A stretch of DNA of 64,000 nucleotides from Piscicoccus intestinalis NBRC 104926. GTDB lineage: Bacteria > Actinomycetota > Actinomycetes > Actinomycetales > Dermatophilaceae. Below the pieces are notes generated by a model. The model had not been told where the DNA came from, did no database searches, and saw only the letters and a list, made by a program, of their open reading frames with translations. The translations under genes and the position numbers were made by a program. Shown here piece by piece: positions 1 to 64,000 of the stretch. The stretch spans positions 1 through 64,000 of the forward strand of contig NZ_BCNQ01000006.1 of NCBI RefSeq assembly GCF_001515525.1, written 5' to 3'. Positions within the stretch are counted from its first letter, which is position 1. Each line of letters opens with the position of its first letter.

Positions 1-994
1 GGGCTCCGCGAGCCCGGTCCGACGCGGTCGTCTCACCGTCGGGGGTGCCGGAGCCCTCCGGCGCCTCGGGGCCGCGGCGGGCGCCGCGCAAGAGGCGACC
101 GGCCCGGCTCCCCCGGTTGGTCTGGTGCACCTGGGCGGCCTGCTCGAACGGCACGTCGCCGTCGAGCGGTTCGCCGTCGGGGCCGAGTCGCCGGGTGCGC
201 GAACGGCGGGTGTGGGCGCGAGTGGCCGCCTCGCGAGTGCCGTCCTCGTCGCCGCGCTCGGGGCGCGCGAACAGGGTGTCACCCGCCTCCCGGAGCCGCT
301 CGGGGATGCGATGCACGGGGGTGGCGGTCACGACGAGCAGCCCGAAAAAGCCGAGGATGACCAGCAGCGGCACCGCGCCGATCGTGCGCAGGCCCGCGAC
401 CAGCGGGGCCGCGGCGAGGTAGCCGATCATGCCGCCGCCGTCCCGGAACGAGGCGAGGCCGTCGGTCATCGTCGGGGTGCCGGCGACGATGTGCAGCAAC
501 CCGCACAGACTGATGCCGAGGGCGATCGTGCCGATCATGATGCGGTTGGTGCCCTGGTCGTCGTCGGGGCGGCGCATGAGCCGCACCCCGAACGCGATGA
601 GCACGAGCGGCAGCACGAGGGCCGCGCGCCCGAAGGTGCCGGCGGCGACGGTGTGGATGATCTCGCCGACCTGACCGGACAGACCCCACCACTCGCGCGT
701 CGCGACGACGATCGCCAGCGCGAACAGGAGGAGGCCGAGGCCGTCCCGGCGATGTTCGGGCTCCAGTTGTTCGGCGCTGCGACCGACGCGTCGCACGGCA
801 CCACCTGCCACGTTCGCCACCCCCATCCATGTTCCGCGCACGGCCTTCAGCGGCAGCGGGAGCCCGCCGCCCTTGGGTCGAGCCGCACGGCTGCCGCTGC
901 GGGCGCGATTCGACGGGCGACCGCCGCGGGGACGCGAGGAGTTCGCGCCCGTGCGGGCACCCGAGGCGCGCGAGGAGGAGCTACGTGTGGCCAC
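1..994 (-). CDS. ftsK: DNA translocase FtsK, N-terminal part (runs off the left edge)
   Basis: This is the amino-terminal third of an FtsK/SpoIIIE-type DNA translocase, which pumps chromosome ends through the closing septum. Reading leftwards from a GTG at 992-994 gives a basic Ser/Arg/Gly-rich cytoplasmic start (VATRSSSSRASGARTG). Four hydrophobic segments follow, including GLLLFALAIVVATREWW, ALVLPLVLIAFGVRLM and VPLLVILGFFGLLVVTATPV. A charged Arg/Gly/Pro-rich linker then begins and is cut by the window edge. The motor and gamma domains, with the Walker motifs, lie outside, so the assignment rests on the membrane domain, the linker and the position beside RNase J, a usual actinobacterial neighbour. 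Another GTG or ATG nearby could be the true start, because no strong ribosome-binding site is visible. Confidence 0.8.
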   Translation of the reverse strand, partial: MATRSSSSRASGARTGANSSRPRGGRPSNRARSGSRAARPKGGGLPLPLKAVRGTWMGVANVAGGAVRRVGRSAEQLEPEHRRDGLGLLLFALAIVVATREWWGLSGQVGEIIHTVAAGTFGRAALVLPLVLIAFGVRLMRRPDDDQGTNRIMIGTIALGISLCGLLHIVAGTPTMTDGLASFRDGGGMIGYLAAAPLVAGLRTIGAVPLLVILGFFGLLVVTATPVHRIPERLREAGDTLFARPERGDEDGTREAATRAHTRRSRTRRLGPDGEPLDGDVPFEQAAQVHQTNRGSRAGRLLRGARRGPEAPEGSGTPDGETTASDRARGA

Positions 995-1085
995 CCTGGC
1001 AGGTTAGGCGAGCAGGGTCGTCCGTCCAGGTAGGCGCGCCGCGCACCCCCGCGCCCCGCCCAACCCCCGGCCGACGGGTGGGGCG

Positions 1086-2771
1086 TCAGGCCTCGATGAC
1101 GACCGGGATGATCATCGGGCGCCGGCGTAGCTTGCCGCCGACGTAGCTGCCGACGGTGCGGCGCACGATCTGCTGCAGCTGGTAGGAGTCGGTGACACCC
1201 TTGGCGGTCGCCTCCTCGATGGCCTCCCGGATGCGCGGCAGCACCGCCTCCGGCAGCGCCTCGTCCTCGGTGAACCCGCGGGTCAACACCTCCGGGCCCG
1301 ACGCGATCGTGCCGGTCGAGGAGTCGACGACGACGATGACGGTGACGAATCCCTCGTCGCGCAGGATGCGCCGGTCCTTCAGCAGCGCCTCGTCGGTGCC
1401 GCCGACCGAGGAGCCGTCGACGTACACGTAGCCGCACTCGACGGCCCCGGCGATGCGCGCGATGCCGTCGACGAGGTCGACGACGACGCCGTCCTCGGCG
1501 AGCATGACCCGCTCCTTGGGCACCCCGGTCTGCTCGGCCAGCAGCCCGTTCGCGACGAGGTGGCGCCACTCCCCGTGCACCGGCATGACGTTCGTCGGCC
1601 GGACGATGTTGTAGCAGTACAACAGCTCGCCGGCGCTGGCGTGCCCGGACACGTGCACGCGCGCGTTGCCCTTGTGCACGACGTTCGCGCCGAGGCGCAT
1701 GAGGCCGTTGATGACCCGGTAGACGGCCGACTCGTTACCCGGAATGAGTGAACTGGCCAGCACAACGGTGTCGCCCTCGCCGACCTCGATCTTGTGGTCG
1801 CGGTTGGCCATGCGCGACAGCGCCGCCATCGGCTCCCCCTGGGAGCCGGTGCAGATGAGCACCTGCTGGTCCTCGGGGTAGTCGTCGAGCTTCTTGAAGT
1901 CGACGACGAGGCCGTCGGGCACGTGCAGGTAGCCGAGCTCCTGCGCGATGCCCATGTTGCGCACCATCGAGCGCCCGACGATCGCGACCTTGCGCCCGTG
2001 GGCCTGGGCCGCGTCGAGAACCTGCTGTACGCGGTGTACGTGGCTGGAGAAGCACGCGACGATGATCCGCCGCTGCGCCTTGGCGAACACCCGCTCGATC
2101 GCCGGGTAGATGTCCTTCTCCGGCATCGTGAAGCCCGGCACCTCGGCGTTCGTGGAGTCGGTGAGGAACAGGTCGACGCCCTCCTCACCGAGCCGCGCGA
2201 ACGCCCGCAGGTCGGTGATCCGCTTGTCGAGCGGCAGCTGATCCATCTTGAAGTCGCCGGTGTGCAGCAGCAGCCCGCCCTCGGTGCGCACGGCGACCGC
2301 GAGGGCGTCGGGGATCGAGTGGTTGACGGCGACGAACTCGCAGTCGAAGACACCGAGTTGCTCGCGTTGCCCCTCGGCGACCGCGAGCGTGTACGGCTTG
2401 ATGCGGTGTTCCTTGAGCTTGGCCTCGACGAGCGCCAGGGTCAGCGTCGACCCGATGAGCGGGATGTCGGGCTTGAGCCGCAGCAGGTAGGGCACGGCGC
2501 CGATGTGGTCCTCGTGGCCGTGGGTGAGCACGATGGCCTCGACGTCATCGAGCCGGTCCTCGATGTAGCCGAAGTCGGGCAGGATCAGGTCGACGCCCGG
2601 GTGGTGCTCCTCGGGAAAGAGCACGCCGCAGTCGATGACGAGCAGCCGGCCGGCGTGCTCGATGACCGTCATGTTGCGGCCCACCTCGCCGAGGCCGCCG
2701 AGCGGCACGACGCGGACGGCACCCGGCGCCAGCGGCGGGGGCGTGCTGAGATCGGGGTGCGGGTGGCTCAT
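1086..2771 (-). CDS. rnj: Ribonuclease J
   Basis: This 561-residue protein is a metallo-beta-lactamase/beta-CASP RNase J, a cytoplasmic 5'-3' exo- and endoribonuclease for rRNA maturation and mRNA turnover. The zinc-binding motif is LTHGHEDHIGAVPYLL near residue 84. Further family motifs are HTGDFKMD, a DSTNAE segment, TGSQGEP in the beta-CASP region and HVSGHAS near residue 377. Length and the C-terminal domain match the family. The start MSHPHPDLSTPPP overlaps the stop of a possible 46-codon upstream ORF by ATGA. In many actinobacteria dapA lies directly upstream of rnj; here the upstream position is non-coding and followed by a DUF222-HNH gene. Confidence 0.97.
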   Translation of the reverse strand: MSHPHPDLSTPPPLAPGAVRVVPLGGLGEVGRNMTVIEHAGRLLVIDCGVLFPEEHHPGVDLILPDFGYIEDRLDDVEAIVLTHGHEDHIGAVPYLLRLKPDIPLIGSTLTLALVEAKLKEHRIKPYTLAVAEGQREQLGVFDCEFVAVNHSIPDALAVAVRTEGGLLLHTGDFKMDQLPLDKRITDLRAFARLGEEGVDLFLTDSTNAEVPGFTMPEKDIYPAIERVFAKAQRRIIVACFSSHVHRVQQVLDAAQAHGRKVAIVGRSMVRNMGIAQELGYLHVPDGLVVDFKKLDDYPEDQQVLICTGSQGEPMAALSRMANRDHKIEVGEGDTVVLASSLIPGNESAVYRVINGLMRLGANVVHKGNARVHVSGHASAGELLYCYNIVRPTNVMPVHGEWRHLVANGLLAEQTGVPKERVMLAEDGVVVDLVDGIARIAGAVECGYVYVDGSSVGGTDEALLKDRRILRDEGFVTVIVVVDSSTGTIASGPEVLTRGFTEDEALPEAVLPRIREAIEEATAKGVTDSYQLQQIVRRTVGSYVGGKLRRRPMIIPVVIEA

Positions 2772-2908
2772 CGAGCGACCGACCCCCGCGCACCGAGGCC
2801 GGCTCCGTCGGTGGCGCGCAGGCCCTCGGAGTCGGGTCGGTCCTGGGAGGTCATCGGCGCGGGCGCCACGAGGCGCGCACCGGATCGGAGCTCAGACGGC
2901 ACAGACAT
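2768..2908 (-). CDS. Possible 46-residue ORF coupled to rnj
   Basis: An ATG at 2906-2908 (minus strand) opens 46 codons (MSVPSELRSGARLVAPAPMT and on). GGAGG lies just upstream, although its spacing to the ATG is tight. The TGA overlaps the rnj start codon as ATGA. I recognise no family in the peptide, which is Ala/Gly/Arg/Ser-rich. The overlap suggests translational coupling to rnj, or an upstream ORF in the rnj leader. It may also be chance, since open frames are common at this GC content. Confidence 0.3.
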   Translation of the reverse strand: MSVPSELRSGARLVAPAPMTSQDRPDSEGLRATDGAGLGARGSVAR

Positions 2909-3406
2909 GGCCTCCACGGTATCCCGTGCGCGGGGTTGGTCCGACCGCCGCCGCGGGTCGGCGCCCGGGCGACGAGCACGACCACACCGCAGACGACCTG
3001 GCTGACGGCGAGAACGACCTGCAGCCTCTCCCCCGCCAGGCCGAGTACGACGAGCCCCCGCCCGAGACGAGCAGCCCGGCGCCGGAGAGCAACAACCATC
3101 CGCTCCCGGACGCACGCACGACGTGGTCGGTCGTCGGCTCCCCCTTCGGTCAGACTGCCGCGCTGACTGCATTGTGCCTTTCGAATACCACAAATAGCGC
3201 GGAATCGTCTCGACAGGTGAGAATATCGGCGCATTTGCAAGGGTTAGCTGAGTTTCTTGAAGGCCAGTCTCATCAACCATGGGAAATACCCCTGATCACT
3301 GTCGCTCCAGTTATCCACAGATTTCGCGAGGCTCTCGCTTTTCACTGACCGCCAGCCTAGACTCGAACACACATCGCACATCCTCACCGCCGTAAAGGAG
3401 ACCGCC
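2909..3406. other. Intergenic region between rnj and the DUF222-HNH gene
   Basis: About 500 bases lie between two divergent genes. The rnj-proximal half is very GC-rich and has open frames in several phases, none with a recognisable product. One minus-strand frame could encode a short hydrophobic stretch, but without supporting signals. The half next to the HNH gene, from about 3160, is clearly richer in A+T and holds a TTATCCACA motif at 3311-3319, so it probably contains the HNH promoter. The dapA gene often found here in actinobacteria is absent. Confidence 0.6.
3311..3319 (+). promoter_or_regulatory. TTATCCACA motif (perfect DnaA-box-like 9-mer)
   Basis: TTATCCACA followed by GA lies 88 bases upstream of the start of the leader ORF of the DUF222-HNH gene. 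The 9-mer equals the consensus DnaA box. A single box without dnaA or dnaN nearby does not indicate an origin. A related TATCCACAGG occurs upstream of the second nuclease-like gene, so it may belong to the control region of this gene class. Confidence 0.45.
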
Positions 3407-3544
3407 ATGTCGGTGGAATCACTCCCGAATCCGGGCGACCCGGCGATTCCCGGAACGGTGTCGAACGAACAGAACAAAACCGGCGATCCCGATTGGACGG
3501 GTGGGCTCAACTGCGGCAGATCGCCGCTGCGAGTACGGCAATGA
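3407..3544 (+). CDS. Short leader ORF, or frameshifted N-terminus, ahead of the DUF222-HNH gene
   Basis: ATG at 3407 has an excellent ribosome-binding site (AAAGGAG at 3394-3400, six bases upstream). It encodes 45 residues beginning MSVESLPNPGDPAIPGTVSN and stops at TGA 3542-3544. The next ATG at 3541 lies in the HNH frame and overlaps this stop as ATGA. Either this is a coupled leader peptide, or it is the true N-terminus of the HNH protein and a one-base indel at roughly 3480-3540 (real or a sequence error) separates the two frames. The HNH frame is open upstream to 3493 and beyond but has no ATG there, which fits the second reading. Confidence 0.5.
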   Translation: MSVESLPNPGDPAIPGTVSNEQNKTGDPDWTGGLNCGRSPLRVRQ

Positions 3545-5049
3545 ATGTCACGGCCGGGCAGGTCATGGCCGACCTGGCGCGAGCGCTGGCGGCACGGGAC
3601 CTGGCGGCGCAGAACGACCTGATCGAGCGTGGCGAGTTGCCGCCGAAGTACCGCAAGTCGGCGGCGCAGATCCTCGACGAAGCACGAATCTGCGTTCAAG
3701 ACACGGCGGTCGCGACGCTGGGCGGCCCGCCGGGCGAGTGGGCCGCGCGGATCGCACTCGGCCTGGCGCCGGAGTCGATCGCGGGGCCGGTGCGAGCGGC
3801 GGTCTCCTCGCGCGCGATCTCCTTCGCGCAGGCGTGCGCGCTGGTGCAGGACATCGGCGCCCCCGAGGTCGGCCCGGAGGCGGGGCAGCGGGTGTGTGAC
3901 GCGGTGGTGGAGTACGCGACGGCGAAGGCCGCGGCGACCGGTGCGCCGGTGAGTCAGGGGCACTTCTGCGCCAAGAAGCGTCGCGAGATGGTCAAGTACG
4001 TCAGCACCACGCGGCGGCGGACACTGGCCATGAACCATCGTCGCGCGTGGGTCAAGCCGCACGACGACGGCGTCGCCTCGTTCGGGGTGACCGGTGCCGA
4101 CGCCCGGTGCCTCGGCGCCTATCGGCGGGTCGACGCGATCGCCCGGTCGCGGCGCAGGCAGGGCGACCCGCGCACGCTGGACCAGTTGCGTGCCGACGCG
4201 GCGCTCGATCTGCTGCTGTTCGGCCGGATCGAGGCCGACGCGCCGACCAAGGTGGACCATCCCGGCCAGGCCGGGTGGCCGGCCGCCATGGTGTCGGTGG
4301 TGGTGTCGGCCGGCTCACTGCTCGGAGTCAACGACGAGCCCGGCACCGTCGAGGGCACCCCGGTCGCGGCGGCGACCGTGCGTGACCTGGCCTATGCGGC
4401 GGGCTCGACGTGGCGCCGGCTGGTGGTCGACCCGGTGACCGGCTACGCGATGGCGCAGGTGTCGGACTCCCATACCCCGCCACCCCGCATGGCGCGAGCT
4501 GTGCGCGACCGCGACGGCACCTGCCGGGCGCCGGGCTGCAACCGTCCGGCCGAGCACTGCGACCTCGACCACGTGCGGGAGAAACGCGACGGCGGGGTGA
4601 CCGCCGGCGACGAACTCGCCGACGCCTGCCGACGCGACCACTCGAAGAAGACCCGACGACACTGGCTCGCCCAGATGTCACCCGACGGGGTCATCCGGTG
4701 GCGGCTGCCCGACGGGCGCGTCTACCCGACCTACCCGATGGACTACCGCGAGTTCGGCCTCGAGCCCGACGAGCCCCGTGAACCCGAGAAGCCCCGTGAA
4801 CCCGAGAAGCCCCGTGCGCCCAAGGAGTCGCAGATGCCCGTGAGCGAACCGAACGAACCCGACAATCCGAGCGGCCCGCCCGAGACCGTGTCCATCAACC
4901 GCACCGACCTCGAGGCCATCGACCGTGCGGCGATCGAGCACCTGAACGAGGTCCACCGGCTCCGCACGGCCATCGCCGCCGAACGGGCGGCCCACGCCGA
5001 GACGCGTGCGCGACTGGAGGCCCTGCGCGCCGAACACCCGCCCTTCTAG
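3541..5049 (+). CDS. DUF222 / HNH endonuclease domain protein
   Basis: This actinobacterial DUF222 protein has a C-terminal HNH nuclease domain. The N-terminal two thirds is helical (LARALAARDLAAQNDLIERG) and typical of DUF222. The HNH motif includes CRAPGCNRPAEHCDLDHV and the later DACRRDHSKKTRRHW, giving paired Cys/His zinc ligands and the catalytic DLDH core. After it come a proline/glutamate repeat (EPREPEKPREPEKPRAPKE) and a short coiled coil rich in Glu/Arg/Ala. The family is often multicopy and linked to mobile sequences; its substrate is not established. The start is uncertain: ATG 3541 overlaps the leader ORF stop, TTG 3493 is also in frame, and the best ribosome-binding site serves the other frame at 3407. 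Confidence 0.85.
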   Translation: MNVTAGQVMADLARALAARDLAAQNDLIERGELPPKYRKSAAQILDEARICVQDTAVATLGGPPGEWAARIALGLAPESIAGPVRAAVSSRAISFAQACALVQDIGAPEVGPEAGQRVCDAVVEYATAKAAATGAPVSQGHFCAKKRREMVKYVSTTRRRTLAMNHRRAWVKPHDDGVASFGVTGADARCLGAYRRVDAIARSRRRQGDPRTLDQLRADAALDLLLFGRIEADAPTKVDHPGQAGWPAAMVSVVVSAGSLLGVNDEPGTVEGTPVAAATVRDLAYAAGSTWRRLVVDPVTGYAMAQVSDSHTPPPRMARAVRDRDGTCRAPGCNRPAEHCDLDHVREKRDGGVTAGDELADACRRDHSKKTRRHWLAQMSPDGVIRWRLPDGRVYPTYPMDYREFGLEPDEPREPEKPREPEKPRAPKESQMPVSEPNEPDNPSGPPETVSINRTDLEAIDRAAIEHLNEVHRLRTAIAAERAAHAETRARLEALRAEHPPF

Positions 5050-5115
5050 GCGAAATCGCGCACCACCGCGCCCGGCTCACGAAGACTCTGAGGGCTGGGG
5101 AGGACTGCAGACACA

Positions 5116-5157
5116 AACGCGGCGCTACTCGCTCGGGGGTTCGAGTAGCGCCGCGTT
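5116..5157. terminator. Perfect 16-bp hairpin between convergent genes
   Basis: The arm AACGCGGCGCTACTCG (5116-5131) is exactly complementary to 5142-5157, with a 10-base loop. There is no T-run. It sits between the 3' end of the HNH gene and the 3' end of the minus-strand phospholipase D gene, so a two-way terminator is the natural reading. Confidence 0.65.
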
Positions 5158-5257
5158 CGATGGGGTCATCGGCCCACCCGCGCCGGCCGTTACAGCGTTT
5201 CGCGGGTTTTCTGCCGTTGTGACGGTCATCACTGTCACGTGCCCGCCTGCGACTGCG

Positions 5258-6811
5258 TCAGAACCGGCCGAACCACTGCAGCGGCAGGGGTCGCGCGTCC
5301 GGGTCTCCCGCGAACCGGGCGACGACGCCGCCGACCAGCTGGTCGACGCCGCTCACCGCCGGCGACGCGTACGGTCGCAGCCGCCCCGGCGGCCGCGGAC
5401 CGCACCGGCCCCCGTCGTACCAGGCCTGCAGCCGCGCCGCCGACGATCGGAACGCCTCGAACGCCGCGAGCGGGTCGACGAGGTCAGCATCGTCTCCCTC
5501 GGCGCGGTCCAGGTGCTCACGCGCCAGCCGCAACCGCAGGTCGCGCGCGAAGGCGCCCGCCGGGTCGTACACCGCGCACGACAGCTCCGAATCGTGGGTC
5601 CAGCTGCGGCGATTGACGTTGTCGGAGCCCACGCACGCCCACGTGTCGTCGACGACGCACACCTTCGAGTGCACGTACACCGGGGTGCCCGCCGGGTTCT
5701 CCAGCCCGTACACCCCGACCCGTCCGGGGCCCGCCCGCAGCACCTCCTCCAGCGCCTCCGCGCGGGCCGCCTGCGACGCCCGCCCCAGCCACCCGTCCTG
5801 GCTCGCGTGATGGGGCAGCACGACGATCAGCCGCAGCCCCGGCTGCGCCGCCAGGGCCCGCGCGAAGCACGACACCACCTCGCCGCCCCAGAAGTACTGG
5901 TCCTCGACGTAGATCAGCGACGCCGCCCGACCCACCGCCTTCTCGTAGCCGCGCGCGATCGAGCGCTCCCCCAACGGCGCGAACGGAAACGGCGGCACCT
6001 TCGGCGGATACGTCCGCAGCACCTGCACGGAGGCGGTGCCACGCGCCGGCGGGTCCGGCAGCTGAGCCGGCAGCGGGCCGCCCCGCCCGCCCGAACCCAG
6101 CGCGAGCCGCCCGAGTTCGATCGGGTCGAGCATCCGCGGCGTCGGATCGTCCCACCGCTCCCGGAAACTCGCCTCGACGTCCCCGACCGCCGGCCCCCAC
6201 ACCTGCACCATGACGTCGTGCCACGGCGGCGTCGACCCCCACACCCGGCCCATCCGCACCGCCTGCGGATCGCCCGCGTGGTCGCTGTCGTCGTTGCGCG
6301 TGTGGCACAGGTCGATCCCGCCGACGAACGCCGTGTCCAGCTCCGGTCGCCCCGGGTGCCGCAGCACGACGAACTTCTGGTGATGCGACCCCAGCGGCAG
6401 CACCCGCAGGTCGAGCAGCACCTCTCCCCCGGCCCGCTCGATGTCCCGCGCCAACGTGCGGTTCTCCGCCTCGCTGCTGGCCATCCGGTCCCAGCGCGAG
6501 TGCCAGAACAGTCCCTTGACGAGCACTCCCCGCGCCGCACACTGCGCGAGCAACTCCCCGACCGGCGGACCGTCCGGCCCGAGCCGCTCGTCGAGGTCGC
6601 CGCGCCAGTCGGTGAACAGCACGAGATCACCCGCCCGGGTCAGTTCCAGCGCCTCCCGCAACGCCACGAAGTAGGCGGAGCCGTCGATGAGCGCCCGCAC
6701 CTCGTTGCCGTCGGTGTATGTCACCTCGGGGTGCCCGGGGTGCCGGCGCGACAAGACCGTCCAGGGGTTGTCGCGCTGCGCCGTCGTGAGAAACCAGTCG
6801 AGGATCGCCAT
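5258..6811 (-). CDS. Phospholipase D-like (HKD) family protein
   Basis: This 517-residue cytoplasmic protein belongs to the phospholipase D/cardiolipin synthase superfamily, which hydrolyses or transfers phosphodiesters through a covalent phosphohistidine. Two HKD-type motifs are visible. The first is HHQKFVVLRHPG followed by DTAFVGGIDLC. The second is VHSKVCVVDDTWACVGSDN, a canonical HxK(x4)D. The start MAILDWFLTTAQ at 6811 was chosen because conserved sequence begins there; the upstream in-frame extension is Arg/Gly-rich shadow. The start follows the stop of the PNPOx-like gene by five bases, suggesting a two-gene unit. No signal peptide or membrane segment is seen. The substrate cannot be told. 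Confidence 0.88.
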   Translation of the reverse strand: MAILDWFLTTAQRDNPWTVLSRRHPGHPEVTYTDGNEVRALIDGSAYFVALREALELTRAGDLVLFTDWRGDLDERLGPDGPPVGELLAQCAARGVLVKGLFWHSRWDRMASSEAENRTLARDIERAGGEVLLDLRVLPLGSHHQKFVVLRHPGRPELDTAFVGGIDLCHTRNDDSDHAGDPQAVRMGRVWGSTPPWHDVMVQVWGPAVGDVEASFRERWDDPTPRMLDPIELGRLALGSGGRGGPLPAQLPDPPARGTASVQVLRTYPPKVPPFPFAPLGERSIARGYEKAVGRAASLIYVEDQYFWGGEVVSCFARALAAQPGLRLIVVLPHHASQDGWLGRASQAARAEALEEVLRAGPGRVGVYGLENPAGTPVYVHSKVCVVDDTWACVGSDNVNRRSWTHDSELSCAVYDPAGAFARDLRLRLAREHLDRAEGDDADLVDPLAAFEAFRSSAARLQAWYDGGRCGPRPPGRLRPYASPAVSGVDQLVGGVVARFAGDPDARPLPLQWFGRF

Positions 6812-6816
6812 GCGTC

Positions 6817-7557
6817 TCAGTCGCTCGCGGCCCGCTCGCCGCGCGTGCCCTCGACGAGCCGGCGCACCGACTCCGGCACCGGCGTTCCTTCCTGGTCGAC
6901 CCAGGGGGCCGGCACCGGCTCCCCGTAGCCGCCGGTCACCGGCACGATGCCCGCCCAGCTCGGGTGCTCGACGCTGTCCGATTCGGCGGCGTCGCTCGGC
7001 CACCCCGCCCGGGCCTTGTACAGCCAGGAGCCGTCGGCGATGTCGAGCGCGGAGACGAGTGTGGCCGCGAGCTCGCGGCGGTTCATCGCGCGAACCTCGC
7101 CGGTGCGCCCCGGAATGAGCGCCTCGGAGAGCCGGTCGAGGGCCTGAGCCTGCTCGTCGCCGCTCAGTCGCCGCAGCACCCCGCGCACGGTCGCCGAGCG
7201 GTAGTTCACCGACGACTCGAACGTCGTGTGCCCGACGACCAGCCCCTGCACGGACATCACGGTGAACACCGCGGGGGCGCCGGAAGCGACGGCCCGCAGC
7301 GCACCGGCTCCCGTCGAGCCGTGCACGATGAGCCGGTCACCGTCGCGCGCGTGGAGCATCGGCACCGCCCAGGGCCGGCCGTCGCCGGTCACCGTCGACA
7401 GCGTGCCGTACCACTGCGAGTCGAGCAGGGCGTCGAGGTCCGCGCGCTGGCTGCTGCCGCGCTCGGGGTGGCGCGTCAACCGCTCGCCGGAACCTGCCGA
7501 GCCCGAGCCACCGGAGAAGCGAGACGCGCCGGAAGAGGCCGCCGAAGAGGTCGTCAT
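6817..7557 (-). CDS. Pyridoxamine 5'-phosphate oxidase-fold protein (FMN/F420-type)
   Basis: This 246-residue protein has a split-barrel flavin-binding fold. After a low-complexity Ser/Gly/Ala start it reads LLDSQWYGTLSTVTGDGRPWAVPM, the usual first strand of the PNPOx-like superfamily. HGSTGAGALRAVASGAP and SVNYRSATVRGVLRRLSGDE follow. The long C-terminal part (ALDIADGSWLYKARAGWPSD) is of the flavin-nucleotide-binding subgroup seen with small-molecule-inactivating or general redox proteins. It is unlikely to be true PdxH. The gene heads a probable pair with the phospholipase D-like gene. No upstream ribosome-binding site stands out, so the start may lie at an internal codon past the low-complexity region. 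Confidence 0.82.
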   Translation of the reverse strand: MTTSSAASSGASRFSGGSGSAGSGERLTRHPERGSSQRADLDALLDSQWYGTLSTVTGDGRPWAVPMLHARDGDRLIVHGSTGAGALRAVASGAPAVFTVMSVQGLVVGHTTFESSVNYRSATVRGVLRRLSGDEQAQALDRLSEALIPGRTGEVRAMNRRELAATLVSALDIADGSWLYKARAGWPSDAAESDSVEHPSWAGIVPVTGGYGEPVPAPWVDQEGTPVPESVRRLVEGTRGERAASD

Positions 7558-7788
7558 GGCCGCAGCATGTCAGCGTCCCGAGCCGTGGACACCGCAATTT
7601 CGGGAGCCGGTCGTCACCAGACCGGCTCGACCGCCGATGATGTCTGGTGGGGGCCGTCAGCGACGCCCGCCCCGCTCGCGACCTTGTGCCGCGATCAGAC
7701 GCGTGACAAGTTGTCTCGGCCTCACCCGCTTTCACCACCCATGGGGCCTCCACCATGGAGGCATGTACCCGACTCTGGAAGGCACGGC

Positions 7789-10338
<2,550 letters not shown>

Positions 10339-10364
10339 CCTGCGTCGTTACCGTCGCAAGGAGG

Positions 10365-10395
10365 CCCGGGGGCCCGGGGGCCCGGGGGCCCGGGG
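10365..10395. repeat. CCCGGGGG octamer tandem repeat (nearly four copies)
   Basis: Perfect 8-bp units CCCGGGGG run head to tail between the glgP stop and the terminator. The last unit merges into the terminator's left arm. The tract is self-complementary and likely to vary in copy number. Confidence 0.9.
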
Positions 10396-10414
10396 AGTCG
10401 ATGACTCTCCGGGC
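10388..10414. terminator. Intrinsic terminator downstream of glgP
   Basis: Arms of 12 bases at 10388-10399 (GCCCGGGGAGTC) and 10403-10414 pair with one G-T wobble across a 3-base loop. CTTTCG follows on the plus strand. It lies between the convergent glgP and DUF952 genes. Confidence 0.75.
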
Positions 10415-10423
10415 CTTTCGCCG

Positions 10424-10786
10424 TTACGTGGGCAGGCCCTCGACGTGCAGTTCGCCGTCTTCGAAGCGGGCCGGGAGCCGGGCCGTGATCGCCTGCCACG
10501 GCAGCGGGCCGTAGACGTGCGGGAACAGCTCGTCGGCGTCGGGGGCGGGCTCCCAGCGCACCGGTGCGCCCGCCTGCTCGCAGGTGGCCAGGTCGACGAC
10601 GAGCACGACGAGAGGGTCGCTGACATCGGCGTAGAAGCGGGTCGCGACCCCGGGCAGCTGGGCGGGGGTGCACAGGTGGATGAACCCGGCGTCCTCCAGG
10701 CGCAGGCCGTGGCTGGAGAGCCGGTACTCCCCCGCCGCCTCTTCACGGCGCAACTCGGGTTCGGTCGTCAGGTGCAGCGCGAGCAT
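10424..10786 (-). CDS. DUF952 family protein
   Basis: This 120-residue protein matches the DUF952 family. It begins MLALHLTTEPELRREEAAGEY, then GFIHLCTPAQLPGVATRFY, LVVDLATCEQAGAPVRWEP and FPHVYGPLPWQAI, which are the recognised family blocks. DUF952 proteins share a fold with glutathione-S-transferase-like or ADP-ribosyltransferase-like domains in databases, but no biochemical role is established. It is divergent from thyA with about 107 bases between starts and converges on glgP. No operon partner is evident. Confidence 0.85.
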   Translation of the reverse strand: MLALHLTTEPELRREEAAGEYRLSSHGLRLEDAGFIHLCTPAQLPGVATRFYADVSDPLVVLVVDLATCEQAGAPVRWEPAPDADELFPHVYGPLPWQAITARLPARFEDGELHVEGLPT

Positions 10787-10893
10787 GCCGGCCAGCCTGA
10801 CAGGTCGCCGTGCCCGGGGTGGCGCCCGGGATCGGGGCCGCGCCTCGTTAGGCTGATCCTTCGTCCGTCTCCCGATCGAGCAAGAGGGTCGTC

Positions 10894-11715
10894 ATGCAGC
10901 AATACCTCGACCTCATGACCCGCATCCTCGACGAGGGGGTGGAGCGCGGCGACCGCACCGGCACCGGCACGCTCTCGGTCTTCGGCCATCAGATGCGCTT
11001 CGACCTGCGCGACGGCTTTCCCGCGCTGACGACCAAGAAGCTGCACCTGCGCTCGATCGTCGGCGAGCTCATCTGGTTCCTGCGCGGCGACACCAACGTG
11101 GTCTGGCTGCACGAGCACGGCATCACCATCTGGGACGAATGGGCCGATGCCGACGGCGAGCTCGGCCCCGTGTACGGGCATCAGTGGCGCTCGTGGCCCG
11201 CACCCGACGGCCGCACCATCGACCAGATCGCCGGCGTCGTCGACTCGATCCGGCGCAACCCGAGTTCGCGACGGCACATCGTCTCCGCGTGGAACGTCGC
11301 CGAGGTCGACGACATGGCGCTGCCGCCCTGCCACACGATGTTCCAGTTCTACGTGGCGCCCGACCCGCGCGACCCTGCGGGCGCGCCGGACCGGCTCAGC
11401 TGCCAGCTGTACCAGCGCAGCGCCGACGTCTTTCTCGGCGTGCCGTTCAACATCGCCTCGTACGCGCTGCTGACGCACATGGTCGCGCAGGTCACCGGCC
11501 TGGGGGTGGGCGACTTCGTGCACACCTTCGGCGACGCGCACCTCTACCTCAACCACCTCGAGCAGGCCCGGCTACAGCTGACCCGCGAGCCGCGGCCGCT
11601 GCCGACGCTGCGGCTCAACGCCGACCGGCGCCGGTTGGAGGACTTCGAGATCGACGACGTCGAGGTGCTCGCCTACGACCCGCACCCGGGCATCAAGGCT
11701 CCGATCGCGGTATGA
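10894..11715 (+). CDS. thyA: Thymidylate synthase
   Basis: This 273-residue ThyA methylates dUMP to dTMP with methylene-tetrahydrofolate. It shows the Arg-containing [15 protein letters not shown] loop, [19 protein letters not shown], the dimer-interface arginines in [11 protein letters not shown] and the catalytic cysteine in [31 protein letters not shown] and the C-terminal IKAPIAV complete it. The stop overlaps the dihydrofolate reductase start (ATGA at 11712-11715). The pair regenerates tetrahydrofolate from the dihydrofolate ThyA produces. Confidence 0.98.
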
Positions 11716-12212
11716 GCGCGGCCACCGGCTCCGGCCCGCTGGTCGTGGCGGTCGCCATCGTCTCGGCCGAGGGCGTGCTCGGAGACGGTGCCGACCAGCC
11801 CTGGCACCTGCGCGAAGACCAGCGGCGCTTCAAGGAATTGACCCGCGGGCACCCGGTGATCGTGGGCCGTGCGACGTTCGAGACGTTCGGCGGCGTGCTG
11901 CCGGGGAGGCCGAACGTCGTCGTCACCCGCGACCGCACCTGGTCGGCGCCGGGCGCGCACGTCGCCCACGACCCGCACGAGGCACTGGCGCTGGCCGCCA
12001 CCCTGCCGGGCGGCGACGAGCGCATCAGCGTCATCGGCGGCGGCCAGATCTACGCCGCCCTGCTGCCGCAGACCGACGTCGTCGAGCTCACCGAGGTCGA
12101 CGCCTCGGCCCGTGGCTCGGTCAGCTTTCCCGACCTGCCGGACACCCAGTGGCGCCAGACCCGCCGTGACGACAGGCTCGCCTTCGCCTTCGTCACCTAC
12201 GAGCGGCGCTGA
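11712..12212 (+). CDS. dfrA: Dihydrofolate reductase
   Basis: This 166-residue DHFR reduces dihydrofolate with NADPH. It carries [16 protein letters not shown], the active-site [20 protein letters not shown] with its acidic residue, [20 protein letters not shown] and [14 protein letters not shown]. It starts at ATG 11712, overlapping the thyA stop by four bases, so translation is probably coupled. The loop around residue 20 reads DGADQPWHL, close to the usual IPW form but with Q in place of the usual hydrophobic residue. Confidence 0.96.
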
Positions 12213-12326
12213 CGCGAACGCTGGGCGACCGGCCCTTGTCGCACGACCGAAATCTGTACGAAACTCCCATGATCGCGGCTGCGGTAAGCTGCCCGACCAG
12301 TTGCCAACGACTGTGGGAGATGTGCC

Positions 12327-13751
12327 GTGCAGGTGCAGTGGTGGGGAATCATCCCGTTCGCCCTCATGCTCGGCTCGATCGCCGTGGCGCCCTTGTTGCC
12401 GGCGACGAAACACCGTTGGGAGGACCAGCGGGTGCAGCTCGCGGTGGCCCTCCTGCTCGGGCTGCCGGTGGCGCTGTGGTTTCTCGTCGCCGGCGAGGGC
12501 GCGTCGGTCGTGCACGCGCTCGTGGAGTACGGGCAGTTCATCAGCCTGCTGCTCGCGCTGTTCGTCATCTCCGGGGGCATCTTCCTCGCCGGTGACCTCG
12601 AGGCGACGCCGAAGGTCAACACGGCCTTCCTCGCCGCGGGTGGCGTGCTGGCCAGCTTCATCGGCACCACCGGCGCCGCGATGCTGCTCATCCGACCGAT
12701 CCTCAACACGAACTCCGAACGCACGCACCGCGCCCACACGGTGATCTTCACGATCTTCATCGTCGCCAACTGCGGCGGGCTGCTCACGCCCCTCGGCGAC
12801 CCGCCGCTGTTCCTCGGCATGCTGCGCGGCGTGCCGTTCACGTGGACTTTCGGGCTGGTGGTCGAGTGGGCGTTCGTCAACGCGATGCTGCTCATCGGCT
12901 ACTACGCCCTCGAACGACGGCTGCACGCGAGTGAGCCGGCGGCGGCCCTCACAGCCGATCACACCGACGTCCAGCCGCTGCGAGTGCGCGGGATCGTCCA
13001 CTTCGTCTACCTCGCGATCATCGTCGCCGCCGTCGCCTTCGCCCCGTCGGTCGACGTGCACGCCATCGAGGAGGGGCACGCGAGCCTGGCCGCGTGGATC
13101 CCCGTGCGCGAGATCATCATGATCGGCACCGCCGCGCTCTCCTTCATCACCGGCCCCCGGCGGGCCCGGTTCGTCGACAACGACTTCCAGTGGGGGCCGA
13201 TCCTCGAGGTCGCGGCCCTGTTCATCGGGATCTTCCTGACGATGATTCCCGCGCTGCGCTACCTGGGTCAGGTGGCGCCCGAGCTGCCGCTGAACCGGGT
13301 GACGTTCTTCGTCTTCACCGGCGGGCTGTCGGCCGTGCTCGACAACGCTCCCACGTACGCGACATTCTTCGAGATGGCCGGCCAACTCGGCGGCGAGCCG
13401 GCCGTCGCCGGAGTCTACGAACCGTACCTGGTCTCGATCAGCGTCGGTGCCGTCTTCTGCGGAGCCATCACCTACATCGGCAACGGCCCGAACTTCATGG
13501 TCAAGGCCGTCGCCGAGAACCGCGGCGTCGACATGCCCAGCTTCGGCGGCTACGTCGTGCGCGCCTTCCAGCACCTCGTGCCGGTGCTCGCCGCGATGGC
13601 CCTGATCTTCCTCACCGGCGTGCTGTGGGCCCAGGCGCTCGGCGTCGCGCTCACCGCCGCGCTCATCGCCGTCGCGGCGGCGCGGGTGCTGGCGGCCCGG
13701 CGACTGGAGGCCGCGGCTGCTCCTGGCGAGCAGCGCGCGCCGAGCGCCTAG
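12327..13751 (+). CDS. Sodium:proton antiporter of the NhaD/ion-transporter superfamily
   Basis: This 474-residue membrane protein has about 11-12 hydrophobic segments and belongs to the NhaD/CitM/ArsB ion-transporter superfamily. Diagnostic blocks are LASFIGTTGAAMLLIRPIL, VANCGGLLTPLGDPPLFLGM and the later GGLSAVLDNAPTYATFFEM, which match NhaD-type antiporters. It begins with GTG at 12327, preceded by GGGAGA at 12315-12320. The C-terminus ends in an Ala/Arg-rich tail whose TAG lies in a 10-bp repeat. Exchange of Na+ for H+ is inferred from family; another monovalent cation or organic anion is possible. Confidence 0.8.
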   Translation: MQVQWWGIIPFALMLGSIAVAPLLPATKHRWEDQRVQLAVALLLGLPVALWFLVAGEGASVVHALVEYGQFISLLLALFVISGGIFLAGDLEATPKVNTAFLAAGGVLASFIGTTGAAMLLIRPILNTNSERTHRAHTVIFTIFIVANCGGLLTPLGDPPLFLGMLRGVPFTWTFGLVVEWAFVNAMLLIGYYALERRLHASEPAAALTADHTDVQPLRVRGIVHFVYLAIIVAAVAFAPSVDVHAIEEGHASLAAWIPVREIIMIGTAALSFITGPRRARFVDNDFQWGPILEVAALFIGIFLTMIPALRYLGQVAPELPLNRVTFFVFTGGLSAVLDNAPTYATFFEMAGQLGGEPAVAGVYEPYLVSISVGAVFCGAITYIGNGPNFMVKAVAENRGVDMPSFGGYVVRAFQHLVPVLAAMALIFLTGVLWAQALGVALTAALIAVAAARVLAARRLEAAAAPGEQRAPSA

Positions 13752-13772
13752 GAGCGCCTAGGAAGCGCTAGG
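13743..13772. repeat. Three AGCGCCTAGG-type 10-mers spanning two convergent stop codons
   Basis: Two exact AGCGCCTAGG copies (13743-13762) are followed by a variant A-AGCGCTAGG. Each contains CTAG, which reads as a TAG stop on both strands. The first copy supplies the antiporter stop and the last supplies the stop of the convergent oxidoreductase. Confidence 0.8.
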
Positions 13773-14586
13773 AGCCGGTCGGGTCGGGAGCCGGCGGCTC
13801 GTAGAAGACCTCGTGGTGCACGTGGGCGGGGTCGGCACCCAGTTCGCCGAGCACGTGACGCGCGGCGAGCACGAGGCCGGCCGGGCCGCACAGGTACCAC
13901 TCGTCGGCCCTGCCCGTCGGCCCCGCGGGCGCGAACTCGGCCAGCACAGCCGCCAGCCGGCGATCGTCGAGGCGCCCGCTGAGCAGGTCCGACTCCCCCG
14001 GCTCCCGGGAGTAGGCGTAGCCGACCCGCAGGCGGCCAGGGTGCTCGTGCGCCAGCTGCGCGAGCTCGTCGCGAAACATGACCGACGCGCGGTCGCGGTT
14101 GCCGTAGACCAGAGTCACCGTGTCGCCGGGGCGCTCGAGCGCGGCCGTGACGATCGACAGCACCGGCGTGATGCCCGAGCCGGCCGCGATCGCCACGTGG
14201 TGCCGCGGGGCGGCCTCGTCCTGGCCGGGCAGCACGAACTCGCCCATCGGCTCGACGACCTCGATCTCGTCGCCGGGCGCGACCCGCTCGCGCAGCCACG
14301 TCGACATCAGGCCCCCGTCGACGAGCCCGGAGGCGACGCGCAACTCGCCGCGCTGCGCGGCCTGGCGCGGCGAGAGACAGATCGAGTAGTCGCGGCGCAC
14401 GTCCTGGTCCCCGATCTGCGCGCGCAGCGTGACGTGCTGCCCGGCCCGGAACACGTACCGCGGCGCGAGTTCCGGCGGCACGCCGAGGGTGAGGGCCACC
14501 GATCGCTGCGTGAGCCGGTCCAGCGCGCGCACGACGAGCGGGTGCGCCTGCGGGCGCCGGCGCACCGGCCGGGAGATCAACGCCAT
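13768..14586 (-). CDS. Ferredoxin--NADP(+) reductase-like FAD/NAD(P) oxidoreductase, without a ferredoxin domain
   Basis: This 272-residue flavoprotein belongs to the ferredoxin-reductase/PaaE/Hcr group. The FAD site is RRDYSICLSPRQAA, the nucleotide-binding glycines are AIAAGSGITPVLSIVTAAL, and CGPAGLVLAARHVLGELG follows. The closing HHEVFYEPPAPDP is where PaaE-type proteins continue into a plant-type 2Fe-2S domain, but here the protein ends. It must therefore use a separate electron carrier or none. ATG 14586 has AGGAGGA six to seven bases upstream. The SRPBCC gene ends 19 bases before it on the same strand, so the two are likely co-transcribed. Confidence 0.85.
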   Translation of the reverse strand: MALISRPVRRRPQAHPLVVRALDRLTQRSVALTLGVPPELAPRYVFRAGQHVTLRAQIGDQDVRRDYSICLSPRQAAQRGELRVASGLVDGGLMSTWLRERVAPGDEIEVVEPMGEFVLPGQDEAAPRHHVAIAAGSGITPVLSIVTAALERPGDTVTLVYGNRDRASVMFRDELAQLAHEHPGRLRVGYAYSREPGESDLLSGRLDDRRLAAVLAEFAPAGPTGRADEWYLCGPAGLVLAARHVLGELGADPAHVHHEVFYEPPAPDPTGS

Positions 14587-14605
14587 CGGCTCCTCCTGAT
14601 GCTCG

Positions 14606-15154
14606 CTATTCGTGGCGCGGCCCCGCAGCAGCACCGTTGCGCTCGACGCCGGCCATGTACTGCGGCATGAGCGCCTCGTAGTCGGACCAGGCGACCGCCT
14701 CGACCGGTGCGTCCGCGAGCACCGCGGCGAACCGCGCCAGGTAGTACTCCCACCCGGGCCCGACCATATCGACCGGCACATGCGACGTGATCACCTGGGC
14801 GAACCGCAGCGTCGTTGTGTCACCGGTCTGCGACAACCGCAGTTCGAGGGTCCAGGCCTGGTCCGGGTCGGGCGGGTCGCTGCGCACCCGGAGCCGGTGC
14901 GGCGGGTCGCACGCCTCGATGATGTGTGGCTCGGTTGATACATCGTCGCCCTCGGCGGTCATCCGGAAGCCGACGCGCCCGGTGGCCGGGTCGCCCTCCC
15001 ACTCGCCGATCCAACGCGCCATGCGCTCCGGTTCGGTGAGCGCCCGCCACACGGTGTCGATGTCGGCGCGGAAGGTGCGGTAGAGCACCAGGTGCTCCTC
15101 GCCCGCGTGGTCGGGGTGTGTGTCGGACTCGCGGCGTCCGGTGATCTCGATCAT
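14606..15154 (-). CDS. SRPBCC (AHSA1-like) domain protein
   Basis: This 182-residue protein is a START/Bet-v-1-like SRPBCC protein of the AHSA1 type. LVLYRTFRADIDTVWRALTE, PERMARWIGEWEGDPATGRV and PPHRLRVRSDPP are characteristic, and WEYYLARFAAVL forms the C-terminal helix. Such proteins bind hydrophobic ligands or act as co-chaperone-like factors; the ligand here is unknown. In many actinobacteria an ArsR regulator precedes the gene, but none is present. The ribosome-binding site AGGAGA lies seven bases before ATG 15154. It heads the probable unit with the oxidoreductase gene. Confidence 0.85.
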   Translation of the reverse strand: MIEITGRRESDTHPDHAGEEHLVLYRTFRADIDTVWRALTEPERMARWIGEWEGDPATGRVGFRMTAEGDDVSTEPHIIEACDPPHRLRVRSDPPDPDQAWTLELRLSQTGDTTTLRFAQVITSHVPVDMVGPGWEYYLARFAAVLADAPVEAVAWSDYEALMPQYMAGVERNGAAAGPRHE

Positions 15155-15326
15155 GCGCTGTTCTCCTGGTGGTCGGTCTCCTGGGCCGTGGCGGGCGCAG
15201 CCCCGGCCCGCGGGTCATGGGCGCATTGGTAACGCACTGGTCACCGCTCGACAAGCACCGGTCCGCGCAGCGATCGCCGGGCAGGCACCTCGCCGCGCCG
15301 ATCGATGCCGATGTCACGATGGGCGA

Positions 15327-16049
15327 ATGAGTCCTTCTGAGGAGCACCGGCCCGGCCACGCGGGGTGCAATTGCGACGACTCCGGCTCCGCCGGCAGCAC
15401 CGGGCACAGCCATGCCGGACCGCTCGCCGACGCCTCGGTGCGGCGGGCGCGACCCACCGATGCCCCGGCCGTCGGGATCGTGCAGCTGCAGGCCATGCGC
15501 ACCGACTACGCGCCCGTGCTGCCTCCGGCGGCGATGGCCGCGCTCGGCGCACTCGACGAGGCCGACCTCGCTCGCACGTGGCGCGACTCGCTGCAGTCAC
15601 CCCCGAGCCCGCGGCACCGGCTCCTCGTCGCGTGCGCCGGCGATCAGGTCGTCGGGCTGGCGGCCTTCGGCCCCAGCGACGACCGGGACGCCGACCCCGA
15701 GACCGCCGACCTCGAGACGCTCGCCGTGCACCCGCGCGCCCGCGGCCAGGGGCACGGGTCGCGGCTGCTCAACGCCGCCGTCGACGAGGCGCGCGCCGCC
15801 GGATTCACCTGGCTCACGACGTGGGTGCCTCTGGACCTGCCGCAGATGCGCGCCTTCGTGCAGGCCGCCGGGTTCGGCCCCGACCGCGCCCGCCGCCAGC
15901 GCGCCGTCGACCCCGACGGAGGCACCCTCATGGAGGTGCGGCTCGGCACGTCCCTCGCGGAGCGGCCCGAGAATTCCGAGAGCCCCGAGACCTCCAAGAC
16001 ACCCGAATCTCCCGACACACCCGAGGATCCCGGAGCCGGCTCGAGGTGA
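15327..16049 (+). CDS. GNAT family N-acetyltransferase
   Basis: This 240-residue protein has a GNAT acyl-CoA-dependent acetyltransferase domain: ASVRRARPTDAPAVGIVQLQ, HRLLVACAGDQVVGLAAFGP, the acetyl-CoA loop LAVHPRARGQGHGSRLL near residues 135-150, and a final MRAFVQAAGFGPD. A Gly/Ser/His start (with CNCDD) and a C-terminal tail of repeated Ser/Pro/Glu units (SPETSKTPESPDTPEDP) flank it. The stop overlaps the azlC start (GTGA). The substrate is unknown; the overlap suggests a link to the amino-acid exporter. ATG 15327 lacks a strong ribosome-binding site. Confidence 0.85.
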   Translation: MSPSEEHRPGHAGCNCDDSGSAGSTGHSHAGPLADASVRRARPTDAPAVGIVQLQAMRTDYAPVLPPAAMAALGALDEADLARTWRDSLQSPPSPRHRLLVACAGDQVVGLAAFGPSDDRDADPETADLETLAVHPRARGQGHGSRLLNAAVDEARAAGFTWLTTWVPLDLPQMRAFVQAAGFGPDRARRQRAVDPDGGTLMEVRLGTSLAERPENSESPETSKTPESPDTPEDPGAGSR

Positions 16050-16858
16050 CACGTTTCTACCGCGGCCGGCATCGACCAGGGGCAGCCCCCGGCTCCGGCG
16101 GCTCAAGCGGCGGCCCCGCTCCCGACTCCGGCATCGGCGAGCCGCCCACCGACGGTGACGCGAACGCCACGATCCGCCAGGCCCTTTCGGTCGGCGTGGC
16201 GACCGGCGCCTACGGCATCAGCTTCGGCGCCCTGTCCGTCGCGTCCGGGCTCGACGTGTGGCAGACGATCGCGCTGTCGGCGCTGATGTTCACCGGCGGC
16301 TCCCAGTTCGCCTTCGTCGGCGTGCTCGGAGCCGGTGGCTCCGGGGCCTCGGCGATCGCCACCGCCTCCCTGCTCGGGGTGCGCAACGGGCTGTACGGCC
16401 TGGAGATCGGCCGCATCCTGGGGTTGCGCGGCTGGCGCCGGTTGCTGGGTGCGCACCTGACCATCGACGAGTCGACGGCGGTCTGCGTCGGGCAGCCCGA
16501 CGCCCGGCGGCGCAGCATCGGGTTCTGGTGGACCGGCTGGTCGGTGTTCGTGCTGTGGAACCTCACGACCGCTGTCGGTGCCCTGCTCGGCGACGCGATG
16601 GGCGACCCGCGCACCTACGGTCTGGACGCCGCCGCGGCCGCCGCCTTCTGCGCGCTGCTGTGGCCGCGCCTGCAGAACCGCCTCACCGGCGCCGTCGCCC
16701 TCGGAGCGCTCCTCGTCGCCGTCGCCCTGTCGGCCGTGCTGCCCGCCGGCGTGCCCGTACTCGTCGCCGCGCTCGTCGCGCTCGTCGGCCTGCGCGAGCC
16801 CGCCGCGCCCGCATCACCCCCCGCAACCACCGCATCCAACGAGGACCCGGTCACATGA
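16046..16858 (+). CDS. azlC: AzlC family branched-chain amino acid exporter, large subunit
   Basis: This 270-residue AzlC protein is the larger part of the two-component amino-acid exporter AzlCD. Family blocks are GVATGAYGISFGALSVASG, ALMFTGGSQFAFVGVLGAGG, LLGVRNGLYGLEIGRIL and HLTIDESTAVCVG. About six to seven membrane helices follow a 45-residue soluble Gly/Pro-rich start. The GTG at 16046 overlaps the preceding GNAT stop as GTGA, and the stop overlaps azlD as ATGA, so three genes are coupled. Export of branched-chain amino acids is known for the family; the substrate here is inferred. Confidence 0.9.
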   Translation: MTRFYRGRHRPGAAPGSGGSSGGPAPDSGIGEPPTDGDANATIRQALSVGVATGAYGISFGALSVASGLDVWQTIALSALMFTGGSQFAFVGVLGAGGSGASAIATASLLGVRNGLYGLEIGRILGLRGWRRLLGAHLTIDESTAVCVGQPDARRRSIGFWWTGWSVFVLWNLTTAVGALLGDAMGDPRTYGLDAAAAAAFCALLWPRLQNRLTGAVALGALLVAVALSAVLPAGVPVLVAALVALVGLREPAAPASPPATTASNEDPVT

Positions 16859-17178
16859 GCACCTGGGCCACCGTGCTCGTGGCGTGCGCGCTCGCGTACG
16901 GGCTCAAGCTCGCCGGCTACGTCATCCCGCCCCGGCTGCTCGCCGCGCCCCGAGTGCGGCGCGTCACGGCGCTGCTGCCGGTCGCGCTGCTCGCCGCCCT
17001 CGTCGGCGTGCAGACGTTCGTGGCGAGCGCCGACCAGGCCGGGCCGCTGGCCCTCGACTCGCGCGCGGCCGCCGTGGTCGTGGCGGTCGCCGCGCTGCTG
17101 CTGCGGGCTCCCTTCATCGTCGTCGTGCTCCTCGGCGCGGCCACCGCCGCCGGGCTGCGAGCCCTCGGGCTGGGATGA
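16855..17178 (+). CDS. azlD: AzlD family transporter small subunit
   Basis: This 107-residue membrane protein has four hydrophobic stretches (ATVLVACALAYGLKLAGYVI and on), with VTALLPVALLAALVGVQTFV and a hydrophobic end. It is the small AzlD partner. It begins at ATG 16855, overlapping the azlC stop by four bases, as is usual for this exporter. No further gene follows on this transcript before the promoter region of cstA. Confidence 0.9.
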   Translation: MSTWATVLVACALAYGLKLAGYVIPPRLLAAPRVRRVTALLPVALLAALVGVQTFVASADQAGPLALDSRAAAVVVAVAALLLRAPFIVVVLLGAATAAGLRALGLG

Positions 17179-17331
17179 CCGGGAGACGCTCATCACGGTG
17201 TCGTGACAATTCCCGACGGCACTGGGGTGCTGCACCCACACTCCGGCCTCCGGGTTTAGTCTCTGGTGGTTGTCATCCCCTGCTCAGGTATGCCGAGTAG
17301 GGGCCCCTGACGCGGCCCACAGGAGCGGCAC

Positions 17332-19611
17332 ATGACAGTGGACAGCGACGTCCGGAAGATCCGGACCGACCGTGATCGCCCACCGGTCGCCGTCGTGGAG
17401 CCGGCGACGATCACGGCCCGCACGAAGATCGTCTTCGTCGTGATCGCGATCCTCGCCGCCGTCGGGTGGACGATGCTCGCCATCGTGCGCGGTGAGCACG
17501 TCAGCTCGATGTGGTTCGTGCTCGCCGCCGTCGGCAGCTACCTCATCGCCCTGCGGTTCTACGCGACGTTCATCGAGCGCAAGCTCCTCAAGCCCGACGA
17601 CACCCGCGCGACCCCCGCGGAGATCCACGACAACGGCAAGGACTTCATGCCCACGGACCGCCGGGTCCTGTTCGGGCACCACTTCGCCGCGATCTCCGGA
17701 GCCGGTCCGCTCGTCGGCCCCGTGCTCGCCTCCCAGATGGGCTACCTGCCCGGCACGCTGTGGATCATCTTCGGCGTCATCCTCGCCGGCGCCGTGCAGG
17801 ACTACATGGTGCTGCACTTCTCGATGCGCCGGAACGGCCGGAGCCTGGGGCAGATGGCCCGCGACGAACTCGGCCCGGTCGGCGGGTGGGCCGCGATCGT
17901 CGGCGTGCTGACGATCATGATCATCCTCATCGCGGTGCTCGGCGTCGTCATCATCGGCGCCCTCGCCGAGAGCGCCTGGGCGGTCTTCTCGATCGCGATG
18001 ACGATCCCGATCGCGCTGTTCATGGGCGTCTACCTGCGCATCCTGCGCCCGGGCAAGGTCAGCGAGGTCTCCACGATCGGCGTCGCGCTGCTGCTGCTGG
18101 CGATCATCGGCGGCAAGTGGGTCGCCGACTCGGCCACGCTGGCTCCGATCTTCACGCTCGACAAGCCGACCCTGGCGATCTGCCTGGCGGTCTACGGTTT
18201 CGCCGCCTCGGTGCTGCCGGTGTGGCTGCTGCTGGCCCCACGCGACTACCTGTCGACGTTCATGAAGGTCGGCACGATCGCCCTGCTGGCCCTGGCGATC
18301 CTGCTGGTCAACCCTGAAATCCAGATGCCGGCCGTCACGCACTTCGCGCTCGACGGCACCGGCCCGGCGTTCGCCGGCCAGCTGTTCCCGTTCCTGTTCA
18401 TCACGATCGCCTGCGGGTCGATCTCGGGCTTCCACGCGCTGATCTCCTCCGGCACGACGCCCAAGCTGCTGGAGAAGGAGAGCCAGGCCCGGGTCATCGG
18501 CTACGGCGGCATGCTCACCGAGAGCTTCGTGGCGATCATGGCGCTGGTCGCGGCCTGCATCCTCGACCAGCACCTGTACTTCGCGATGAACGCGCCCGCG
18601 GCGGCCACCGGGATGGGCCAGGCCGTACCGACTCCGGAGACGGCGGCCGCGTACACGAACGGGCTGCACCTGATCAACCAGGCCGGGCAGCGGATCCCCG
18701 ACGTCGACCCGAGCATGTTCGCGCAGGCGGCCGCCGACATCGAGGAGCACTCGATCATCTCCCGCACCGGCGGCGCGCCGACCCTGGCGATGGGCATGGC
18801 CGAGGTGATGAGCCGCATCCCGCTGCTCGGTGACAAGGCCTTCTGGTACCACTTCGCGGTGATGTTCGAGGCGCTGTTCATCCTCACGACCATCGACGCC
18901 GGCACCCGAGTGGCTCGGTTCATGTTCTCCGACGCGATCGGCAACATCCCCGGCCTCGGCAAGTTCAAGGACGCCTCCTGGCGCGGCGGCGCCTGGCTGT
19001 GCTCGGCGATCGTCGTCGTCGCGTGGGGCTCGATCCTCTACATGGGCGTCACCGACCCGCTGGGGGGCATCAACATGCTGTTCCCGCTGTTCGGCATCGC
19101 CAACCAGCTGCTCGCCGGCATCGCGCTGTGCGTCGTGTTCACGATCACGATGAAGAAGGGCCTGTTCAAGTGGGCCTGGGTGCCCGGGCTGCCGCTGTTC
19201 TTCGTCATCCTCGTGACGATGACCGCGTCGTTCCAGAAGATCTTCAGCTCCGACCCGAAGATCGGCTACTGGTCGCTGCGCAACGCGGCGATCGCCGCCC
19301 GCGACAGCGGCGCGCAGAGCTTCCAGGCGGCCCGCACGCCCGAGCAGATGGATGTCGTCATCCGCAACACGTTCGTGCAGGGCACGCTGTCGATCGTCTA
19401 CGCGGTGCTCGTGCTCGTCGTGCTGCTCGTGACGCTCTACGTCTCGTTCAAGGCGCTGCGCGCCGGCGGGCTGCCCACCAGCGAGGAGGAGCCGGTGCCC
19501 TCGCGGATCTTCGCGCCGCGCAGCTTCGTCGCCACGCCCGCGGAGAAGGAGGTCCTGCAGGAGTGGAAGGACGCCGGGCTCGAACCGACTCCGGTGCGGG
19601 CGCACCATTGA
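17332..19611 (+). CDS. cstA: CstA family peptide/pyruvate transporter (carbon starvation protein A)
   Basis: This 759-residue membrane protein has about 16-18 hydrophobic segments. It shows the CstA signature DFMPTDRRVLFGHHFAAISG, GPLVGPVLASQMGYLPGTLW, AGAVQDYMVLHFSMRRNGRS, ISGFHALISSGTTPKLLEKE and TTIDAGTRVARFMF. Characterised relatives (CstA, BtsT) import pyruvate or peptides in nutrient-poor cells. The ribosome-binding site AGGAG lies seven bases before ATG 17332. The stop TGA overlaps an ATG of the YbdD frame (TGATG at 19609-19613). A TTTAGTCT -10-like element near 17258 is a weak promoter candidate. Pyruvate uptake would fit the adjacent PFOR and lactate loci. Confidence 0.95.
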   Translation: MTVDSDVRKIRTDRDRPPVAVVEPATITARTKIVFVVIAILAAVGWTMLAIVRGEHVSSMWFVLAAVGSYLIALRFYATFIERKLLKPDDTRATPAEIHDNGKDFMPTDRRVLFGHHFAAISGAGPLVGPVLASQMGYLPGTLWIIFGVILAGAVQDYMVLHFSMRRNGRSLGQMARDELGPVGGWAAIVGVLTIMIILIAVLGVVIIGALAESAWAVFSIAMTIPIALFMGVYLRILRPGKVSEVSTIGVALLLLAIIGGKWVADSATLAPIFTLDKPTLAICLAVYGFAASVLPVWLLLAPRDYLSTFMKVGTIALLALAILLVNPEIQMPAVTHFALDGTGPAFAGQLFPFLFITIACGSISGFHALISSGTTPKLLEKESQARVIGYGGMLTESFVAIMALVAACILDQHLYFAMNAPAAATGMGQAVPTPETAAAYTNGLHLINQAGQRIPDVDPSMFAQAAADIEEHSIISRTGGAPTLAMGMAEVMSRIPLLGDKAFWYHFAVMFEALFILTTIDAGTRVARFMFSDAIGNIPGLGKFKDASWRGGAWLCSAIVVVAWGSILYMGVTDPLGGINMLFPLFGIANQLLAGIALCVVFTITMKKGLFKWAWVPGLPLFFVILVTMTASFQKIFSSDPKIGYWSLRNAAIAARDSGAQSFQAARTPEQMDVVIRNTFVQGTLSIVYAVLVLVVLLVTLYVSFKALRAGGLPTSEEEPVPSRIFAPRSFVATPAEKEVLQEWKDAGLEPTPVRAHH

Positions 19612-19736
19612 TGCCGCAGCGATCGAGCGGGGCCGTCGGCGCGGGGCGTCGGCGGCCCCGGCCGTCGGCAGCGCCCCAGCTGTCGGCTGCGGACGCTGCG
19701 TCGACGGCGGGCGTGGGTGTGGCGCATGATGTGACC

Positions 19737-19940
19737 ATGTCGCAGCTGCTCGCCTCGGCCCGCCGCACCGCCTCCGTTGTGCGGTGGTACTGGCGCGGCA
19801 TCACCGGCGCCGACGCCTACGAGCGCTACGTCGACCACCTGCGCCGCACACACCCCGACTCCCCCATCCCCAGCGAGAAGCAGTTCTGGCGCGACAAGTA
19901 CGCCGAGATGGAGCGCAACCCCACCACCCGCTGCTGCTGA
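19737..19940 (+). CDS. ybdD: YbdD/YjiX family protein (DUF466), CstA partner
   Basis: This 67-residue protein matches YbdD/YjiX: VVRWYWRGITGADAYERYVD, HLRRTHPDSPIPSEKQFWRD and YAEMERNPTTRCC. YbdD-type proteins accompany CstA-type transporters and are needed for their activity. The start MSQLLASARR fits the usual length of about 65 residues. The frame is open back to an ATG at 19611 that overlaps the cstA stop, which would add 42 Ala/Arg/Ser-rich residues. Translation may be coupled from that codon. Confidence 0.85.
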   Translation: MSQLLASARRTASVVRWYWRGITGADAYERYVDHLRRTHPDSPIPSEKQFWRDKYAEMERNPTTRCC

Positions 19941-19967
19941 CCCGCCCCACTCGGCCGCCCCCCATCT

Positions 19968-20041
19968 GGCCGAAGGCTGCCCTTTCGGTCGAGGGCTAGG
20001 ACTTCAGCACGAGCCCTCGACCGAAAGGGCAGCCTTCGGCC
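19968..20041. repeat. 74-bp dispersed palindrome, copy 1 (perfect 30-bp arms)
   Basis: The 30-base arms at 19968-19997 and 20012-20041 are exactly complementary, with a 14-base loop reading AGGACTTCAGCACG. The arms start GGCCGAAGGCTGCCCTTTCG. Two other 74-bp copies occur at 21161 and 34584. It lies just after ybdD. It could act as a terminator or mRNA-stabilising hairpin, but copies with shared sequence in unrelated places indicate a repeat family of the REP/MITE kind. Confidence 0.9.
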
Positions 20042-20057
20042 CTTCGTGACTGGGCTC

Positions 20058-20098
20058 TATCCACAGGTCGCCCACCGTCGGGGCGATGATCCACAGGG
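20058..20098 (+). promoter_or_regulatory. Paired ATCCACAG motifs upstream of the AbiEi-like gene
   Basis: TATCCACAGG (20058-20067) and GATCCACAGG (20088-20097) stand 30 bases apart in the same orientation, ending about 50 bases before the start codon. The core resembles the TTATCCACA found before the DUF222-HNH gene. Confidence 0.4.
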
Positions 20099-20148
20099 AG
20101 GCCGTGGGGTCGCGCGGGCCGGGTGGTCCGGGGCTCATTCTCGGGTTC

Positions 20149-21192
20149 ATGTCGATCTCTGTTCCCCCGCCTCTGCCCAACGTCATCCTGGCCCGGAATC
20201 ACCCGGCGGCGCAGATCCGCGCCGAGCTCCGAGCCGGACGGCTGCGACGAATCAGTCGCGGCGCGTATCTCCTGACGTCCGGCCCGGGCGAGCGATGGCA
20301 GGCCGATCTCGACACGCACCTCGGTCGATGCCTCGCGCTCACAACTCGGCTGGGCGACGAGGCGGTGCTCACCGACCTCTCCGCCGCGGCCGTGCACGGC
20401 CTCTGGGTACCCTCGCTCGCCGGGGCCAAGGTACATGTCGGGCTGACCGCACACGCTCATCAGTCGGCTCGACAGCTCGACCATCAGCGTCACCGCATCC
20501 GCATCACCACGGACGACGTCGTCGAGGTGAACGGGCTCCGTGTGACATCCATCCGGCGCACGGTGGTCGACTGCGCCCGCACGCTACCGGCTCCGTGGGC
20601 GTTGGCGGTGGCCGATTGCGGCATGCGTCGCCTCATCGAAGCGGACCGCACCCGACCGGAACCAGCGCGTGAGGCGAGCGCCACCCTGCGCTCGGAGTGG
20701 ATCGCGATGCTGGAAGAGGAATGCTCCCCGCGGGGCCGGGCTCAGGCCCGGGCGATCCTGACGGCGGCCGATCCACTCAGCGAGTCCCCCAACGAATCCC
20801 GGGCTCGCTGCCTCACCTTGGGGCGGGGCCTGCCGCAGCCGACGCTGCAGTACCCGGTGCAGACCCACCTCGGCACATTCTTCACCGACCTCGCGTTCAA
20901 GTTCCCGACCCGCGAAACGACCTACATCGTGCATCTCGAGGTCGACGGAGTCGGTAAGTACACCTCGGGGACGACGCTGGTTCGTGAGAAGTCGCGGGAA
21001 GACGCGATCCGATCGCCCACCAGCGTGGTCGTCCGCGCCGTCAGCGACGACCTCCACCCCAGCGCGGCGACGGCGTTCCTGGACCGCCTCGCCAGCCAGA
21101 TCCCGGCCTCCCACCGCCGCCACCTGACGCCCAACCCCCTCCTAGCGTCCCCCGTCCTCTGGCCGACGGCTGCCCTTTCGGTCGAAGGCTAG
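20149..21192 (+). CDS. AbiEi-antitoxin-like N-terminus with DUF559/Vsr-like C-terminal region
   Basis: This 347-residue protein starts MSISVPPPLPNVILARNHP. Then comes an AbiEi-like winged-helix segment, IRAELRAGRLRRISRGAYLL, as in type IV antitoxin-domain proteins of actinobacteria. The middle has VNGLRVTSIRRTVVDCAR. Near the C-terminus, VHLEVDGVGKYTSGTTLVRE and KSREDAIR resemble the EVDG...KYxREDxLR core of DUF559/Vsr-like nuclease folds. Function is not known; no partner toxin lies next to it. The last 11 residues (LWPTAALSVEG) and the TAG are encoded by the left arm of the 74-bp palindrome at 21161. An in-frame start at 20086 is possible but less likely. Confidence 0.75.
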   Translation: MSISVPPPLPNVILARNHPAAQIRAELRAGRLRRISRGAYLLTSGPGERWQADLDTHLGRCLALTTRLGDEAVLTDLSAAAVHGLWVPSLAGAKVHVGLTAHAHQSARQLDHQRHRIRITTDDVVEVNGLRVTSIRRTVVDCARTLPAPWALAVADCGMRRLIEADRTRPEPAREASATLRSEWIAMLEEECSPRGRAQARAILTAADPLSESPNESRARCLTLGRGLPQPTLQYPVQTHLGTFFTDLAFKFPTRETTYIVHLEVDGVGKYTSGTTLVREKSREDAIRSPTSVVVRAVSDDLHPSAATAFLDRLASQIPASHRRHLTPNPLLASPVLWPTAALSVEG

Positions 21193-21234
21193 GACTGCAG
21201 CACGAGCCCTCGACCGAAAGGGCAGCCTTCGGCC
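21161..21234. repeat. 74-bp dispersed palindrome, copy 2 (forms a gene's 3' end)
   Basis: Arms at 21161-21190 and 21205-21234 pair with two mismatched positions; the 14-base loop is AGGACTGCAGCACG. The right arm is identical to copy 1, and the left arm differs at two bases. The left arm is read as the C-terminus of the AbiEi-like protein, whose TAG covers the arm-loop junction (21190-21192). Confidence 0.9.
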
Positions 21235-21264
21235 GAGTGGGGGGGCCAGGCTGGGGCGAGGCTC

Positions 21265-22077
<813 letters not shown>

Positions 22078-22359
22078 TCAGTGCCCCGCGGGCCGGTCCG
22101 AGTCGTGCTCGACGTGCTCGGGCACGATGACGGGCCGCAGCCGCGCCCACAGCATGAATGCGCCGCCGACGACGAGCAGCAGCACGCCGATGAGCAGGTT
22201 CGCGTTGATGTCGCCGGTCTTCTCCGGAGCCTGACCGCCGGGCATAAAGCTGTAGACGGTCAGGATCGCGCCGTAGATCGCGAGCAGCAGCCCGATGAAG
22301 TTGCGGATGTCGAAGGCGCCGGCCGTGTGCCGGCCCTGCTTGCCGGGTGAGGTGCTCAT
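22078..22359 (-). CDS. Small membrane protein paired with the symporter
   Basis: This 93-residue protein has two hydrophobic helices: FIGLLLAIYGAILTVYSFM and ANLLIGVLLLVVGGAFMLW. A short charged tail follows (RLRPVIVPEHVEHDSDRPAGH). It starts 13 bases after the symporter stop, so the two form one transcript. I do not recognise a characterised family; a small subunit or assembly partner of the symporter is inferred from position only. Confidence 0.7.
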   Translation of the reverse strand: MSTSPGKQGRHTAGAFDIRNFIGLLLAIYGAILTVYSFMPGGQAPEKTGDINANLLIGVLLLVVGGAFMLWARLRPVIVPEHVEHDSDRPAGH

Positions 22360-22372
22360 GGTGGGCCTCCGA

Positions 22373-24130
22373 TCAGAAGAGCGCGTTGAGGATGACGACC
22401 ATCACCAGGGCGATGATGGCCAAGGGCACGGTGCGTTGGAAGACGGGCAAGGTCGCCTCGTGCGGGTCGACGAGCGATTCCTTCGGTGTCTCCGAGTACA
22501 CCAGGCCCACCAGCTGGGAGGCGGGTTTGGGCTTGGTCACCATCGTCACCGCCACGCTGACGACGATGTCGACGACGAACGCGGTCGACGCCGCGACGAA
22601 CGCCAGGCCCTGGCCGGGCAGGGTGAACAGCCCGCCGAAGGTCGAGGCGCTCCACAGCGCGATCGCCGACAGCGTGCCCGCGACCAGGCCGGTCCAGCCG
22701 GCGGTCGGGGTCATCCGCCGCCAGAACATACCGAGGATGAACGTCGCGAACAGCGGCGCGTTGAAGAAGCCGAACAGCGTCTGCAGGTAGTCCATGACGT
22801 TGCCGAAATTGCCGGCGATGAGCGCGGTGAAGATCGCGATGACGGTCGCGGCGATCGTCGCCAACCGCCCGATGCCCAGGTAGTAGCCGTCCTCGCGGTC
22901 CTTGACGACGTACGCCTGCCACAGGTCGTAACTGAACACCGTGTTGAACGCCGAGATGTTCGCCGCCATACCGGCCATGAACGCGGCGAGAAGCCCCGCG
23001 ATCGCCAGGCCGAGCAGGCCGTTGGGCAGCACGTCACGCATGAGGTAGAGCAACGCGTCGTTGTAGGCCACGCCGCCGCCCGAAGCACCGCCGGCCACTG
23101 TTTCACCGGCCTTGACCTGCATGATCTCGCTGACGAGCACCGCGGCGACCATACCGGGCACGATCGTGATGAACGGCACGAACATCTTCGGGAAGGCGCC
23201 GATGATCGGCGTCTTGCGGGCCGCGGAGATCGACTCGCTGGCCATCGCGCGCTGCACCTCGACGAAGTTCGTCGTCCAGTACCCAAACGAGAGCACGAAG
23301 CCGAGACCGAAGACGATGCCGAAGATCGACCAGAACGGGCTGTCGAAGCCCGACAACGCCTGCCCGGGCCAGGAGTTCAGCTGCAGGTCGGCGGCCGGCA
23401 CGTCGGGGTGGGCGGCGGCGAACTGGGTGATCCTCTCCTCCATGCCCGACCAGCCGCCGACACGGTGCAGACCGATGATCGTCAGCGGAGCCAGCGCGGC
23501 GACGATGACGAAGAACTGCAGCACCTCGTTGTAGATCGCCGCCGACAGGCCGCCGAGGGTGATGTAGGAGAGCACGACGGCGGCCGCGACGATGAGCGCC
23601 ACCCACTGCGGCCAGCCGAGCAGCGCATGCACGATCGAGGCGAGCAGGAAGAGGTTGACGCCGGCGATGAGCAGCTGCGCGACCGCGAACGACAGGGCGT
23701 TGACCAGGTGGGCCCCCGGGCCGAACCGGCGCAGCATGAACTCGGGCACCGAGCGCACCTTCGAGCCGTAGTAGAACGGCATCATCACGACGCCGAGGAA
23801 CAGCATCGCGGGGATCGCGCCGACCCAGAAGTAGTGCACGGTCGGGATGCCGAGCTCGGCACCGGTCGCCGACATACCCATGATCTCGACGGCACCGAGG
23901 TTGGCCGACACGAACGCCAGACCCGTCACCCAGGCCGGCAACGAGCGGCCCGAGAGGAAGAAGTCGATGGAGTCCGAGACCTGGCGGCGGGCCATGAAGC
24001 CGATGCCGAGCACGAAGACGAAGTAGATGGCGACGAGGAGATAGTCGATCGCGTTCGCTTGGATGATCGTGTCCTGCGCCGCCACCACGGCCGGCAGGGC
24101 CGGAACCGCGGTCGCTGACGAGAGGGTCAT
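22373..24130 (-). CDS. Sodium:solute symporter family transporter (SglT-like)
   Basis: This 585-residue membrane protein of the SSS family has about 14 hydrophobic helices. Family sequence includes RQVSDSIDFFLSGRSLPAWV, AFVSANLGAVEIMGMSATGA, SVPEFMLRRFGPGAHLVNAL, YITLGGLSAAIYNEVLQFF and GMAANISAFNTVFSYDLWQA. The pattern is closest to sodium/sugar cotransporters; sugar specificity is inferred. ATG 24130 has GGAGAGAA just upstream, so the in-frame ATG 17 codons earlier is disfavoured. A small membrane gene follows by 13 bases. The nearby genes do not identify the substrate. Confidence 0.88.
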   Translation of the reverse strand: MTLSSATAVPALPAVVAAQDTIIQANAIDYLLVAIYFVFVLGIGFMARRQVSDSIDFFLSGRSLPAWVTGLAFVSANLGAVEIMGMSATGAELGIPTVHYFWVGAIPAMLFLGVVMMPFYYGSKVRSVPEFMLRRFGPGAHLVNALSFAVAQLLIAGVNLFLLASIVHALLGWPQWVALIVAAAVVLSYITLGGLSAAIYNEVLQFFVIVAALAPLTIIGLHRVGGWSGMEERITQFAAAHPDVPAADLQLNSWPGQALSGFDSPFWSIFGIVFGLGFVLSFGYWTTNFVEVQRAMASESISAARKTPIIGAFPKMFVPFITIVPGMVAAVLVSEIMQVKAGETVAGGASGGGVAYNDALLYLMRDVLPNGLLGLAIAGLLAAFMAGMAANISAFNTVFSYDLWQAYVVKDREDGYYLGIGRLATIAATVIAIFTALIAGNFGNVMDYLQTLFGFFNAPLFATFILGMFWRRMTPTAGWTGLVAGTLSAIALWSASTFGGLFTLPGQGLAFVAASTAFVVDIVVSVAVTMVTKPKPASQLVGLVYSETPKESLVDPHEATLPVFQRTVPLAIIALVMVVILNALF

Positions 24131-24507
24131 GTTCTCTCCGAATCTGTGAGACGGGCGACGGTGCACCGTGGTGACGCGCACGCGCGGCAGCGCACACGCT
24201 ACGCCGCGGTCCGCCTCCCCGCGGCCACCGACGGCCCAGGTAACCAGTCCGTGTCCGAACAGTTACCAGCAGGTTCACCGTCGACCACGGCTTCTGTGCG
24301 ATCCCGCGGCCGCGCCGTAACACCCACCCGAAACCGCGTCGCGCAGTACTGTGACGGCGGGCCCTTCCCGCGACGGAGCGCAATTAACACGAGCGGTCCC
24401 GTGTCGAGGCCATTAGTCCCTGCCGGAGGCTCGGCGCCCCGGCTTACCGTTCGGGCACGCAGCATCTGCCCCTTTTCTTCGACAACGACGACGGATTAAG
24501 GACGACG
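24131..24507. other. Divergent intergenic region, symporter / redox module
   Basis: About 377 bases separate two divergently transcribed units, so both promoters should lie here. The part next to the redox genes is richer in A+T (CAATTAACACG, GGATTAAGGACG). The ribosome-binding site AAGGACG precedes ATG 24508. TACTGT near 24347 is a possible -10 element, without a convincing -35. I see no gene or RNA structure I can name. Confidence 0.6.
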
Positions 24508-26223
24508 ATGGTCGATCAGAGCGACCCCCGGGTCTCCCCCAACCGAGACATCACCCGCCTCCCCGACCTGGCCGCCTCCGCCGGGCGAGTCGCCCCGGTA
24601 CGCAACCGCATGCCGGTGTACGTCGACCTGCTGCCCCCGTGCAACGCGGGCTGTCCGGCCGGCGAGAACATCCAGGAATGGCTGCGGCTCATCAAGGCCG
24701 GTGAGGCGGAGGCCGCGTGGCGGCAGCTGACCGCCGACAACCCGTTCCCGGCCATCCACGGCCGCGTCTGCTACCACCCGTGCGAGACGGCCTGCAACCG
24801 GGCGGCCCTCGACTCCGCGATCTCCATCCACGCGGTGGAGCGCTACCTCGGCGACCTGGCCATCGAGAAGGGCTGGCGCTTCCAGGCGCCGGCGCGCGAG
24901 TCCGGGCACCGGGTGCTCGTCGTCGGCGGCGGTCCGTCGGGTCTGTCCGCCGCCTACCACCTGCGCCGCGCCGGCCACGAGGTCGAGATCCGCGACTCGG
25001 CGCCCGCCCCCGGCGGCATGATGCGCTACGGCATCCCCGAGTACCGGCTCCCCCGCGACGTGCTCGACAACGAGATCGCCCGGCTCGTGCACCTCGGGGT
25101 GCGCATCGTCACCGACCACACGGTCACCGACCTGCTCGCCGAGCAGCTCGAGGGCGGGTTCGACGCGGCGTTCGTCGCGGTCGGGGCCCACCTGAGCAAG
25201 CGCGTCGACATCCCGGCCCGCGACGCCGGCAAGGTCGTCGACGCCGTCGACTTCCTGCGCGACGTCGCCTCCGGTGAGCGCCCGGTGCTCGGCCGCCGCG
25301 TCGCGGTCTACGGCGGCGGCAACACCGCGATGGACGCCGCCCGCGTCGCCCGGCGCCTGGGCGCCGAGGAGAGCATGGTCGTCTACCGGCGCACCCGTGA
25401 GCAGATGCCGGCGCACGCCGCCGAGGCCGACGAGGCCGAGGCCGAGGGCATCACGATGAACTGGCTGCGCACGATCACCGAGGTCGACGACGACCTGACG
25501 GTCGAGATCATGGAGCTCGACGAGAACGGCAAACCGCGCCCCACCGGCCGCTTCGAGAAGCTCGAGGCCGACACCGTCATCCTCGCCCTCGGCCAGGAGG
25601 CCGACACGAAGTTCATGCACCAGATCCCCGGGCTGCGCTTCGACCAGGACGTCGTGCAGGTCGATCCGCGCACGCTGATGACCGACGTCCCCGGCATCTT
25701 CGCCGGCGGCGACGCGGTGCCCAGCGAGCGCACGGTGACCGTCGGGGTCGGGCACGGCAAGAAGGCCGCCCGCAGCATCGACGCCTACCTCAACTCCGCG
25801 CCGCTGCCCGAGAAGAACAAGCACCCGATCGTCGAGCTCGACGACCTGCACCTGTGGTATTTCGGCGACCACAAGCAGGGCGCCCAGCCCGAGCTCGACC
25901 CGAGCGCCCGCGTCAGCGACTTCGAGGAGGTCGTCGGCGGCTTCGACGCCGACGAGGCGACCACCGAGGCGTGGCGCTGCCTGAGCTGCGGCAACTGCAT
26001 CGAGTGCGACGGCTGCCTGGGCGCCTGCCCGGAAGACGCGGTCATCAAGCTCGGCAAGGGCTTCCGCTACCGCTACGACTACGCCAAGTGCACCGGCTGC
26101 GGCACGTGCTACGAGCAGTGCCCCGTGCACGCGATCGACATGGTCGTGGAGGGCCGTCCCGACCTCCCGCTCACCGGACCCGGCGCGCGCCGCGACGCGG
26201 CCCCGACGCAGACAGGCAACTGA
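24508..26223 (+). CDS. GltD-like NAD(P)H-dependent FAD oxidoreductase with extra [4Fe-4S] clusters
   Basis: This 571-residue iron-sulfur flavoprotein starts with a GltD/DPYD-type helical [4Fe-4S] domain (CNAGCPAGENIQEWL, then GRVCYHPCETACNRAALD). An FAD-binding motif (VLVVGGGPSGLSAAYHL, residues about 135-152) and an NAD(P)-binding motif (VAVYGGGNTAMDAARVARRL) follow. The C-terminus has two ferredoxin-like cluster motifs: CGNCIECDGCLGACPEDAVI and CTGCGTCYEQCPVHAIDM. It is not glutamate synthase, because no large subunit is present. One base separates its stop from nifJ, so it most likely passes electrons between PFOR or ferredoxin and NAD(P). The exact acceptor is inferred. Confidence 0.88.
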   Translation: MVDQSDPRVSPNRDITRLPDLAASAGRVAPVRNRMPVYVDLLPPCNAGCPAGENIQEWLRLIKAGEAEAAWRQLTADNPFPAIHGRVCYHPCETACNRAALDSAISIHAVERYLGDLAIEKGWRFQAPARESGHRVLVVGGGPSGLSAAYHLRRAGHEVEIRDSAPAPGGMMRYGIPEYRLPRDVLDNEIARLVHLGVRIVTDHTVTDLLAEQLEGGFDAAFVAVGAHLSKRVDIPARDAGKVVDAVDFLRDVASGERPVLGRRVAVYGGGNTAMDAARVARRLGAEESMVVYRRTREQMPAHAAEADEAEAEGITMNWLRTITEVDDDLTVEIMELDENGKPRPTGRFEKLEADTVILALGQEADTKFMHQIPGLRFDQDVVQVDPRTLMTDVPGIFAGGDAVPSERTVTVGVGHGKKAARSIDAYLNSAPLPEKNKHPIVELDDLHLWYFGDHKQGAQPELDPSARVSDFEEVVGGFDADEATTEAWRCLSCGNCIECDGCLGACPEDAVIKLGKGFRYRYDYAKCTGCGTCYEQCPVHAIDMVVEGRPDLPLTGPGARRDAAPTQTGN

Positions 26224-26224
26224 C

Positions 26225-29799
<3,575 letters not shown>

Positions 29800-29800
<1 letters not shown>

Positions 29801-30891
29801 TGGATCTGACCACCCGGTATCTCGGGCTCCAGCTGCGCAACCCGGTCGTCGCCTCGGCCGGCCCGCTGCAGCAGAACGTCGACGGGGTGCGTGCGCTGGC
29901 CGACTCCGGTGTCGGGGCGGTCGTCATGTACTCGCTGTTCGAGGAGCAGTTGCGCCATGAGGCGGCCCGCGACCTCATGCTCGAGGAGCTGCACGCCGAG
30001 TCGTTCGCGGAGTCGCTGTCGTACTTCCCCACGCCGCCCTCCGGCGACTCGGGAATCAGCGCACGCTACCTCGACCTGCTCGAACGGGCGGTGGCGGCGG
30101 TCGACGTGCCGGTCATCGCGAGCCTCAACGGCTCGTCGGTGGGCTCGTGGGTGGAGTTCGCGCGGCAGATGCAGGAGGCTGGTGCGGCCGGCATCGAGTT
30201 GAACATCTACCTCGTGCCCGGTGACGTGACGACCGACGGCCGCGAGGTCGAGGAGCGGCACGTGGAGATCCTGCAGAAGGTCAAGGCGGCCACGTCGATC
30301 CCCGTCGCGGTCAAGCTGTCGCCGTACCTGTCCTCGATCGGGCAGCTCGCGCTGCGCCTCGACGAGGCGGGAGCCGACGGGCTCGTGCTGTTCAACCGGT
30401 TCCTGCAGCCGGAGGTCGACGTCGAGAACGTCACGACGGTCTCCGGGGTGTACCTCTCGCACCGCGAGGAGGGGCGGCTGCCGCGCACGTGGATCGCCGC
30501 GCTGCGCGGCCGCGTGAGCGCCAGCCTCGCGGGCACCTCCGGTGTGGAGTCGTGGGAGGACGTGGCGCGTTACCTGCTGGCGGGTGCGGACGTGGCGATG
30601 ACGACCTCGGCGCTGCTGCGGCACGGCCCGGCGCATGCCGCAACGCTCATCGACGGGGTGCAGGAGTGGCTGGGCCGCAAGGGCTTCGACAGCCTCGACG
30701 CCGCGCGCGGCATGCTCGCGGTGCCGGCCGACGCCGACGCCACCGCCTACGAGCGGGCCGGGTACGTCTCCGCCCTGGAGAAGGCGAAGAACGTCTACGG
30801 CAACCTCGTCGGGCCGCCCGGCGCCTCGTCGTTCCCGGTCGCCTCCGGCGCCCCGGTCACCGTGCCGGAGCCGGCCGACCGCGTCAGCTGA
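29800..30891 (+). CDS. Dihydroorotate dehydrogenase-like FMN protein of the PFOR module
   Basis: This 363-residue TIM-barrel flavoprotein resembles dihydroorotate dehydrogenase: MDLTTRYLGLQLRNPVVASA, GAVVMYSLFEEQLRHEAAR, PVIASLNGSSVGSWVEFARQ, GIELNIYLVPGD, IPVAVKLSPYLSS and DGLVLFNRFLQPE. Proteins of this branch are usually annotated only as dihydroorotate-dehydrogenase-like. The gene overlaps nifJ by one base, so it shares its transcript and probably its redox role. Pyrimidine synthesis is unlikely in this context. GAAGGGA upstream of ATG 29800 is the ribosome-binding site. Confidence 0.88.
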
Positions 30892-30915
30892 GCCGAGCGG
30901 CCGGCTGGGTCCGCT

Positions 30916-30945
30916 CAGTCGGCCGCAGTCGGCCGCAGTCGGCCG
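30916..30945. repeat. CAGTCGGCCG decamer, three perfect copies
   Basis: Three head-to-tail CAGTCGGCCG units, then a degenerate CAGCCG, lie between the convergent dihydroorotate-dehydrogenase-like and FkbM genes, just before a hairpin. Confidence 0.85.
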
Positions 30946-30959
30946 CAGCCGCCTCAGGC

Positions 30960-30994
30960 GCCGGCAGCTGTCGGCGGGTGCCTCAGCTGCCGGC
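30960..30994. terminator. 11-bp hairpin between convergent genes
   Basis: GCCGGCAGCTG (30960-30970) pairs exactly with 30984-30994 over a 13-base loop. The right arm covers part of the FkbM stop codon. There is no T-run. A two-way terminator is plausible. Confidence 0.45.
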
Positions 30995-32101
30995 GGGCGC
31001 GGGGGCTGAGCGGGGTGACGTCTGCGCGGGCACGGGCAGCAGGGCGTCGTCGAGGAGGCGCCCCGGCACCCGAACCTGGCGATGCTCGATGGCAATGCCG
31101 TCGAGCACGCCGCGCCACGCGGCGACGACCTGCCAGTCCTCGTCGGTCATCGGGCGGGGCGCGAGCAGGTACATGTCGGCGCCGCCGCGGCGCCCGACCA
31201 CGTGCGCAGACTCCTCGATGGGCCCGGGGCCGGTCAGGTGGTAGTAGACGTAGCCGAGCCCGTTCATCGCCGCGTCGATCTCGCCCTCACTGCGCCCGGG
31301 CAGCACCTCGGCCATGATCCACGGCCGATCCCGCGCGATCGTGGCGCGGGCCCCGCGCAGCACCGCCGGCTCCGTCGACTCGGTGTCGATCTTGATGACG
31401 GCTGGCCGGCGGCCCCTGCGGGCGCAGAACGCGTCGACCGTGGTGCCGGGCACGACGACCTTGTCGACCGCGTGGCGAAACGTCGGGTTCAGTGAGTTCG
31501 AGGCATCGGAGGTGTCGGAGAGATAGAGGGTGACGGGGCCGACGCTCTCCCCCACCCCCGCCTCCTCGACGCGCAGCGGTAGGCCGCTGACCGCAGCCGA
31601 CCGCCGGGCCGCGGCCGCGACCCGGGGCGTGGGTTCGAAGGAGTACACGGTGCGGCCCTTGCTACTGCCCCGGCCGCCGGCGCCGCGGCGGATCCGGTCG
31701 AGCAGACCACCGGCTCCGGGCTCGTCGGGCGGCTCGTGGGCGCAGGCGAGCAGGCCGTACAGACCGACGTTGGCGCCGATGTCGAGCACCACGCCGGGCC
31801 CGGCGATGTCGAGCAGCGCGAGGTACGTCTCGAGCGCGAACGGCTCGTAGCCGGCGAGGCCGCGCTTGACGAGGGCCTTGGGAATGTACAGATCGTCGGG
31901 CGCCTCGATGACCACCGGACGCAGCGCCGGGCGCAGCCCGGGCGGCGCGCTCTGCACGATCCCCAGCCGCCGCATCGGCACCTTCGGGCCCAGCTGCCGG
32001 TTGACGACCGGCCGGAGACGATCTCGCCCACCCTCCGGGAGCGAGCGGTAGGCAGCGCGGGCCCCGTCGCGAACTGCCTTGCGTATGTTAGCCATTCCCA
32101 T
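30983..32101 (-). CDS. FkbM family methyltransferase
   Basis: This 372-residue protein is a SAM-dependent FkbM-type methyltransferase. The SAM motif is GVVLDIGANVGLYGLLACA near residues 103-121. TVYSFEPTPRVAAAARRSAA and the downstream VIKIDTESTEPAVLRGARAT are the two further FkbM blocks. FkbM enzymes O-methylate sugars or polyketides; the substrate here cannot be told. The next gene (divergent, about 247 bases away) encodes a glycoside hydrolase-like protein, which weakly suggests a carbohydrate target. ATG 32101 and ATG 32095 are both plausible starts. Confidence 0.88.
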   Translation of the reverse strand: MGMANIRKAVRDGARAAYRSLPEGGRDRLRPVVNRQLGPKVPMRRLGIVQSAPPGLRPALRPVVIEAPDDLYIPKALVKRGLAGYEPFALETYLALLDIAGPGVVLDIGANVGLYGLLACAHEPPDEPGAGGLLDRIRRGAGGRGSSKGRTVYSFEPTPRVAAAARRSAAVSGLPLRVEEAGVGESVGPVTLYLSDTSDASNSLNPTFRHAVDKVVVPGTTVDAFCARRGRRPAVIKIDTESTEPAVLRGARATIARDRPWIMAEVLPGRSEGEIDAAMNGLGYVYYHLTGPGPIEESAHVVGRRGGADMYLLAPRPMTDEDWQVVAAWRGVLDGIAIEHRQVRVPGRLLDDALLPVPAQTSPRSAPAPAGS

Positions 32102-32348
32102 GTCGGCTCACAGTAGTGACCGGCCCTGGCGCCCGTCCCGGCGGCACGCCGACGGTGTCGGACATGCGTCATGAACACCCGCCCTCGACCCGCACCCCGT
32201 CGGGTCGAACCCAACCTCGGCCCGGGAGTCGGCAGGCGCCCAGTGACCCTCGACTGTGTCCCAGGTCACCCACAAAGCACCGCGTGTCGCGCGAGTTCGC
32301 TAGCGTGTCGCGCGTCGGGGCCAGGGGGAACCGGCCGATGGGGGAATC

Positions 32349-34574
32349 ATGAGCGAGAAGTCGCCGCGGCGTCGGGGCCGCTGGATCCGTTGGGTGGCGC
32401 TCGCGCTGGGGGTGCTGCTCGTCGCGGCCGTCGGCGTGATCGCCGTGCGGCACCTGCGCGCGCAGAACGCGCCGTTGCCGCGGCAACAGGCCGACGCGAC
32501 CGTCACCGTGCAGCCGGGCACGACGCTCAACACGTTCCCGGGCACCGCGGCCCTCGGAGCCGGGATCGACGGCCTGGAGAAGGGCGAGATCGACCGGGTC
32601 TGGACCCGGCCCAACCTCGACCTCATGAAGTCGGCCGGCTTCGGGCCGCTGAGCTTCCGGCTCCGCACCGAGCTCGGCATCAAGGCCTGGCACTGGAGCC
32701 CCGAGGGCACGTGGAGCGATGCGGCCCACCAGCAGGGCTACTGGGTGAGCAAGCCGCCGTCCGCCGACGCGGGCGTCAGCTACGGCTACAGCCTGCCGCG
32801 GCGCGGCAACACGATCGACCAGGCCGCCAACGACGGCTACTCGCGCCTGACCGACGGCGACGCCACGAGCTACTGGAAGTCCAACCCCTACCTCGACCCG
32901 CACTTCACGAAGGGCAACGACAGCGACGACCCGCAGTGGGTCGTCGTCTACCTCGGGCAGCGCCGCAGCGTCGACGAACTGCGGATCTCCTGGGGCACGC
33001 CGTACGCGAAGAACATTCGCGTGCAGTACTGGGAGGGCGACGACGGGGCGGTCTTCCCGATCAACCCCGACTCCGGCTGGCGCGACTTCCAGACCGCGAC
33101 GTTCACCGGCTCCGGAGGTGAGCAGACCGCGCGGCTGGGGCGGGCGGTCAGCACCGACTACGTGCGGGTGCTGCTGACGAACGGTTCGGGCACGCCGGTG
33201 CCGGGGTCGACCGGCGACGTGCGGGACCGGCTCGGGTTCGCGATCCGCGAGCTGCGGCTGGGCCGCGGCGGCGGGGGCGGCTTCACCGACCTGCTGACGC
33301 ACCGGCCCGACAAGCAGCAGTCGGTGACGTACACCTCCTCGACCGACCCCTGGCACCGGGCCTCCGACCTCGACGGGCGGCAGGAGCACGCGAGCTTCGA
33401 GCGGGTCTTCGCCAGCGGCCTGACCAAGGGCAAGCCGCTCATGGTGCCGGTGCCGGTGCTGTACGGCGTGCCCGAGGACGCGGGCGCGCTGCTGAGTTAC
33501 CTGCGCGCCAAGGGCTGGCCGGTGCAGCAGGTCGAGATGGGTGAGGAGCCCGACGGGCAGCTGGCCCAGCCCGAGCATTACGCCGCGCTGTACACCCAGG
33601 TGGCCGACCGGCTCCGCGCGGTCGACCCGCAGGTCCAGCTGGGCGGACCCGGCTATCAGACGGTGATCCCCGACTGGGTGCACTGGCCCGACGAGCACGG
33701 CAACCGCTCGTGGACGGGCCGTTTCGTCGCCGCGCTGCGGGCCGTCAACCGCCTCGACGACTTCGACTTCTTCTCGTTCGAGTGGTACCCGTTCGACGAC
33801 GTGTGCGCCGACCCGGCGACGCCGATCAAGGACAACCCCACGCTGCTCGCCGACATCCTCGCGCGCCAGGAGAAGCAGGGTCTGCCGAAGGACATCCCCA
33901 AGGTCATCACCGAGCTGGGGTATTCGGCGTTCGCGGGGCAGGCGGAGGTCGAGCTGCCCGGGGCGATCCTCAACGCGGAGTCGAGCGCAAAATTCCTCGC
34001 GCTCGGCGGTCAGTCGGTGTACTTCTACGGGCTCGAACCCAACTGGGTCTTCCAGGAGGACGAGGGCAAGGCGTGCAACACGTGGGGCAACCTCATGCTG
34101 TTCCAGTTCTTCGACGAATGGCGCACCCGGCCGGTCGCCGCGTACTACGGCGCGCGGCTGCTGACGAACAGCTGGGTCTCCGGCGAGGGTGAGCACCGGC
34201 TCATCGCGTCGGCGACCACCCCGGCCGCAACGGCTCCGACGGTCACCTCCTACGCCCTCGAGCGCCCCGACGGACGGCTGGCGGTGATGCTGTTCAACAA
34301 GGACCCGAAGCGCTCCGTCACCGTGCGCCTGGAGTCCGATCCCGGGGGCGGGCCGCACGTCTTGAACGGCGACCTGCAACTCGAGCAGTATTCGGGCCAG
34401 CAGTATGCCTGGGACCCGACTCCCGGCGAGGACAGCCACGGCCGCCCGAGCAAGAACGAGCCGCCCGCCGTCTCCACGCTCACCGAGGCACAGGGCGCGG
34501 TCGTCACCCTCCCGCCGTACTCGATCAGCGTGGTGACGGCCGCCGACGAGGCCTCCCACACCGACTCCGGCTGA
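32349..34574 (+). CDS. Membrane-anchored glycoside hydrolase-like protein with an inserted discoidin-like module
   Basis: This 741-residue protein has one N-terminal membrane helix (WVALALGVLLVAAVGVIAV, residues 15-33) after a basic start, so the rest should lie outside the cell. Residues 55-120 (RVWTRPNLDLMKSAGFGPLS) resemble the start of a glycosidase barrel. Residues about 160-305 look like an F5/8-type (discoidin) binding module (LTDGDATSYWKSNP, WVVVYLGQRRSVDELRISWG). The barrel resumes with QVEMGEEPDGQLAQPEHYAA (candidate acid/base Glu 399/400) and VITELGYSAF (candidate nucleophile Glu 522). A beta-sandwich-like end follows. The family and substrate cannot be fixed from sequence alone. 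The start has GGGGGAATC upstream. Confidence 0.7.
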   Translation: MSEKSPRRRGRWIRWVALALGVLLVAAVGVIAVRHLRAQNAPLPRQQADATVTVQPGTTLNTFPGTAALGAGIDGLEKGEIDRVWTRPNLDLMKSAGFGPLSFRLRTELGIKAWHWSPEGTWSDAAHQQGYWVSKPPSADAGVSYGYSLPRRGNTIDQAANDGYSRLTDGDATSYWKSNPYLDPHFTKGNDSDDPQWVVVYLGQRRSVDELRISWGTPYAKNIRVQYWEGDDGAVFPINPDSGWRDFQTATFTGSGGEQTARLGRAVSTDYVRVLLTNGSGTPVPGSTGDVRDRLGFAIRELRLGRGGGGGFTDLLTHRPDKQQSVTYTSSTDPWHRASDLDGRQEHASFERVFASGLTKGKPLMVPVPVLYGVPEDAGALLSYLRAKGWPVQQVEMGEEPDGQLAQPEHYAALYTQVADRLRAVDPQVQLGGPGYQTVIPDWVHWPDEHGNRSWTGRFVAALRAVNRLDDFDFFSFEWYPFDDVCADPATPIKDNPTLLADILARQEKQGLPKDIPKVITELGYSAFAGQAEVELPGAILNAESSAKFLALGGQSVYFYGLEPNWVFQEDEGKACNTWGNLMLFQFFDEWRTRPVAAYYGARLLTNSWVSGEGEHRLIASATTPAATAPTVTSYALERPDGRLAVMLFNKDPKRSVTVRLESDPGGGPHVLNGDLQLEQYSGQQYAWDPTPGEDSHGRPSKNEPPAVSTLTEAQGAVVTLPPYSISVVTAADEASHTDSG

Positions 34575-34583
34575 CCCAACATC

Positions 34584-34657
34584 GGCCGAAGGCTGCCCTT
34601 TCGGTCGAGGGCTCGTACTTCAGTCCTAGCCGTCGACTGAAAGGGCAGCCTTCGGCC
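34584..34657. repeat. 74-bp dispersed palindrome, copy 3
   Basis: Arms at 34584-34613 and 34628-34657 pair with one G-T wobble and one mismatch; the loop is the divergent CGTACTTCAGTCCT. The left arm equals that of copy 1. It starts nine bases after the glycoside hydrolase-like gene and just before the pnp terminator hairpin. Size and arm length are the same as in the other two copies. Confidence 0.9.
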
Positions 34658-34664
34658 GGGCGTG

Positions 34665-34700
34665 CGAGAGGGCCCGCCCCGGGTGGGGCGGGCCCTCTCG
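34665..34700. terminator. 16-bp perfect hairpin at the pnp 3' end
   Basis: CGAGAGGGCCCGCCCC (34665-34680) pairs exactly with 34685-34700 over a GGGT loop, nine bases beyond the pnp stop. There is no T-run. It probably ends both pnp and the converging glycoside hydrolase transcript. Confidence 0.7.
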
Positions 34701-34709
34701 TCAGGTCGC

Positions 34710-37268
34710 TCAGGCGTCCTCGGAGTTGGCCGAGGCGAGCTGCTGATCACCCTGGGCGTCGACGAGCACGTCGGACTCCGGGGTGTCGGTGCCGGCGGCC
34801 TTGTCGCCGTCGCCGTTGTCACCGTGGTCGCCGTCGCCGCGGCGCGAGCGGCGGCGGTTACGGCCGCGGGACCGGCTCCGGTCACCGCGCTCACCCCGCT
34901 CGCCACGCTCACCGCGGTCGCTACGGTCCGAGCGGTCGGAACGCTCCGGACGGTCCTCGTCGTCGTGCTCCTCGCCCGCCGGCTCCGAAGCAGCCGACCC
35001 AGCAGACCCAGCCGCCTCCGACTCGCCGGAGCCGGTCTCGCCCTCGGGCAGCACGGCGGCCAGGCTCAGCTTGCCGCGCGGGTCGATCTCCTTGAGCTCG
35101 ACCTGCACCTTCTGGCCGACCTTGACGACGTCGTCGACGGAGTCGATCCGCTTGCCGCCGACGAGCTTGCGCACCTCGGAGATGTGCAGCAGGCCGTCCT
35201 TGCCGGGCAGCAGCGAGACGAACGTGCCGAACGTCGTCGTCTTGACGACCGTGCCGAGGAAGCGCTCCCCGACCTCGGGCATCGTCGGGTTCGCGATCGC
35301 GTTGATCGCGGCCCGGGCAGCCTCGGCCGACGGGCCGTCGGTGGCGCCGATGTAGACCGTGCCGTCGTCCTCGATGGAGATGTCGGCGCCGGTGTCCTCC
35401 TGGATCTGGTTGATCATCTTGCCCTTCGGGCCGATGACCTCACCGATCTTGTCGACGGGCACCTGCACGCTGATGACGCGCGGGGCGTAGGCCGACATCT
35501 CGTCGGGGGCGTCGATCGCCTCGTTCATGACGTCGAGGATGTGCAGGCGCGCGTCGCGGGCCTGCGTCAGCGCCCCGGCCAGCACGCTCGCGGGAATGCC
35601 GTCGAGCTTGGTGTCGAGCTGGATCGCCGTGACGAACTCCTTGGTGCCGGCGACCTTGAAGTCCATGTCGCCGAAGGCGTCCTCGGCGCCGAGGATGTCG
35701 GTCAGCGCCGCGTACTGGGTCTGCCCGTCGAGCTCGGCGGAGACCAGGCCCATCGCGATGCCCGCGACCGGGGCACGCAGCGGCACACCGGCGTTGAGCA
35801 GCGACAGCGTGCTCGCGCACACCGAGCCCATCGACGTCGAGCCGTTCGAGCCCAGCGCCTCGGAGACCTGCCGGATCGCGTACGGGAACTCCTCGCGCGT
35901 CGGCAGCACCGGCACCAGGGCCCGCTCGGCCAGCGCGCCGTGACCGATCTCGCGGCGCTTCGGGCTCCCGACGCGGCCGGTCTCACCGGTGGAGTACGGC
36001 GGGAAGTTGTAGTTGTGCATGTACCGCTTGCGGGTCACCGGAGACAGCGTGTCGAGCTGCTGCTCCATGCGCAGCATGTTCAGCGTGGTGACACCCATGA
36101 TCTGGGTCTCGCCGCGCTCGAAGATCGCCGAGCCGTGCACCCGCGGGAGCACCTCGACCTCGGCGCCCAGGGCCCGGATGTCGGCCAGGCCGCGGCCGTC
36201 GATGCGCACCTTGTCGCGCAGGATCCGCTCGCGCACGAGCTTCTTCTGCAGCGCGCGGAACGCCGAGGAGACCTCGGCCTGGCGACCCTCGAACGGGCCG
36301 GACTGGCCACCCTCCTCGTTGACGTTGCCGACGAGCTTGAGGTGCACGGCCGACTTGATCTCGTCGAGGCGGCCCTCGCGCTCCTGCTTACCGGCGATCT
36401 TCAGCGCGGAGGCGGTGTCGTCGGTCGCGAGGTCGGCGACGGCCGCGTAGATGTCGTCGGTGTAGTCGAGGAACAGCGGGAAGTCCTGCACCGGCTTGGC
36501 GGCCTGGTCGGCCAGCTCCAGCTGCGCCTTGCACAGCGCGGCGATGAACTTCTTCGACGCCTCCAGGCCCTCGGCGACGACCTCCTCGGTCGGCGCTCCG
36601 GTGCCCTGGTTCTTGACCAGGTCCCAGGTGGACTCGGTGGACTCGGCCTCGACCATCATGATCGCGACATCCTGGCTGCCGTCGGCCGCCGTGACGATGC
36701 GGCCCGCGACGACCATGTCGAAGACCGAGCGCTCGATGTCGGAGAAGTTCGGGAACGCGACCCACTGGCCGTCGATGAGGCTGACGCGCACGCCGCCCAC
36801 GGGGCCGGAGAACGGCAGGCCGGAGATCTGGGTCGAGGCGCTCGCGGCGTTGATCGCGAGCACGTCGTACTGGTGGTCGGGGTTGAGCGAGAGCACCGTG
36901 ATGACGACCTGCACCTCGTTGCGCAGGCCCTTGGTGAACGTCGGGCGCAGCGGCCGGTCGATGAGCCGGCAGGTGAGGATGGCGTCGGTGCTCGGGCGGC
37001 CCTCGCGCCGGAAGAAGCTGCCGGGGATCTTGCCCGCGGCGTACATCCGCTCCTCGACGTCGACGGTCAGCGGGAAGAAGTCGAAGCCCTCCCGCGGGGA
37101 CTTGCCCGCGGCAGTCGTCGACAGCAGGCACGTGTCGTCGTCGAGGTAGGCGACGACCGCTCCCGCGGCCTGCTTGGCCAGGCGCCCGGTCTCGAAGCGG
37201 ACCGTGCGGGTGCCGAACCGGCCGTTGTCGATGACGGCCTCGGCGTGGGTGATGTCTGGACCCTCCAT
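34710..37268 (-). CDS. pnp: Polyribonucleotide nucleotidyltransferase (PNPase)
   Basis: This 852-residue PNPase degrades RNA 3'-5' by phosphorolysis and adds heteropolymeric tails. Family blocks: [20 protein letters not shown], two RNase PH domains ([40 protein letters not shown]), [19 protein letters not shown], a KH domain ([20 protein letters not shown]) and an S1 domain ([20 protein letters not shown]). About 110 residues beyond S1 form a charged tail of [20 protein letters not shown]-like repeats and [14 protein letters not shown], longer than in most PNPases. AAGGAGG precedes ATG 37268. It lies downstream of rpsO, which is the usual order. Confidence 0.98.
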
Positions 37269-37407
37269 GGGTCCTCCTTTTCTCTTTCACCAAGCTGCAC
37301 GCATCGTCGTTGTGCGCGAGCTTTCCTTCTGCGTGCCGCGCGGCCGCGCCGCGTCGGCAACCCGCCCCTACCGGTGGCGGGAAACTTCGGTGCGCGGGCA
37401 CGCACAA

Positions 37408-37435
37408 AGGGCGGTTCCCCCACGGGAACCGCCCT
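37408..37435 (-). terminator. Intrinsic terminator or attenuator downstream of rpsO
   Basis: AGGGCGGTTCCC (minus strand, from 37435) pairs exactly with 37408-37419 over a 4-base loop. TTTGTG follows on the minus strand, so it is a canonical hairpin with a short T-run. It separates rpsO from pnp; partial read-through into pnp is likely. Confidence 0.75.
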
Positions 37436-37453
37436 CGCGTGCGGTGTCGCGCG

Positions 37454-37723
37454 TCAGCGGCGCAGCCCCAACCGCTTGATGAGCGAGCGGTAGCGCTCGA
37501 TGTCGGTCTCCTCCAGGTAGCGCAGCATGCGCTTGCGGCGACCGACGAGCAGCAGCAGGCCGCGCCGGCTGTGGTGGTCGTGCTTGTGCGACCGAGAGTG
37601 CTCGGTGAGGTCCTTGATGCGCTGGCTCAGCAGCGCGATCTGCACCTCCGGGGAGCCGGTGTCGCCCTCGGCGGTGGCGTACTCGGACATGATCTTCTGC
37701 TTCGTCTGGGCGTCCAGAGGCAC
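37454..37723 (-). CDS. rpsO: 30S ribosomal protein S15
   Basis: This 89-residue S15 protein of the small ribosomal subunit binds 16S rRNA early in assembly. Core sequence: [60 protein letters not shown] and the end [10 protein letters not shown]. The GTG at 37721-37723 gives exactly the family length of 89; AAGGAG lies upstream with a spacing of about ten bases. The frame is open further up but that part is unlike S15. In other bacteria S15 represses its own translation; no such structure was identified here. Confidence 0.98.
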
Positions 37724-38036
37724 GGGCAGACACTCCTTACTCGGGGTTTTGGTTGCGCGGCGCTCCGGAGGCTGATCCCCCGGGCTCTCTCGAATCCGCG
37801 GCCGATCGACGGCAATAGGCCACCTTACCAGCGGCATTGACACGTCCCTAATCGGCGCGCTCCGGCGCCAGGCCGGGGCCCGCGCAGCGCGCTCACCTGG
37901 GCACACGAGGGACCGTCTCACGTTGCGATCGTGTTACGTCTCACCCCTCTGGACCACTTCGCGTGGCACGCTGTCGTGGCGACCGCGACATCTGTGACGC
38001 ACGTCGCACATCACAGCACGGGGGCGAGGAGCACAT
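37724..38036. other. Divergent intergenic region, rpsO / betaine transporter
   Basis: About 313 bases lie between divergent genes. The rpsO side contains its ribosome-binding site (AAGGAG) and an A+T-richer stretch (GGGGTTTTGGTTGCGC, minus-strand leader). The far side has GTGACGCACGTCGCACATCAC-like dyads ahead of the betaine transporter. No gene or named riboswitch is seen. Confidence 0.55.
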
Positions 38037-38125
38037 ATGGCCGACGAGACCGACCATTCGAGCAGGATCGGAGCCGGCACGAAGGGCGCGGCGGGCACGG
38101 CGGGCACGGCGGAAGGCATCGCCTG

Positions 38126-38126
<1 letters not shown>
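38037..38126 (+). CDS. 29-residue ORF overlapping the proV-like start (TGATG)
   Basis: ATG 38037 has a strong GAGGAG ribosome-binding site a few bases upstream. It encodes 29 residues (MADETDHSSRIGAGTKGAAG and on). Its TGA overlaps the ATG of the transporter ATPase at 38126. The ATPase start has only a weaker GGAAGG at nine bases. This looks like a leader peptide whose translation feeds the ATPase gene. I recognise no family. Confidence 0.5.
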
Positions 38127-39498
<1,372 letters not shown>

Positions 39499-39502
<4 letters not shown>

Positions 39503-40548
39503 CGCTGTTGCACGCGCTCACCACGACCGTCACCACCGCCGCCGAACCCGGTCCGCAGGTGCCCAGGATCCCCGTCGGGCAGGTGCTCGCCGACGGCTTC
39601 GACTGGATCAACACCAACCTCGAGGGCTTCTTCGACGTCATCAAGGCCATCGTCGACGTGGCGGTGACCGGGCTGACCGACCTGCTGCTCGCGCCCTGGC
39701 CGGTGGTGACAATCGTCCTGCTCGCCGCGCTCGCGCTCGTGACGGCAGGCTGGCGGGTCGGCGTCGTGGCGCTCATCGGGCTCCTGCTCATCGACGGCAT
39801 GGAGCAGTGGGACTTCGCGATGGAGACCCTCGCGCTCGTCCTCGTCGCCAGCCTCGTCGCAGTGCTGCTCGCCGTGCCCATCGGCGTGCTCGCCGCCCGC
39901 AGCTCGACGGTCAGCGCGATCGTGCGGCCCGTGCTCGACCTCATGCAGACGATGCCGGCCTTCGTGTGGCTCGTGCCGGTCGTCACGCTGTTCAGCATCG
40001 GCCCCGTGCCCGGTGTCGTCGCGACGATCATCTTCGCCCTGCCGCCCGGGGTGCGCCTCACCGAGCTCGGCATCCGCCAGGTCGATCACGAGCTCGTCGA
40101 GGCGGGCCAGGCCTTCGGCAGCACACCGAGCCAGATCCTGCGGGGCATCCAGCTGCCGCTGGCGATGCCGACGATCATGGCGGGCATCAACCAGGTCATC
40201 ATGCTCGCGCTGTCGATGGCCGTCATCGCCGGCCTCGTCGGAGCCGGTGGCCTCGGTGGCCAGGTGACCTCCGCCATCGCGACGCTCAACCTCGCGCTCG
40301 GCTTCGAGGCCGGCTTGTCGGTCGTCATCCTCGCCGTCTACCTCGACCGGATCACCTCCGCCCTCGGGCGCCGCGATCCCGGCCGCCCGGGGCGGTCGTG
40401 GCGACGGCGCTCCCGGCGGTCCGGCGACCCCGCCGACGGCACCGGCAGCACCGGCAGCACCGGCAGCGCTGACGCCGGCCAGGGCTCCGGAGAGGGCACC
40501 CCAGATGTCGTCGACCCCGTCGACGCTCGCGCCGGGATGACAACGTGA
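39499..40548 (+). CDS. proW: Glycine betaine/proline ABC transporter permease
   Basis: This 349-residue ProW/OpuAB-type permease has six to seven membrane helices. It shows the EAA loop signature ELVEAGQAFGSTPSQILRGI and QLPLAMPTIMAGINQVIMLA. The N-terminal part has VLADGFDWINTNLEGFFDVI, as in ProW. The C-terminus is a soluble Arg-rich then Gly/Ser/Thr-repeat tail (GTGSTGSTGSADAGQGSG), presumably cytoplasmic and disordered. It overlaps the ATPase gene by four bases, and the substrate-binding protein follows within 56 bases. Confidence 0.94.
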
Positions 40549-40603
40549 CGGCGCGTCCGACCGGCTCCGCGCGGACCCGGTCTGTTCGAGGAAAGGACAC
40601 AGG

Positions 40604-41575
40604 ATGAGTCACCGAACACGACGGCAGGCGCTGGGCATGGGTGCCGCGCTCCTGGCGCTCAGCCTCACCGCGGCCTGCGGTGGCGGCGACGGTGGGTCGG
40701 GCACGGACGCCGCAGCCACCGGCGGGTCCGGCGCCGCCGGGGGCGACCGGGAGATCACGATGGGGATCATCCCGAGCTGGACGGACGGCCTGAGCACGGC
40801 GTACCTGCTGAAGAACGTGCTCGAGAGCGAGGGCTACACGGTGAAGATCACCGAGTTGTCCGAGGCCGCCCCCTTGTACGCCGGTCTGGCCAACGGCGAC
40901 ATCGACATCTACCCCTCGGCGTGGCCGGAGGTCACCCACAAGGCGTACATGGACCAGTACGGCAAGGACCTCGAGGACCTCGACACGTACTACACGAACG
41001 CCAAGCTGACGATGGCGGTGCCGGACTACGTCAACATCCAGTCCATCGACGAGCTGCCCGCGCACGCCAGCGAACTCGGCGGCAAGGTCGTCGGCATCGA
41101 ACCGGGCGCCGGCCTGACGAAGATCACCAAGGAGAAGGTCTTCCCGGCCTACAACCTCGGTAGCTCGTTCCAGCTCGTCGAGTCGTCGACGACCGCGATG
41201 CTCGCCGAGCTGAAATCGGCCATCGACAAGAAGCAGCCGATCGTCGTCACGCTGTGGCGTCCGTATTGGGCGAACAACAGCTTCCCGGTGCGCGACCTGA
41301 AAGACCCCAAGGGCGCGCTCGGCTCCGCCGAAGGCCTGCATGTGCTCGCGCACAAGGGCTTCAGCCAAGAGTTCCCGCAGGTCGCCTCGATGCTCGCCAA
41401 GTTCAAGCTCGACGACAAGCAGTACGGCACGCTCGAAGACACCGTGGTCAACACGTTCGGCAAGGGCAAGGAGGCCGAGGCCGTGCAGGATTGGCTGGCC
41501 AAGAACCCGGACTACGTCAACACGCTCAAGGGCGGCGCGACCAACTCCTCGCCCAGCTCCTCACCCAGCTCCTGA
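40604..41575 (+). CDS. proX: Glycine betaine ABC transporter substrate-binding lipoprotein
   Basis: This 323-residue OpuAC/ProX-like binding protein is a lipoprotein: MSHRTRRQALGMGAALLALS ends in the lipobox LTAAC (Cys 25). The mature domain reads ITMGIIPSWTDGLSTAYLLK, ELSEAAPLYAGLANGDIDIY, PSAWPEVTHKAYMDQYG and VVTLWRPYWANNSFPVRDL, where Trp/Tyr residues form the cation-pi cage typical of quaternary amines. The Ser/Pro-rich C-terminus (SSPSSSPSS) is a low-complexity tail. Together with proVW it forms a complete importer for osmoprotection or betaine use. Confidence 0.93.
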   Translation: MSHRTRRQALGMGAALLALSLTAACGGGDGGSGTDAAATGGSGAAGGDREITMGIIPSWTDGLSTAYLLKNVLESEGYTVKITELSEAAPLYAGLANGDIDIYPSAWPEVTHKAYMDQYGKDLEDLDTYYTNAKLTMAVPDYVNIQSIDELPAHASELGGKVVGIEPGAGLTKITKEKVFPAYNLGSSFQLVESSTTAMLAELKSAIDKKQPIVVTLWRPYWANNSFPVRDLKDPKGALGSAEGLHVLAHKGFSQEFPQVASMLAKFKLDDKQYGTLEDTVVNTFGKGKEAEAVQDWLAKNPDYVNTLKGGATNSSPSSSPSS

Positions 41576-41602
41576 CCCAGTTTCTGAGGCGGTAGCGCAG
41601 CG

Positions 41603-41640
41603 GCCGGCCCGGGGAATCGGGAACACTCCCCCGGGCCGGC
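41603..41640. terminator. 12-bp hairpin between the betaine locus and the lactate regulator
   Basis: GCCGGCCCGGGG (41603-41614) pairs exactly with 41629-41640 across a 14-base loop. It sits between convergent proX and the FadR-type regulator and directly abuts the regulator's stop codon. Confidence 0.65.
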
Positions 41641-42378
41641 TCACGCGCCCCAACTGAGCACGGAGAACGCGTACCGGATGTGCTCCTCGACCTCATCGGC
41701 GGCGCGTGAGCCCTCGCCTGAGTCGATCGCCGCGAGCACCCGCCGGTGCCCGTCGCGCAGGCGGGACTGCACGCTCTCCCAGTCGGGGTGGGCGTAGAAC
41801 GAGTCGAGGATCGCCCGGCGCATCGAGCCGCGGATGGCCGAGGTCATGTCCGCGACGAGGCGGTTGCGGCCCGCCTCCGCGATCGCGACGTGAAAAGCGG
41901 TGTCGAGTTCGTTGAAGTCGTCCCGGGCGATGTCCGGCGCCTCCATCCGCTCGACGAGATCGAGGAGCCGGGCCCGGTCGTCGTCGCTCGCGTGCCGGGC
42001 GGCCAGGCCCGCGCTCCAGCGCTCGAGCATGACGCGCGCTTCGATGACGTCGTCGGCCGGAAAGTTCGCGAGCGCGATGTGCAACCGCAGCATCTGGGTG
42101 AGCGCCTCGCTCGGCATCGAGGACAGCACGGTGCCGCTGTCGCGCCCCACCCCGACGCCGGCCCGCACCACACCGAGCGCCTCCAGCGCCCGCATCGCCT
42201 CGCGGACCGCCGCGCGGCTCACCCCGAGACGAGCGGCGAGGTCGCGTTCGGGCGGGAGCCGGTCTCCCACCGACAGCGTGCCGTCGGTGATCTGCTCCTC
42301 GACCCGATGGATCACCATCTCGTGGGCGCGCGACCGCCCCGCAGGGCGCCCCTGCGGCTGGGACGAGGATGTCGGCAT
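41641..42378 (-). CDS. lldR: FadR-subfamily GntR transcriptional regulator (LldR-like)
   Basis: This 245-residue repressor-type protein has a winged-helix DNA-binding domain (LSVGDRLPPERDLAARLGVS, then RAAVREAMRALEALGVV) and a FadR C-terminal sensor domain (DIARDDFNELDTAFHVAIAE, with a metal-binding Asp/His pattern). It is divergent from the lactate permease, and TGGTCTGACCA lies in front of the permease gene, matching the FadR-type TNGTNNNACNA operator. Control of lactate uptake and oxidation, with L-lactate as effector, is inferred from context and the LldR/PdhR family. Confidence 0.85.
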   Translation of the reverse strand: MPTSSSQPQGRPAGRSRAHEMVIHRVEEQITDGTLSVGDRLPPERDLAARLGVSRAAVREAMRALEALGVVRAGVGVGRDSGTVLSSMPSEALTQMLRLHIALANFPADDVIEARVMLERWSAGLAARHASDDDRARLLDLVERMEAPDIARDDFNELDTAFHVAIAEAGRNRLVADMTSAIRGSMRRAILDSFYAHPDWESVQSRLRDGHRRVLAAIDSGEGSRAADEVEEHIRYAFSVLSWGA

Positions 42379-42447
42379 CGAGCCATCATCGCACCGGGTC
42401 CGATATGTGGCCTACCGGTTGCGGCCCGAACCGGACCGGCGAACCTC

Positions 42448-42477
42448 TTGACAGCCATCCGACGGCGCCACTACCGT
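42448..42477 (+). promoter_or_regulatory. Sigma70-type promoter of the lactate permease
   Basis: TTGACA (42448-42453) and TACCGT (42472-42477) are separated by 18 bases, a good actinobacterial housekeeping-type promoter. Transcription would start near 42484, immediately before the GntR-type operator. Confidence 0.7.
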
Positions 42478-42488
42478 CATTCGGGTAA

Positions 42489-42499
42489 TGGTCTGACCA
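42489..42499. promoter_or_regulatory. FadR/LldR-type operator TGGTCTGACCA
   Basis: The 11-base inverted repeat TGGT-CTG-ACCA matches the FadR-subfamily consensus TNGTNNNACNA exactly. It lies downstream of the -10 element, where a bound regulator would block polymerase. The adjacent divergent FadR-type gene is the likely partner. Confidence 0.7.
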
Positions 42500-42538
42500 A
42501 TGGGGTGTCAGTCCGAATCGTCGCCCGGAGCTGTGCTG

Positions 42539-44260
42539 ATGATCGCCGCGTATCAACCCGACCTGGCCCCGTTGGGCTCGTTGACCCTCTCGGCCCTCGT
42601 GGCCTGCCTGCCGCTGGTGACGATTTTCGTCACGCTCGGCGCCCTGAAGTGGAAGGCGCACTACGCGGGCCTGACGGCCCTGGGTGTGGCGCTGCTCATC
42701 GCGATCCTGGCGTACCGGATGCCGGTGGGCTACGCCCTGAACTCCGCCGTGCTCGGTGGCGTGTTCGGTCTGTTCCCGATCATGTGGATCGTCTTCAACG
42801 CCATCGTGCTCTACGAGGTCACGGTCGCGAGCGGGCGCTTCGAAGACCTGCGCAAGGTCTTCGACCTCATCTCCGACGACCCCCGGGTGCAGGCCATCGT
42901 CATCGCCTTCTGCTTCGGCGGCCTCATGGAGGCCCTCGCCGGCTTCGGCGCGCCGGTCGCCATCACCGGCGTCATGCTCATGGCCGTCGGCTTCTCCGCC
43001 CTGCGCGCGGCCACCGTCGTGCTGCTGGCCAACACCGCCCCGGTCGCCTTCGGCGCCATCGGCACCCCGATCCTCACGGCCGGCCGGCTGACCCACATCG
43101 ACCCCCAGACGATCGGCGCCTACGTCGGCCACCAGACCCCGATCATCGCCTTCTTCGTGCCCCTGTTCATCTGCTTCCTCACCGACGGCAAGCGCGGCGT
43201 GCGCCAGGTCTTCCCCGTCGCGGTCGTCACCGGAGCCGTCTTCGGCATCACGCAGTGGATCAGCGCGACGTACATCTCGATGGAGCTGACCGACATCATC
43301 TCCTCGCTGTGCGGGCTCGCCGCGATCGTCATCATGCTGCGCTTCTGGCGGCCGCAGGGCCGCGACGAGGCCCGCGCCTCGCTGCAGGAGGCGCACGAGC
43401 GCGAGATGCGTGAGCTCGGCGCCACGGACCCCAACGAGGCGGCCGGCACGCACTCGGGTGGCGGCGGCACCGCGACCGCCACGAAGGCCCGTCAGGACAC
43501 CTCGCCGCTGACCGGCGGCCGGATCTTCATGGCCCTGTTCCCCTACCTGCTCGTCATCGCGGTGTTCTCGATCGCCAAGCTCGTGCCCGCGATCAACGCC
43601 GCACTCACCGGCACCGACATCAAGATCCCCTGGCCGGGCTTGAACGGACAGGTCCTCACCGCCGCCGGCACCCCGAACAGCTCGACGGTCTACACGTTCA
43701 CCTGGCTGTCCAGCCCCGGCACGATCCTGCTCATCTGCGGGCTCATCGTGGCCCTGGCCTACAAGGTCAGCCTCGGCGACTGGTTCAAGGTCTTCACGTT
43801 CAACGCTCACAAGATGCGCTTCGCGATCCTCACCGTCGCGACGGTGCTGTCGCTGGCCTACGTCATGAACCTCTCGGGCCAGACGATCACCATCGGCTAC
43901 TGGATCGCCGGCACCGGCGCCGCGTTCGCCTTCCTCTCCCCCGTGCTCGGGTGGCTGGGCACCGCGGTCACCGGCTCCGACACCTCTGCCAACGCCCTGT
44001 TCTCCACGCTGCAGCAGACCGCCGCCCAGCAGATCGGCATCGACGAGACCCTGCTCGTCGCCGCGAACACCTCCGGCGGCGTCGTCGGCAAGATGATCTC
44101 CCCGCAGAACCTCACGATCGCCGCCACGGCCGTGGGCCTCCTCGGCTGCGAGTCCGACATCTTCCGCAAGGTCATCTGGTGGAGCCTCGGCCTGCTGGTC
44201 GTCATGTGCCTCCTGGTCGGCCTGCAGTCGACCCCGGTGCTGTCCTGGATGCTGCCGTGA
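42539..44260 (+). CDS. lctP: L-lactate permease
   Basis: This 573-residue LctP-family permease has about 12-14 membrane helices. It includes SALVACLPLVTIFVTLGALK, VALLIAILAYRMPVGYALNS, VIAFCFGGLMEALAGFGAPV and DTSANALFSTLQQTAAQQIG, the last two being strong family signatures. ATG 42539 (GGAG about eight bases upstream) is preferred over an in-frame ATG at 42500, because 42500 lies at the operator and conserved sequence begins with MIAAYQPD. lutABC follows 67 bases downstream, so the permease supplies lactate to that pathway. Confidence 0.95.
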   Translation: MIAAYQPDLAPLGSLTLSALVACLPLVTIFVTLGALKWKAHYAGLTALGVALLIAILAYRMPVGYALNSAVLGGVFGLFPIMWIVFNAIVLYEVTVASGRFEDLRKVFDLISDDPRVQAIVIAFCFGGLMEALAGFGAPVAITGVMLMAVGFSALRAATVVLLANTAPVAFGAIGTPILTAGRLTHIDPQTIGAYVGHQTPIIAFFVPLFICFLTDGKRGVRQVFPVAVVTGAVFGITQWISATYISMELTDIISSLCGLAAIVIMLRFWRPQGRDEARASLQEAHEREMRELGATDPNEAAGTHSGGGGTATATKARQDTSPLTGGRIFMALFPYLLVIAVFSIAKLVPAINAALTGTDIKIPWPGLNGQVLTAAGTPNSSTVYTFTWLSSPGTILLICGLIVALAYKVSLGDWFKVFTFNAHKMRFAILTVATVLSLAYVMNLSGQTITIGYWIAGTGAAFAFLSPVLGWLGTAVTGSDTSANALFSTLQQTAAQQIGIDETLLVAANTSGGVVGKMISPQNLTIAATAVGLLGCESDIFRKVIWWSLGLLVVMCLLVGLQSTPVLSWMLP

Positions 44261-44327
44261 CGGCCGGACGGGCGACCCCCAACTGCACTAGCGTCGTGCT
44301 CGACCCTTGGAACTACGGAGGCAGGCG

Positions 44328-45145
44328 ATGACCACCCGACCCGGCGAGGGCAAGACCGTGGCGTTGTTCGCGACGTGCGCCAGCGACGTGATGTTTCCCG
44401 ACACCCCCAAGGCCGTGCTGACGCTGCTCGAGCGGCTCGGGTGCACGGTCGTGTTCCCGGAGCGCCAGACCTGCTGCGGCCAGCCGTTCACGAACACCGG
44501 CTACTTCGACGAGACCGTGCCGGTCGTGCGCAACTTCGTCGAGACCTTCGGGGAGTACGACTACGTCGTCGGCCCGTCGGGCTCGTGCATCGGTGCCGTG
44601 CGCGAGCAGCACGAAATGCTCGCCGAGCACGCCGGCGACGCCGGCCTGGCCCGCGCGGTGTCCCAGGTTGTGCCACACGTCTACGACATCAGCGAGTTCC
44701 TCGTCGACGTGCTCGGCGTCACCGACGTCGGGGCGTACTTTCCGCACAAGGTCACCTACCACCCGACCTGTCACTCGCTGCGGGTCGCCCGCGTCGGTGA
44801 CAAACCGATGCGGCTGCTGGAGGCGGTGCGCGGCATCACCGTGCTGCCGCTGGAGGACGCCGACCGGTGCTGCGGGTTCGGCGGCACGTTCTCGCTGAAG
44901 AACCCGGACGTGTCGGTGGCGATGGCCACCGACAAGGCCCGGCACGTGGCCGACACCGGCGCCGAATACCTCGTGACCGGCGACAACCTGTGCCTGCTGA
45001 ACATCTCCGGTGTGCTGAACCGCGGCCAATCGGGCATCAAGCCGATCCACCTGGCCGAGATCCTGGCCCACACCGAGGGCACGACCTCGGTGGCCACCGG
45101 AGCCCAAGGAGCCCAAGCAACCCGAGGAGCCGAAGGAGCGCTGGC

Positions 45146-45149
<4 letters not shown>
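44328..45149 (+). CDS. lutA: L-lactate utilisation protein LutA
   Basis: This 273-residue cysteine-rich protein carries two CCG repeats of the heterodisulfide-reductase type: RQTCCGQPFTNTGYFDE (residues 47-63) and DADRCCGFGGTFSLKNPDVS (about 178-198). LutA is part of the LutABC iron-sulfur complex that oxidises L-lactate to pyruvate. The start at 44328 has GGAGGC about seven bases upstream. The stop overlaps lutB (ATGA). The last 25 residues form a Gly/Ala-rich tail (GAQGAQATRGAEGALA). Confidence 0.95.
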
Positions 45150-46710
<1,561 letters not shown>

Positions 46711-46711
<1 letters not shown>

Positions 46712-47367
46712 TGAGCGCCAAGCAGGAGATCCTGGAGCGCATCCGCTCCGCCACCGGCGACGTCGACCGCACCGTCGCGGCGTCCGAGGACACCCCGGTC
46801 GCGTGGGAGTACCACCGGCCCACGGTCTCCGGCGACGTGCTCGACCTGTTCGTCGAGCGCGTCGTCGACTACAAGGCGACGGTCGTGCGGTGCCCGGCGG
46901 GCGAGGTCGGCGAGCGGATCGTCGACGCCCTACGCCAGACCGGAGCCCGCTCGGTCGTGCTCCCGGCCGAGCTCGACGCCGGATGGCGGGCGGCGATCGA
47001 AGGCACCGACGTGACGATCCGCTCCGACGAACCGCCGCTGACGCAGGTCGAGCTCGACGGCACCGACGCGGTCGTCACGGCCGCCGCGGTCGGGGCCGCC
47101 GTCTCCGGCACGATCATGCTCGACCACGCGGGCGATCAGGGCCGGCGTGCCCTGTCGCTGGTGCCCGACGTGCACGTCTGCGTCGTGCGGGCCGATCAGG
47201 TCGTCTCCGACGTGCCGGAGGCGGTCGGCCGGCTGCGCGGCGCGGTGCAGGACCGCCGTCCGATCACCTGGATCAGCGGGCCGAGCGCCACGAGCGACAT
47301 CGAACTCTCCCGCGTCGAGGGCGTGCACGGGCCGCGGACGCTGTGGGTGATCCTCGCGACCGACTGA
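46711..47367 (+). CDS. lutC: L-lactate utilisation protein LutC
   Basis: This 218-residue protein has a single LUD domain: MSAKQEILERIRSATGDVDR, DAVVTAAAVGAAVSGTIMLD and QGRRALSLVPDVHVCVVRAD, and the family end SATSDIELSRVEGVHGPRTL. It is the third LutABC component. It starts at ATG 46711, overlapping the lutB TGA, and the transcript likely ends before the lipoprotein gene 83 bases further on. Confidence 0.95.
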
Positions 47368-47450
47368 CGGCCTCGCCGCCTCTGGGCGTCTCTGAGGTCT
47401 CTGAGTGAATTCTCAGGCACGGCTCGGGGCGGGCGCCTAGGGTCGCGGCC

Positions 47451-48674
47451 ATGCGCGCCTTCCCCGCTTCCGCCCGGCTCCCCCGAATCCTGCTGTGCGC
47501 CCTGGCGGCCGGAGCCGTCGCCGGGTGTTCCGGCGCCGGCGCCCCCGAGGGCGGCGGGCAGGCGCAGGCGGGCGGGTCGAATGGCACGGGCGGCACGGGC
47601 GCCGCGGCCGCGACCCCGGCGCAGTCGCTGGACCCCGCTGACCCCTTCACGATCGAGCAGGTCGCGCAGTTCGACGAGCCGTGGGCGATGGCGTTCCTGC
47701 CCGACGGGAAGGCTCTGGTGACCCAGCGCGGCGGCGACCTCATGCTCGCCGACCCCAGCGGGGGCGCCGACGCCGTGCGCGTCGAGGGCACCACGCAGGT
47801 CGCGCACGCCGGGCAGGGCGGCCTCGGCGACGTCGTGCTCGGGCCGAACTTCGCACAGGACAACCAGGTGTACCTCAGCTGGGCCGAGACCGGCTCCGGC
47901 GGGTCGGGCGCCGCGGTCGGCCGCGCCACCCTGCACACCGACGGCACGCCCCGGCTCGAGGGCCTGCAGGTCATCTGGCGCCAGGAGCCGAAGGTCGACG
48001 GCACCGGCCACTTCTCGCACCGGATGGCATTCAGCCCCGACGGCCGCTACCTGTTCGTCTCCTCCGGCGACCGGCAGAAGATGCAGCCCGCCCAGGACCT
48101 GTCGAACACCCTCGGCACGATCGTGCGGCTGAACCCGGACGGCACGCCCGCGCAGGGCAACCCGTTCGCCGACCGCGGCGGGGTGGCCGCGCAGATCTGG
48201 TCGTACGGGCACCGCAACCCACTGGGGTTGGCCTTCGACGCGGCGGGCAACCTGTGGTCTTCGGAGATGGGGCCGCAGGGCGGCGACGAGGTGAACCTCA
48301 TCGTCGAGGGCGCGAACTACGGCTGGCCCAACGCCTCGAACGGCTCGCACTACGGCGGCGCCGACATTCCCGACCACACCGCCTCAGACGGGTACGAGGC
48401 GCCGAAGGTCTCGTGGAACCCCTCGGTCTCCCCCGGCAGCCTGATGATCTACAGCGGCGACCTGTTCGCCCCGTGGCAGGGCGACGCGTTCATCGGGGCC
48501 CTCTCCGGCGAGGCACTGCTGCGCGTCGACCTCGACGGAACGAACGCGACCGAGGCGAACCGCTGGGATCTGGGCAGCCGCATCCGCGACGTGGTCCAGG
48601 GGCCGGACGGGGCGCTGTGGCTCCTCACCGACGGCACTGACGGCGAGCTGTGGCGGCTGACTCCGAAGGGCTGA
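47451..48674 (+). CDS. PQQ-dependent sugar dehydrogenase-like lipoprotein
   Basis: This 407-residue lipoprotein has a signal ending in the lipobox VAGC (about residue 26). A Gly/Ala/Ser linker is followed by a six-bladed beta-propeller of the glucose/sorbosone dehydrogenase (Asd/YliI) family. Typical blocks are DEPWAMAFLPDGKALVTQRG, GGLGDVVLGPNF, FSHRMAFSPDGRYLFVSSGD, YGHRNPLGLAFDAAGNLWSS, EMGPQGGDEVNLIVEGANYG and WNPSVSPGSLMIYSG. The family oxidises sugars with PQQ in some members; no PQQ synthesis gene is in the window, so the cofactor is uncertain. Confidence 0.88.
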   Translation: MRAFPASARLPRILLCALAAGAVAGCSGAGAPEGGGQAQAGGSNGTGGTGAAAATPAQSLDPADPFTIEQVAQFDEPWAMAFLPDGKALVTQRGGDLMLADPSGGADAVRVEGTTQVAHAGQGGLGDVVLGPNFAQDNQVYLSWAETGSGGSGAAVGRATLHTDGTPRLEGLQVIWRQEPKVDGTGHFSHRMAFSPDGRYLFVSSGDRQKMQPAQDLSNTLGTIVRLNPDGTPAQGNPFADRGGVAAQIWSYGHRNPLGLAFDAAGNLWSSEMGPQGGDEVNLIVEGANYGWPNASNGSHYGGADIPDHTASDGYEAPKVSWNPSVSPGSLMIYSGDLFAPWQGDAFIGALSGEALLRVDLDGTNATEANRWDLGSRIRDVVQGPDGALWLLTDGTDGELWRLTPKG

Positions 48675-48899
48675 TCATCGCCGAAACCCCATTCCGGTTC
48701 GATAGTCGAATTGTCGACACGACATGCTCAATTGCACAGACTCCTAGATCAATCGGTCTGTGACGAACGCTCCAGAACGGGCACATTCTGTGGGTAGCCT
48801 GTGCCTCCGGATAGGTATTCTGACGGAGCCGATCTTCTTTTTTGATGGCAGTTCGTCGGCGTTGTCAGGCGTTGTAAGCAGTAGGCGACGGAGCGTGCG

Positions 48900-50243
48900 G
48901 TGACGCTGATCGAGGCAGACGGCGACGGGGCCGCGCGGCAGGGCGATCCAGGCCGCCGCGATCCCCGCTGGTGGGGTGCCGACACCTTCACCACGGAGGA
49001 GTCCCGGCTGCGCCGGTTGCAGTTCGCCGGGTTGGCCCTGCCCGTGCTGTTCGTCGTGCTGCTGCAGGTGATGCGGCCGGTGCTCGTCCAGGACGTCTGG
49101 CCCCAGCACGGCCGGCTCGCCGTCAGCCTGCTCACCCACGCCGGGGTGCTGGCCTTCGGGCTGGGCATGTACCTCTTGGTCAGCCGGGGCTATCGATTGG
49201 CACTGCGTCGCAATCGCGAATTGTCGGCGATCAGCGATGTGCTGCTGGCGATCTCGCGCGACGACGACCGGTCCGCCACCTCCGCGCGCATCCTCGCGCA
49301 CACCCGGCACCTGCTCGCAGCCGAGGAGGCCGGCGACGGCCCGGTACCGCCCGCACGCGGTGGGCGACACCGGCTCCTCCTCTCGACCGTCACCGGAGCC
49401 GACGCCCCGCTGCCGCGCCTGTGGGCGACCCGCCGGGGCCGCGCGTTCGAGGAGGCCGACCAGCGCACGATCGACACCCTCGCCCAATTGGGCCGGTTGG
49501 CCCAGGACCACGCCCGGATGGCCGCCTCCCAGCGGGAGGCCGCGGTGCTCACCGAGCGGGTGCGCATCGCCCGCGAGATGCACGACAGCCTCGCCCAGGT
49601 GCTCTCGGTCACCCACATGCGGCTGTGGGCCCTGAGTTCGCGCCCCGAGGTGTCGGCAGGCACCCAGCACGAGCTGCGCGAACTCGCGGGGATCTGCCAC
49701 GAGGCCCACACCGACGTGCGCGAATCGATCTTCGGCCTGCGGGAGACGGCCCGCACCGACCGCTCGCTCCTCGAGGGCCTGGACCGGTGCGTCGAGGCCT
49801 TCGAGCGCCAGGCCCGGATCGAAGCCCGGCTCGTCGTCGAGGACGGCGCCCGCCTCGAGCTGCCCGGCACGAGCCGAGCCCACGTGCTGCGGCTCGTGCA
49901 GGAGGCGCTGACCAACGTGCGCAAGCACGCCGGGGCCGAGACCGCGACCGTGCGGGTCGCCCGGGACGGCGACGCCACCGTGCTCACGGTCGAGGACGAC
50001 GGCTGCGGCTTCGACCCCCGCGCCACGGCGGACGCCGGGCGCTTCGGGCTGCACACGATGCGCGAACGGGCCGAGGCGGCCGCCGGGCATCTCACCGTCG
50101 ATTCCCGACCCGGCCGGGGCACCCGGATCGTCGTACGCCTGCCCGCCCCGCGCCCCACCGCGGCCCCGATGCGCACCGCCACCCGAGGCCCCTCCCCGAC
50201 ACCGTCCCTGGCCCAACGCGCCGGCGAGGGCCTGACCGCGTGA
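48900..50243 (+). CDS. NarX/DegS-type sensor histidine kinase
   Basis: This 447-residue HisKA_3-type kinase has two membrane helices (residues about 42-60 and 74-95), a short segment that may be a reduced GAF domain (about 106-200), and a dimerisation H-box VRIAREMHDSLAQVLSVTHM with His 228. The ATPase domain has VQEALTNVRKHAGAETATVR (N box), VEDDGCGFDP and GRFGLHTMRERAEAAAGHL. The start is GTG 48900, with GGAG about seven bases upstream. The response regulator begins 92 bases after the stop. Its position before nrfHA suggests it senses nitrate, nitrite, redox state or a related cue; that is inference. Confidence 0.9.
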   Translation: MTLIEADGDGAARQGDPGRRDPRWWGADTFTTEESRLRRLQFAGLALPVLFVVLLQVMRPVLVQDVWPQHGRLAVSLLTHAGVLAFGLGMYLLVSRGYRLALRRNRELSAISDVLLAISRDDDRSATSARILAHTRHLLAAEEAGDGPVPPARGGRHRLLLSTVTGADAPLPRLWATRRGRAFEEADQRTIDTLAQLGRLAQDHARMAASQREAAVLTERVRIAREMHDSLAQVLSVTHMRLWALSSRPEVSAGTQHELRELAGICHEAHTDVRESIFGLRETARTDRSLLEGLDRCVEAFERQARIEARLVVEDGARLELPGTSRAHVLRLVQEALTNVRKHAGAETATVRVARDGDATVLTVEDDGCGFDPRATADAGRFGLHTMRERAEAAAGHLTVDSRPGRGTRIVVRLPAPRPTAAPMRTATRGPSPTPSLAQRAGEGLTA

Positions 50244-50334
50244 GGACACCTCGGATGCCACCCGAATTGACTCGGTATCGTCAGTTCCAATTGCGGCAGT
50301 CACCCCCGGCCGCCTCCACGGAAGGATCCCCTCG

Positions 50335-51033
50335 ATGAGCGAGCAGGCCACGCTGACCGCCGCCCCGATCCGCGTGCTGGTCGTCGACGACCAGCCCCTG
50401 TTCCGGATGGCGATCTCCTCGCTCATCAACGACGAGCCGGACCTCGAGGTCGTCGCGCAGGCCGAGAACGGTCTCCTGGCGGTCGAGCGGGCCCGCGAGG
50501 CCGAGCCCGATGTCGTGCTCATGGACGTCGAGATGCCGGTCATGGACGGCATCGAGGCCGCCGGGCTCATGCAGGAGCACGTGCCGTGCGCCAAGGTGCT
50601 CATGCTCAGTGTCGTCGAGGACGACGAGCGCCTCGTCGAGGCGGTGCGCCGCGGCGTGCACGGGTACCTGCTCAAAGACCTGCGCCCCGACCAGCTCTTC
50701 GAGATGATCCGGGCCGCGATGCGCGACGAGAGCCCGGTCTCCCCCGCCCTCGTCGGGAGGCTGTTCGCCCAGTTGCGCGGCGGCACCCGCTCCCCCGCAC
50801 CGGCTCCCGTCATCGAGCCGCGGGCCGCGCTCAGCGAACGGGAGCTGGAGATCCTGCGCCTCGTCGCCGACGGCCTGACCAACCGGCAGATCGGCCGGCA
50901 GCTGCACATCACCGAAGGCACCGTGAAGAACCACGTGCACAACGCGCTGCACAAGCTGCACATGGAGAATCGCATCCAGGCCGCCGCGTACGTCGTGCGG
51001 CACGGCCTGGGCCTGCCTCCGCAGTTCGACTGA
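50335..51033 (+). CDS. NarL/LuxR-family response regulator
   Basis: This 232-residue regulator has a receiver domain (PIRVLVVDDQPLFRMAISSL, phosphoacceptor Asp 64 in VVLMDVEMPVMDGIEAAG, KDLRPDQLFEMI with the conserved Lys) and a NarL-type helix-turn-helix (LSERELEILRLVADGLTNRQ, ITEGTVKNHVHNALHKLHM). It is the cognate partner of the preceding kinase. GGAAGGAT lies before ATG 50335. Its likely target is nrfHA, 226 bases downstream, by analogy with NarL/NreC systems. Confidence 0.92.
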   Translation: MSEQATLTAAPIRVLVVDDQPLFRMAISSLINDEPDLEVVAQAENGLLAVERAREAEPDVVLMDVEMPVMDGIEAAGLMQEHVPCAKVLMLSVVEDDERLVEAVRRGVHGYLLKDLRPDQLFEMIRAAMRDESPVSPALVGRLFAQLRGGTRSPAPAPVIEPRAALSERELEILRLVADGLTNRQIGRQLHITEGTVKNHVHNALHKLHMENRIQAAAYVVRHGLGLPPQFD

Positions 51034-51259
51034 CCGCCGCGGGGCTCCTGCCCGGCTCGTTCGTCTCCCGTCACCGCCTGCCGCCGAGCAGCCAGGGCTC
51101 TCGTGAGAAGCGCTGGTCAGAGCCGTTGCCCTATGCCGGGACCCACGGCAGATGTACCCGGTCTCTACCCCCCGGCGGATAGTGCGCGGACCCCATTCGC
51201 AGGATGCTGACCATCGTCGGGTGCACTCGTGCCCGGCGTCAGGTCGAAGCAAAGGTCGG

Positions 51260-51754
51260 ATGGTGATGAACAGAGCACGCATAGCCTCCGCCTTCAAGGG
51301 GCTGTTGACCCCCAAGAATGCGTTCTACGCGCTGGCCATCTTCGTGTTCGGCTCGCTCCTGGGTGTCGGGCTCTTCACCTTCGGTTACGCCCGAGGGGCG
51401 TCCTATCTGACGGGCGATCCCGCGGCGTGCGTCAACTGTCACGTGATGCGCGATCAGTGGAACGGGTGGCTCGCCTCGAGCCACGGCAAGGTCGCCACGT
51501 GCAGTGACTGTCACTCACCGCACAACTTCGTCGGAAAGTACGCCAACAAGGCCACCAACGGCTTCTTCCACGGTCTGGCCATGACGACCGGCAACCACCC
51601 GGACAACATCCGGATCAAGCCGTACAACCTGCGGGTCACGGAGCAGGCCTGCTTGTACTGCCACGCGGACATCACGCAGTCCGTGCGCTCCAGCCGGGCG
51701 CACGCGAACACCCAGTCGTGCGTGTCCTGTCACCGAGACGTCGGGCATCTGTAG
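51260..51754 (+). CDS. nrfH: Tetraheme cytochrome c quinol dehydrogenase NrfH
   Basis: This 164-residue membrane cytochrome has one N-terminal helix (FYALAIFVFGSLLGVGLFTF) and four CxxCH heme sites: CVNCH (57), CSDCH (81), CLYCH (131) and CVSCH (154). The first is CVNCHVM, where Met is the expected axial ligand in NrfH. It oxidises menaquinol and passes electrons to NrfA. Start choice is between ATG 51260, GTG 51263 and ATG 51266; AAAGG lies at 51251-51255. nrfA follows 13 bases after the stop. Confidence 0.95.
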   Translation: MVMNRARIASAFKGLLTPKNAFYALAIFVFGSLLGVGLFTFGYARGASYLTGDPAACVNCHVMRDQWNGWLASSHGKVATCSDCHSPHNFVGKYANKATNGFFHGLAMTTGNHPDNIRIKPYNLRVTEQACLYCHADITQSVRSSRAHANTQSCVSCHRDVGHL

Positions 51755-51767
51755 GTGAGTGAGGATC

Positions 51768-53345
51768 ATGAACGCAACGAATACCGAGTCCTCGCAGTCT
51801 TCGGACTCACCCCGTAAAGGCCGGCCGAAAGCGGCGCGCCGGCGGCTGTTCCTGCTCGGTGCCGTCGTCGTGGTCGCGCTGATCACGATGGGCATGACGG
51901 CGCTGCTCGTCAACATCCTCGAGCGGCAGCAGGAGGCCCGCGACGTCGCCTTCCAGTCCACGCCGCTCGACGAGAACAGCTACGACCCGGCGGTCTGGGG
52001 CCAGAACTACCCCGAGCACTACGCGATGTGGCAGGCCACCACCGAGATGGTGCCCACCGAGCACGGCGGTTCTCGCCCGGTGCAGGTGACGATGGCCAAC
52101 GGTCAGACCCGCACCGCCACCGAGAGCCGCATCGAGAAGGACCCGCGGCTGGTGACGATGTGGATCGGGTACCCGTTCTCGGTCGACTACCGCGAGGCCC
52201 GCGGCCACGCCTACATGCTCGAGGACCAGCGGCTGACCCGCCGCGTCACCGAGTTCAAGCAGCCCGGTACGTGCCTGAACTGCCACGCATCGACCGTGAA
52301 GATCATGCGAGAGCTCGGCAACGGCGACATGAACGCTGGCTTCGCGGCCATGAACAAGATGCCGTACGACGAGGCCACCAAGCTCGCCGAGCACCCCGTG
52401 GCCTGCATCGACTGCCACGATCCGAAGACCAACCAGCTGCGCGTCACGCGGCCGGCCTTCCAGAACGGCATGCAGCGGCTCAAGCAGCACGAGGGCGTCA
52501 GCAACTACGACGTCAACAAGGACGCGAGCCCGCAGGAGATGCGTACCTTCGTCTGCGCCCAGTGCCACGTGGAGTACTACTTCAAGGGCGACACCAAGGA
52601 ACTGACGTTCCCGTGGGGCCAGGGCCTGAAGGTCGAGAACATCATGGCCGACTCCACCGACCACGTCGACTGGGTCTACCCGACCACCGGCACCAAGATG
52701 CTCAAGGCCCAGCACCCGGAGTTCGACCTGAGCCAGCAGGGTGTGCACGCGAGCGCCGGCGTCAGCTGCGCCGACTGCCACATGCCGTACAAGCGTGAGG
52801 GCGCCGTCAAGCTCACCGACCACCACATCCGCAGCCCGCTGCTCATGGTCAACAACTCCTGCCAGACGTGCCACAGCGCGTCCGAGGAGGAGATGAAGGG
52901 CCGGGTCAAGACGATCCAGGACCGCTTCATCCACACCCGCGACGTGTCGATGGACTCGCTCATGGACCTCATCGCCGACCTCGAGGCCGCGCAGACCAAC
53001 GGCACGCCGCCCGAGCGGATCGCCATCGCCCGCAGCTACCACCGCAAGGCGAGCTTCCTCAACGACTACCTCTACTCGGAGAACAGCTACGGCTTCCACG
53101 CCCCCGGCGAGAGCAACCGCATCTTCGCGGACGCGATCGACGCCGCGCGCAAGGGCCAGATGGCCCTGCAGGGCAAGGTCACCGAGCCCGCCGAGCAGAA
53201 CGGTCCGGACCAGAGCGGTGCCGCCCCGAGCCCCAAGGCCAACGCCCCGGGCGCGACGCAGCAGCCGACTCAGCCGGCGACCCAGTCGCCCAACACGTCG
53301 GCCACGACGGCTTCGGCCCCGCCGAGCCCGGCGGCCACGCCGTGA
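51768..53345 (+). CDS. nrfA: Cytochrome c nitrite reductase NrfA (all five hemes CxxCH)
   Basis: This 525-residue pentaheme enzyme reduces nitrite to ammonium with six electrons. The heme sites are CLNCH (169), CIDCH (213), CAQCH (263), CADCH (334) and CQTCH (365). The first, the catalytic site, is CxxCK in most NrfA proteins, but here it is CxxCH. Conserved surroundings are DPRLVTMWIGYPFSVDYREA with RGH, CHVEYYF (catalytic Tyr) and KAQHPEFDL (Gln/His). A membrane helix (about residues 28-50) takes the place of a cleaved signal. The last 60 residues are a Pro/Ala/Thr/Gln tail. ATG 51768 is chosen; GTG 51759 is possible. Confidence 0.95.
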   Translation: MNATNTESSQSSDSPRKGRPKAARRRLFLLGAVVVVALITMGMTALLVNILERQQEARDVAFQSTPLDENSYDPAVWGQNYPEHYAMWQATTEMVPTEHGGSRPVQVTMANGQTRTATESRIEKDPRLVTMWIGYPFSVDYREARGHAYMLEDQRLTRRVTEFKQPGTCLNCHASTVKIMRELGNGDMNAGFAAMNKMPYDEATKLAEHPVACIDCHDPKTNQLRVTRPAFQNGMQRLKQHEGVSNYDVNKDASPQEMRTFVCAQCHVEYYFKGDTKELTFPWGQGLKVENIMADSTDHVDWVYPTTGTKMLKAQHPEFDLSQQGVHASAGVSCADCHMPYKREGAVKLTDHHIRSPLLMVNNSCQTCHSASEEEMKGRVKTIQDRFIHTRDVSMDSLMDLIADLEAAQTNGTPPERIAIARSYHRKASFLNDYLYSENSYGFHAPGESNRIFADAIDAARKGQMALQGKVTEPAEQNGPDQSGAAPSPKANAPGATQQPTQPATQSPNTSATTASAPPSPAATP

Positions 53346-53749
53346 CCGAGTCGACGAGCTGATCGGTAGCTCGCACGACAGATAGCCCGCACGACACGGT
53401 GCCGGGGGTGGGGATCCCGCCCCCGGCACCGTCGTGTCTGGGCGCACCGGCAGCGGATGGGGGCACAGTCGGCGGCTATACCCGGCCTATACCCATCCGG
53501 TGCGAATGGCCTGGTCGCCATGACCACGGCCGATCCCGGATCTATCCCGGACGTGCCTGACGACAGATGGTCGCGGCGCCGCCGCGGAGAGAGTGTGGAG
53601 GCCGATTCCTGCAGCGGTCACAGGGCCGAGCACGAACGCACGACCAGAGCACTCGAACGACGGCTCGACCGACAAGACACCGACGACATACGAAACGCAC
53701 GACTTCGGCGCATACCAATCCCCCGACACCGAACGGCAGGACGAAACCA
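53346..53749. other. Intergenic region after nrfA, before the maturation genes
   Basis: About 404 bases separate nrfA from the CcmI-like gene. A strong hairpin (53398-53430) ends the nrfHA transcript. The rest is less GC-rich near 53620-53750 (CGACATACGAAACGCACGAC), probably the promoter and leader of the maturation operon. Open frames here lack start signals or family resemblance. Confidence 0.6.
53398..53430. terminator. 15-bp terminator hairpin after nrfHA
   Basis: GGTGCCGGGGGTGGG (53398-53412) pairs with 53416-53430 over a 3-base loop, with one G-T wobble. GTCGTGTCTG follows. It is about 50 bases past the nrfA stop. Confidence 0.75.
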
Positions 53750-54775
53750 ATGGCGCAGCGGACCCCAGCGGCGGACGGAGCCCCCGACCCGGCGGACGGC
53801 CCCTCGGCGCGCCCGCCCGCGGACCTCGATGAGCGGCTGCGCACCTGGATGGGCGTCGACGAGACGGTCGGCGCGGCCGACCTCGACCGGCTCCACCGCG
53901 AACTGAACCGCTACCTCGACCAGGCCCCCTCCCCCCTGCACGAGTGGGCCCGCCGGCAGTCGCGCACCGCCGACGCCGCCCACGCCGTGCTCACCGGGCA
54001 GGCCGCGGGCGACCAGGCCGACGGCCTGCGTGACCTCGCCGATCTCGACGAGGACGTCGAGGCCAGGCCCACGGTCTACGGGCGCACCGCGCAGCGCAAC
54101 GCCGCCAAGGAGAAGGGGCGCACGCCGATCACCGCGCTGGCCCTCGTCGTCATCGTGCTCGGGGTGATCTTCGGGGTGTACCAGCTCGGAGACCGTTCCG
54201 GCGCCGAGCAGCCGGCGCAGGAGACGAGCCTGGCCAATGCCGCCAGCGGCATGCCGGAGGGCATGGGCATGGGCCCGACGCCGGTGCCCGTCGACCCGGC
54301 CAAGGTCGACACCCTCTCCCAGCGGGTGCAGGCCAACCCGAAGGACGTCGACGCGATGCGGGACCTGTCGAACATGTACGTGCAGGCCGCCGACTACGCC
54401 AACGCCGCCACCTGGCAGGCCCGCGTGCTCGAGGTCACCCCGAAGGACACCGACGCCCGGCTCGCGCTCGGCGCGTCGAAGTTCAACCAGGGCGACACCG
54501 CCTCCGCCGAGAAGGAGTGGCGCGAGGTGCTGCGCATCGACCCGAAGTCGGCCGAGGCGCACTACGACCTGGGCTTCCTCTACCTCAGCAAGAACCCGCC
54601 GGACGCCAAGAGCGCCGCGGCCGAGTGGACCAAGGTCAGTGAGCTGGCTCCGGACTCGCAGATCGCGAAGACCGCCCAGGCGCACCTCGCGCGGATCCAG
54701 CAGATGAGCACGGCATCACCCTCGGCACCCGCCGCACCGGCTCCGAGTTCCGGCTCCACGGGGGCGGCGGAGTAG
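53750..54775 (+). CDS. TPR-containing membrane protein, CcmI/CycH-like
   Basis: This 341-residue protein has a soluble N-terminus (LDERLRTWMGVDETVGAADL), one membrane helix (ALALVVIVLGVIFGVYQL, about residues 128-146) and tetratricopeptide-like helical repeats (DVDAMRDLSNMYVQAADYAN, DTDARLALGASKFNQGDTAS, AEAHYDLGFLYLSKNPPDAK). A Ser/Ala/Pro tail closes it. This layout resembles CcmI/CycH apocytochrome chaperones. It lies two bases before ccdA and heads the maturation genes, so apocytochrome handling is inferred. In-frame starts upstream are possible. Confidence 0.7.
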   Translation: MAQRTPAADGAPDPADGPSARPPADLDERLRTWMGVDETVGAADLDRLHRELNRYLDQAPSPLHEWARRQSRTADAAHAVLTGQAAGDQADGLRDLADLDEDVEARPTVYGRTAQRNAAKEKGRTPITALALVVIVLGVIFGVYQLGDRSGAEQPAQETSLANAASGMPEGMGMGPTPVPVDPAKVDTLSQRVQANPKDVDAMRDLSNMYVQAADYANAATWQARVLEVTPKDTDARLALGASKFNQGDTASAEKEWREVLRIDPKSAEAHYDLGFLYLSKNPPDAKSAAAEWTKVSELAPDSQIAKTAQAHLARIQQMSTASPSAPAAPAPSSGSTGAAE

Positions 54776-54777
54776 CC

Positions 54778-55629
54778 ATGGCCGACTCGACGTTGCTCGC
54801 GCTGCCGCTGGTGGTGCTCGCCGGGGTGATCTCGTTCGCCTCGCCGTGCTTCCTGCCGGTGGTGCCGGTCTTCGTCAGTTACCTGCTCGGCGGCCGCGCC
54901 CAGGCCGACGTCGACGGCGGGCTCGATGCGGCGAGCCGGCGGGCCCTGCGCCGCGCGGCCGCCACCCAGGCCGTCGTGTTCGTGCTCGGGTTCACCGCCG
55001 TCTTCGTCGCGGTGTGGGCCTCGGTCGGGGTGCTCGGCCACGTGCTCAGCCCGTACCGCTCCGCTCTGCGCATCGTCGGCGGCGCGATCATCATCGTGCT
55101 CGGCCTGCACGTCGCCGGTCTCATCGAGCTGCCGTTCCTGCGCCGCCAGGTGCGGGTGCCGATGCAGACGGTGCTCGTCGCCAGCGGTGATCTGCAAGGG
55201 TCCGCCTCCGGCCCGCACGCGCCGGCCGGAGGCGGGCTGGCCACCGCCGCGCGCCCGCGGCCGGCCGTCGTCGACCCGGGGTCGCTGCGCCCGAGCTATC
55301 GGCGCTCGGCTCTCATGGGCCTGGCGTTCGGGGCGGGCTGGACACCGTGCATCGGCCCGACGCTGGGCGCCGTCATCGGGTTGGCCTCCAGCGGCGAGAG
55401 CGTCGCCCCGGGCATCGTTCTGCTGCTGGCCTACTGCCTCGGGCTGGGCATCCCGTTCGTGCTCGTCGCGCTCGGTGTCGACGCCGTGCAGCAGCGGATG
55501 CGCGCCCTGGCCCGCCACGAGGCCACGATCTCGCTCGTCAGCGGCGCGCTCATGGTGCTGCTGGGGTTCGCGATCGTCACCGACCTGTTCGGCCGGTTCA
55601 CCGGCCTCCTGCCCGCGTACGGACTGTGA
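54778..55629 (+). CDS. ccdA: Cytochrome c biogenesis protein CcdA
   Basis: This 283-residue DsbD/CcdA-family membrane protein brings reducing equivalents across the membrane. It has six or more helices and the two conserved cysteines SFASPCFLPVVPVFV (Cys 24) and GWTPCIGPTLGAVIGLAS. A soluble loop of about 60 residues lies in the middle. It keeps apocytochrome and ResA-type thiols reduced for heme attachment. It starts two bases after the TPR gene and is followed by resB within eight. Confidence 0.93.
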   Translation: MADSTLLALPLVVLAGVISFASPCFLPVVPVFVSYLLGGRAQADVDGGLDAASRRALRRAAATQAVVFVLGFTAVFVAVWASVGVLGHVLSPYRSALRIVGGAIIIVLGLHVAGLIELPFLRRQVRVPMQTVLVASGDLQGSASGPHAPAGGGLATAARPRPAVVDPGSLRPSYRRSALMGLAFGAGWTPCIGPTLGAVIGLASSGESVAPGIVLLLAYCLGLGIPFVLVALGVDAVQQRMRALARHEATISLVSGALMVLLGFAIVTDLFGRFTGLLPAYGL

Positions 55630-55636
55630 GGACATC

Positions 55637-57304
55637 ATGACCAGATCTGTCGACATCGTCCGGCCGGTGCAGGGCCCGCAGGTCTACCTCCGCCAGGGCG
55701 AGGAGCCCCGGCAGGACGGCGGCTCCGGCGGCTCAGGCGGCGATCGCACCGGGTTCGGCGGCGGAGGCGGCGGTAACCACGGGCGCGGTCGCGGCGGACG
55801 TGGCGGACGCAGCGGACGCAGCGGGGCCCGGCGCGCGTTCGCCCCGAAGAACCTGTCCCGCCGGATCTACGCGTTCTTCTACAGCAAGCACGTGGCGATC
55901 ATCCTCATCCTGTTCATGGCGTTCCTGACGCTCATGGGCACGCTGCTCGAGCAGTCTCCGGACGGGGTGCGCGGCGACTCCGACGCCTACCGCTCGTGGC
56001 TCGACACGGTGCGGCCGCGCTACGGCGGCTGGACCGACATCCTCTACACGATCGGCTTCTTCCACATCTTCGCGTCGCCGGCGTTCAAGGTCACGACGAT
56101 CATGCTGACGCTGAGCATCATCGCGTGCACGACGCACCGCACGCCGTCGCTGTGGCAGCGGTCCAAGCGCCCGCACGTGCACCCCAGCGACGCGTTCTTC
56201 GCTCGCGCCGGCCTGCGCGCCGAGATCGTCATGCCGGGCACCCCCGACCAGGCGCTGCAGCGCGTGCAGGGCATGCTGAGCTCCCACCGGTACCGGGTGG
56301 TCGACGACCCGAAAGACCCGAACGGCTCGTGCTACGCCGACCGCTTCCACCTGGCCCCGTTCGCCACCCTCATCGCCCACACGGCCTTCGTCATCATCCT
56401 CGTCGGCGTGCTCGTGACCTCGACGTTCGGCTTCCGCCTCAACGAGTTTCCGGTGACCGTGGGCAGCACCGCCGACGTCGGGCAGGGCACCGACCTGGCG
56501 ATCGAGGTGCACGGGTTCAGCGACTCGTACCACCCGAACGGCCAGCCGATGGACTTCGTCTCCGACCTCGTGCTGTACGACAACGGCCAGCAGGTGGCGC
56601 GCCAGGACGTGCGGGTCAACCAGCCGATGCGCTACGACGGCGTCGTCATCTACCAGTCGTACTTCGGCATCGCCGCGATGCTGCGGATCACCGACCCCGC
56701 CTCCGGTCAGGTGCTCTTCGACGGTGGCGTGCCGCTGCAGTACCAGACCGACGACGAGAAGCACGTGTTCGGCTCGGTCACCCTGCCGAAGTACGGGCTG
56801 AAGTACTGGGTCATCAGCGGGGCCTCCGGGCGCACCGACGCGCTCGTCGCGCCCGGCCAGGCGCAGGTCGACGCGGTGCGCATCGGACAGACCGAGCGCA
56901 CCGACTCCGGGGTGCTCGACCAGGGCGCCTCCGGCCAGATCGCCGGGCTCAACGTCACCTTCGAGCGCGAGCGCCAGTTCACCGGCCTGTCGGTGGCCCG
57001 CGACCACGGCGCGCTCATCGTGTGGATCGGCTCGGGCCTGATGATGCTCGGCTTCATGCTGACGTTCCTCATCCGGCAGCGGCGGCTGTGGGTGCGGGTG
57101 CGCCCCGTCGAGGGCACCGACGCCCACGGACGCGTGCGTTCCCGCGTCGTCATCGCGTCCACCGACCGCACCGACCTCGGCTACGAGCACCGGTTCCGGC
57201 GCATGATCGGCGACTTCGTGCGCCGAGCCGTCAAGGCCGACCGGTCCGGCACGGCAGCCGGCACCTCCACCGTCCCGGCCGCGACCGGCTCCCGGCACAC
57301 CTGA
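55637..57304 (+). CDS. resB: Cytochrome c biogenesis protein ResB
   Basis: This 555-residue protein is ResB/Ccs1, half of the system II heme lyase. After a Gly/Arg-rich cytoplasmic start (GRGRGGRGGRSGRSGARR), membrane helices read VAIILILFMAFLTLMGTLLE, then ILYTIGFFHIFASPAFKVTT and HTAFVIILVGVLVTSTFGFR. A long extracytoplasmic domain (MRYDGVVIYQSYFGIAAMLR) and a final helix (LIVWIGSGLMMLGFMLTFLI) follow. It binds apocytochrome and works with the CcsB/ResC protein 31 bases downstream. The ATG is 55637. Confidence 0.94.
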   Translation: MTRSVDIVRPVQGPQVYLRQGEEPRQDGGSGGSGGDRTGFGGGGGGNHGRGRGGRGGRSGRSGARRAFAPKNLSRRIYAFFYSKHVAIILILFMAFLTLMGTLLEQSPDGVRGDSDAYRSWLDTVRPRYGGWTDILYTIGFFHIFASPAFKVTTIMLTLSIIACTTHRTPSLWQRSKRPHVHPSDAFFARAGLRAEIVMPGTPDQALQRVQGMLSSHRYRVVDDPKDPNGSCYADRFHLAPFATLIAHTAFVIILVGVLVTSTFGFRLNEFPVTVGSTADVGQGTDLAIEVHGFSDSYHPNGQPMDFVSDLVLYDNGQQVARQDVRVNQPMRYDGVVIYQSYFGIAAMLRITDPASGQVLFDGGVPLQYQTDDEKHVFGSVTLPKYGLKYWVISGASGRTDALVAPGQAQVDAVRIGQTERTDSGVLDQGASGQIAGLNVTFERERQFTGLSVARDHGALIVWIGSGLMMLGFMLTFLIRQRRLWVRVRPVEGTDAHGRVRSRVVIASTDRTDLGYEHRFRRMIGDFVRRAVKADRSGTAAGTSTVPAATGSRHT

Positions 57305-57335
57305 GCAGTAGGCAGCACCAGAAAGAAGGTCAGCG

Positions 57336-58286
57336 ATGTTCGATATCTCGCAGTACGCGCTGCTGGCGAGCACGGCGCTCGTCGTCCTCGCGCTGTTCGC
57401 GCACATCGCGGTCGCCGTCAAGCACCGGCGGGACGCCCACGACGAGTCGCCCGAGCGAGCCCCCGCGATGGTCGGCGCCGCGAGCAGCGAGGCCGGCGCC
57501 TGGGAGGACGCCGGCTACTCCATCGACGGCATCGTCGTGCGCGACCTCAACCACGGCGCGGGGTCGTCCGAGCACGCCCGCGGACTGGTCTGGTACGCCG
57601 ACAACGTCACCCGGCTGGCCGCGTTCTTCCTCGCCGTCAACCTCGTGAGCCGCGCGATCACCACCGGGCACGGCCCGTGGGCCAACCAGCACGAGTTCGC
57701 CGTCGCGTTCAGCTTCGGCATGCTGTTCGCGTACACGCTGTTCGTGTGGCGCTACAAGGTGCGCATGCTCGGCCTGTTCGTGCTGCCGGTCATCCTCGCG
57801 ATGCTCATCTACGCGCTGACCGTCGACTCCACCGTGCGCCCGCTGGTGCCGGCTCTGCACAACAACACGATGCTGGCCATTCACGTGGCGTGCGCGATGC
57901 TCGCCTACGGAGCCGGTGTCGTCGCCTTCGGCGCCGCGGCGCTGTACCTCGTCCACCCGCACGTGCGCTGGAAGGGGATGCCGGACCGCGAGCTGCTCGA
58001 CGAGATCGGCTACCGCGCCGCCATCCTCACCTACCCGCTACTGACGATCATGATCATCCTCGGCGCGGTGTGGGCCGACGTCGCGTGGGGCCGGTACTGG
58101 AGCTGGGACCCCAAGGAGACCGCGGCCCTCGTGACGTGGCTCATCTACGGCGCCTACCTGCACGCCCGCATCTCCCGCGACTGGCGCGGCGACCGGGCCG
58201 CCTGGCTGCTCATCCTCGGCTTCGCCGCGATCCTGTTCACGTTCTTCGGCAACCTGTTCCTCGGCGGATTGCACTCCTACGCCTGA
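57336..58286 (+). CDS. ccsB: Cytochrome c biogenesis protein CcsB/ResC (heme handling)
   Basis: This 316-residue membrane protein is the CcsA/ResC-type partner of ResB. It has eight or so helices, conserved histidines (HVACAMLAYGAG) and the tryptophan-rich heme-binding motif WADVAWGRYWSWDPKETAAL with the WWD-like pattern near residues 249-270. LLILGFAAILFTFFGNLFLG ends it. It carries heme across the membrane and presents it for attachment. AAGAAGG precedes ATG 57336. Confidence 0.95.
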   Translation: MFDISQYALLASTALVVLALFAHIAVAVKHRRDAHDESPERAPAMVGAASSEAGAWEDAGYSIDGIVVRDLNHGAGSSEHARGLVWYADNVTRLAAFFLAVNLVSRAITTGHGPWANQHEFAVAFSFGMLFAYTLFVWRYKVRMLGLFVLPVILAMLIYALTVDSTVRPLVPALHNNTMLAIHVACAMLAYGAGVVAFGAAALYLVHPHVRWKGMPDRELLDEIGYRAAILTYPLLTIMIILGAVWADVAWGRYWSWDPKETAALVTWLIYGAYLHARISRDWRGDRAAWLLILGFAAILFTFFGNLFLGGLHSYA

Positions 58287-58321
58287 TCCCACCCGGCCCT
58301 GCCTGACCCACAAGGAGCAAC

Positions 58322-58975
58322 ATGGCACGCCAGAGCCTGCAGAACCGTCCCGACGTGCGCGACGAGAACGAGCCGCGGGACTGGCGCGAGCGGATCCGCA
58401 CGAGCCGGCTCGGCACGATGGGCGTGCTCACGCTGACGGCCGCGCTCGTCGTGCTCGGCGCGTACTTCCTGCGCCCCGACGCGCCGATCGCCGCCAAGGC
58501 CGGCAACGAGGGGTCGGTGGAGGCGGTCGAGCTCACCGCGGCGGCGTCGGGCCCGGCTCCCGAGATCGGGCAGGCCGCGCCGGGGTTCACCGGCGTCTCG
58601 ATCGACGGCAAGCCGGTGTCGCTGGACCAGCTCAAGGGCCGCCCGGTGTGGCTGACGTTCGGCGCGTCGTGGTGCTCGGCATGCCGCGTCGAGGCGCCGG
58701 ACATCCAGGCCGCGCACGCCGAGGGCGAGCCGAAAGACCTGGCAATCGTCGCGTTCTACCTCTCCGAGGAGGCGATGACCGTCAAGACGTTCGCGCAGCG
58801 GCTCGGCCTCACCTTCGACCAGGTGCCCGACCCGCAGACCCAGGTCGCCTCGAGCTACCGCGTCATGGGCATCCCGGCGCATTTCTTCATCGACCGCGAC
58901 GGGGTGCTGCGTTCGACGCACGTCGGCATCCTCAGCGAGGAGAAGATCGCCACCGCCTTGAAAGAGATCGGCTGA
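58322..58975 (+). CDS. resA: ResA/TlpA-type thioredoxin-like protein
   Basis: This 217-residue membrane-anchored thiol-disulfide oxidoreductase has an N-terminal helix (MGVLTLTAALVVLGAYFL) and a thioredoxin fold with PAPEIGQAAPGFTGVSIDGK, active site GASWCSACRVEAPD (CxxC near residue 119) and GIPAHFFIDRDGVLRSTHVG with the conserved cis-Pro. It reduces CxxCH cysteines of apocytochromes for heme attachment. AAGGAG precedes ATG 58322. It is last in the maturation unit, followed by a terminator hairpin. Confidence 0.9.
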   Translation: MARQSLQNRPDVRDENEPRDWRERIRTSRLGTMGVLTLTAALVVLGAYFLRPDAPIAAKAGNEGSVEAVELTAAASGPAPEIGQAAPGFTGVSIDGKPVSLDQLKGRPVWLTFGASWCSACRVEAPDIQAAHAEGEPKDLAIVAFYLSEEAMTVKTFAQRLGLTFDQVPDPQTQVASSYRVMGIPAHFFIDRDGVLRSTHVGILSEEKIATALKEIG

Positions 58976-59020
58976 GGCGAGCCCCTTGGCGGTGCGGCCG
59001 GCTCGCGCTGGACACGCCTG

Positions 59021-59060
59021 ACTCGACGGGACACCTGCGATCGCGGGTGTCCCGTCGAGT
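59021..59060. terminator. Perfect 15-bp hairpin between resA and the cupin gene
   Basis: ACTCGACGGGACACC (59021-59035) pairs exactly with 59046-59060. The 10-base loop TGCGATCGCG is itself nearly palindromic, so the stem could extend. A partial third copy of the arm (GGTGTCCCGTCG) follows at about 59066. It separates convergent genes. Confidence 0.7.
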
Positions 59061-59087
59061 TCGAGGTGTCCCGTCGCGGAGGTGGCG

Positions 59088-60407
59088 TCAGGCGGGCACG
59101 ACCGCCCCGGCGTCGAGGAGGCGCCGCACGAGTCGGGTCGCGGTCCGGGGTTCGAGGCCGGTCGCGGCGGCGAGGTCGGTGGGCGTGACCGTCTCCCCGG
59201 CGAGCAGCGGGTCGAGACCGGGGGCTTCGGCGGCCGGCACCGTGAAGCGGCCGTTGCGACCGATGAGGCGCACGCCGCCGTCGTCGAGGTGAGCCGGGCG
59301 CAGCGCGAGGTGGCCGCGCAGCCGCACGCGGGTGGACTCGTCGAGGTCGCGGCTCGCGGCCAGCTGCGCGAACGGGCGCACGGGCGCGGGGCGCTGCCCG
59401 TCGGCGTGCTCCTGGGCGAGCCCGGCGGCGACCTCGTCGGTGTCGAGGTCGCGCAGCGCGGCCGTCACCGCCTCCCGCACGACGTCGACCTCGCCGGTCA
59501 AGGCGCCGGAGTCGGTGAAGTCCACGCCGAGCGGCAGTGATTCGCGCAACCGCTCGTCGGTCGCCAGGCGTTCGGCGACCACCGCGAGCACCTTCTCGGC
59601 CACGCTGTGCCGGGTCCATGCGGGGAGCCCGATCGTCAGGTGCCCGCTGACCCCGCCGAGCGCGGTCGCGGAGTGCAGGTAGCCGCGCGGCAGGTACAGG
59701 CAGTCGCCGGGGCGCAGCACGACGTCGAGGGTGGGCTCGCCCTGGGCGGCCTCCGTGATCGCGGCGGAGTGCAGGTGGTTGGGCTGGCTGCGCAGCGGCA
59801 GCGGGAAGACCGGGTCGTGGATGTGCCAGTGCTTCTCGCCCGCGAACTGCAGCACGAAGACGTCGTGCACGTCGTAGTGCGCGCCGAAGCCCTGCGACTG
59901 CGGAGGCGTGATGTACGCGTTGACCTGCACCGGGTGGCCGAGGTCGGCGGCCAGCTGCGCGGAGAACGTCGCGACCGGCTCCCACAGCCGGTGCAGCCCC
60001 TGCAGCACGACGGTGGCGCCGCGACCGACCTCGTCGTGGATGAGGTCGTCGCGGGCCTGGTCGGCGATCGCCGCGCCGATGCCCCCGGAGCCGGTGTAGG
60101 CCCGTTCGGGCAGCTCCTTGCCGTCCTTGACCAGCCGCAGGAACGGCGTGCGCAGCCCGCGGGCGCTGACGAGTTCGTCGACGGCGTCGAGGGAGAACAG
60201 GTCGGCGTACGACTGCGGGTCGTCGGAGCGGAGCAGCGGTTCACGGCCCCAGACGCTGTCGGCGAACGCCGTGGCGTCGCCGACGAGCCGGCTCAGCGCC
60301 GGCCGCTGCGACGAGGGCATCGCGGTTGTCGACGTCGCGGTGGTCGACGTCGCGGTGGTCGACGTCGCGGGTGCCGGTGCTGCGGTCTGCGTGCTCGTTG
60401 TCTCCAC
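59088..60407 (-). CDS. Cupin/JmjC-type oxygenase-like protein (ribosomal oxygenase family)
   Basis: This 439-residue protein has the cupin-4/JmjC fold of ribosomal protein or peptide hydroxylases. SRLVGDATAFADSVWGREPL and PVQVNAYITPPQSQGFGAHY are family blocks, with the iron-binding HYDVHDVFVLQFAGEKHW motif (HxD) and the distal LRPGDCLYLPRGYLHSATAL. It would use Fe(II) and 2-oxoglutarate. The C-terminus is a winged-helix-like region (DLAAATGLEPRTATRLVRRL). The first 29 residues are Ser/Thr/Ala repeats from a 15-bp DNA repeat, so ATG 60320 (MPSSQRPALS) is a good alternative to GTG 60407. The substrate is unknown. Confidence 0.85.
   Translation of the reverse strand: METTSTQTAAPAPATSTTATSTTATSTTAMPSSQRPALSRLVGDATAFADSVWGREPLLRSDDPQSYADLFSLDAVDELVSARGLRTPFLRLVKDGKELPERAYTGSGGIGAAIADQARDDLIHDEVGRGATVVLQGLHRLWEPVATFSAQLAADLGHPVQVNAYITPPQSQGFGAHYDVHDVFVLQFAGEKHWHIHDPVFPLPLRSQPNHLHSAAITEAAQGEPTLDVVLRPGDCLYLPRGYLHSATALGGVSGHLTIGLPAWTRHSVAEKVLAVVAERLATDERLRESLPLGVDFTDSGALTGEVDVVREAVTAALRDLDTDEVAAGLAQEHADGQRPAPVRPFAQLAASRDLDESTRVRLRGHLALRPAHLDDGGVRLIGRNGRFTVPAAEAPGLDPLLAGETVTPTDLAAATGLEPRTATRLVRRLLDAGAVVPA
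60321..60365. repeat. Three 15-bp units in the cupin gene 5' end
   Basis: The unit CGCGGTGGTCGACGT (first copy with one change) is repeated three times. Read on the minus strand it encodes TSTTA-like peptide repeats (ATSTTATSTTATSTT) or lies in the leader if translation starts at 60320. Confidence 0.9.
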
Positions 60408-60501
60408 GACGGTCCGCTACCCGTCGCAGCGGCGATTACACCTGCTCACGAGCGGTCCGCGGGCCGTCGTCGCCGCATCGGTGGGCGGGTTCGACTCGCG
60501 C

Positions 60502-60927
60502 TCAGTCGGACAACTCCGGGAACCAGATCGCCAACTCGCGGGCGGCCGACTCCGGGGAGTCCGAGCCGTGCACGATGTTCTGCGTGGAGCCCTGCCCCCA
60601 ATCGCGGCCGAGGTCGCCGCGGATGCTGCCGGGCGGGGCCTTCGTCGGGTCGGTGCTGCCGGCGAGCGAGCGGAACCCCTCGATGCAGCGCACTCCCTCG
60701 ATGGCCACGGCCGCCACCGGCCCCGACGACATGAACTCCAGCAGCGAGTCGTAGAACGGCTTGCCCTCGTGCTCGGCGTAGTGCTTCGCGAGCCGATCGC
60801 GGTCCGGCGTGAGGATCTGCAACGCCACGAGCGTGTACCCCTTGGCCTCGATGCGGCGCAGCACCTCGCCGACCAGGCCCCGCTCGAATCCATCGGGCTT
60901 GACGAGGACGAGAGATCGTTCGGTCAT
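60502..60927 (-). CDS. ndk: Nucleoside-diphosphate kinase
   Basis: This 141-residue NDK moves the gamma phosphate among nucleoside di- and triphosphates through a phosphohistidine. It shows MTERSLVLVKPDGFERGLVG, SSGPVAAVAIEGVRCIEGFR, the catalytic NIVHGSDSPESAARELAIWF, and a normal length. It begins nine bases after the DUF4233 gene stop and closes the folC-DUF4233-ndk unit. FELSD ends the protein as PELSD. Confidence 0.98.
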   Translation of the reverse strand: MTERSLVLVKPDGFERGLVGEVLRRIEAKGYTLVALQILTPDRDRLAKHYAEHEGKPFYDSLLEFMSSGPVAAVAIEGVRCIEGFRSLAGSTDPTKAPPGSIRGDLGRDWGQGSTQNIVHGSDSPESAARELAIWFPELSD

Positions 60928-60936
60928 CCCCGCAGC

Positions 60937-61431
60937 CTAGCCGCGCGGCGGGGGGCCGGCCGGTGGATCGGCCGAGCCCGCGGCGCCATCTGAGGAGGCC
61001 GAGGCGCGGGTGACGTAGGCGTGCGTGAGGTCGTCCATCCTGCGGCCCTGCACGAGGGCGACGACCCACAGGCTGCCGAAGATCGCGGTGACGATGAGCA
61101 TCGCGGGCACGGCGACGGCGCTGGCCAGAGTGAGCAGCTGCACGAGCCAGCCGAGCAGGATGCCGAGCCGGGTGCGGGTCAGGGCGGCGGCGACGATGCA
61201 CGCCGCGCCGAGGCCCAGGCCCACCCACAGGTAGGTGGCGGCGCGCTCGGGCTCGGTGACGCCGGCGAGCCCGCGGGCGGCGAACGCGCCGAGGATGACG
61301 ACCGGCGCCTGCCCGCCGAGCACCGCCGCGCACAGCCGGCCGGTCACCTTCCGCGGCTCCGGCAGCAGCATCGGCCCGCGCAGGGGCCCGATGCCGTTGC
61401 CGGCGGCCCGCGACGGGCGACGGGGGCTCAC
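60937..61431 (-). CDS. DUF4233 membrane protein
   Basis: This 164-residue protein has four hydrophobic segments (APVVILGAFAARGLAG, ATYLWVGLGLGAACIVAAAL, LGILLGWLVQLLTLASAVAV, AMLIVTAIFGSLWVVALVQG). It matches DUF4233, found in actinobacteria between folC and ndk. Its GTG start overlaps the folC stop as GTGA. The C-terminus is a charged Ser/Pro/Gly tail. No function is known. Confidence 0.85.
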   Translation of the reverse strand: MSPRRPSRAAGNGIGPLRGPMLLPEPRKVTGRLCAAVLGGQAPVVILGAFAARGLAGVTEPERAATYLWVGLGLGAACIVAAALTRTRLGILLGWLVQLLTLASAVAVPAMLIVTAIFGSLWVVALVQGRRMDDLTHAYVTRASASSDGAAGSADPPAGPPPRG

Positions 61432-62810
61432 GACTTCCCCAGCAGCATCCGCACCTCACCGGCGGTGAAGACGGAGCCGGTGGCGACCACTCCCCCGCCG
61501 ACGCCGCCGTCGTCGGCCAGCTCGGCCGCGCGGTCCAGGGCGTCGGGCAGGTCGCGCACGACGTGCACGCGGTGGTCGCCGAAGTACTCGCGGGCCAGTG
61601 CGCCGAGCCGCTCGGGCTCCATGGCGCGCATCGACGTCGTGCGGGTGATGACGATCTCGTCGAAGACGGGCTCCAGCAGCTCGAGCATGCCCTCGACGTC
61701 CTTGTCGGCCATGCACGCGAACACCCCGACGGTGCGCGCGAACACGAACGAGTCGGCGAGCGCCGCCACGAGCGAGGCGATCCCGGCCGGGTTGTGGGCG
61801 GCGTCGACGAGCACCGTCGGGCTGCGCCGCACGATCTCCAGCCGTCCGGGCGACTCGACGGCCGCGAACGCCGCGCGGACGACCTCGAGGTCGAGCGGTT
61901 GCTCACCGCCTCCGACGAGGGCCTCGACGGCGGCGAGCGCGAGCAGCGCGTTGTGGGCCTGGTGTTCGCCGTGCAGCGGCAGGAACAGGTCGGGATAGTC
62001 GCCGGCGAGGCCTCGCAACGTGAGCACCTGCCCGCCGATCGCGACGTCACGGGCGAGCACGGCCAGCCCGCCCAGCCCGGTGCTCCCCTCGCCGCCGGCG
62101 ATACCCTCGGTGACGTCCCAGGCGATCGAGGCGCCGACCTGCTCAGCCCGCTGCCGCAGCACCTCGGCCGCGCCGATCTCCTGGGCGGCGCTGACGACGA
62201 TCGCGCCCGGCTTGATGATCCCGGACTTCTCCCCGGCGATGTCCTCGACCTCGGAGCCGAGGTAGCGCTCGTGGTCCAGCGCGATCGGGGTGATGACGGC
62301 GACGGCGCCGTCGGCGACGTTCGTCGCGTCCCAGACCCCGCCCATGCCGACCTCGACGACCGCGACGTCGACGGGGGCGTCGGCGAAGATCGCGTACCCC
62401 ATCGCGACGAGCACCTCGAAGAACGAGAGCCGGCCGGTGCCCGCCTCCAGGGAACGCTGCTCGACGAGGGCCAGCAGCGGCGCGATCTCGTGGTAGGCCT
62501 CGACGAACCGGCGGGCCTCGACGAGCTCGCCGGACAGCACGATGCGTTCGCGGATGTCGTGCAGGTGCGGCGAGGTGAACCGGCCGGTGCGCAGGCCGAG
62601 TTCGAGCAGCAGCCGCTCGATCATGCGGGCCGTGCTCGTCTTGCCGTTGGTGCCGGTGATGTGCACCACCGGATAGGTGCGTTGCGGGTCGCCGAGCACC
62701 TCGAGCAGGGCTCGCACGCGGTCGGTGGTGGGATCGATGTCGTGCTCGGGCGCGCGCGAGACGATCTCTTCCTCGACCTCGCGCAGGCGGCGGCGTACGT
62801 CCAGATCCAT
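61428..62810 (-). CDS. folC: Bifunctional folylpolyglutamate synthase / dihydrofolate synthase
   Basis: This 460-residue Mur-ligase-type enzyme adds glutamate to folates and may also make dihydrofolate. ATP-binding loop: VVHITGTNGKTSTARMIERL. Others: LRTGRFTSPHLHDIRERIVL, VAVVEVGMGGVWDATNVADG, ALDHERYLGSEVEDIAGEKS, and the C-terminal HNPAGIASLVAAL. AAGGGAG precedes ATG 62810. The stop overlaps the DUF4233 start. thyA and dfrA, the other folate genes, are about 50 kb away in the same window. Confidence 0.97.
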   Translation of the reverse strand: MDLDVRRRLREVEEEIVSRAPEHDIDPTTDRVRALLEVLGDPQRTYPVVHITGTNGKTSTARMIERLLLELGLRTGRFTSPHLHDIRERIVLSGELVEARRFVEAYHEIAPLLALVEQRSLEAGTGRLSFFEVLVAMGYAIFADAPVDVAVVEVGMGGVWDATNVADGAVAVITPIALDHERYLGSEVEDIAGEKSGIIKPGAIVVSAAQEIGAAEVLRQRAEQVGASIAWDVTEGIAGGEGSTGLGGLAVLARDVAIGGQVLTLRGLAGDYPDLFLPLHGEHQAHNALLALAAVEALVGGGEQPLDLEVVRAAFAAVESPGRLEIVRRSPTVLVDAAHNPAGIASLVAALADSFVFARTVGVFACMADKDVEGMLELLEPVFDEIVITRTTSMRAMEPERLGALAREYFGDHRVHVVRDLPDALDRAAELADDGGVGGGVVATGSVFTAGEVRMLLGKS

Positions 62811-62867
62811 GTGCTCCCTTGTCGATTCGCTGCCGCCGACGGCGCGCCCGGCGGGCGCGCGGACGGC

Positions 62868-63383
62868 TCAGCCCTGCTGGTCGGTGGGGTCGGGGTCGCG
62901 TCGGGTCCAGACGAGATCCGGCATGTCCGACTGCTTCTCGCGATGGTCGACGACGAACCCGTGGCCGCGCGTGAAGGCGGCCGCCGAAGCGTTGCCGTCG
63001 GCATACGAGAGGTACAGCGCCTGGTCGCCGTGCCGGTGGATGACCGCCTGCAGCAGCAGCCCCCCGATGCCGTGGCCCTGCCAGGCGGGCAGCACGTACA
63101 GCTTCCAGATGGTCTGGGCCCCCTCGTTCGGCCCGAAGGCCGCCATGCCGATGACATGGCGGTCGCCGCTACGGTCGTCGTCCTCGACCTCCGCGACGAG
63201 CGTGCGGCCGGCCCGGATCGCCGGGATGCAGGCATCCTTCGTCCACCACTTCGCGAGGAAGAGGTCGACGAGCTCGGGCGCATACAGGCCGGCGTGCGTC
63301 ACGGGCCAGGTCTGTCGGCCGACGGCGACGACCGCGTCGAGGTCGTTGCCGTCCGCTTCCCGAACGACGATGCGCGGGTTCAT
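62868..63383 (-). CDS. GNAT family N-acetyltransferase
   Basis: This 171-residue protein is a compact GNAT acetyltransferase: IVVREADGNDLDAVVAVGRQ, WKLYVLPAWQGHGIGGLLLQ (acetyl-CoA-binding loop Q/R-x-x-G-x-G/A) near residue 105, LYLSYADGNASAAAFTRGHG and the end FVVDHREKQSDMPDLVWTRR. AGGACG lies before ATG 63383. It sits between ileS and folC, where a second unrelated gene is unusual. The substrate is unknown. Confidence 0.88.
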   Translation of the reverse strand: MNPRIVVREADGNDLDAVVAVGRQTWPVTHAGLYAPELVDLFLAKWWTKDACIPAIRAGRTLVAEVEDDDRSGDRHVIGMAAFGPNEGAQTIWKLYVLPAWQGHGIGGLLLQAVIHRHGDQALYLSYADGNASAAAFTRGHGFVVDHREKQSDMPDLVWTRRDPDPTDQQG

Positions 63384-63394
63384 GGGCGTCCTGA

Positions 63395-63447
63395 GTCGGC
63401 TGAAAGGTCGGCTGAAAGGTCGGCTGAAAGGTCGGCTGGCGAGTCGG
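63395..63447. repeat. 12-bp GTCGGCTGAAAG repeat, about four copies
   Basis: Three exact GTCGGCTGAAAG units and a degenerate fourth lie between the GNAT start and the ileS stop. The unit has no shared sequence with the other repeats here. It is upstream of the GNAT gene and could vary in copy number. Confidence 0.9.
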
Positions 63448-63516
63448 ATCGACGGCGTACCGACCCGGCTCGCGCTTGCGGGCCATTCTGCCCGACCGGA
63501 TCCGGCCGCGCGGGCG

Positions 63517-64000
63517 TCACCGCTTGGTCACCACGACTCGAATCCGGCGCCCGTCACCGACGTTCGCCTGCGTGCCCTGCCCTTCCGGCAGCGCGTTCAG
63601 GTCGGCGGCGGCGCCGAACTGCTCCGCGAGCGTCTCGGTCATGATGAGCCGCTCGTGGGTCAGGCAGGCGCGCCAGATCTCCTCGTCCTGGGCGAGCACG
63701 GTGAGGCCGATGCGGTCGGAGACGTCGAGCCCGGCCTCCTTGCGCGCCTGCTGCACGGCCCGCACGACGTCGCGCGCGAGGCCCTCGGCGGCCAGCTCGG
63801 GGGTGACGTCGGTGTCGAGCACGACGAACCCGCCGCCGGGCAGGGTCGCGGTCGCGTGCCCGCCGGAGCCGGGCAGGGAGTCGTCGACGACGGTCTCCAG
63901 GGTGTACTCGCCGTCGAGCAGCTCGAAACCGCCCGCGACGACCGTGCCGTCGGCCGACACGTTCCAGTCGCCCGACTTCGCGGCCTTGATCGCGGCCTGC
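63517..64000 (-). CDS. ileS: Isoleucyl-tRNA synthetase, C-terminal end (runs off the right edge)
   Basis: The frame is open from the right edge to the stop at 63517 and reads QAAIKAAKSGDWNVSADGTV at the border. It continues through GGGFVVLDTDVTPELAAEGL, ARDVVRAVQQARKEAGLDVS and DRIGLTVLAQDEEIW, the C-terminal domain of actinobacterial-type IleRS. The catalytic domain with HIGH and KMSKS lies beyond the window. An internal GTG at 63958-63960 is not a start. Its neighbours folC, DUF4233 and ndk form a familiar actinobacterial order. Confidence 0.9.
   Translation of the reverse strand, partial: QAAIKAAKSGDWNVSADGTVVAGGFELLDGEYTLETVVDDSLPGSGGHATATLPGGGFVVLDTDVTPELAAEGLARDVVRAVQQARKEAGLDVSDRIGLTVLAQDEEIWRACLTHERLIMTETLAEQFGAAADLNALPEGQGTQANVGDGRRIRVVVTKR

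Follow-up and report, generated by a model that had tools for sequence, protein, structure and literature searches.

The window, i.e. the whole stretch of 64,000 nucleotides analysed here, harbors nine genes on one strand (+) in the order kinase, regulator, nrfH, nrfA, TPR protein, ccdA, resB, ccsA, and tlpA, separated by gaps of 2 to 401 bases. The unit is headed by a sensor histidine kinase with a NarX/NarQ-like C-terminal half (48900..50243; PF07730, PF02518; best NCBIfam model NarQ, below its cut-off) and a NarL-like response regulator (50335..51033; PF00072, PF00196; best NCBIfam model NarL with 182.3 bits, below the cut-off of 250). They are followed by nrfH (51260..51754), encoding a tetraheme menaquinol dehydrogenase subunit of 164 aa with the motifs CVNCH, CSDCH, CLYCH, and CVSCH that scores above the cut-off of the NCBIfam NrfH model TIGR03153 (153.1 bits; cut-off 134.2). 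After 13 bases, nrfA (51768..53345; 525 aa) begins with an ATG, with an alternative GTG start at 51759 in the same frame. Its product, a pentaheme ammonia-forming nitrite reductase, has a hydrophobic stretch at the N-terminus and a tail rich in Pro, Ala, and Thr; it matches PF02335 with an E-value of 7.8e-125 and, among solved NrfA chains, best 6v0a (phmmer, E 6.3e-62). The next gene encodes a TPR protein (53747..54775; TPR families) with a single hydrophobic helix preceding the repeats and an uncertain start codon, the longest frame beginning at 53567. Then come a ccdA-like gene for a thiol-reduction membrane protein (54778..55629; PF02683), whose place is kept in other loci, resB, also called CcsB (55634..57304; PF05140, 3.8e-65; start uncertain), ccsA (57336..58286; PF01578; named CcsB in NCBIfam, TIGR03144 above cut-off; WWD core WGRYWSWDPKETAALV), and a gene for a ResA/TlpA-like thiol-disulfide oxidoreductase (58322..58975; PF00578; best NCBIfam model ResA, below its cut-off). 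The resB and ccsA genes both belong to an nrf-linked lineage described below.

All five heme motifs of the NrfA are of the CxxCH type (CLNCH, CIDCH, CAQCH, CADCH, and CQTCH). The first of them (52272..52286, +; residues 169-173) is that of the catalytic heme 1 and aligns with the heme-1 CxxCK of solved NrfA, which bears out an earlier note on this DNA that had proposed CxxCH at all five hemes with CLNCH as the catalytic site. CxxCK is absent from both NrfA and NrfH of the window, a scan of the other window frames of at least 100 aa found no CxxCH outside these two proteins, and the genome encodes one copy of NrfA.

The residues around heme 1 were compared by aligning 95 CxxCH with 20 CxxCK NrfA sequences. 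The last residue of the heme-1 motif is His in 95/95 sequences of the former set and Lys in 20/20 of the latter. Arg145, Tyr270, and His316, which we take to be the catalytic residues, are invariant in the 95 CxxCH sequences, and so are Glu269, Tyr270, Lys313, and Gln315, presumably forming the calcium site; the view of the earlier note that the other active-site blocks are conserved thus holds throughout this set. These assumed roles are partially matched in the available part of PMC12285233. Most simply, the motif residue His173 is likely the proximal ligand of heme 1, judged from the aligned sequences. It is improbable that a Lys from elsewhere in the protein takes this place in CxxCH enzymes, even though the ligand of CxxCH NrfA goes unreported in the part of PMC12285233 available and Lys239, Lys273, Lys277, and Lys348, besides the calcium-site Lys313, are kept in at least 79 of the 95 sequences. 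The motif His is invariant, the only lysines present in all 95 sequences (Lys313 and Lys348) are common to about half of the CxxCK enzymes, as is Lys277 (94/95), and the more clade-specific Lys239 and Lys273 reach only 88/95 and 79/95, respectively; an invariant Lys specific to the CxxCH clade was sought in this alignment, and none was found. A Lys-to-His change abolishes the activity of Wolinella NrfA (PMC8840924, available part), so the CxxCH clade would have to differ elsewhere near heme 1. The alignment also yields columns specific to the CxxCH clade; they were rejected as an explanation of the His tolerance, since descent alone yields such columns.

CxxCH at heme 1 was found in 16/16 other loci of the family and in 80/80 named relatives, the latter being near relatives only, since they are the best 80 of at least 594 places. 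In a phylum sample of 396 genomes, CxxCK occurs in 20 loci and one fragment, and CxxCH in one further locus (L172), while six loci of this sample (L185-L190) are not NrfA by profile. The residue alignment and the NrfA tree of 115 rows omit two fragments (L184 and L151, a split gene) and two loci on the same contigs as others (L027 as L141, L043 as L150). With the motif column removed, the residue changes between K and H once on this tree, at a split with an SH-aLRT of 98, and the NrfA of the window lies on the CxxCH side. Within that group, an actinobacterial clade of 22 rows (SH-aLRT 99) includes the window NrfA as well as that of Intrasporangium calvum (most likely genome G041), and its nearest group consists of 11 Acidobacteriota rows. 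The tree agrees with the monophyly of the CxxCH clade reported in PMC10716430 and with the occurrence of CxxCH in 3 of 18 NrfA clades given in PMC8840924, as far as the available parts of both papers go. According to the sections at hand, the CxxCH clade dominates nrfA reads from soil (PMC10716430), and I. calvum, whose NrfA is of the CxxCH type, reduces nitrite to ammonium (PMC6349771). The earlier statement that CxxCH-type NrfA is known from other bacteria is likewise backed by the available text of PMC12285233, PMC10716430, and PMC6349771. CxxCH at heme 1 is therefore not very unusual, and the NrfA of the window is an ordinary member of a known clade.

Two nrfA genes encountered in this survey deserve separate mention. 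The NrfA of a MAG labelled Propionibacteriaceae (L066, 2003-3649) groups with Gemmatimonadota, which points to gene transfer or a misbinned contig. In the only congener with NrfA (genome G069; L151, 11916-13492, -), nrfA is split over two frames by a frameshift or an assembly error.

The nine-gene order, including the kinase upstream of nrfH, recurs in 13/16 other NrfA-bearing genomes of the family; the remaining three comprise two loci of the I. calvum type and one contig that is too short. In five named actinobacteria from other groups, nrfA is likewise followed by genes for ResB, CcsA (confirmed by PF01578), and a TlpA-like protein. Altogether, linked ResB/CcsA accompany nrfA in 21/21 actinobacterial CxxCH loci with enough flank, the window counted; outside this count are L150 and L035, which have short flanks, and L066 and L172, which are on short contigs and do not belong to the clade. 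The position of the TPR protein is kept across the clade. In System I, NrfG is a TPR subunit encoded beside nrfA, and the window protein would resemble NrfG and CcmI in having outer-side repeats behind one helix, as its predicted topology has it, and in its place beside nrfA. No NrfG or CcmI model matched it in an NCBIfam search, and neither protein is found among the 60 listed of its 249 matches.

In the I. calvum-type loci, resB-ccsA-tlpA precede nrfHA in the same orientation and are separated from it by a ten-heme frame, whereas the set of the window lies downstream together with the TPR protein. The NrfA of one such copy (L145) belongs to the same clade and is 55% identical to that of the window. 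The intervening frame, placed between tlpA and nrfH (L145, 15237-17534, -; L147, 14921-16741, -), contains ten CxxCH motifs and probably encodes a decaheme cytochrome, so that a further multiheme cytochrome would adjoin the nrf-type System II there.

Searches with PF05140 and PF01578 showed that the genome encodes a ResB/CcsA pair twice, once in the window and once on contig C205. A fused NrfI was considered and rejected, as both PF05140 and both PF01578 places are separate genes. The earlier note had seen no NrfI-type gene in the window, which is right for the fused form, but a two-gene counterpart lies beside nrfA. It had also taken the pair present for the general one; the general pair is that on C205, and the window pair represents a separate lineage. 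The two pairs share the Pfam families, the WWD core, and conserved histidines, and the window pair has the features of a System II synthase (PF05140, PF01578, WWD core, conserved histidines). The window CcsA, however, is only 31% identical to that of C205 (23% for the ResB segment), whereas its identity to the nrf-linked CcsA from elsewhere in the family is mostly 55-71%, and 46-50% for those of G028 and both I. calvum-type loci. In both trees the two pairs stand on opposite sides. In the ResB tree, from which L148 (a split gene) and L055 are omitted, 20 nrf-linked and 16 general sequences are fully separate (100/100); in the CcsA tree, which includes the very long outlier L055, 21 nrf-linked sequences separate from 17 general ones (93/67), with the branch recovered in each of 200 bootstrap trees. 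The WWD core and the three histidines common with general CcsA are present in every one of the 21 nrf-linked CcsA, and the position right after WDPKE-x is Ala or Ser in 21/21 of them versus Trp in 17/17 general CcsA. At least two ResB matches occur in 15/17 NrfA-bearing versus 37/169 NrfA-free family genomes (Fisher p 8e-8, counted by eye and with kinship ignored). As relatedness and split genes spoil such counts, the case is carried by gene order and trees.

Outside Actinobacteria, the picture is different. PF01578 was searched in 50 genomes from the 80 named loci, namely in 45 of the 71 non-actinobacterial ones, picked by flank length, and in five actinobacterial ones. In none of the 45 non-actinobacterial CxxCH genomes does a match fall within some 16 kb of nrfA, the nearest (G621) being about 16 kb off; a linked CcsA-type gene is thus no requirement of the enzyme as such. 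Among the CxxCK genomes of the phylum sample, a PF01578 gene lies within 5 kb of nrfA in 8/19, one of which (L210) we take to be CcmF-like by its motif. Linkage in actinobacterial CxxCH loci, in 0/45 other CxxCH genomes, and in 8/19 CxxCK genomes indicates that it goes with lineage more than with motif, and a CxxCK motif cannot explain the nrf-linked synthase here. The earlier argument that CxxCH makes a dedicated synthase superfluous fits the non-actinobacterial genomes and fails in the window: that the need for a dedicated lyase is removed is not supported where a distinct ResB/CcsA lineage is kept with nrfHA across Actinobacteria. The association is that of one clade and may go back to a single event. 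A scan of the 80 named loci for the WWD-core pattern returned six actinobacterial loci and L055, the sole non-actinobacterial one with this core in reach. L055 is a Verrucomicrobia contig that was not among the 50 searched; its fused ResB-CcsA frame (1768-4575, -) faces a CxxCH nrfA.

Some genomes seem to possess the nrf-linked pair alone. In G009, which consists of one contig, a congener's general ResB, used as the query, retrieved the nrf-linked copy only, as a weak match, and PF01578 detected only the nrf-linked CcsA. The genome retains QcrC with CASCH and CAMCH as well as frames carrying all four heme motifs of NrfH and all five of NrfA, so the nrf-linked pair is probably able to act on CxxCH sites. 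Provided that the assembly is correct, the gene content suggests that this pair is a complete synthase for CxxCH rather than a device for CxxCK; by serving QcrC in G009, it would not be strictly dedicated. In G623 and G627, whose completeness is not stated, the single CcsA matched is nrf-linked, too. In the window genome, a PF13442 search yielded one diheme protein, on contig C90, which we take to be QcrC on account of its two CxxCH domains and C-terminal helix.

The locus is best read as a CxxCH-clade NrfHA nitrite reductase encoded together with a System II set of its own for cytochrome c maturation, a reading to which we assign a probability of roughly 0.68 and which builds on the motifs, the gene order, the presence of two pairs, their separate lineages, and the conserved association. 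From these we infer the substrate, the heme ligation, and the activity of NrfHA and the linked set as follows. Electrons from menaquinol would pass via NrfH and the NrfA hemes to heme 1. Nitrite would be reduced there on the distal face, close to Arg145, Tyr270, and His316, with His173 as the putative proximal ligand. The linked CcdA and ResA/TlpA-like proteins would keep the apocytochrome cysteines reduced, and the linked ResB/CcsA would move heme outward and attach it at all nine CxxCH motifs, four in NrfH and five in NrfA. The weakest step of this scheme concerns the anchored TPR protein, which may keep the apoproteins in place while heme is loaded. The general ResB/CcsA pair most likely serves the diheme QcrC. 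It is a tentative extension that the general pair, tuned to QcrC, cannot load NrfHA and that the distinct actinobacterial System II lineage is a multiheme maturation module; if true, the multiheme apoprotein, rather than a non-canonical motif, would be what calls for a private synthase at each nrf locus, where every site is canonical CxxCH.

The linkage to nrfHA may also reflect joint expression only. A somewhat doubtful variant sees the linked set as a second general System II without preference for NrfHA, providing extra heme-attachment capacity when the nrf regulator activates anaerobic genes. The kinase and regulator at the head of the same cluster would suit it, as would the canonical look of the shared heme-handling residues and the pair of G009 that seems to serve QcrC too; the separate lineage with its fixed Ala/Ser in place of Trp after WDPKE-x argues against it. 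It appears unlikely that heme attachment is left entirely to the general System II, with the linked pair as a dispensable duplicate: a canonical motif should suit any CcsBA (PMC10663686, available part), and the 45 non-actinobacterial genomes do without a CcsA-type gene near nrfA, but a dispensable copy would not persist as a distinct lineage with nrfHA in every testable locus of the clade. Although the 8/19 CxxCK genomes with a nearby PF01578 gene recall such an origin, it is very improbable that the pair is a relic that once served a CxxCK NrfA in the manner of NrfI and remained after the Lys was replaced by His, since K/H changes once, the actinobacterial clade is nested within the CxxCH group, and the tested neighbors, including all eight tested Acidobacteriota of the sister group, lack a linked gene, which implies that the pair joined after the motif had become CxxCH.

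A CxxCH-clade NrfHA with its own System II can be set against known systems, as the available parts of the respective papers describe them. The enzyme is known as a clade: the NrfAH of I. calvum (PMC6349771) and the soil-dominant clade (PMC10716430) share the heme-1 CxxCH, the NrfH partner, the active site, and the calcium-type site. Linked maturation genes are known from Wolinella and Bacillus, in both with CxxCK. In Wolinella succinogenes (nrfHAIJ), a System II synthase is likewise encoded with nrfHA, but NrfI is one fused protein serving CxxCK (PMC12285233), whereas the window has two separate genes and no CxxCK. In the Gram-positive Bacillus azotoformans, maturation genes also lie beside nrfHA, yet these are ccm genes of System I and the NrfA is of the CxxCK type (PMC3475470). 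In mostly open-access literature, no account of an nrf-linked second System II with CxxCH NrfA in Actinobacteria was found, which is weak evidence of novelty. Dedicated CcsBA machines are described to accompany unusual motifs, e.g. CxxCK (review PMC10663686, available part); a separately evolving System II linked to an nrf locus in which all sites are canonical would violate this rule and render its cause testable, with G009, which has lost the general pair, and the ammonifying isolate I. calvum as test cases at hand.

Just before the nrf unit, genes for an L-lactate permease and LutABC-like lactate oxidation proteins are found (42500-47367, +; PF02652, PF02754, PF02589), and judging from these neighbors lactate may serve as an electron donor for nitrite. 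A JmjC_2 protein (PF08007; 59088-60407, -) faces the end of the unit. Further upstream (24508-29800, +), a pyruvate:ferredoxin/flavodoxin oxidoreductase is encoded beside a Fer4_20/pyridine-nucleotide oxidoreductase, which fits an anaerobic life.
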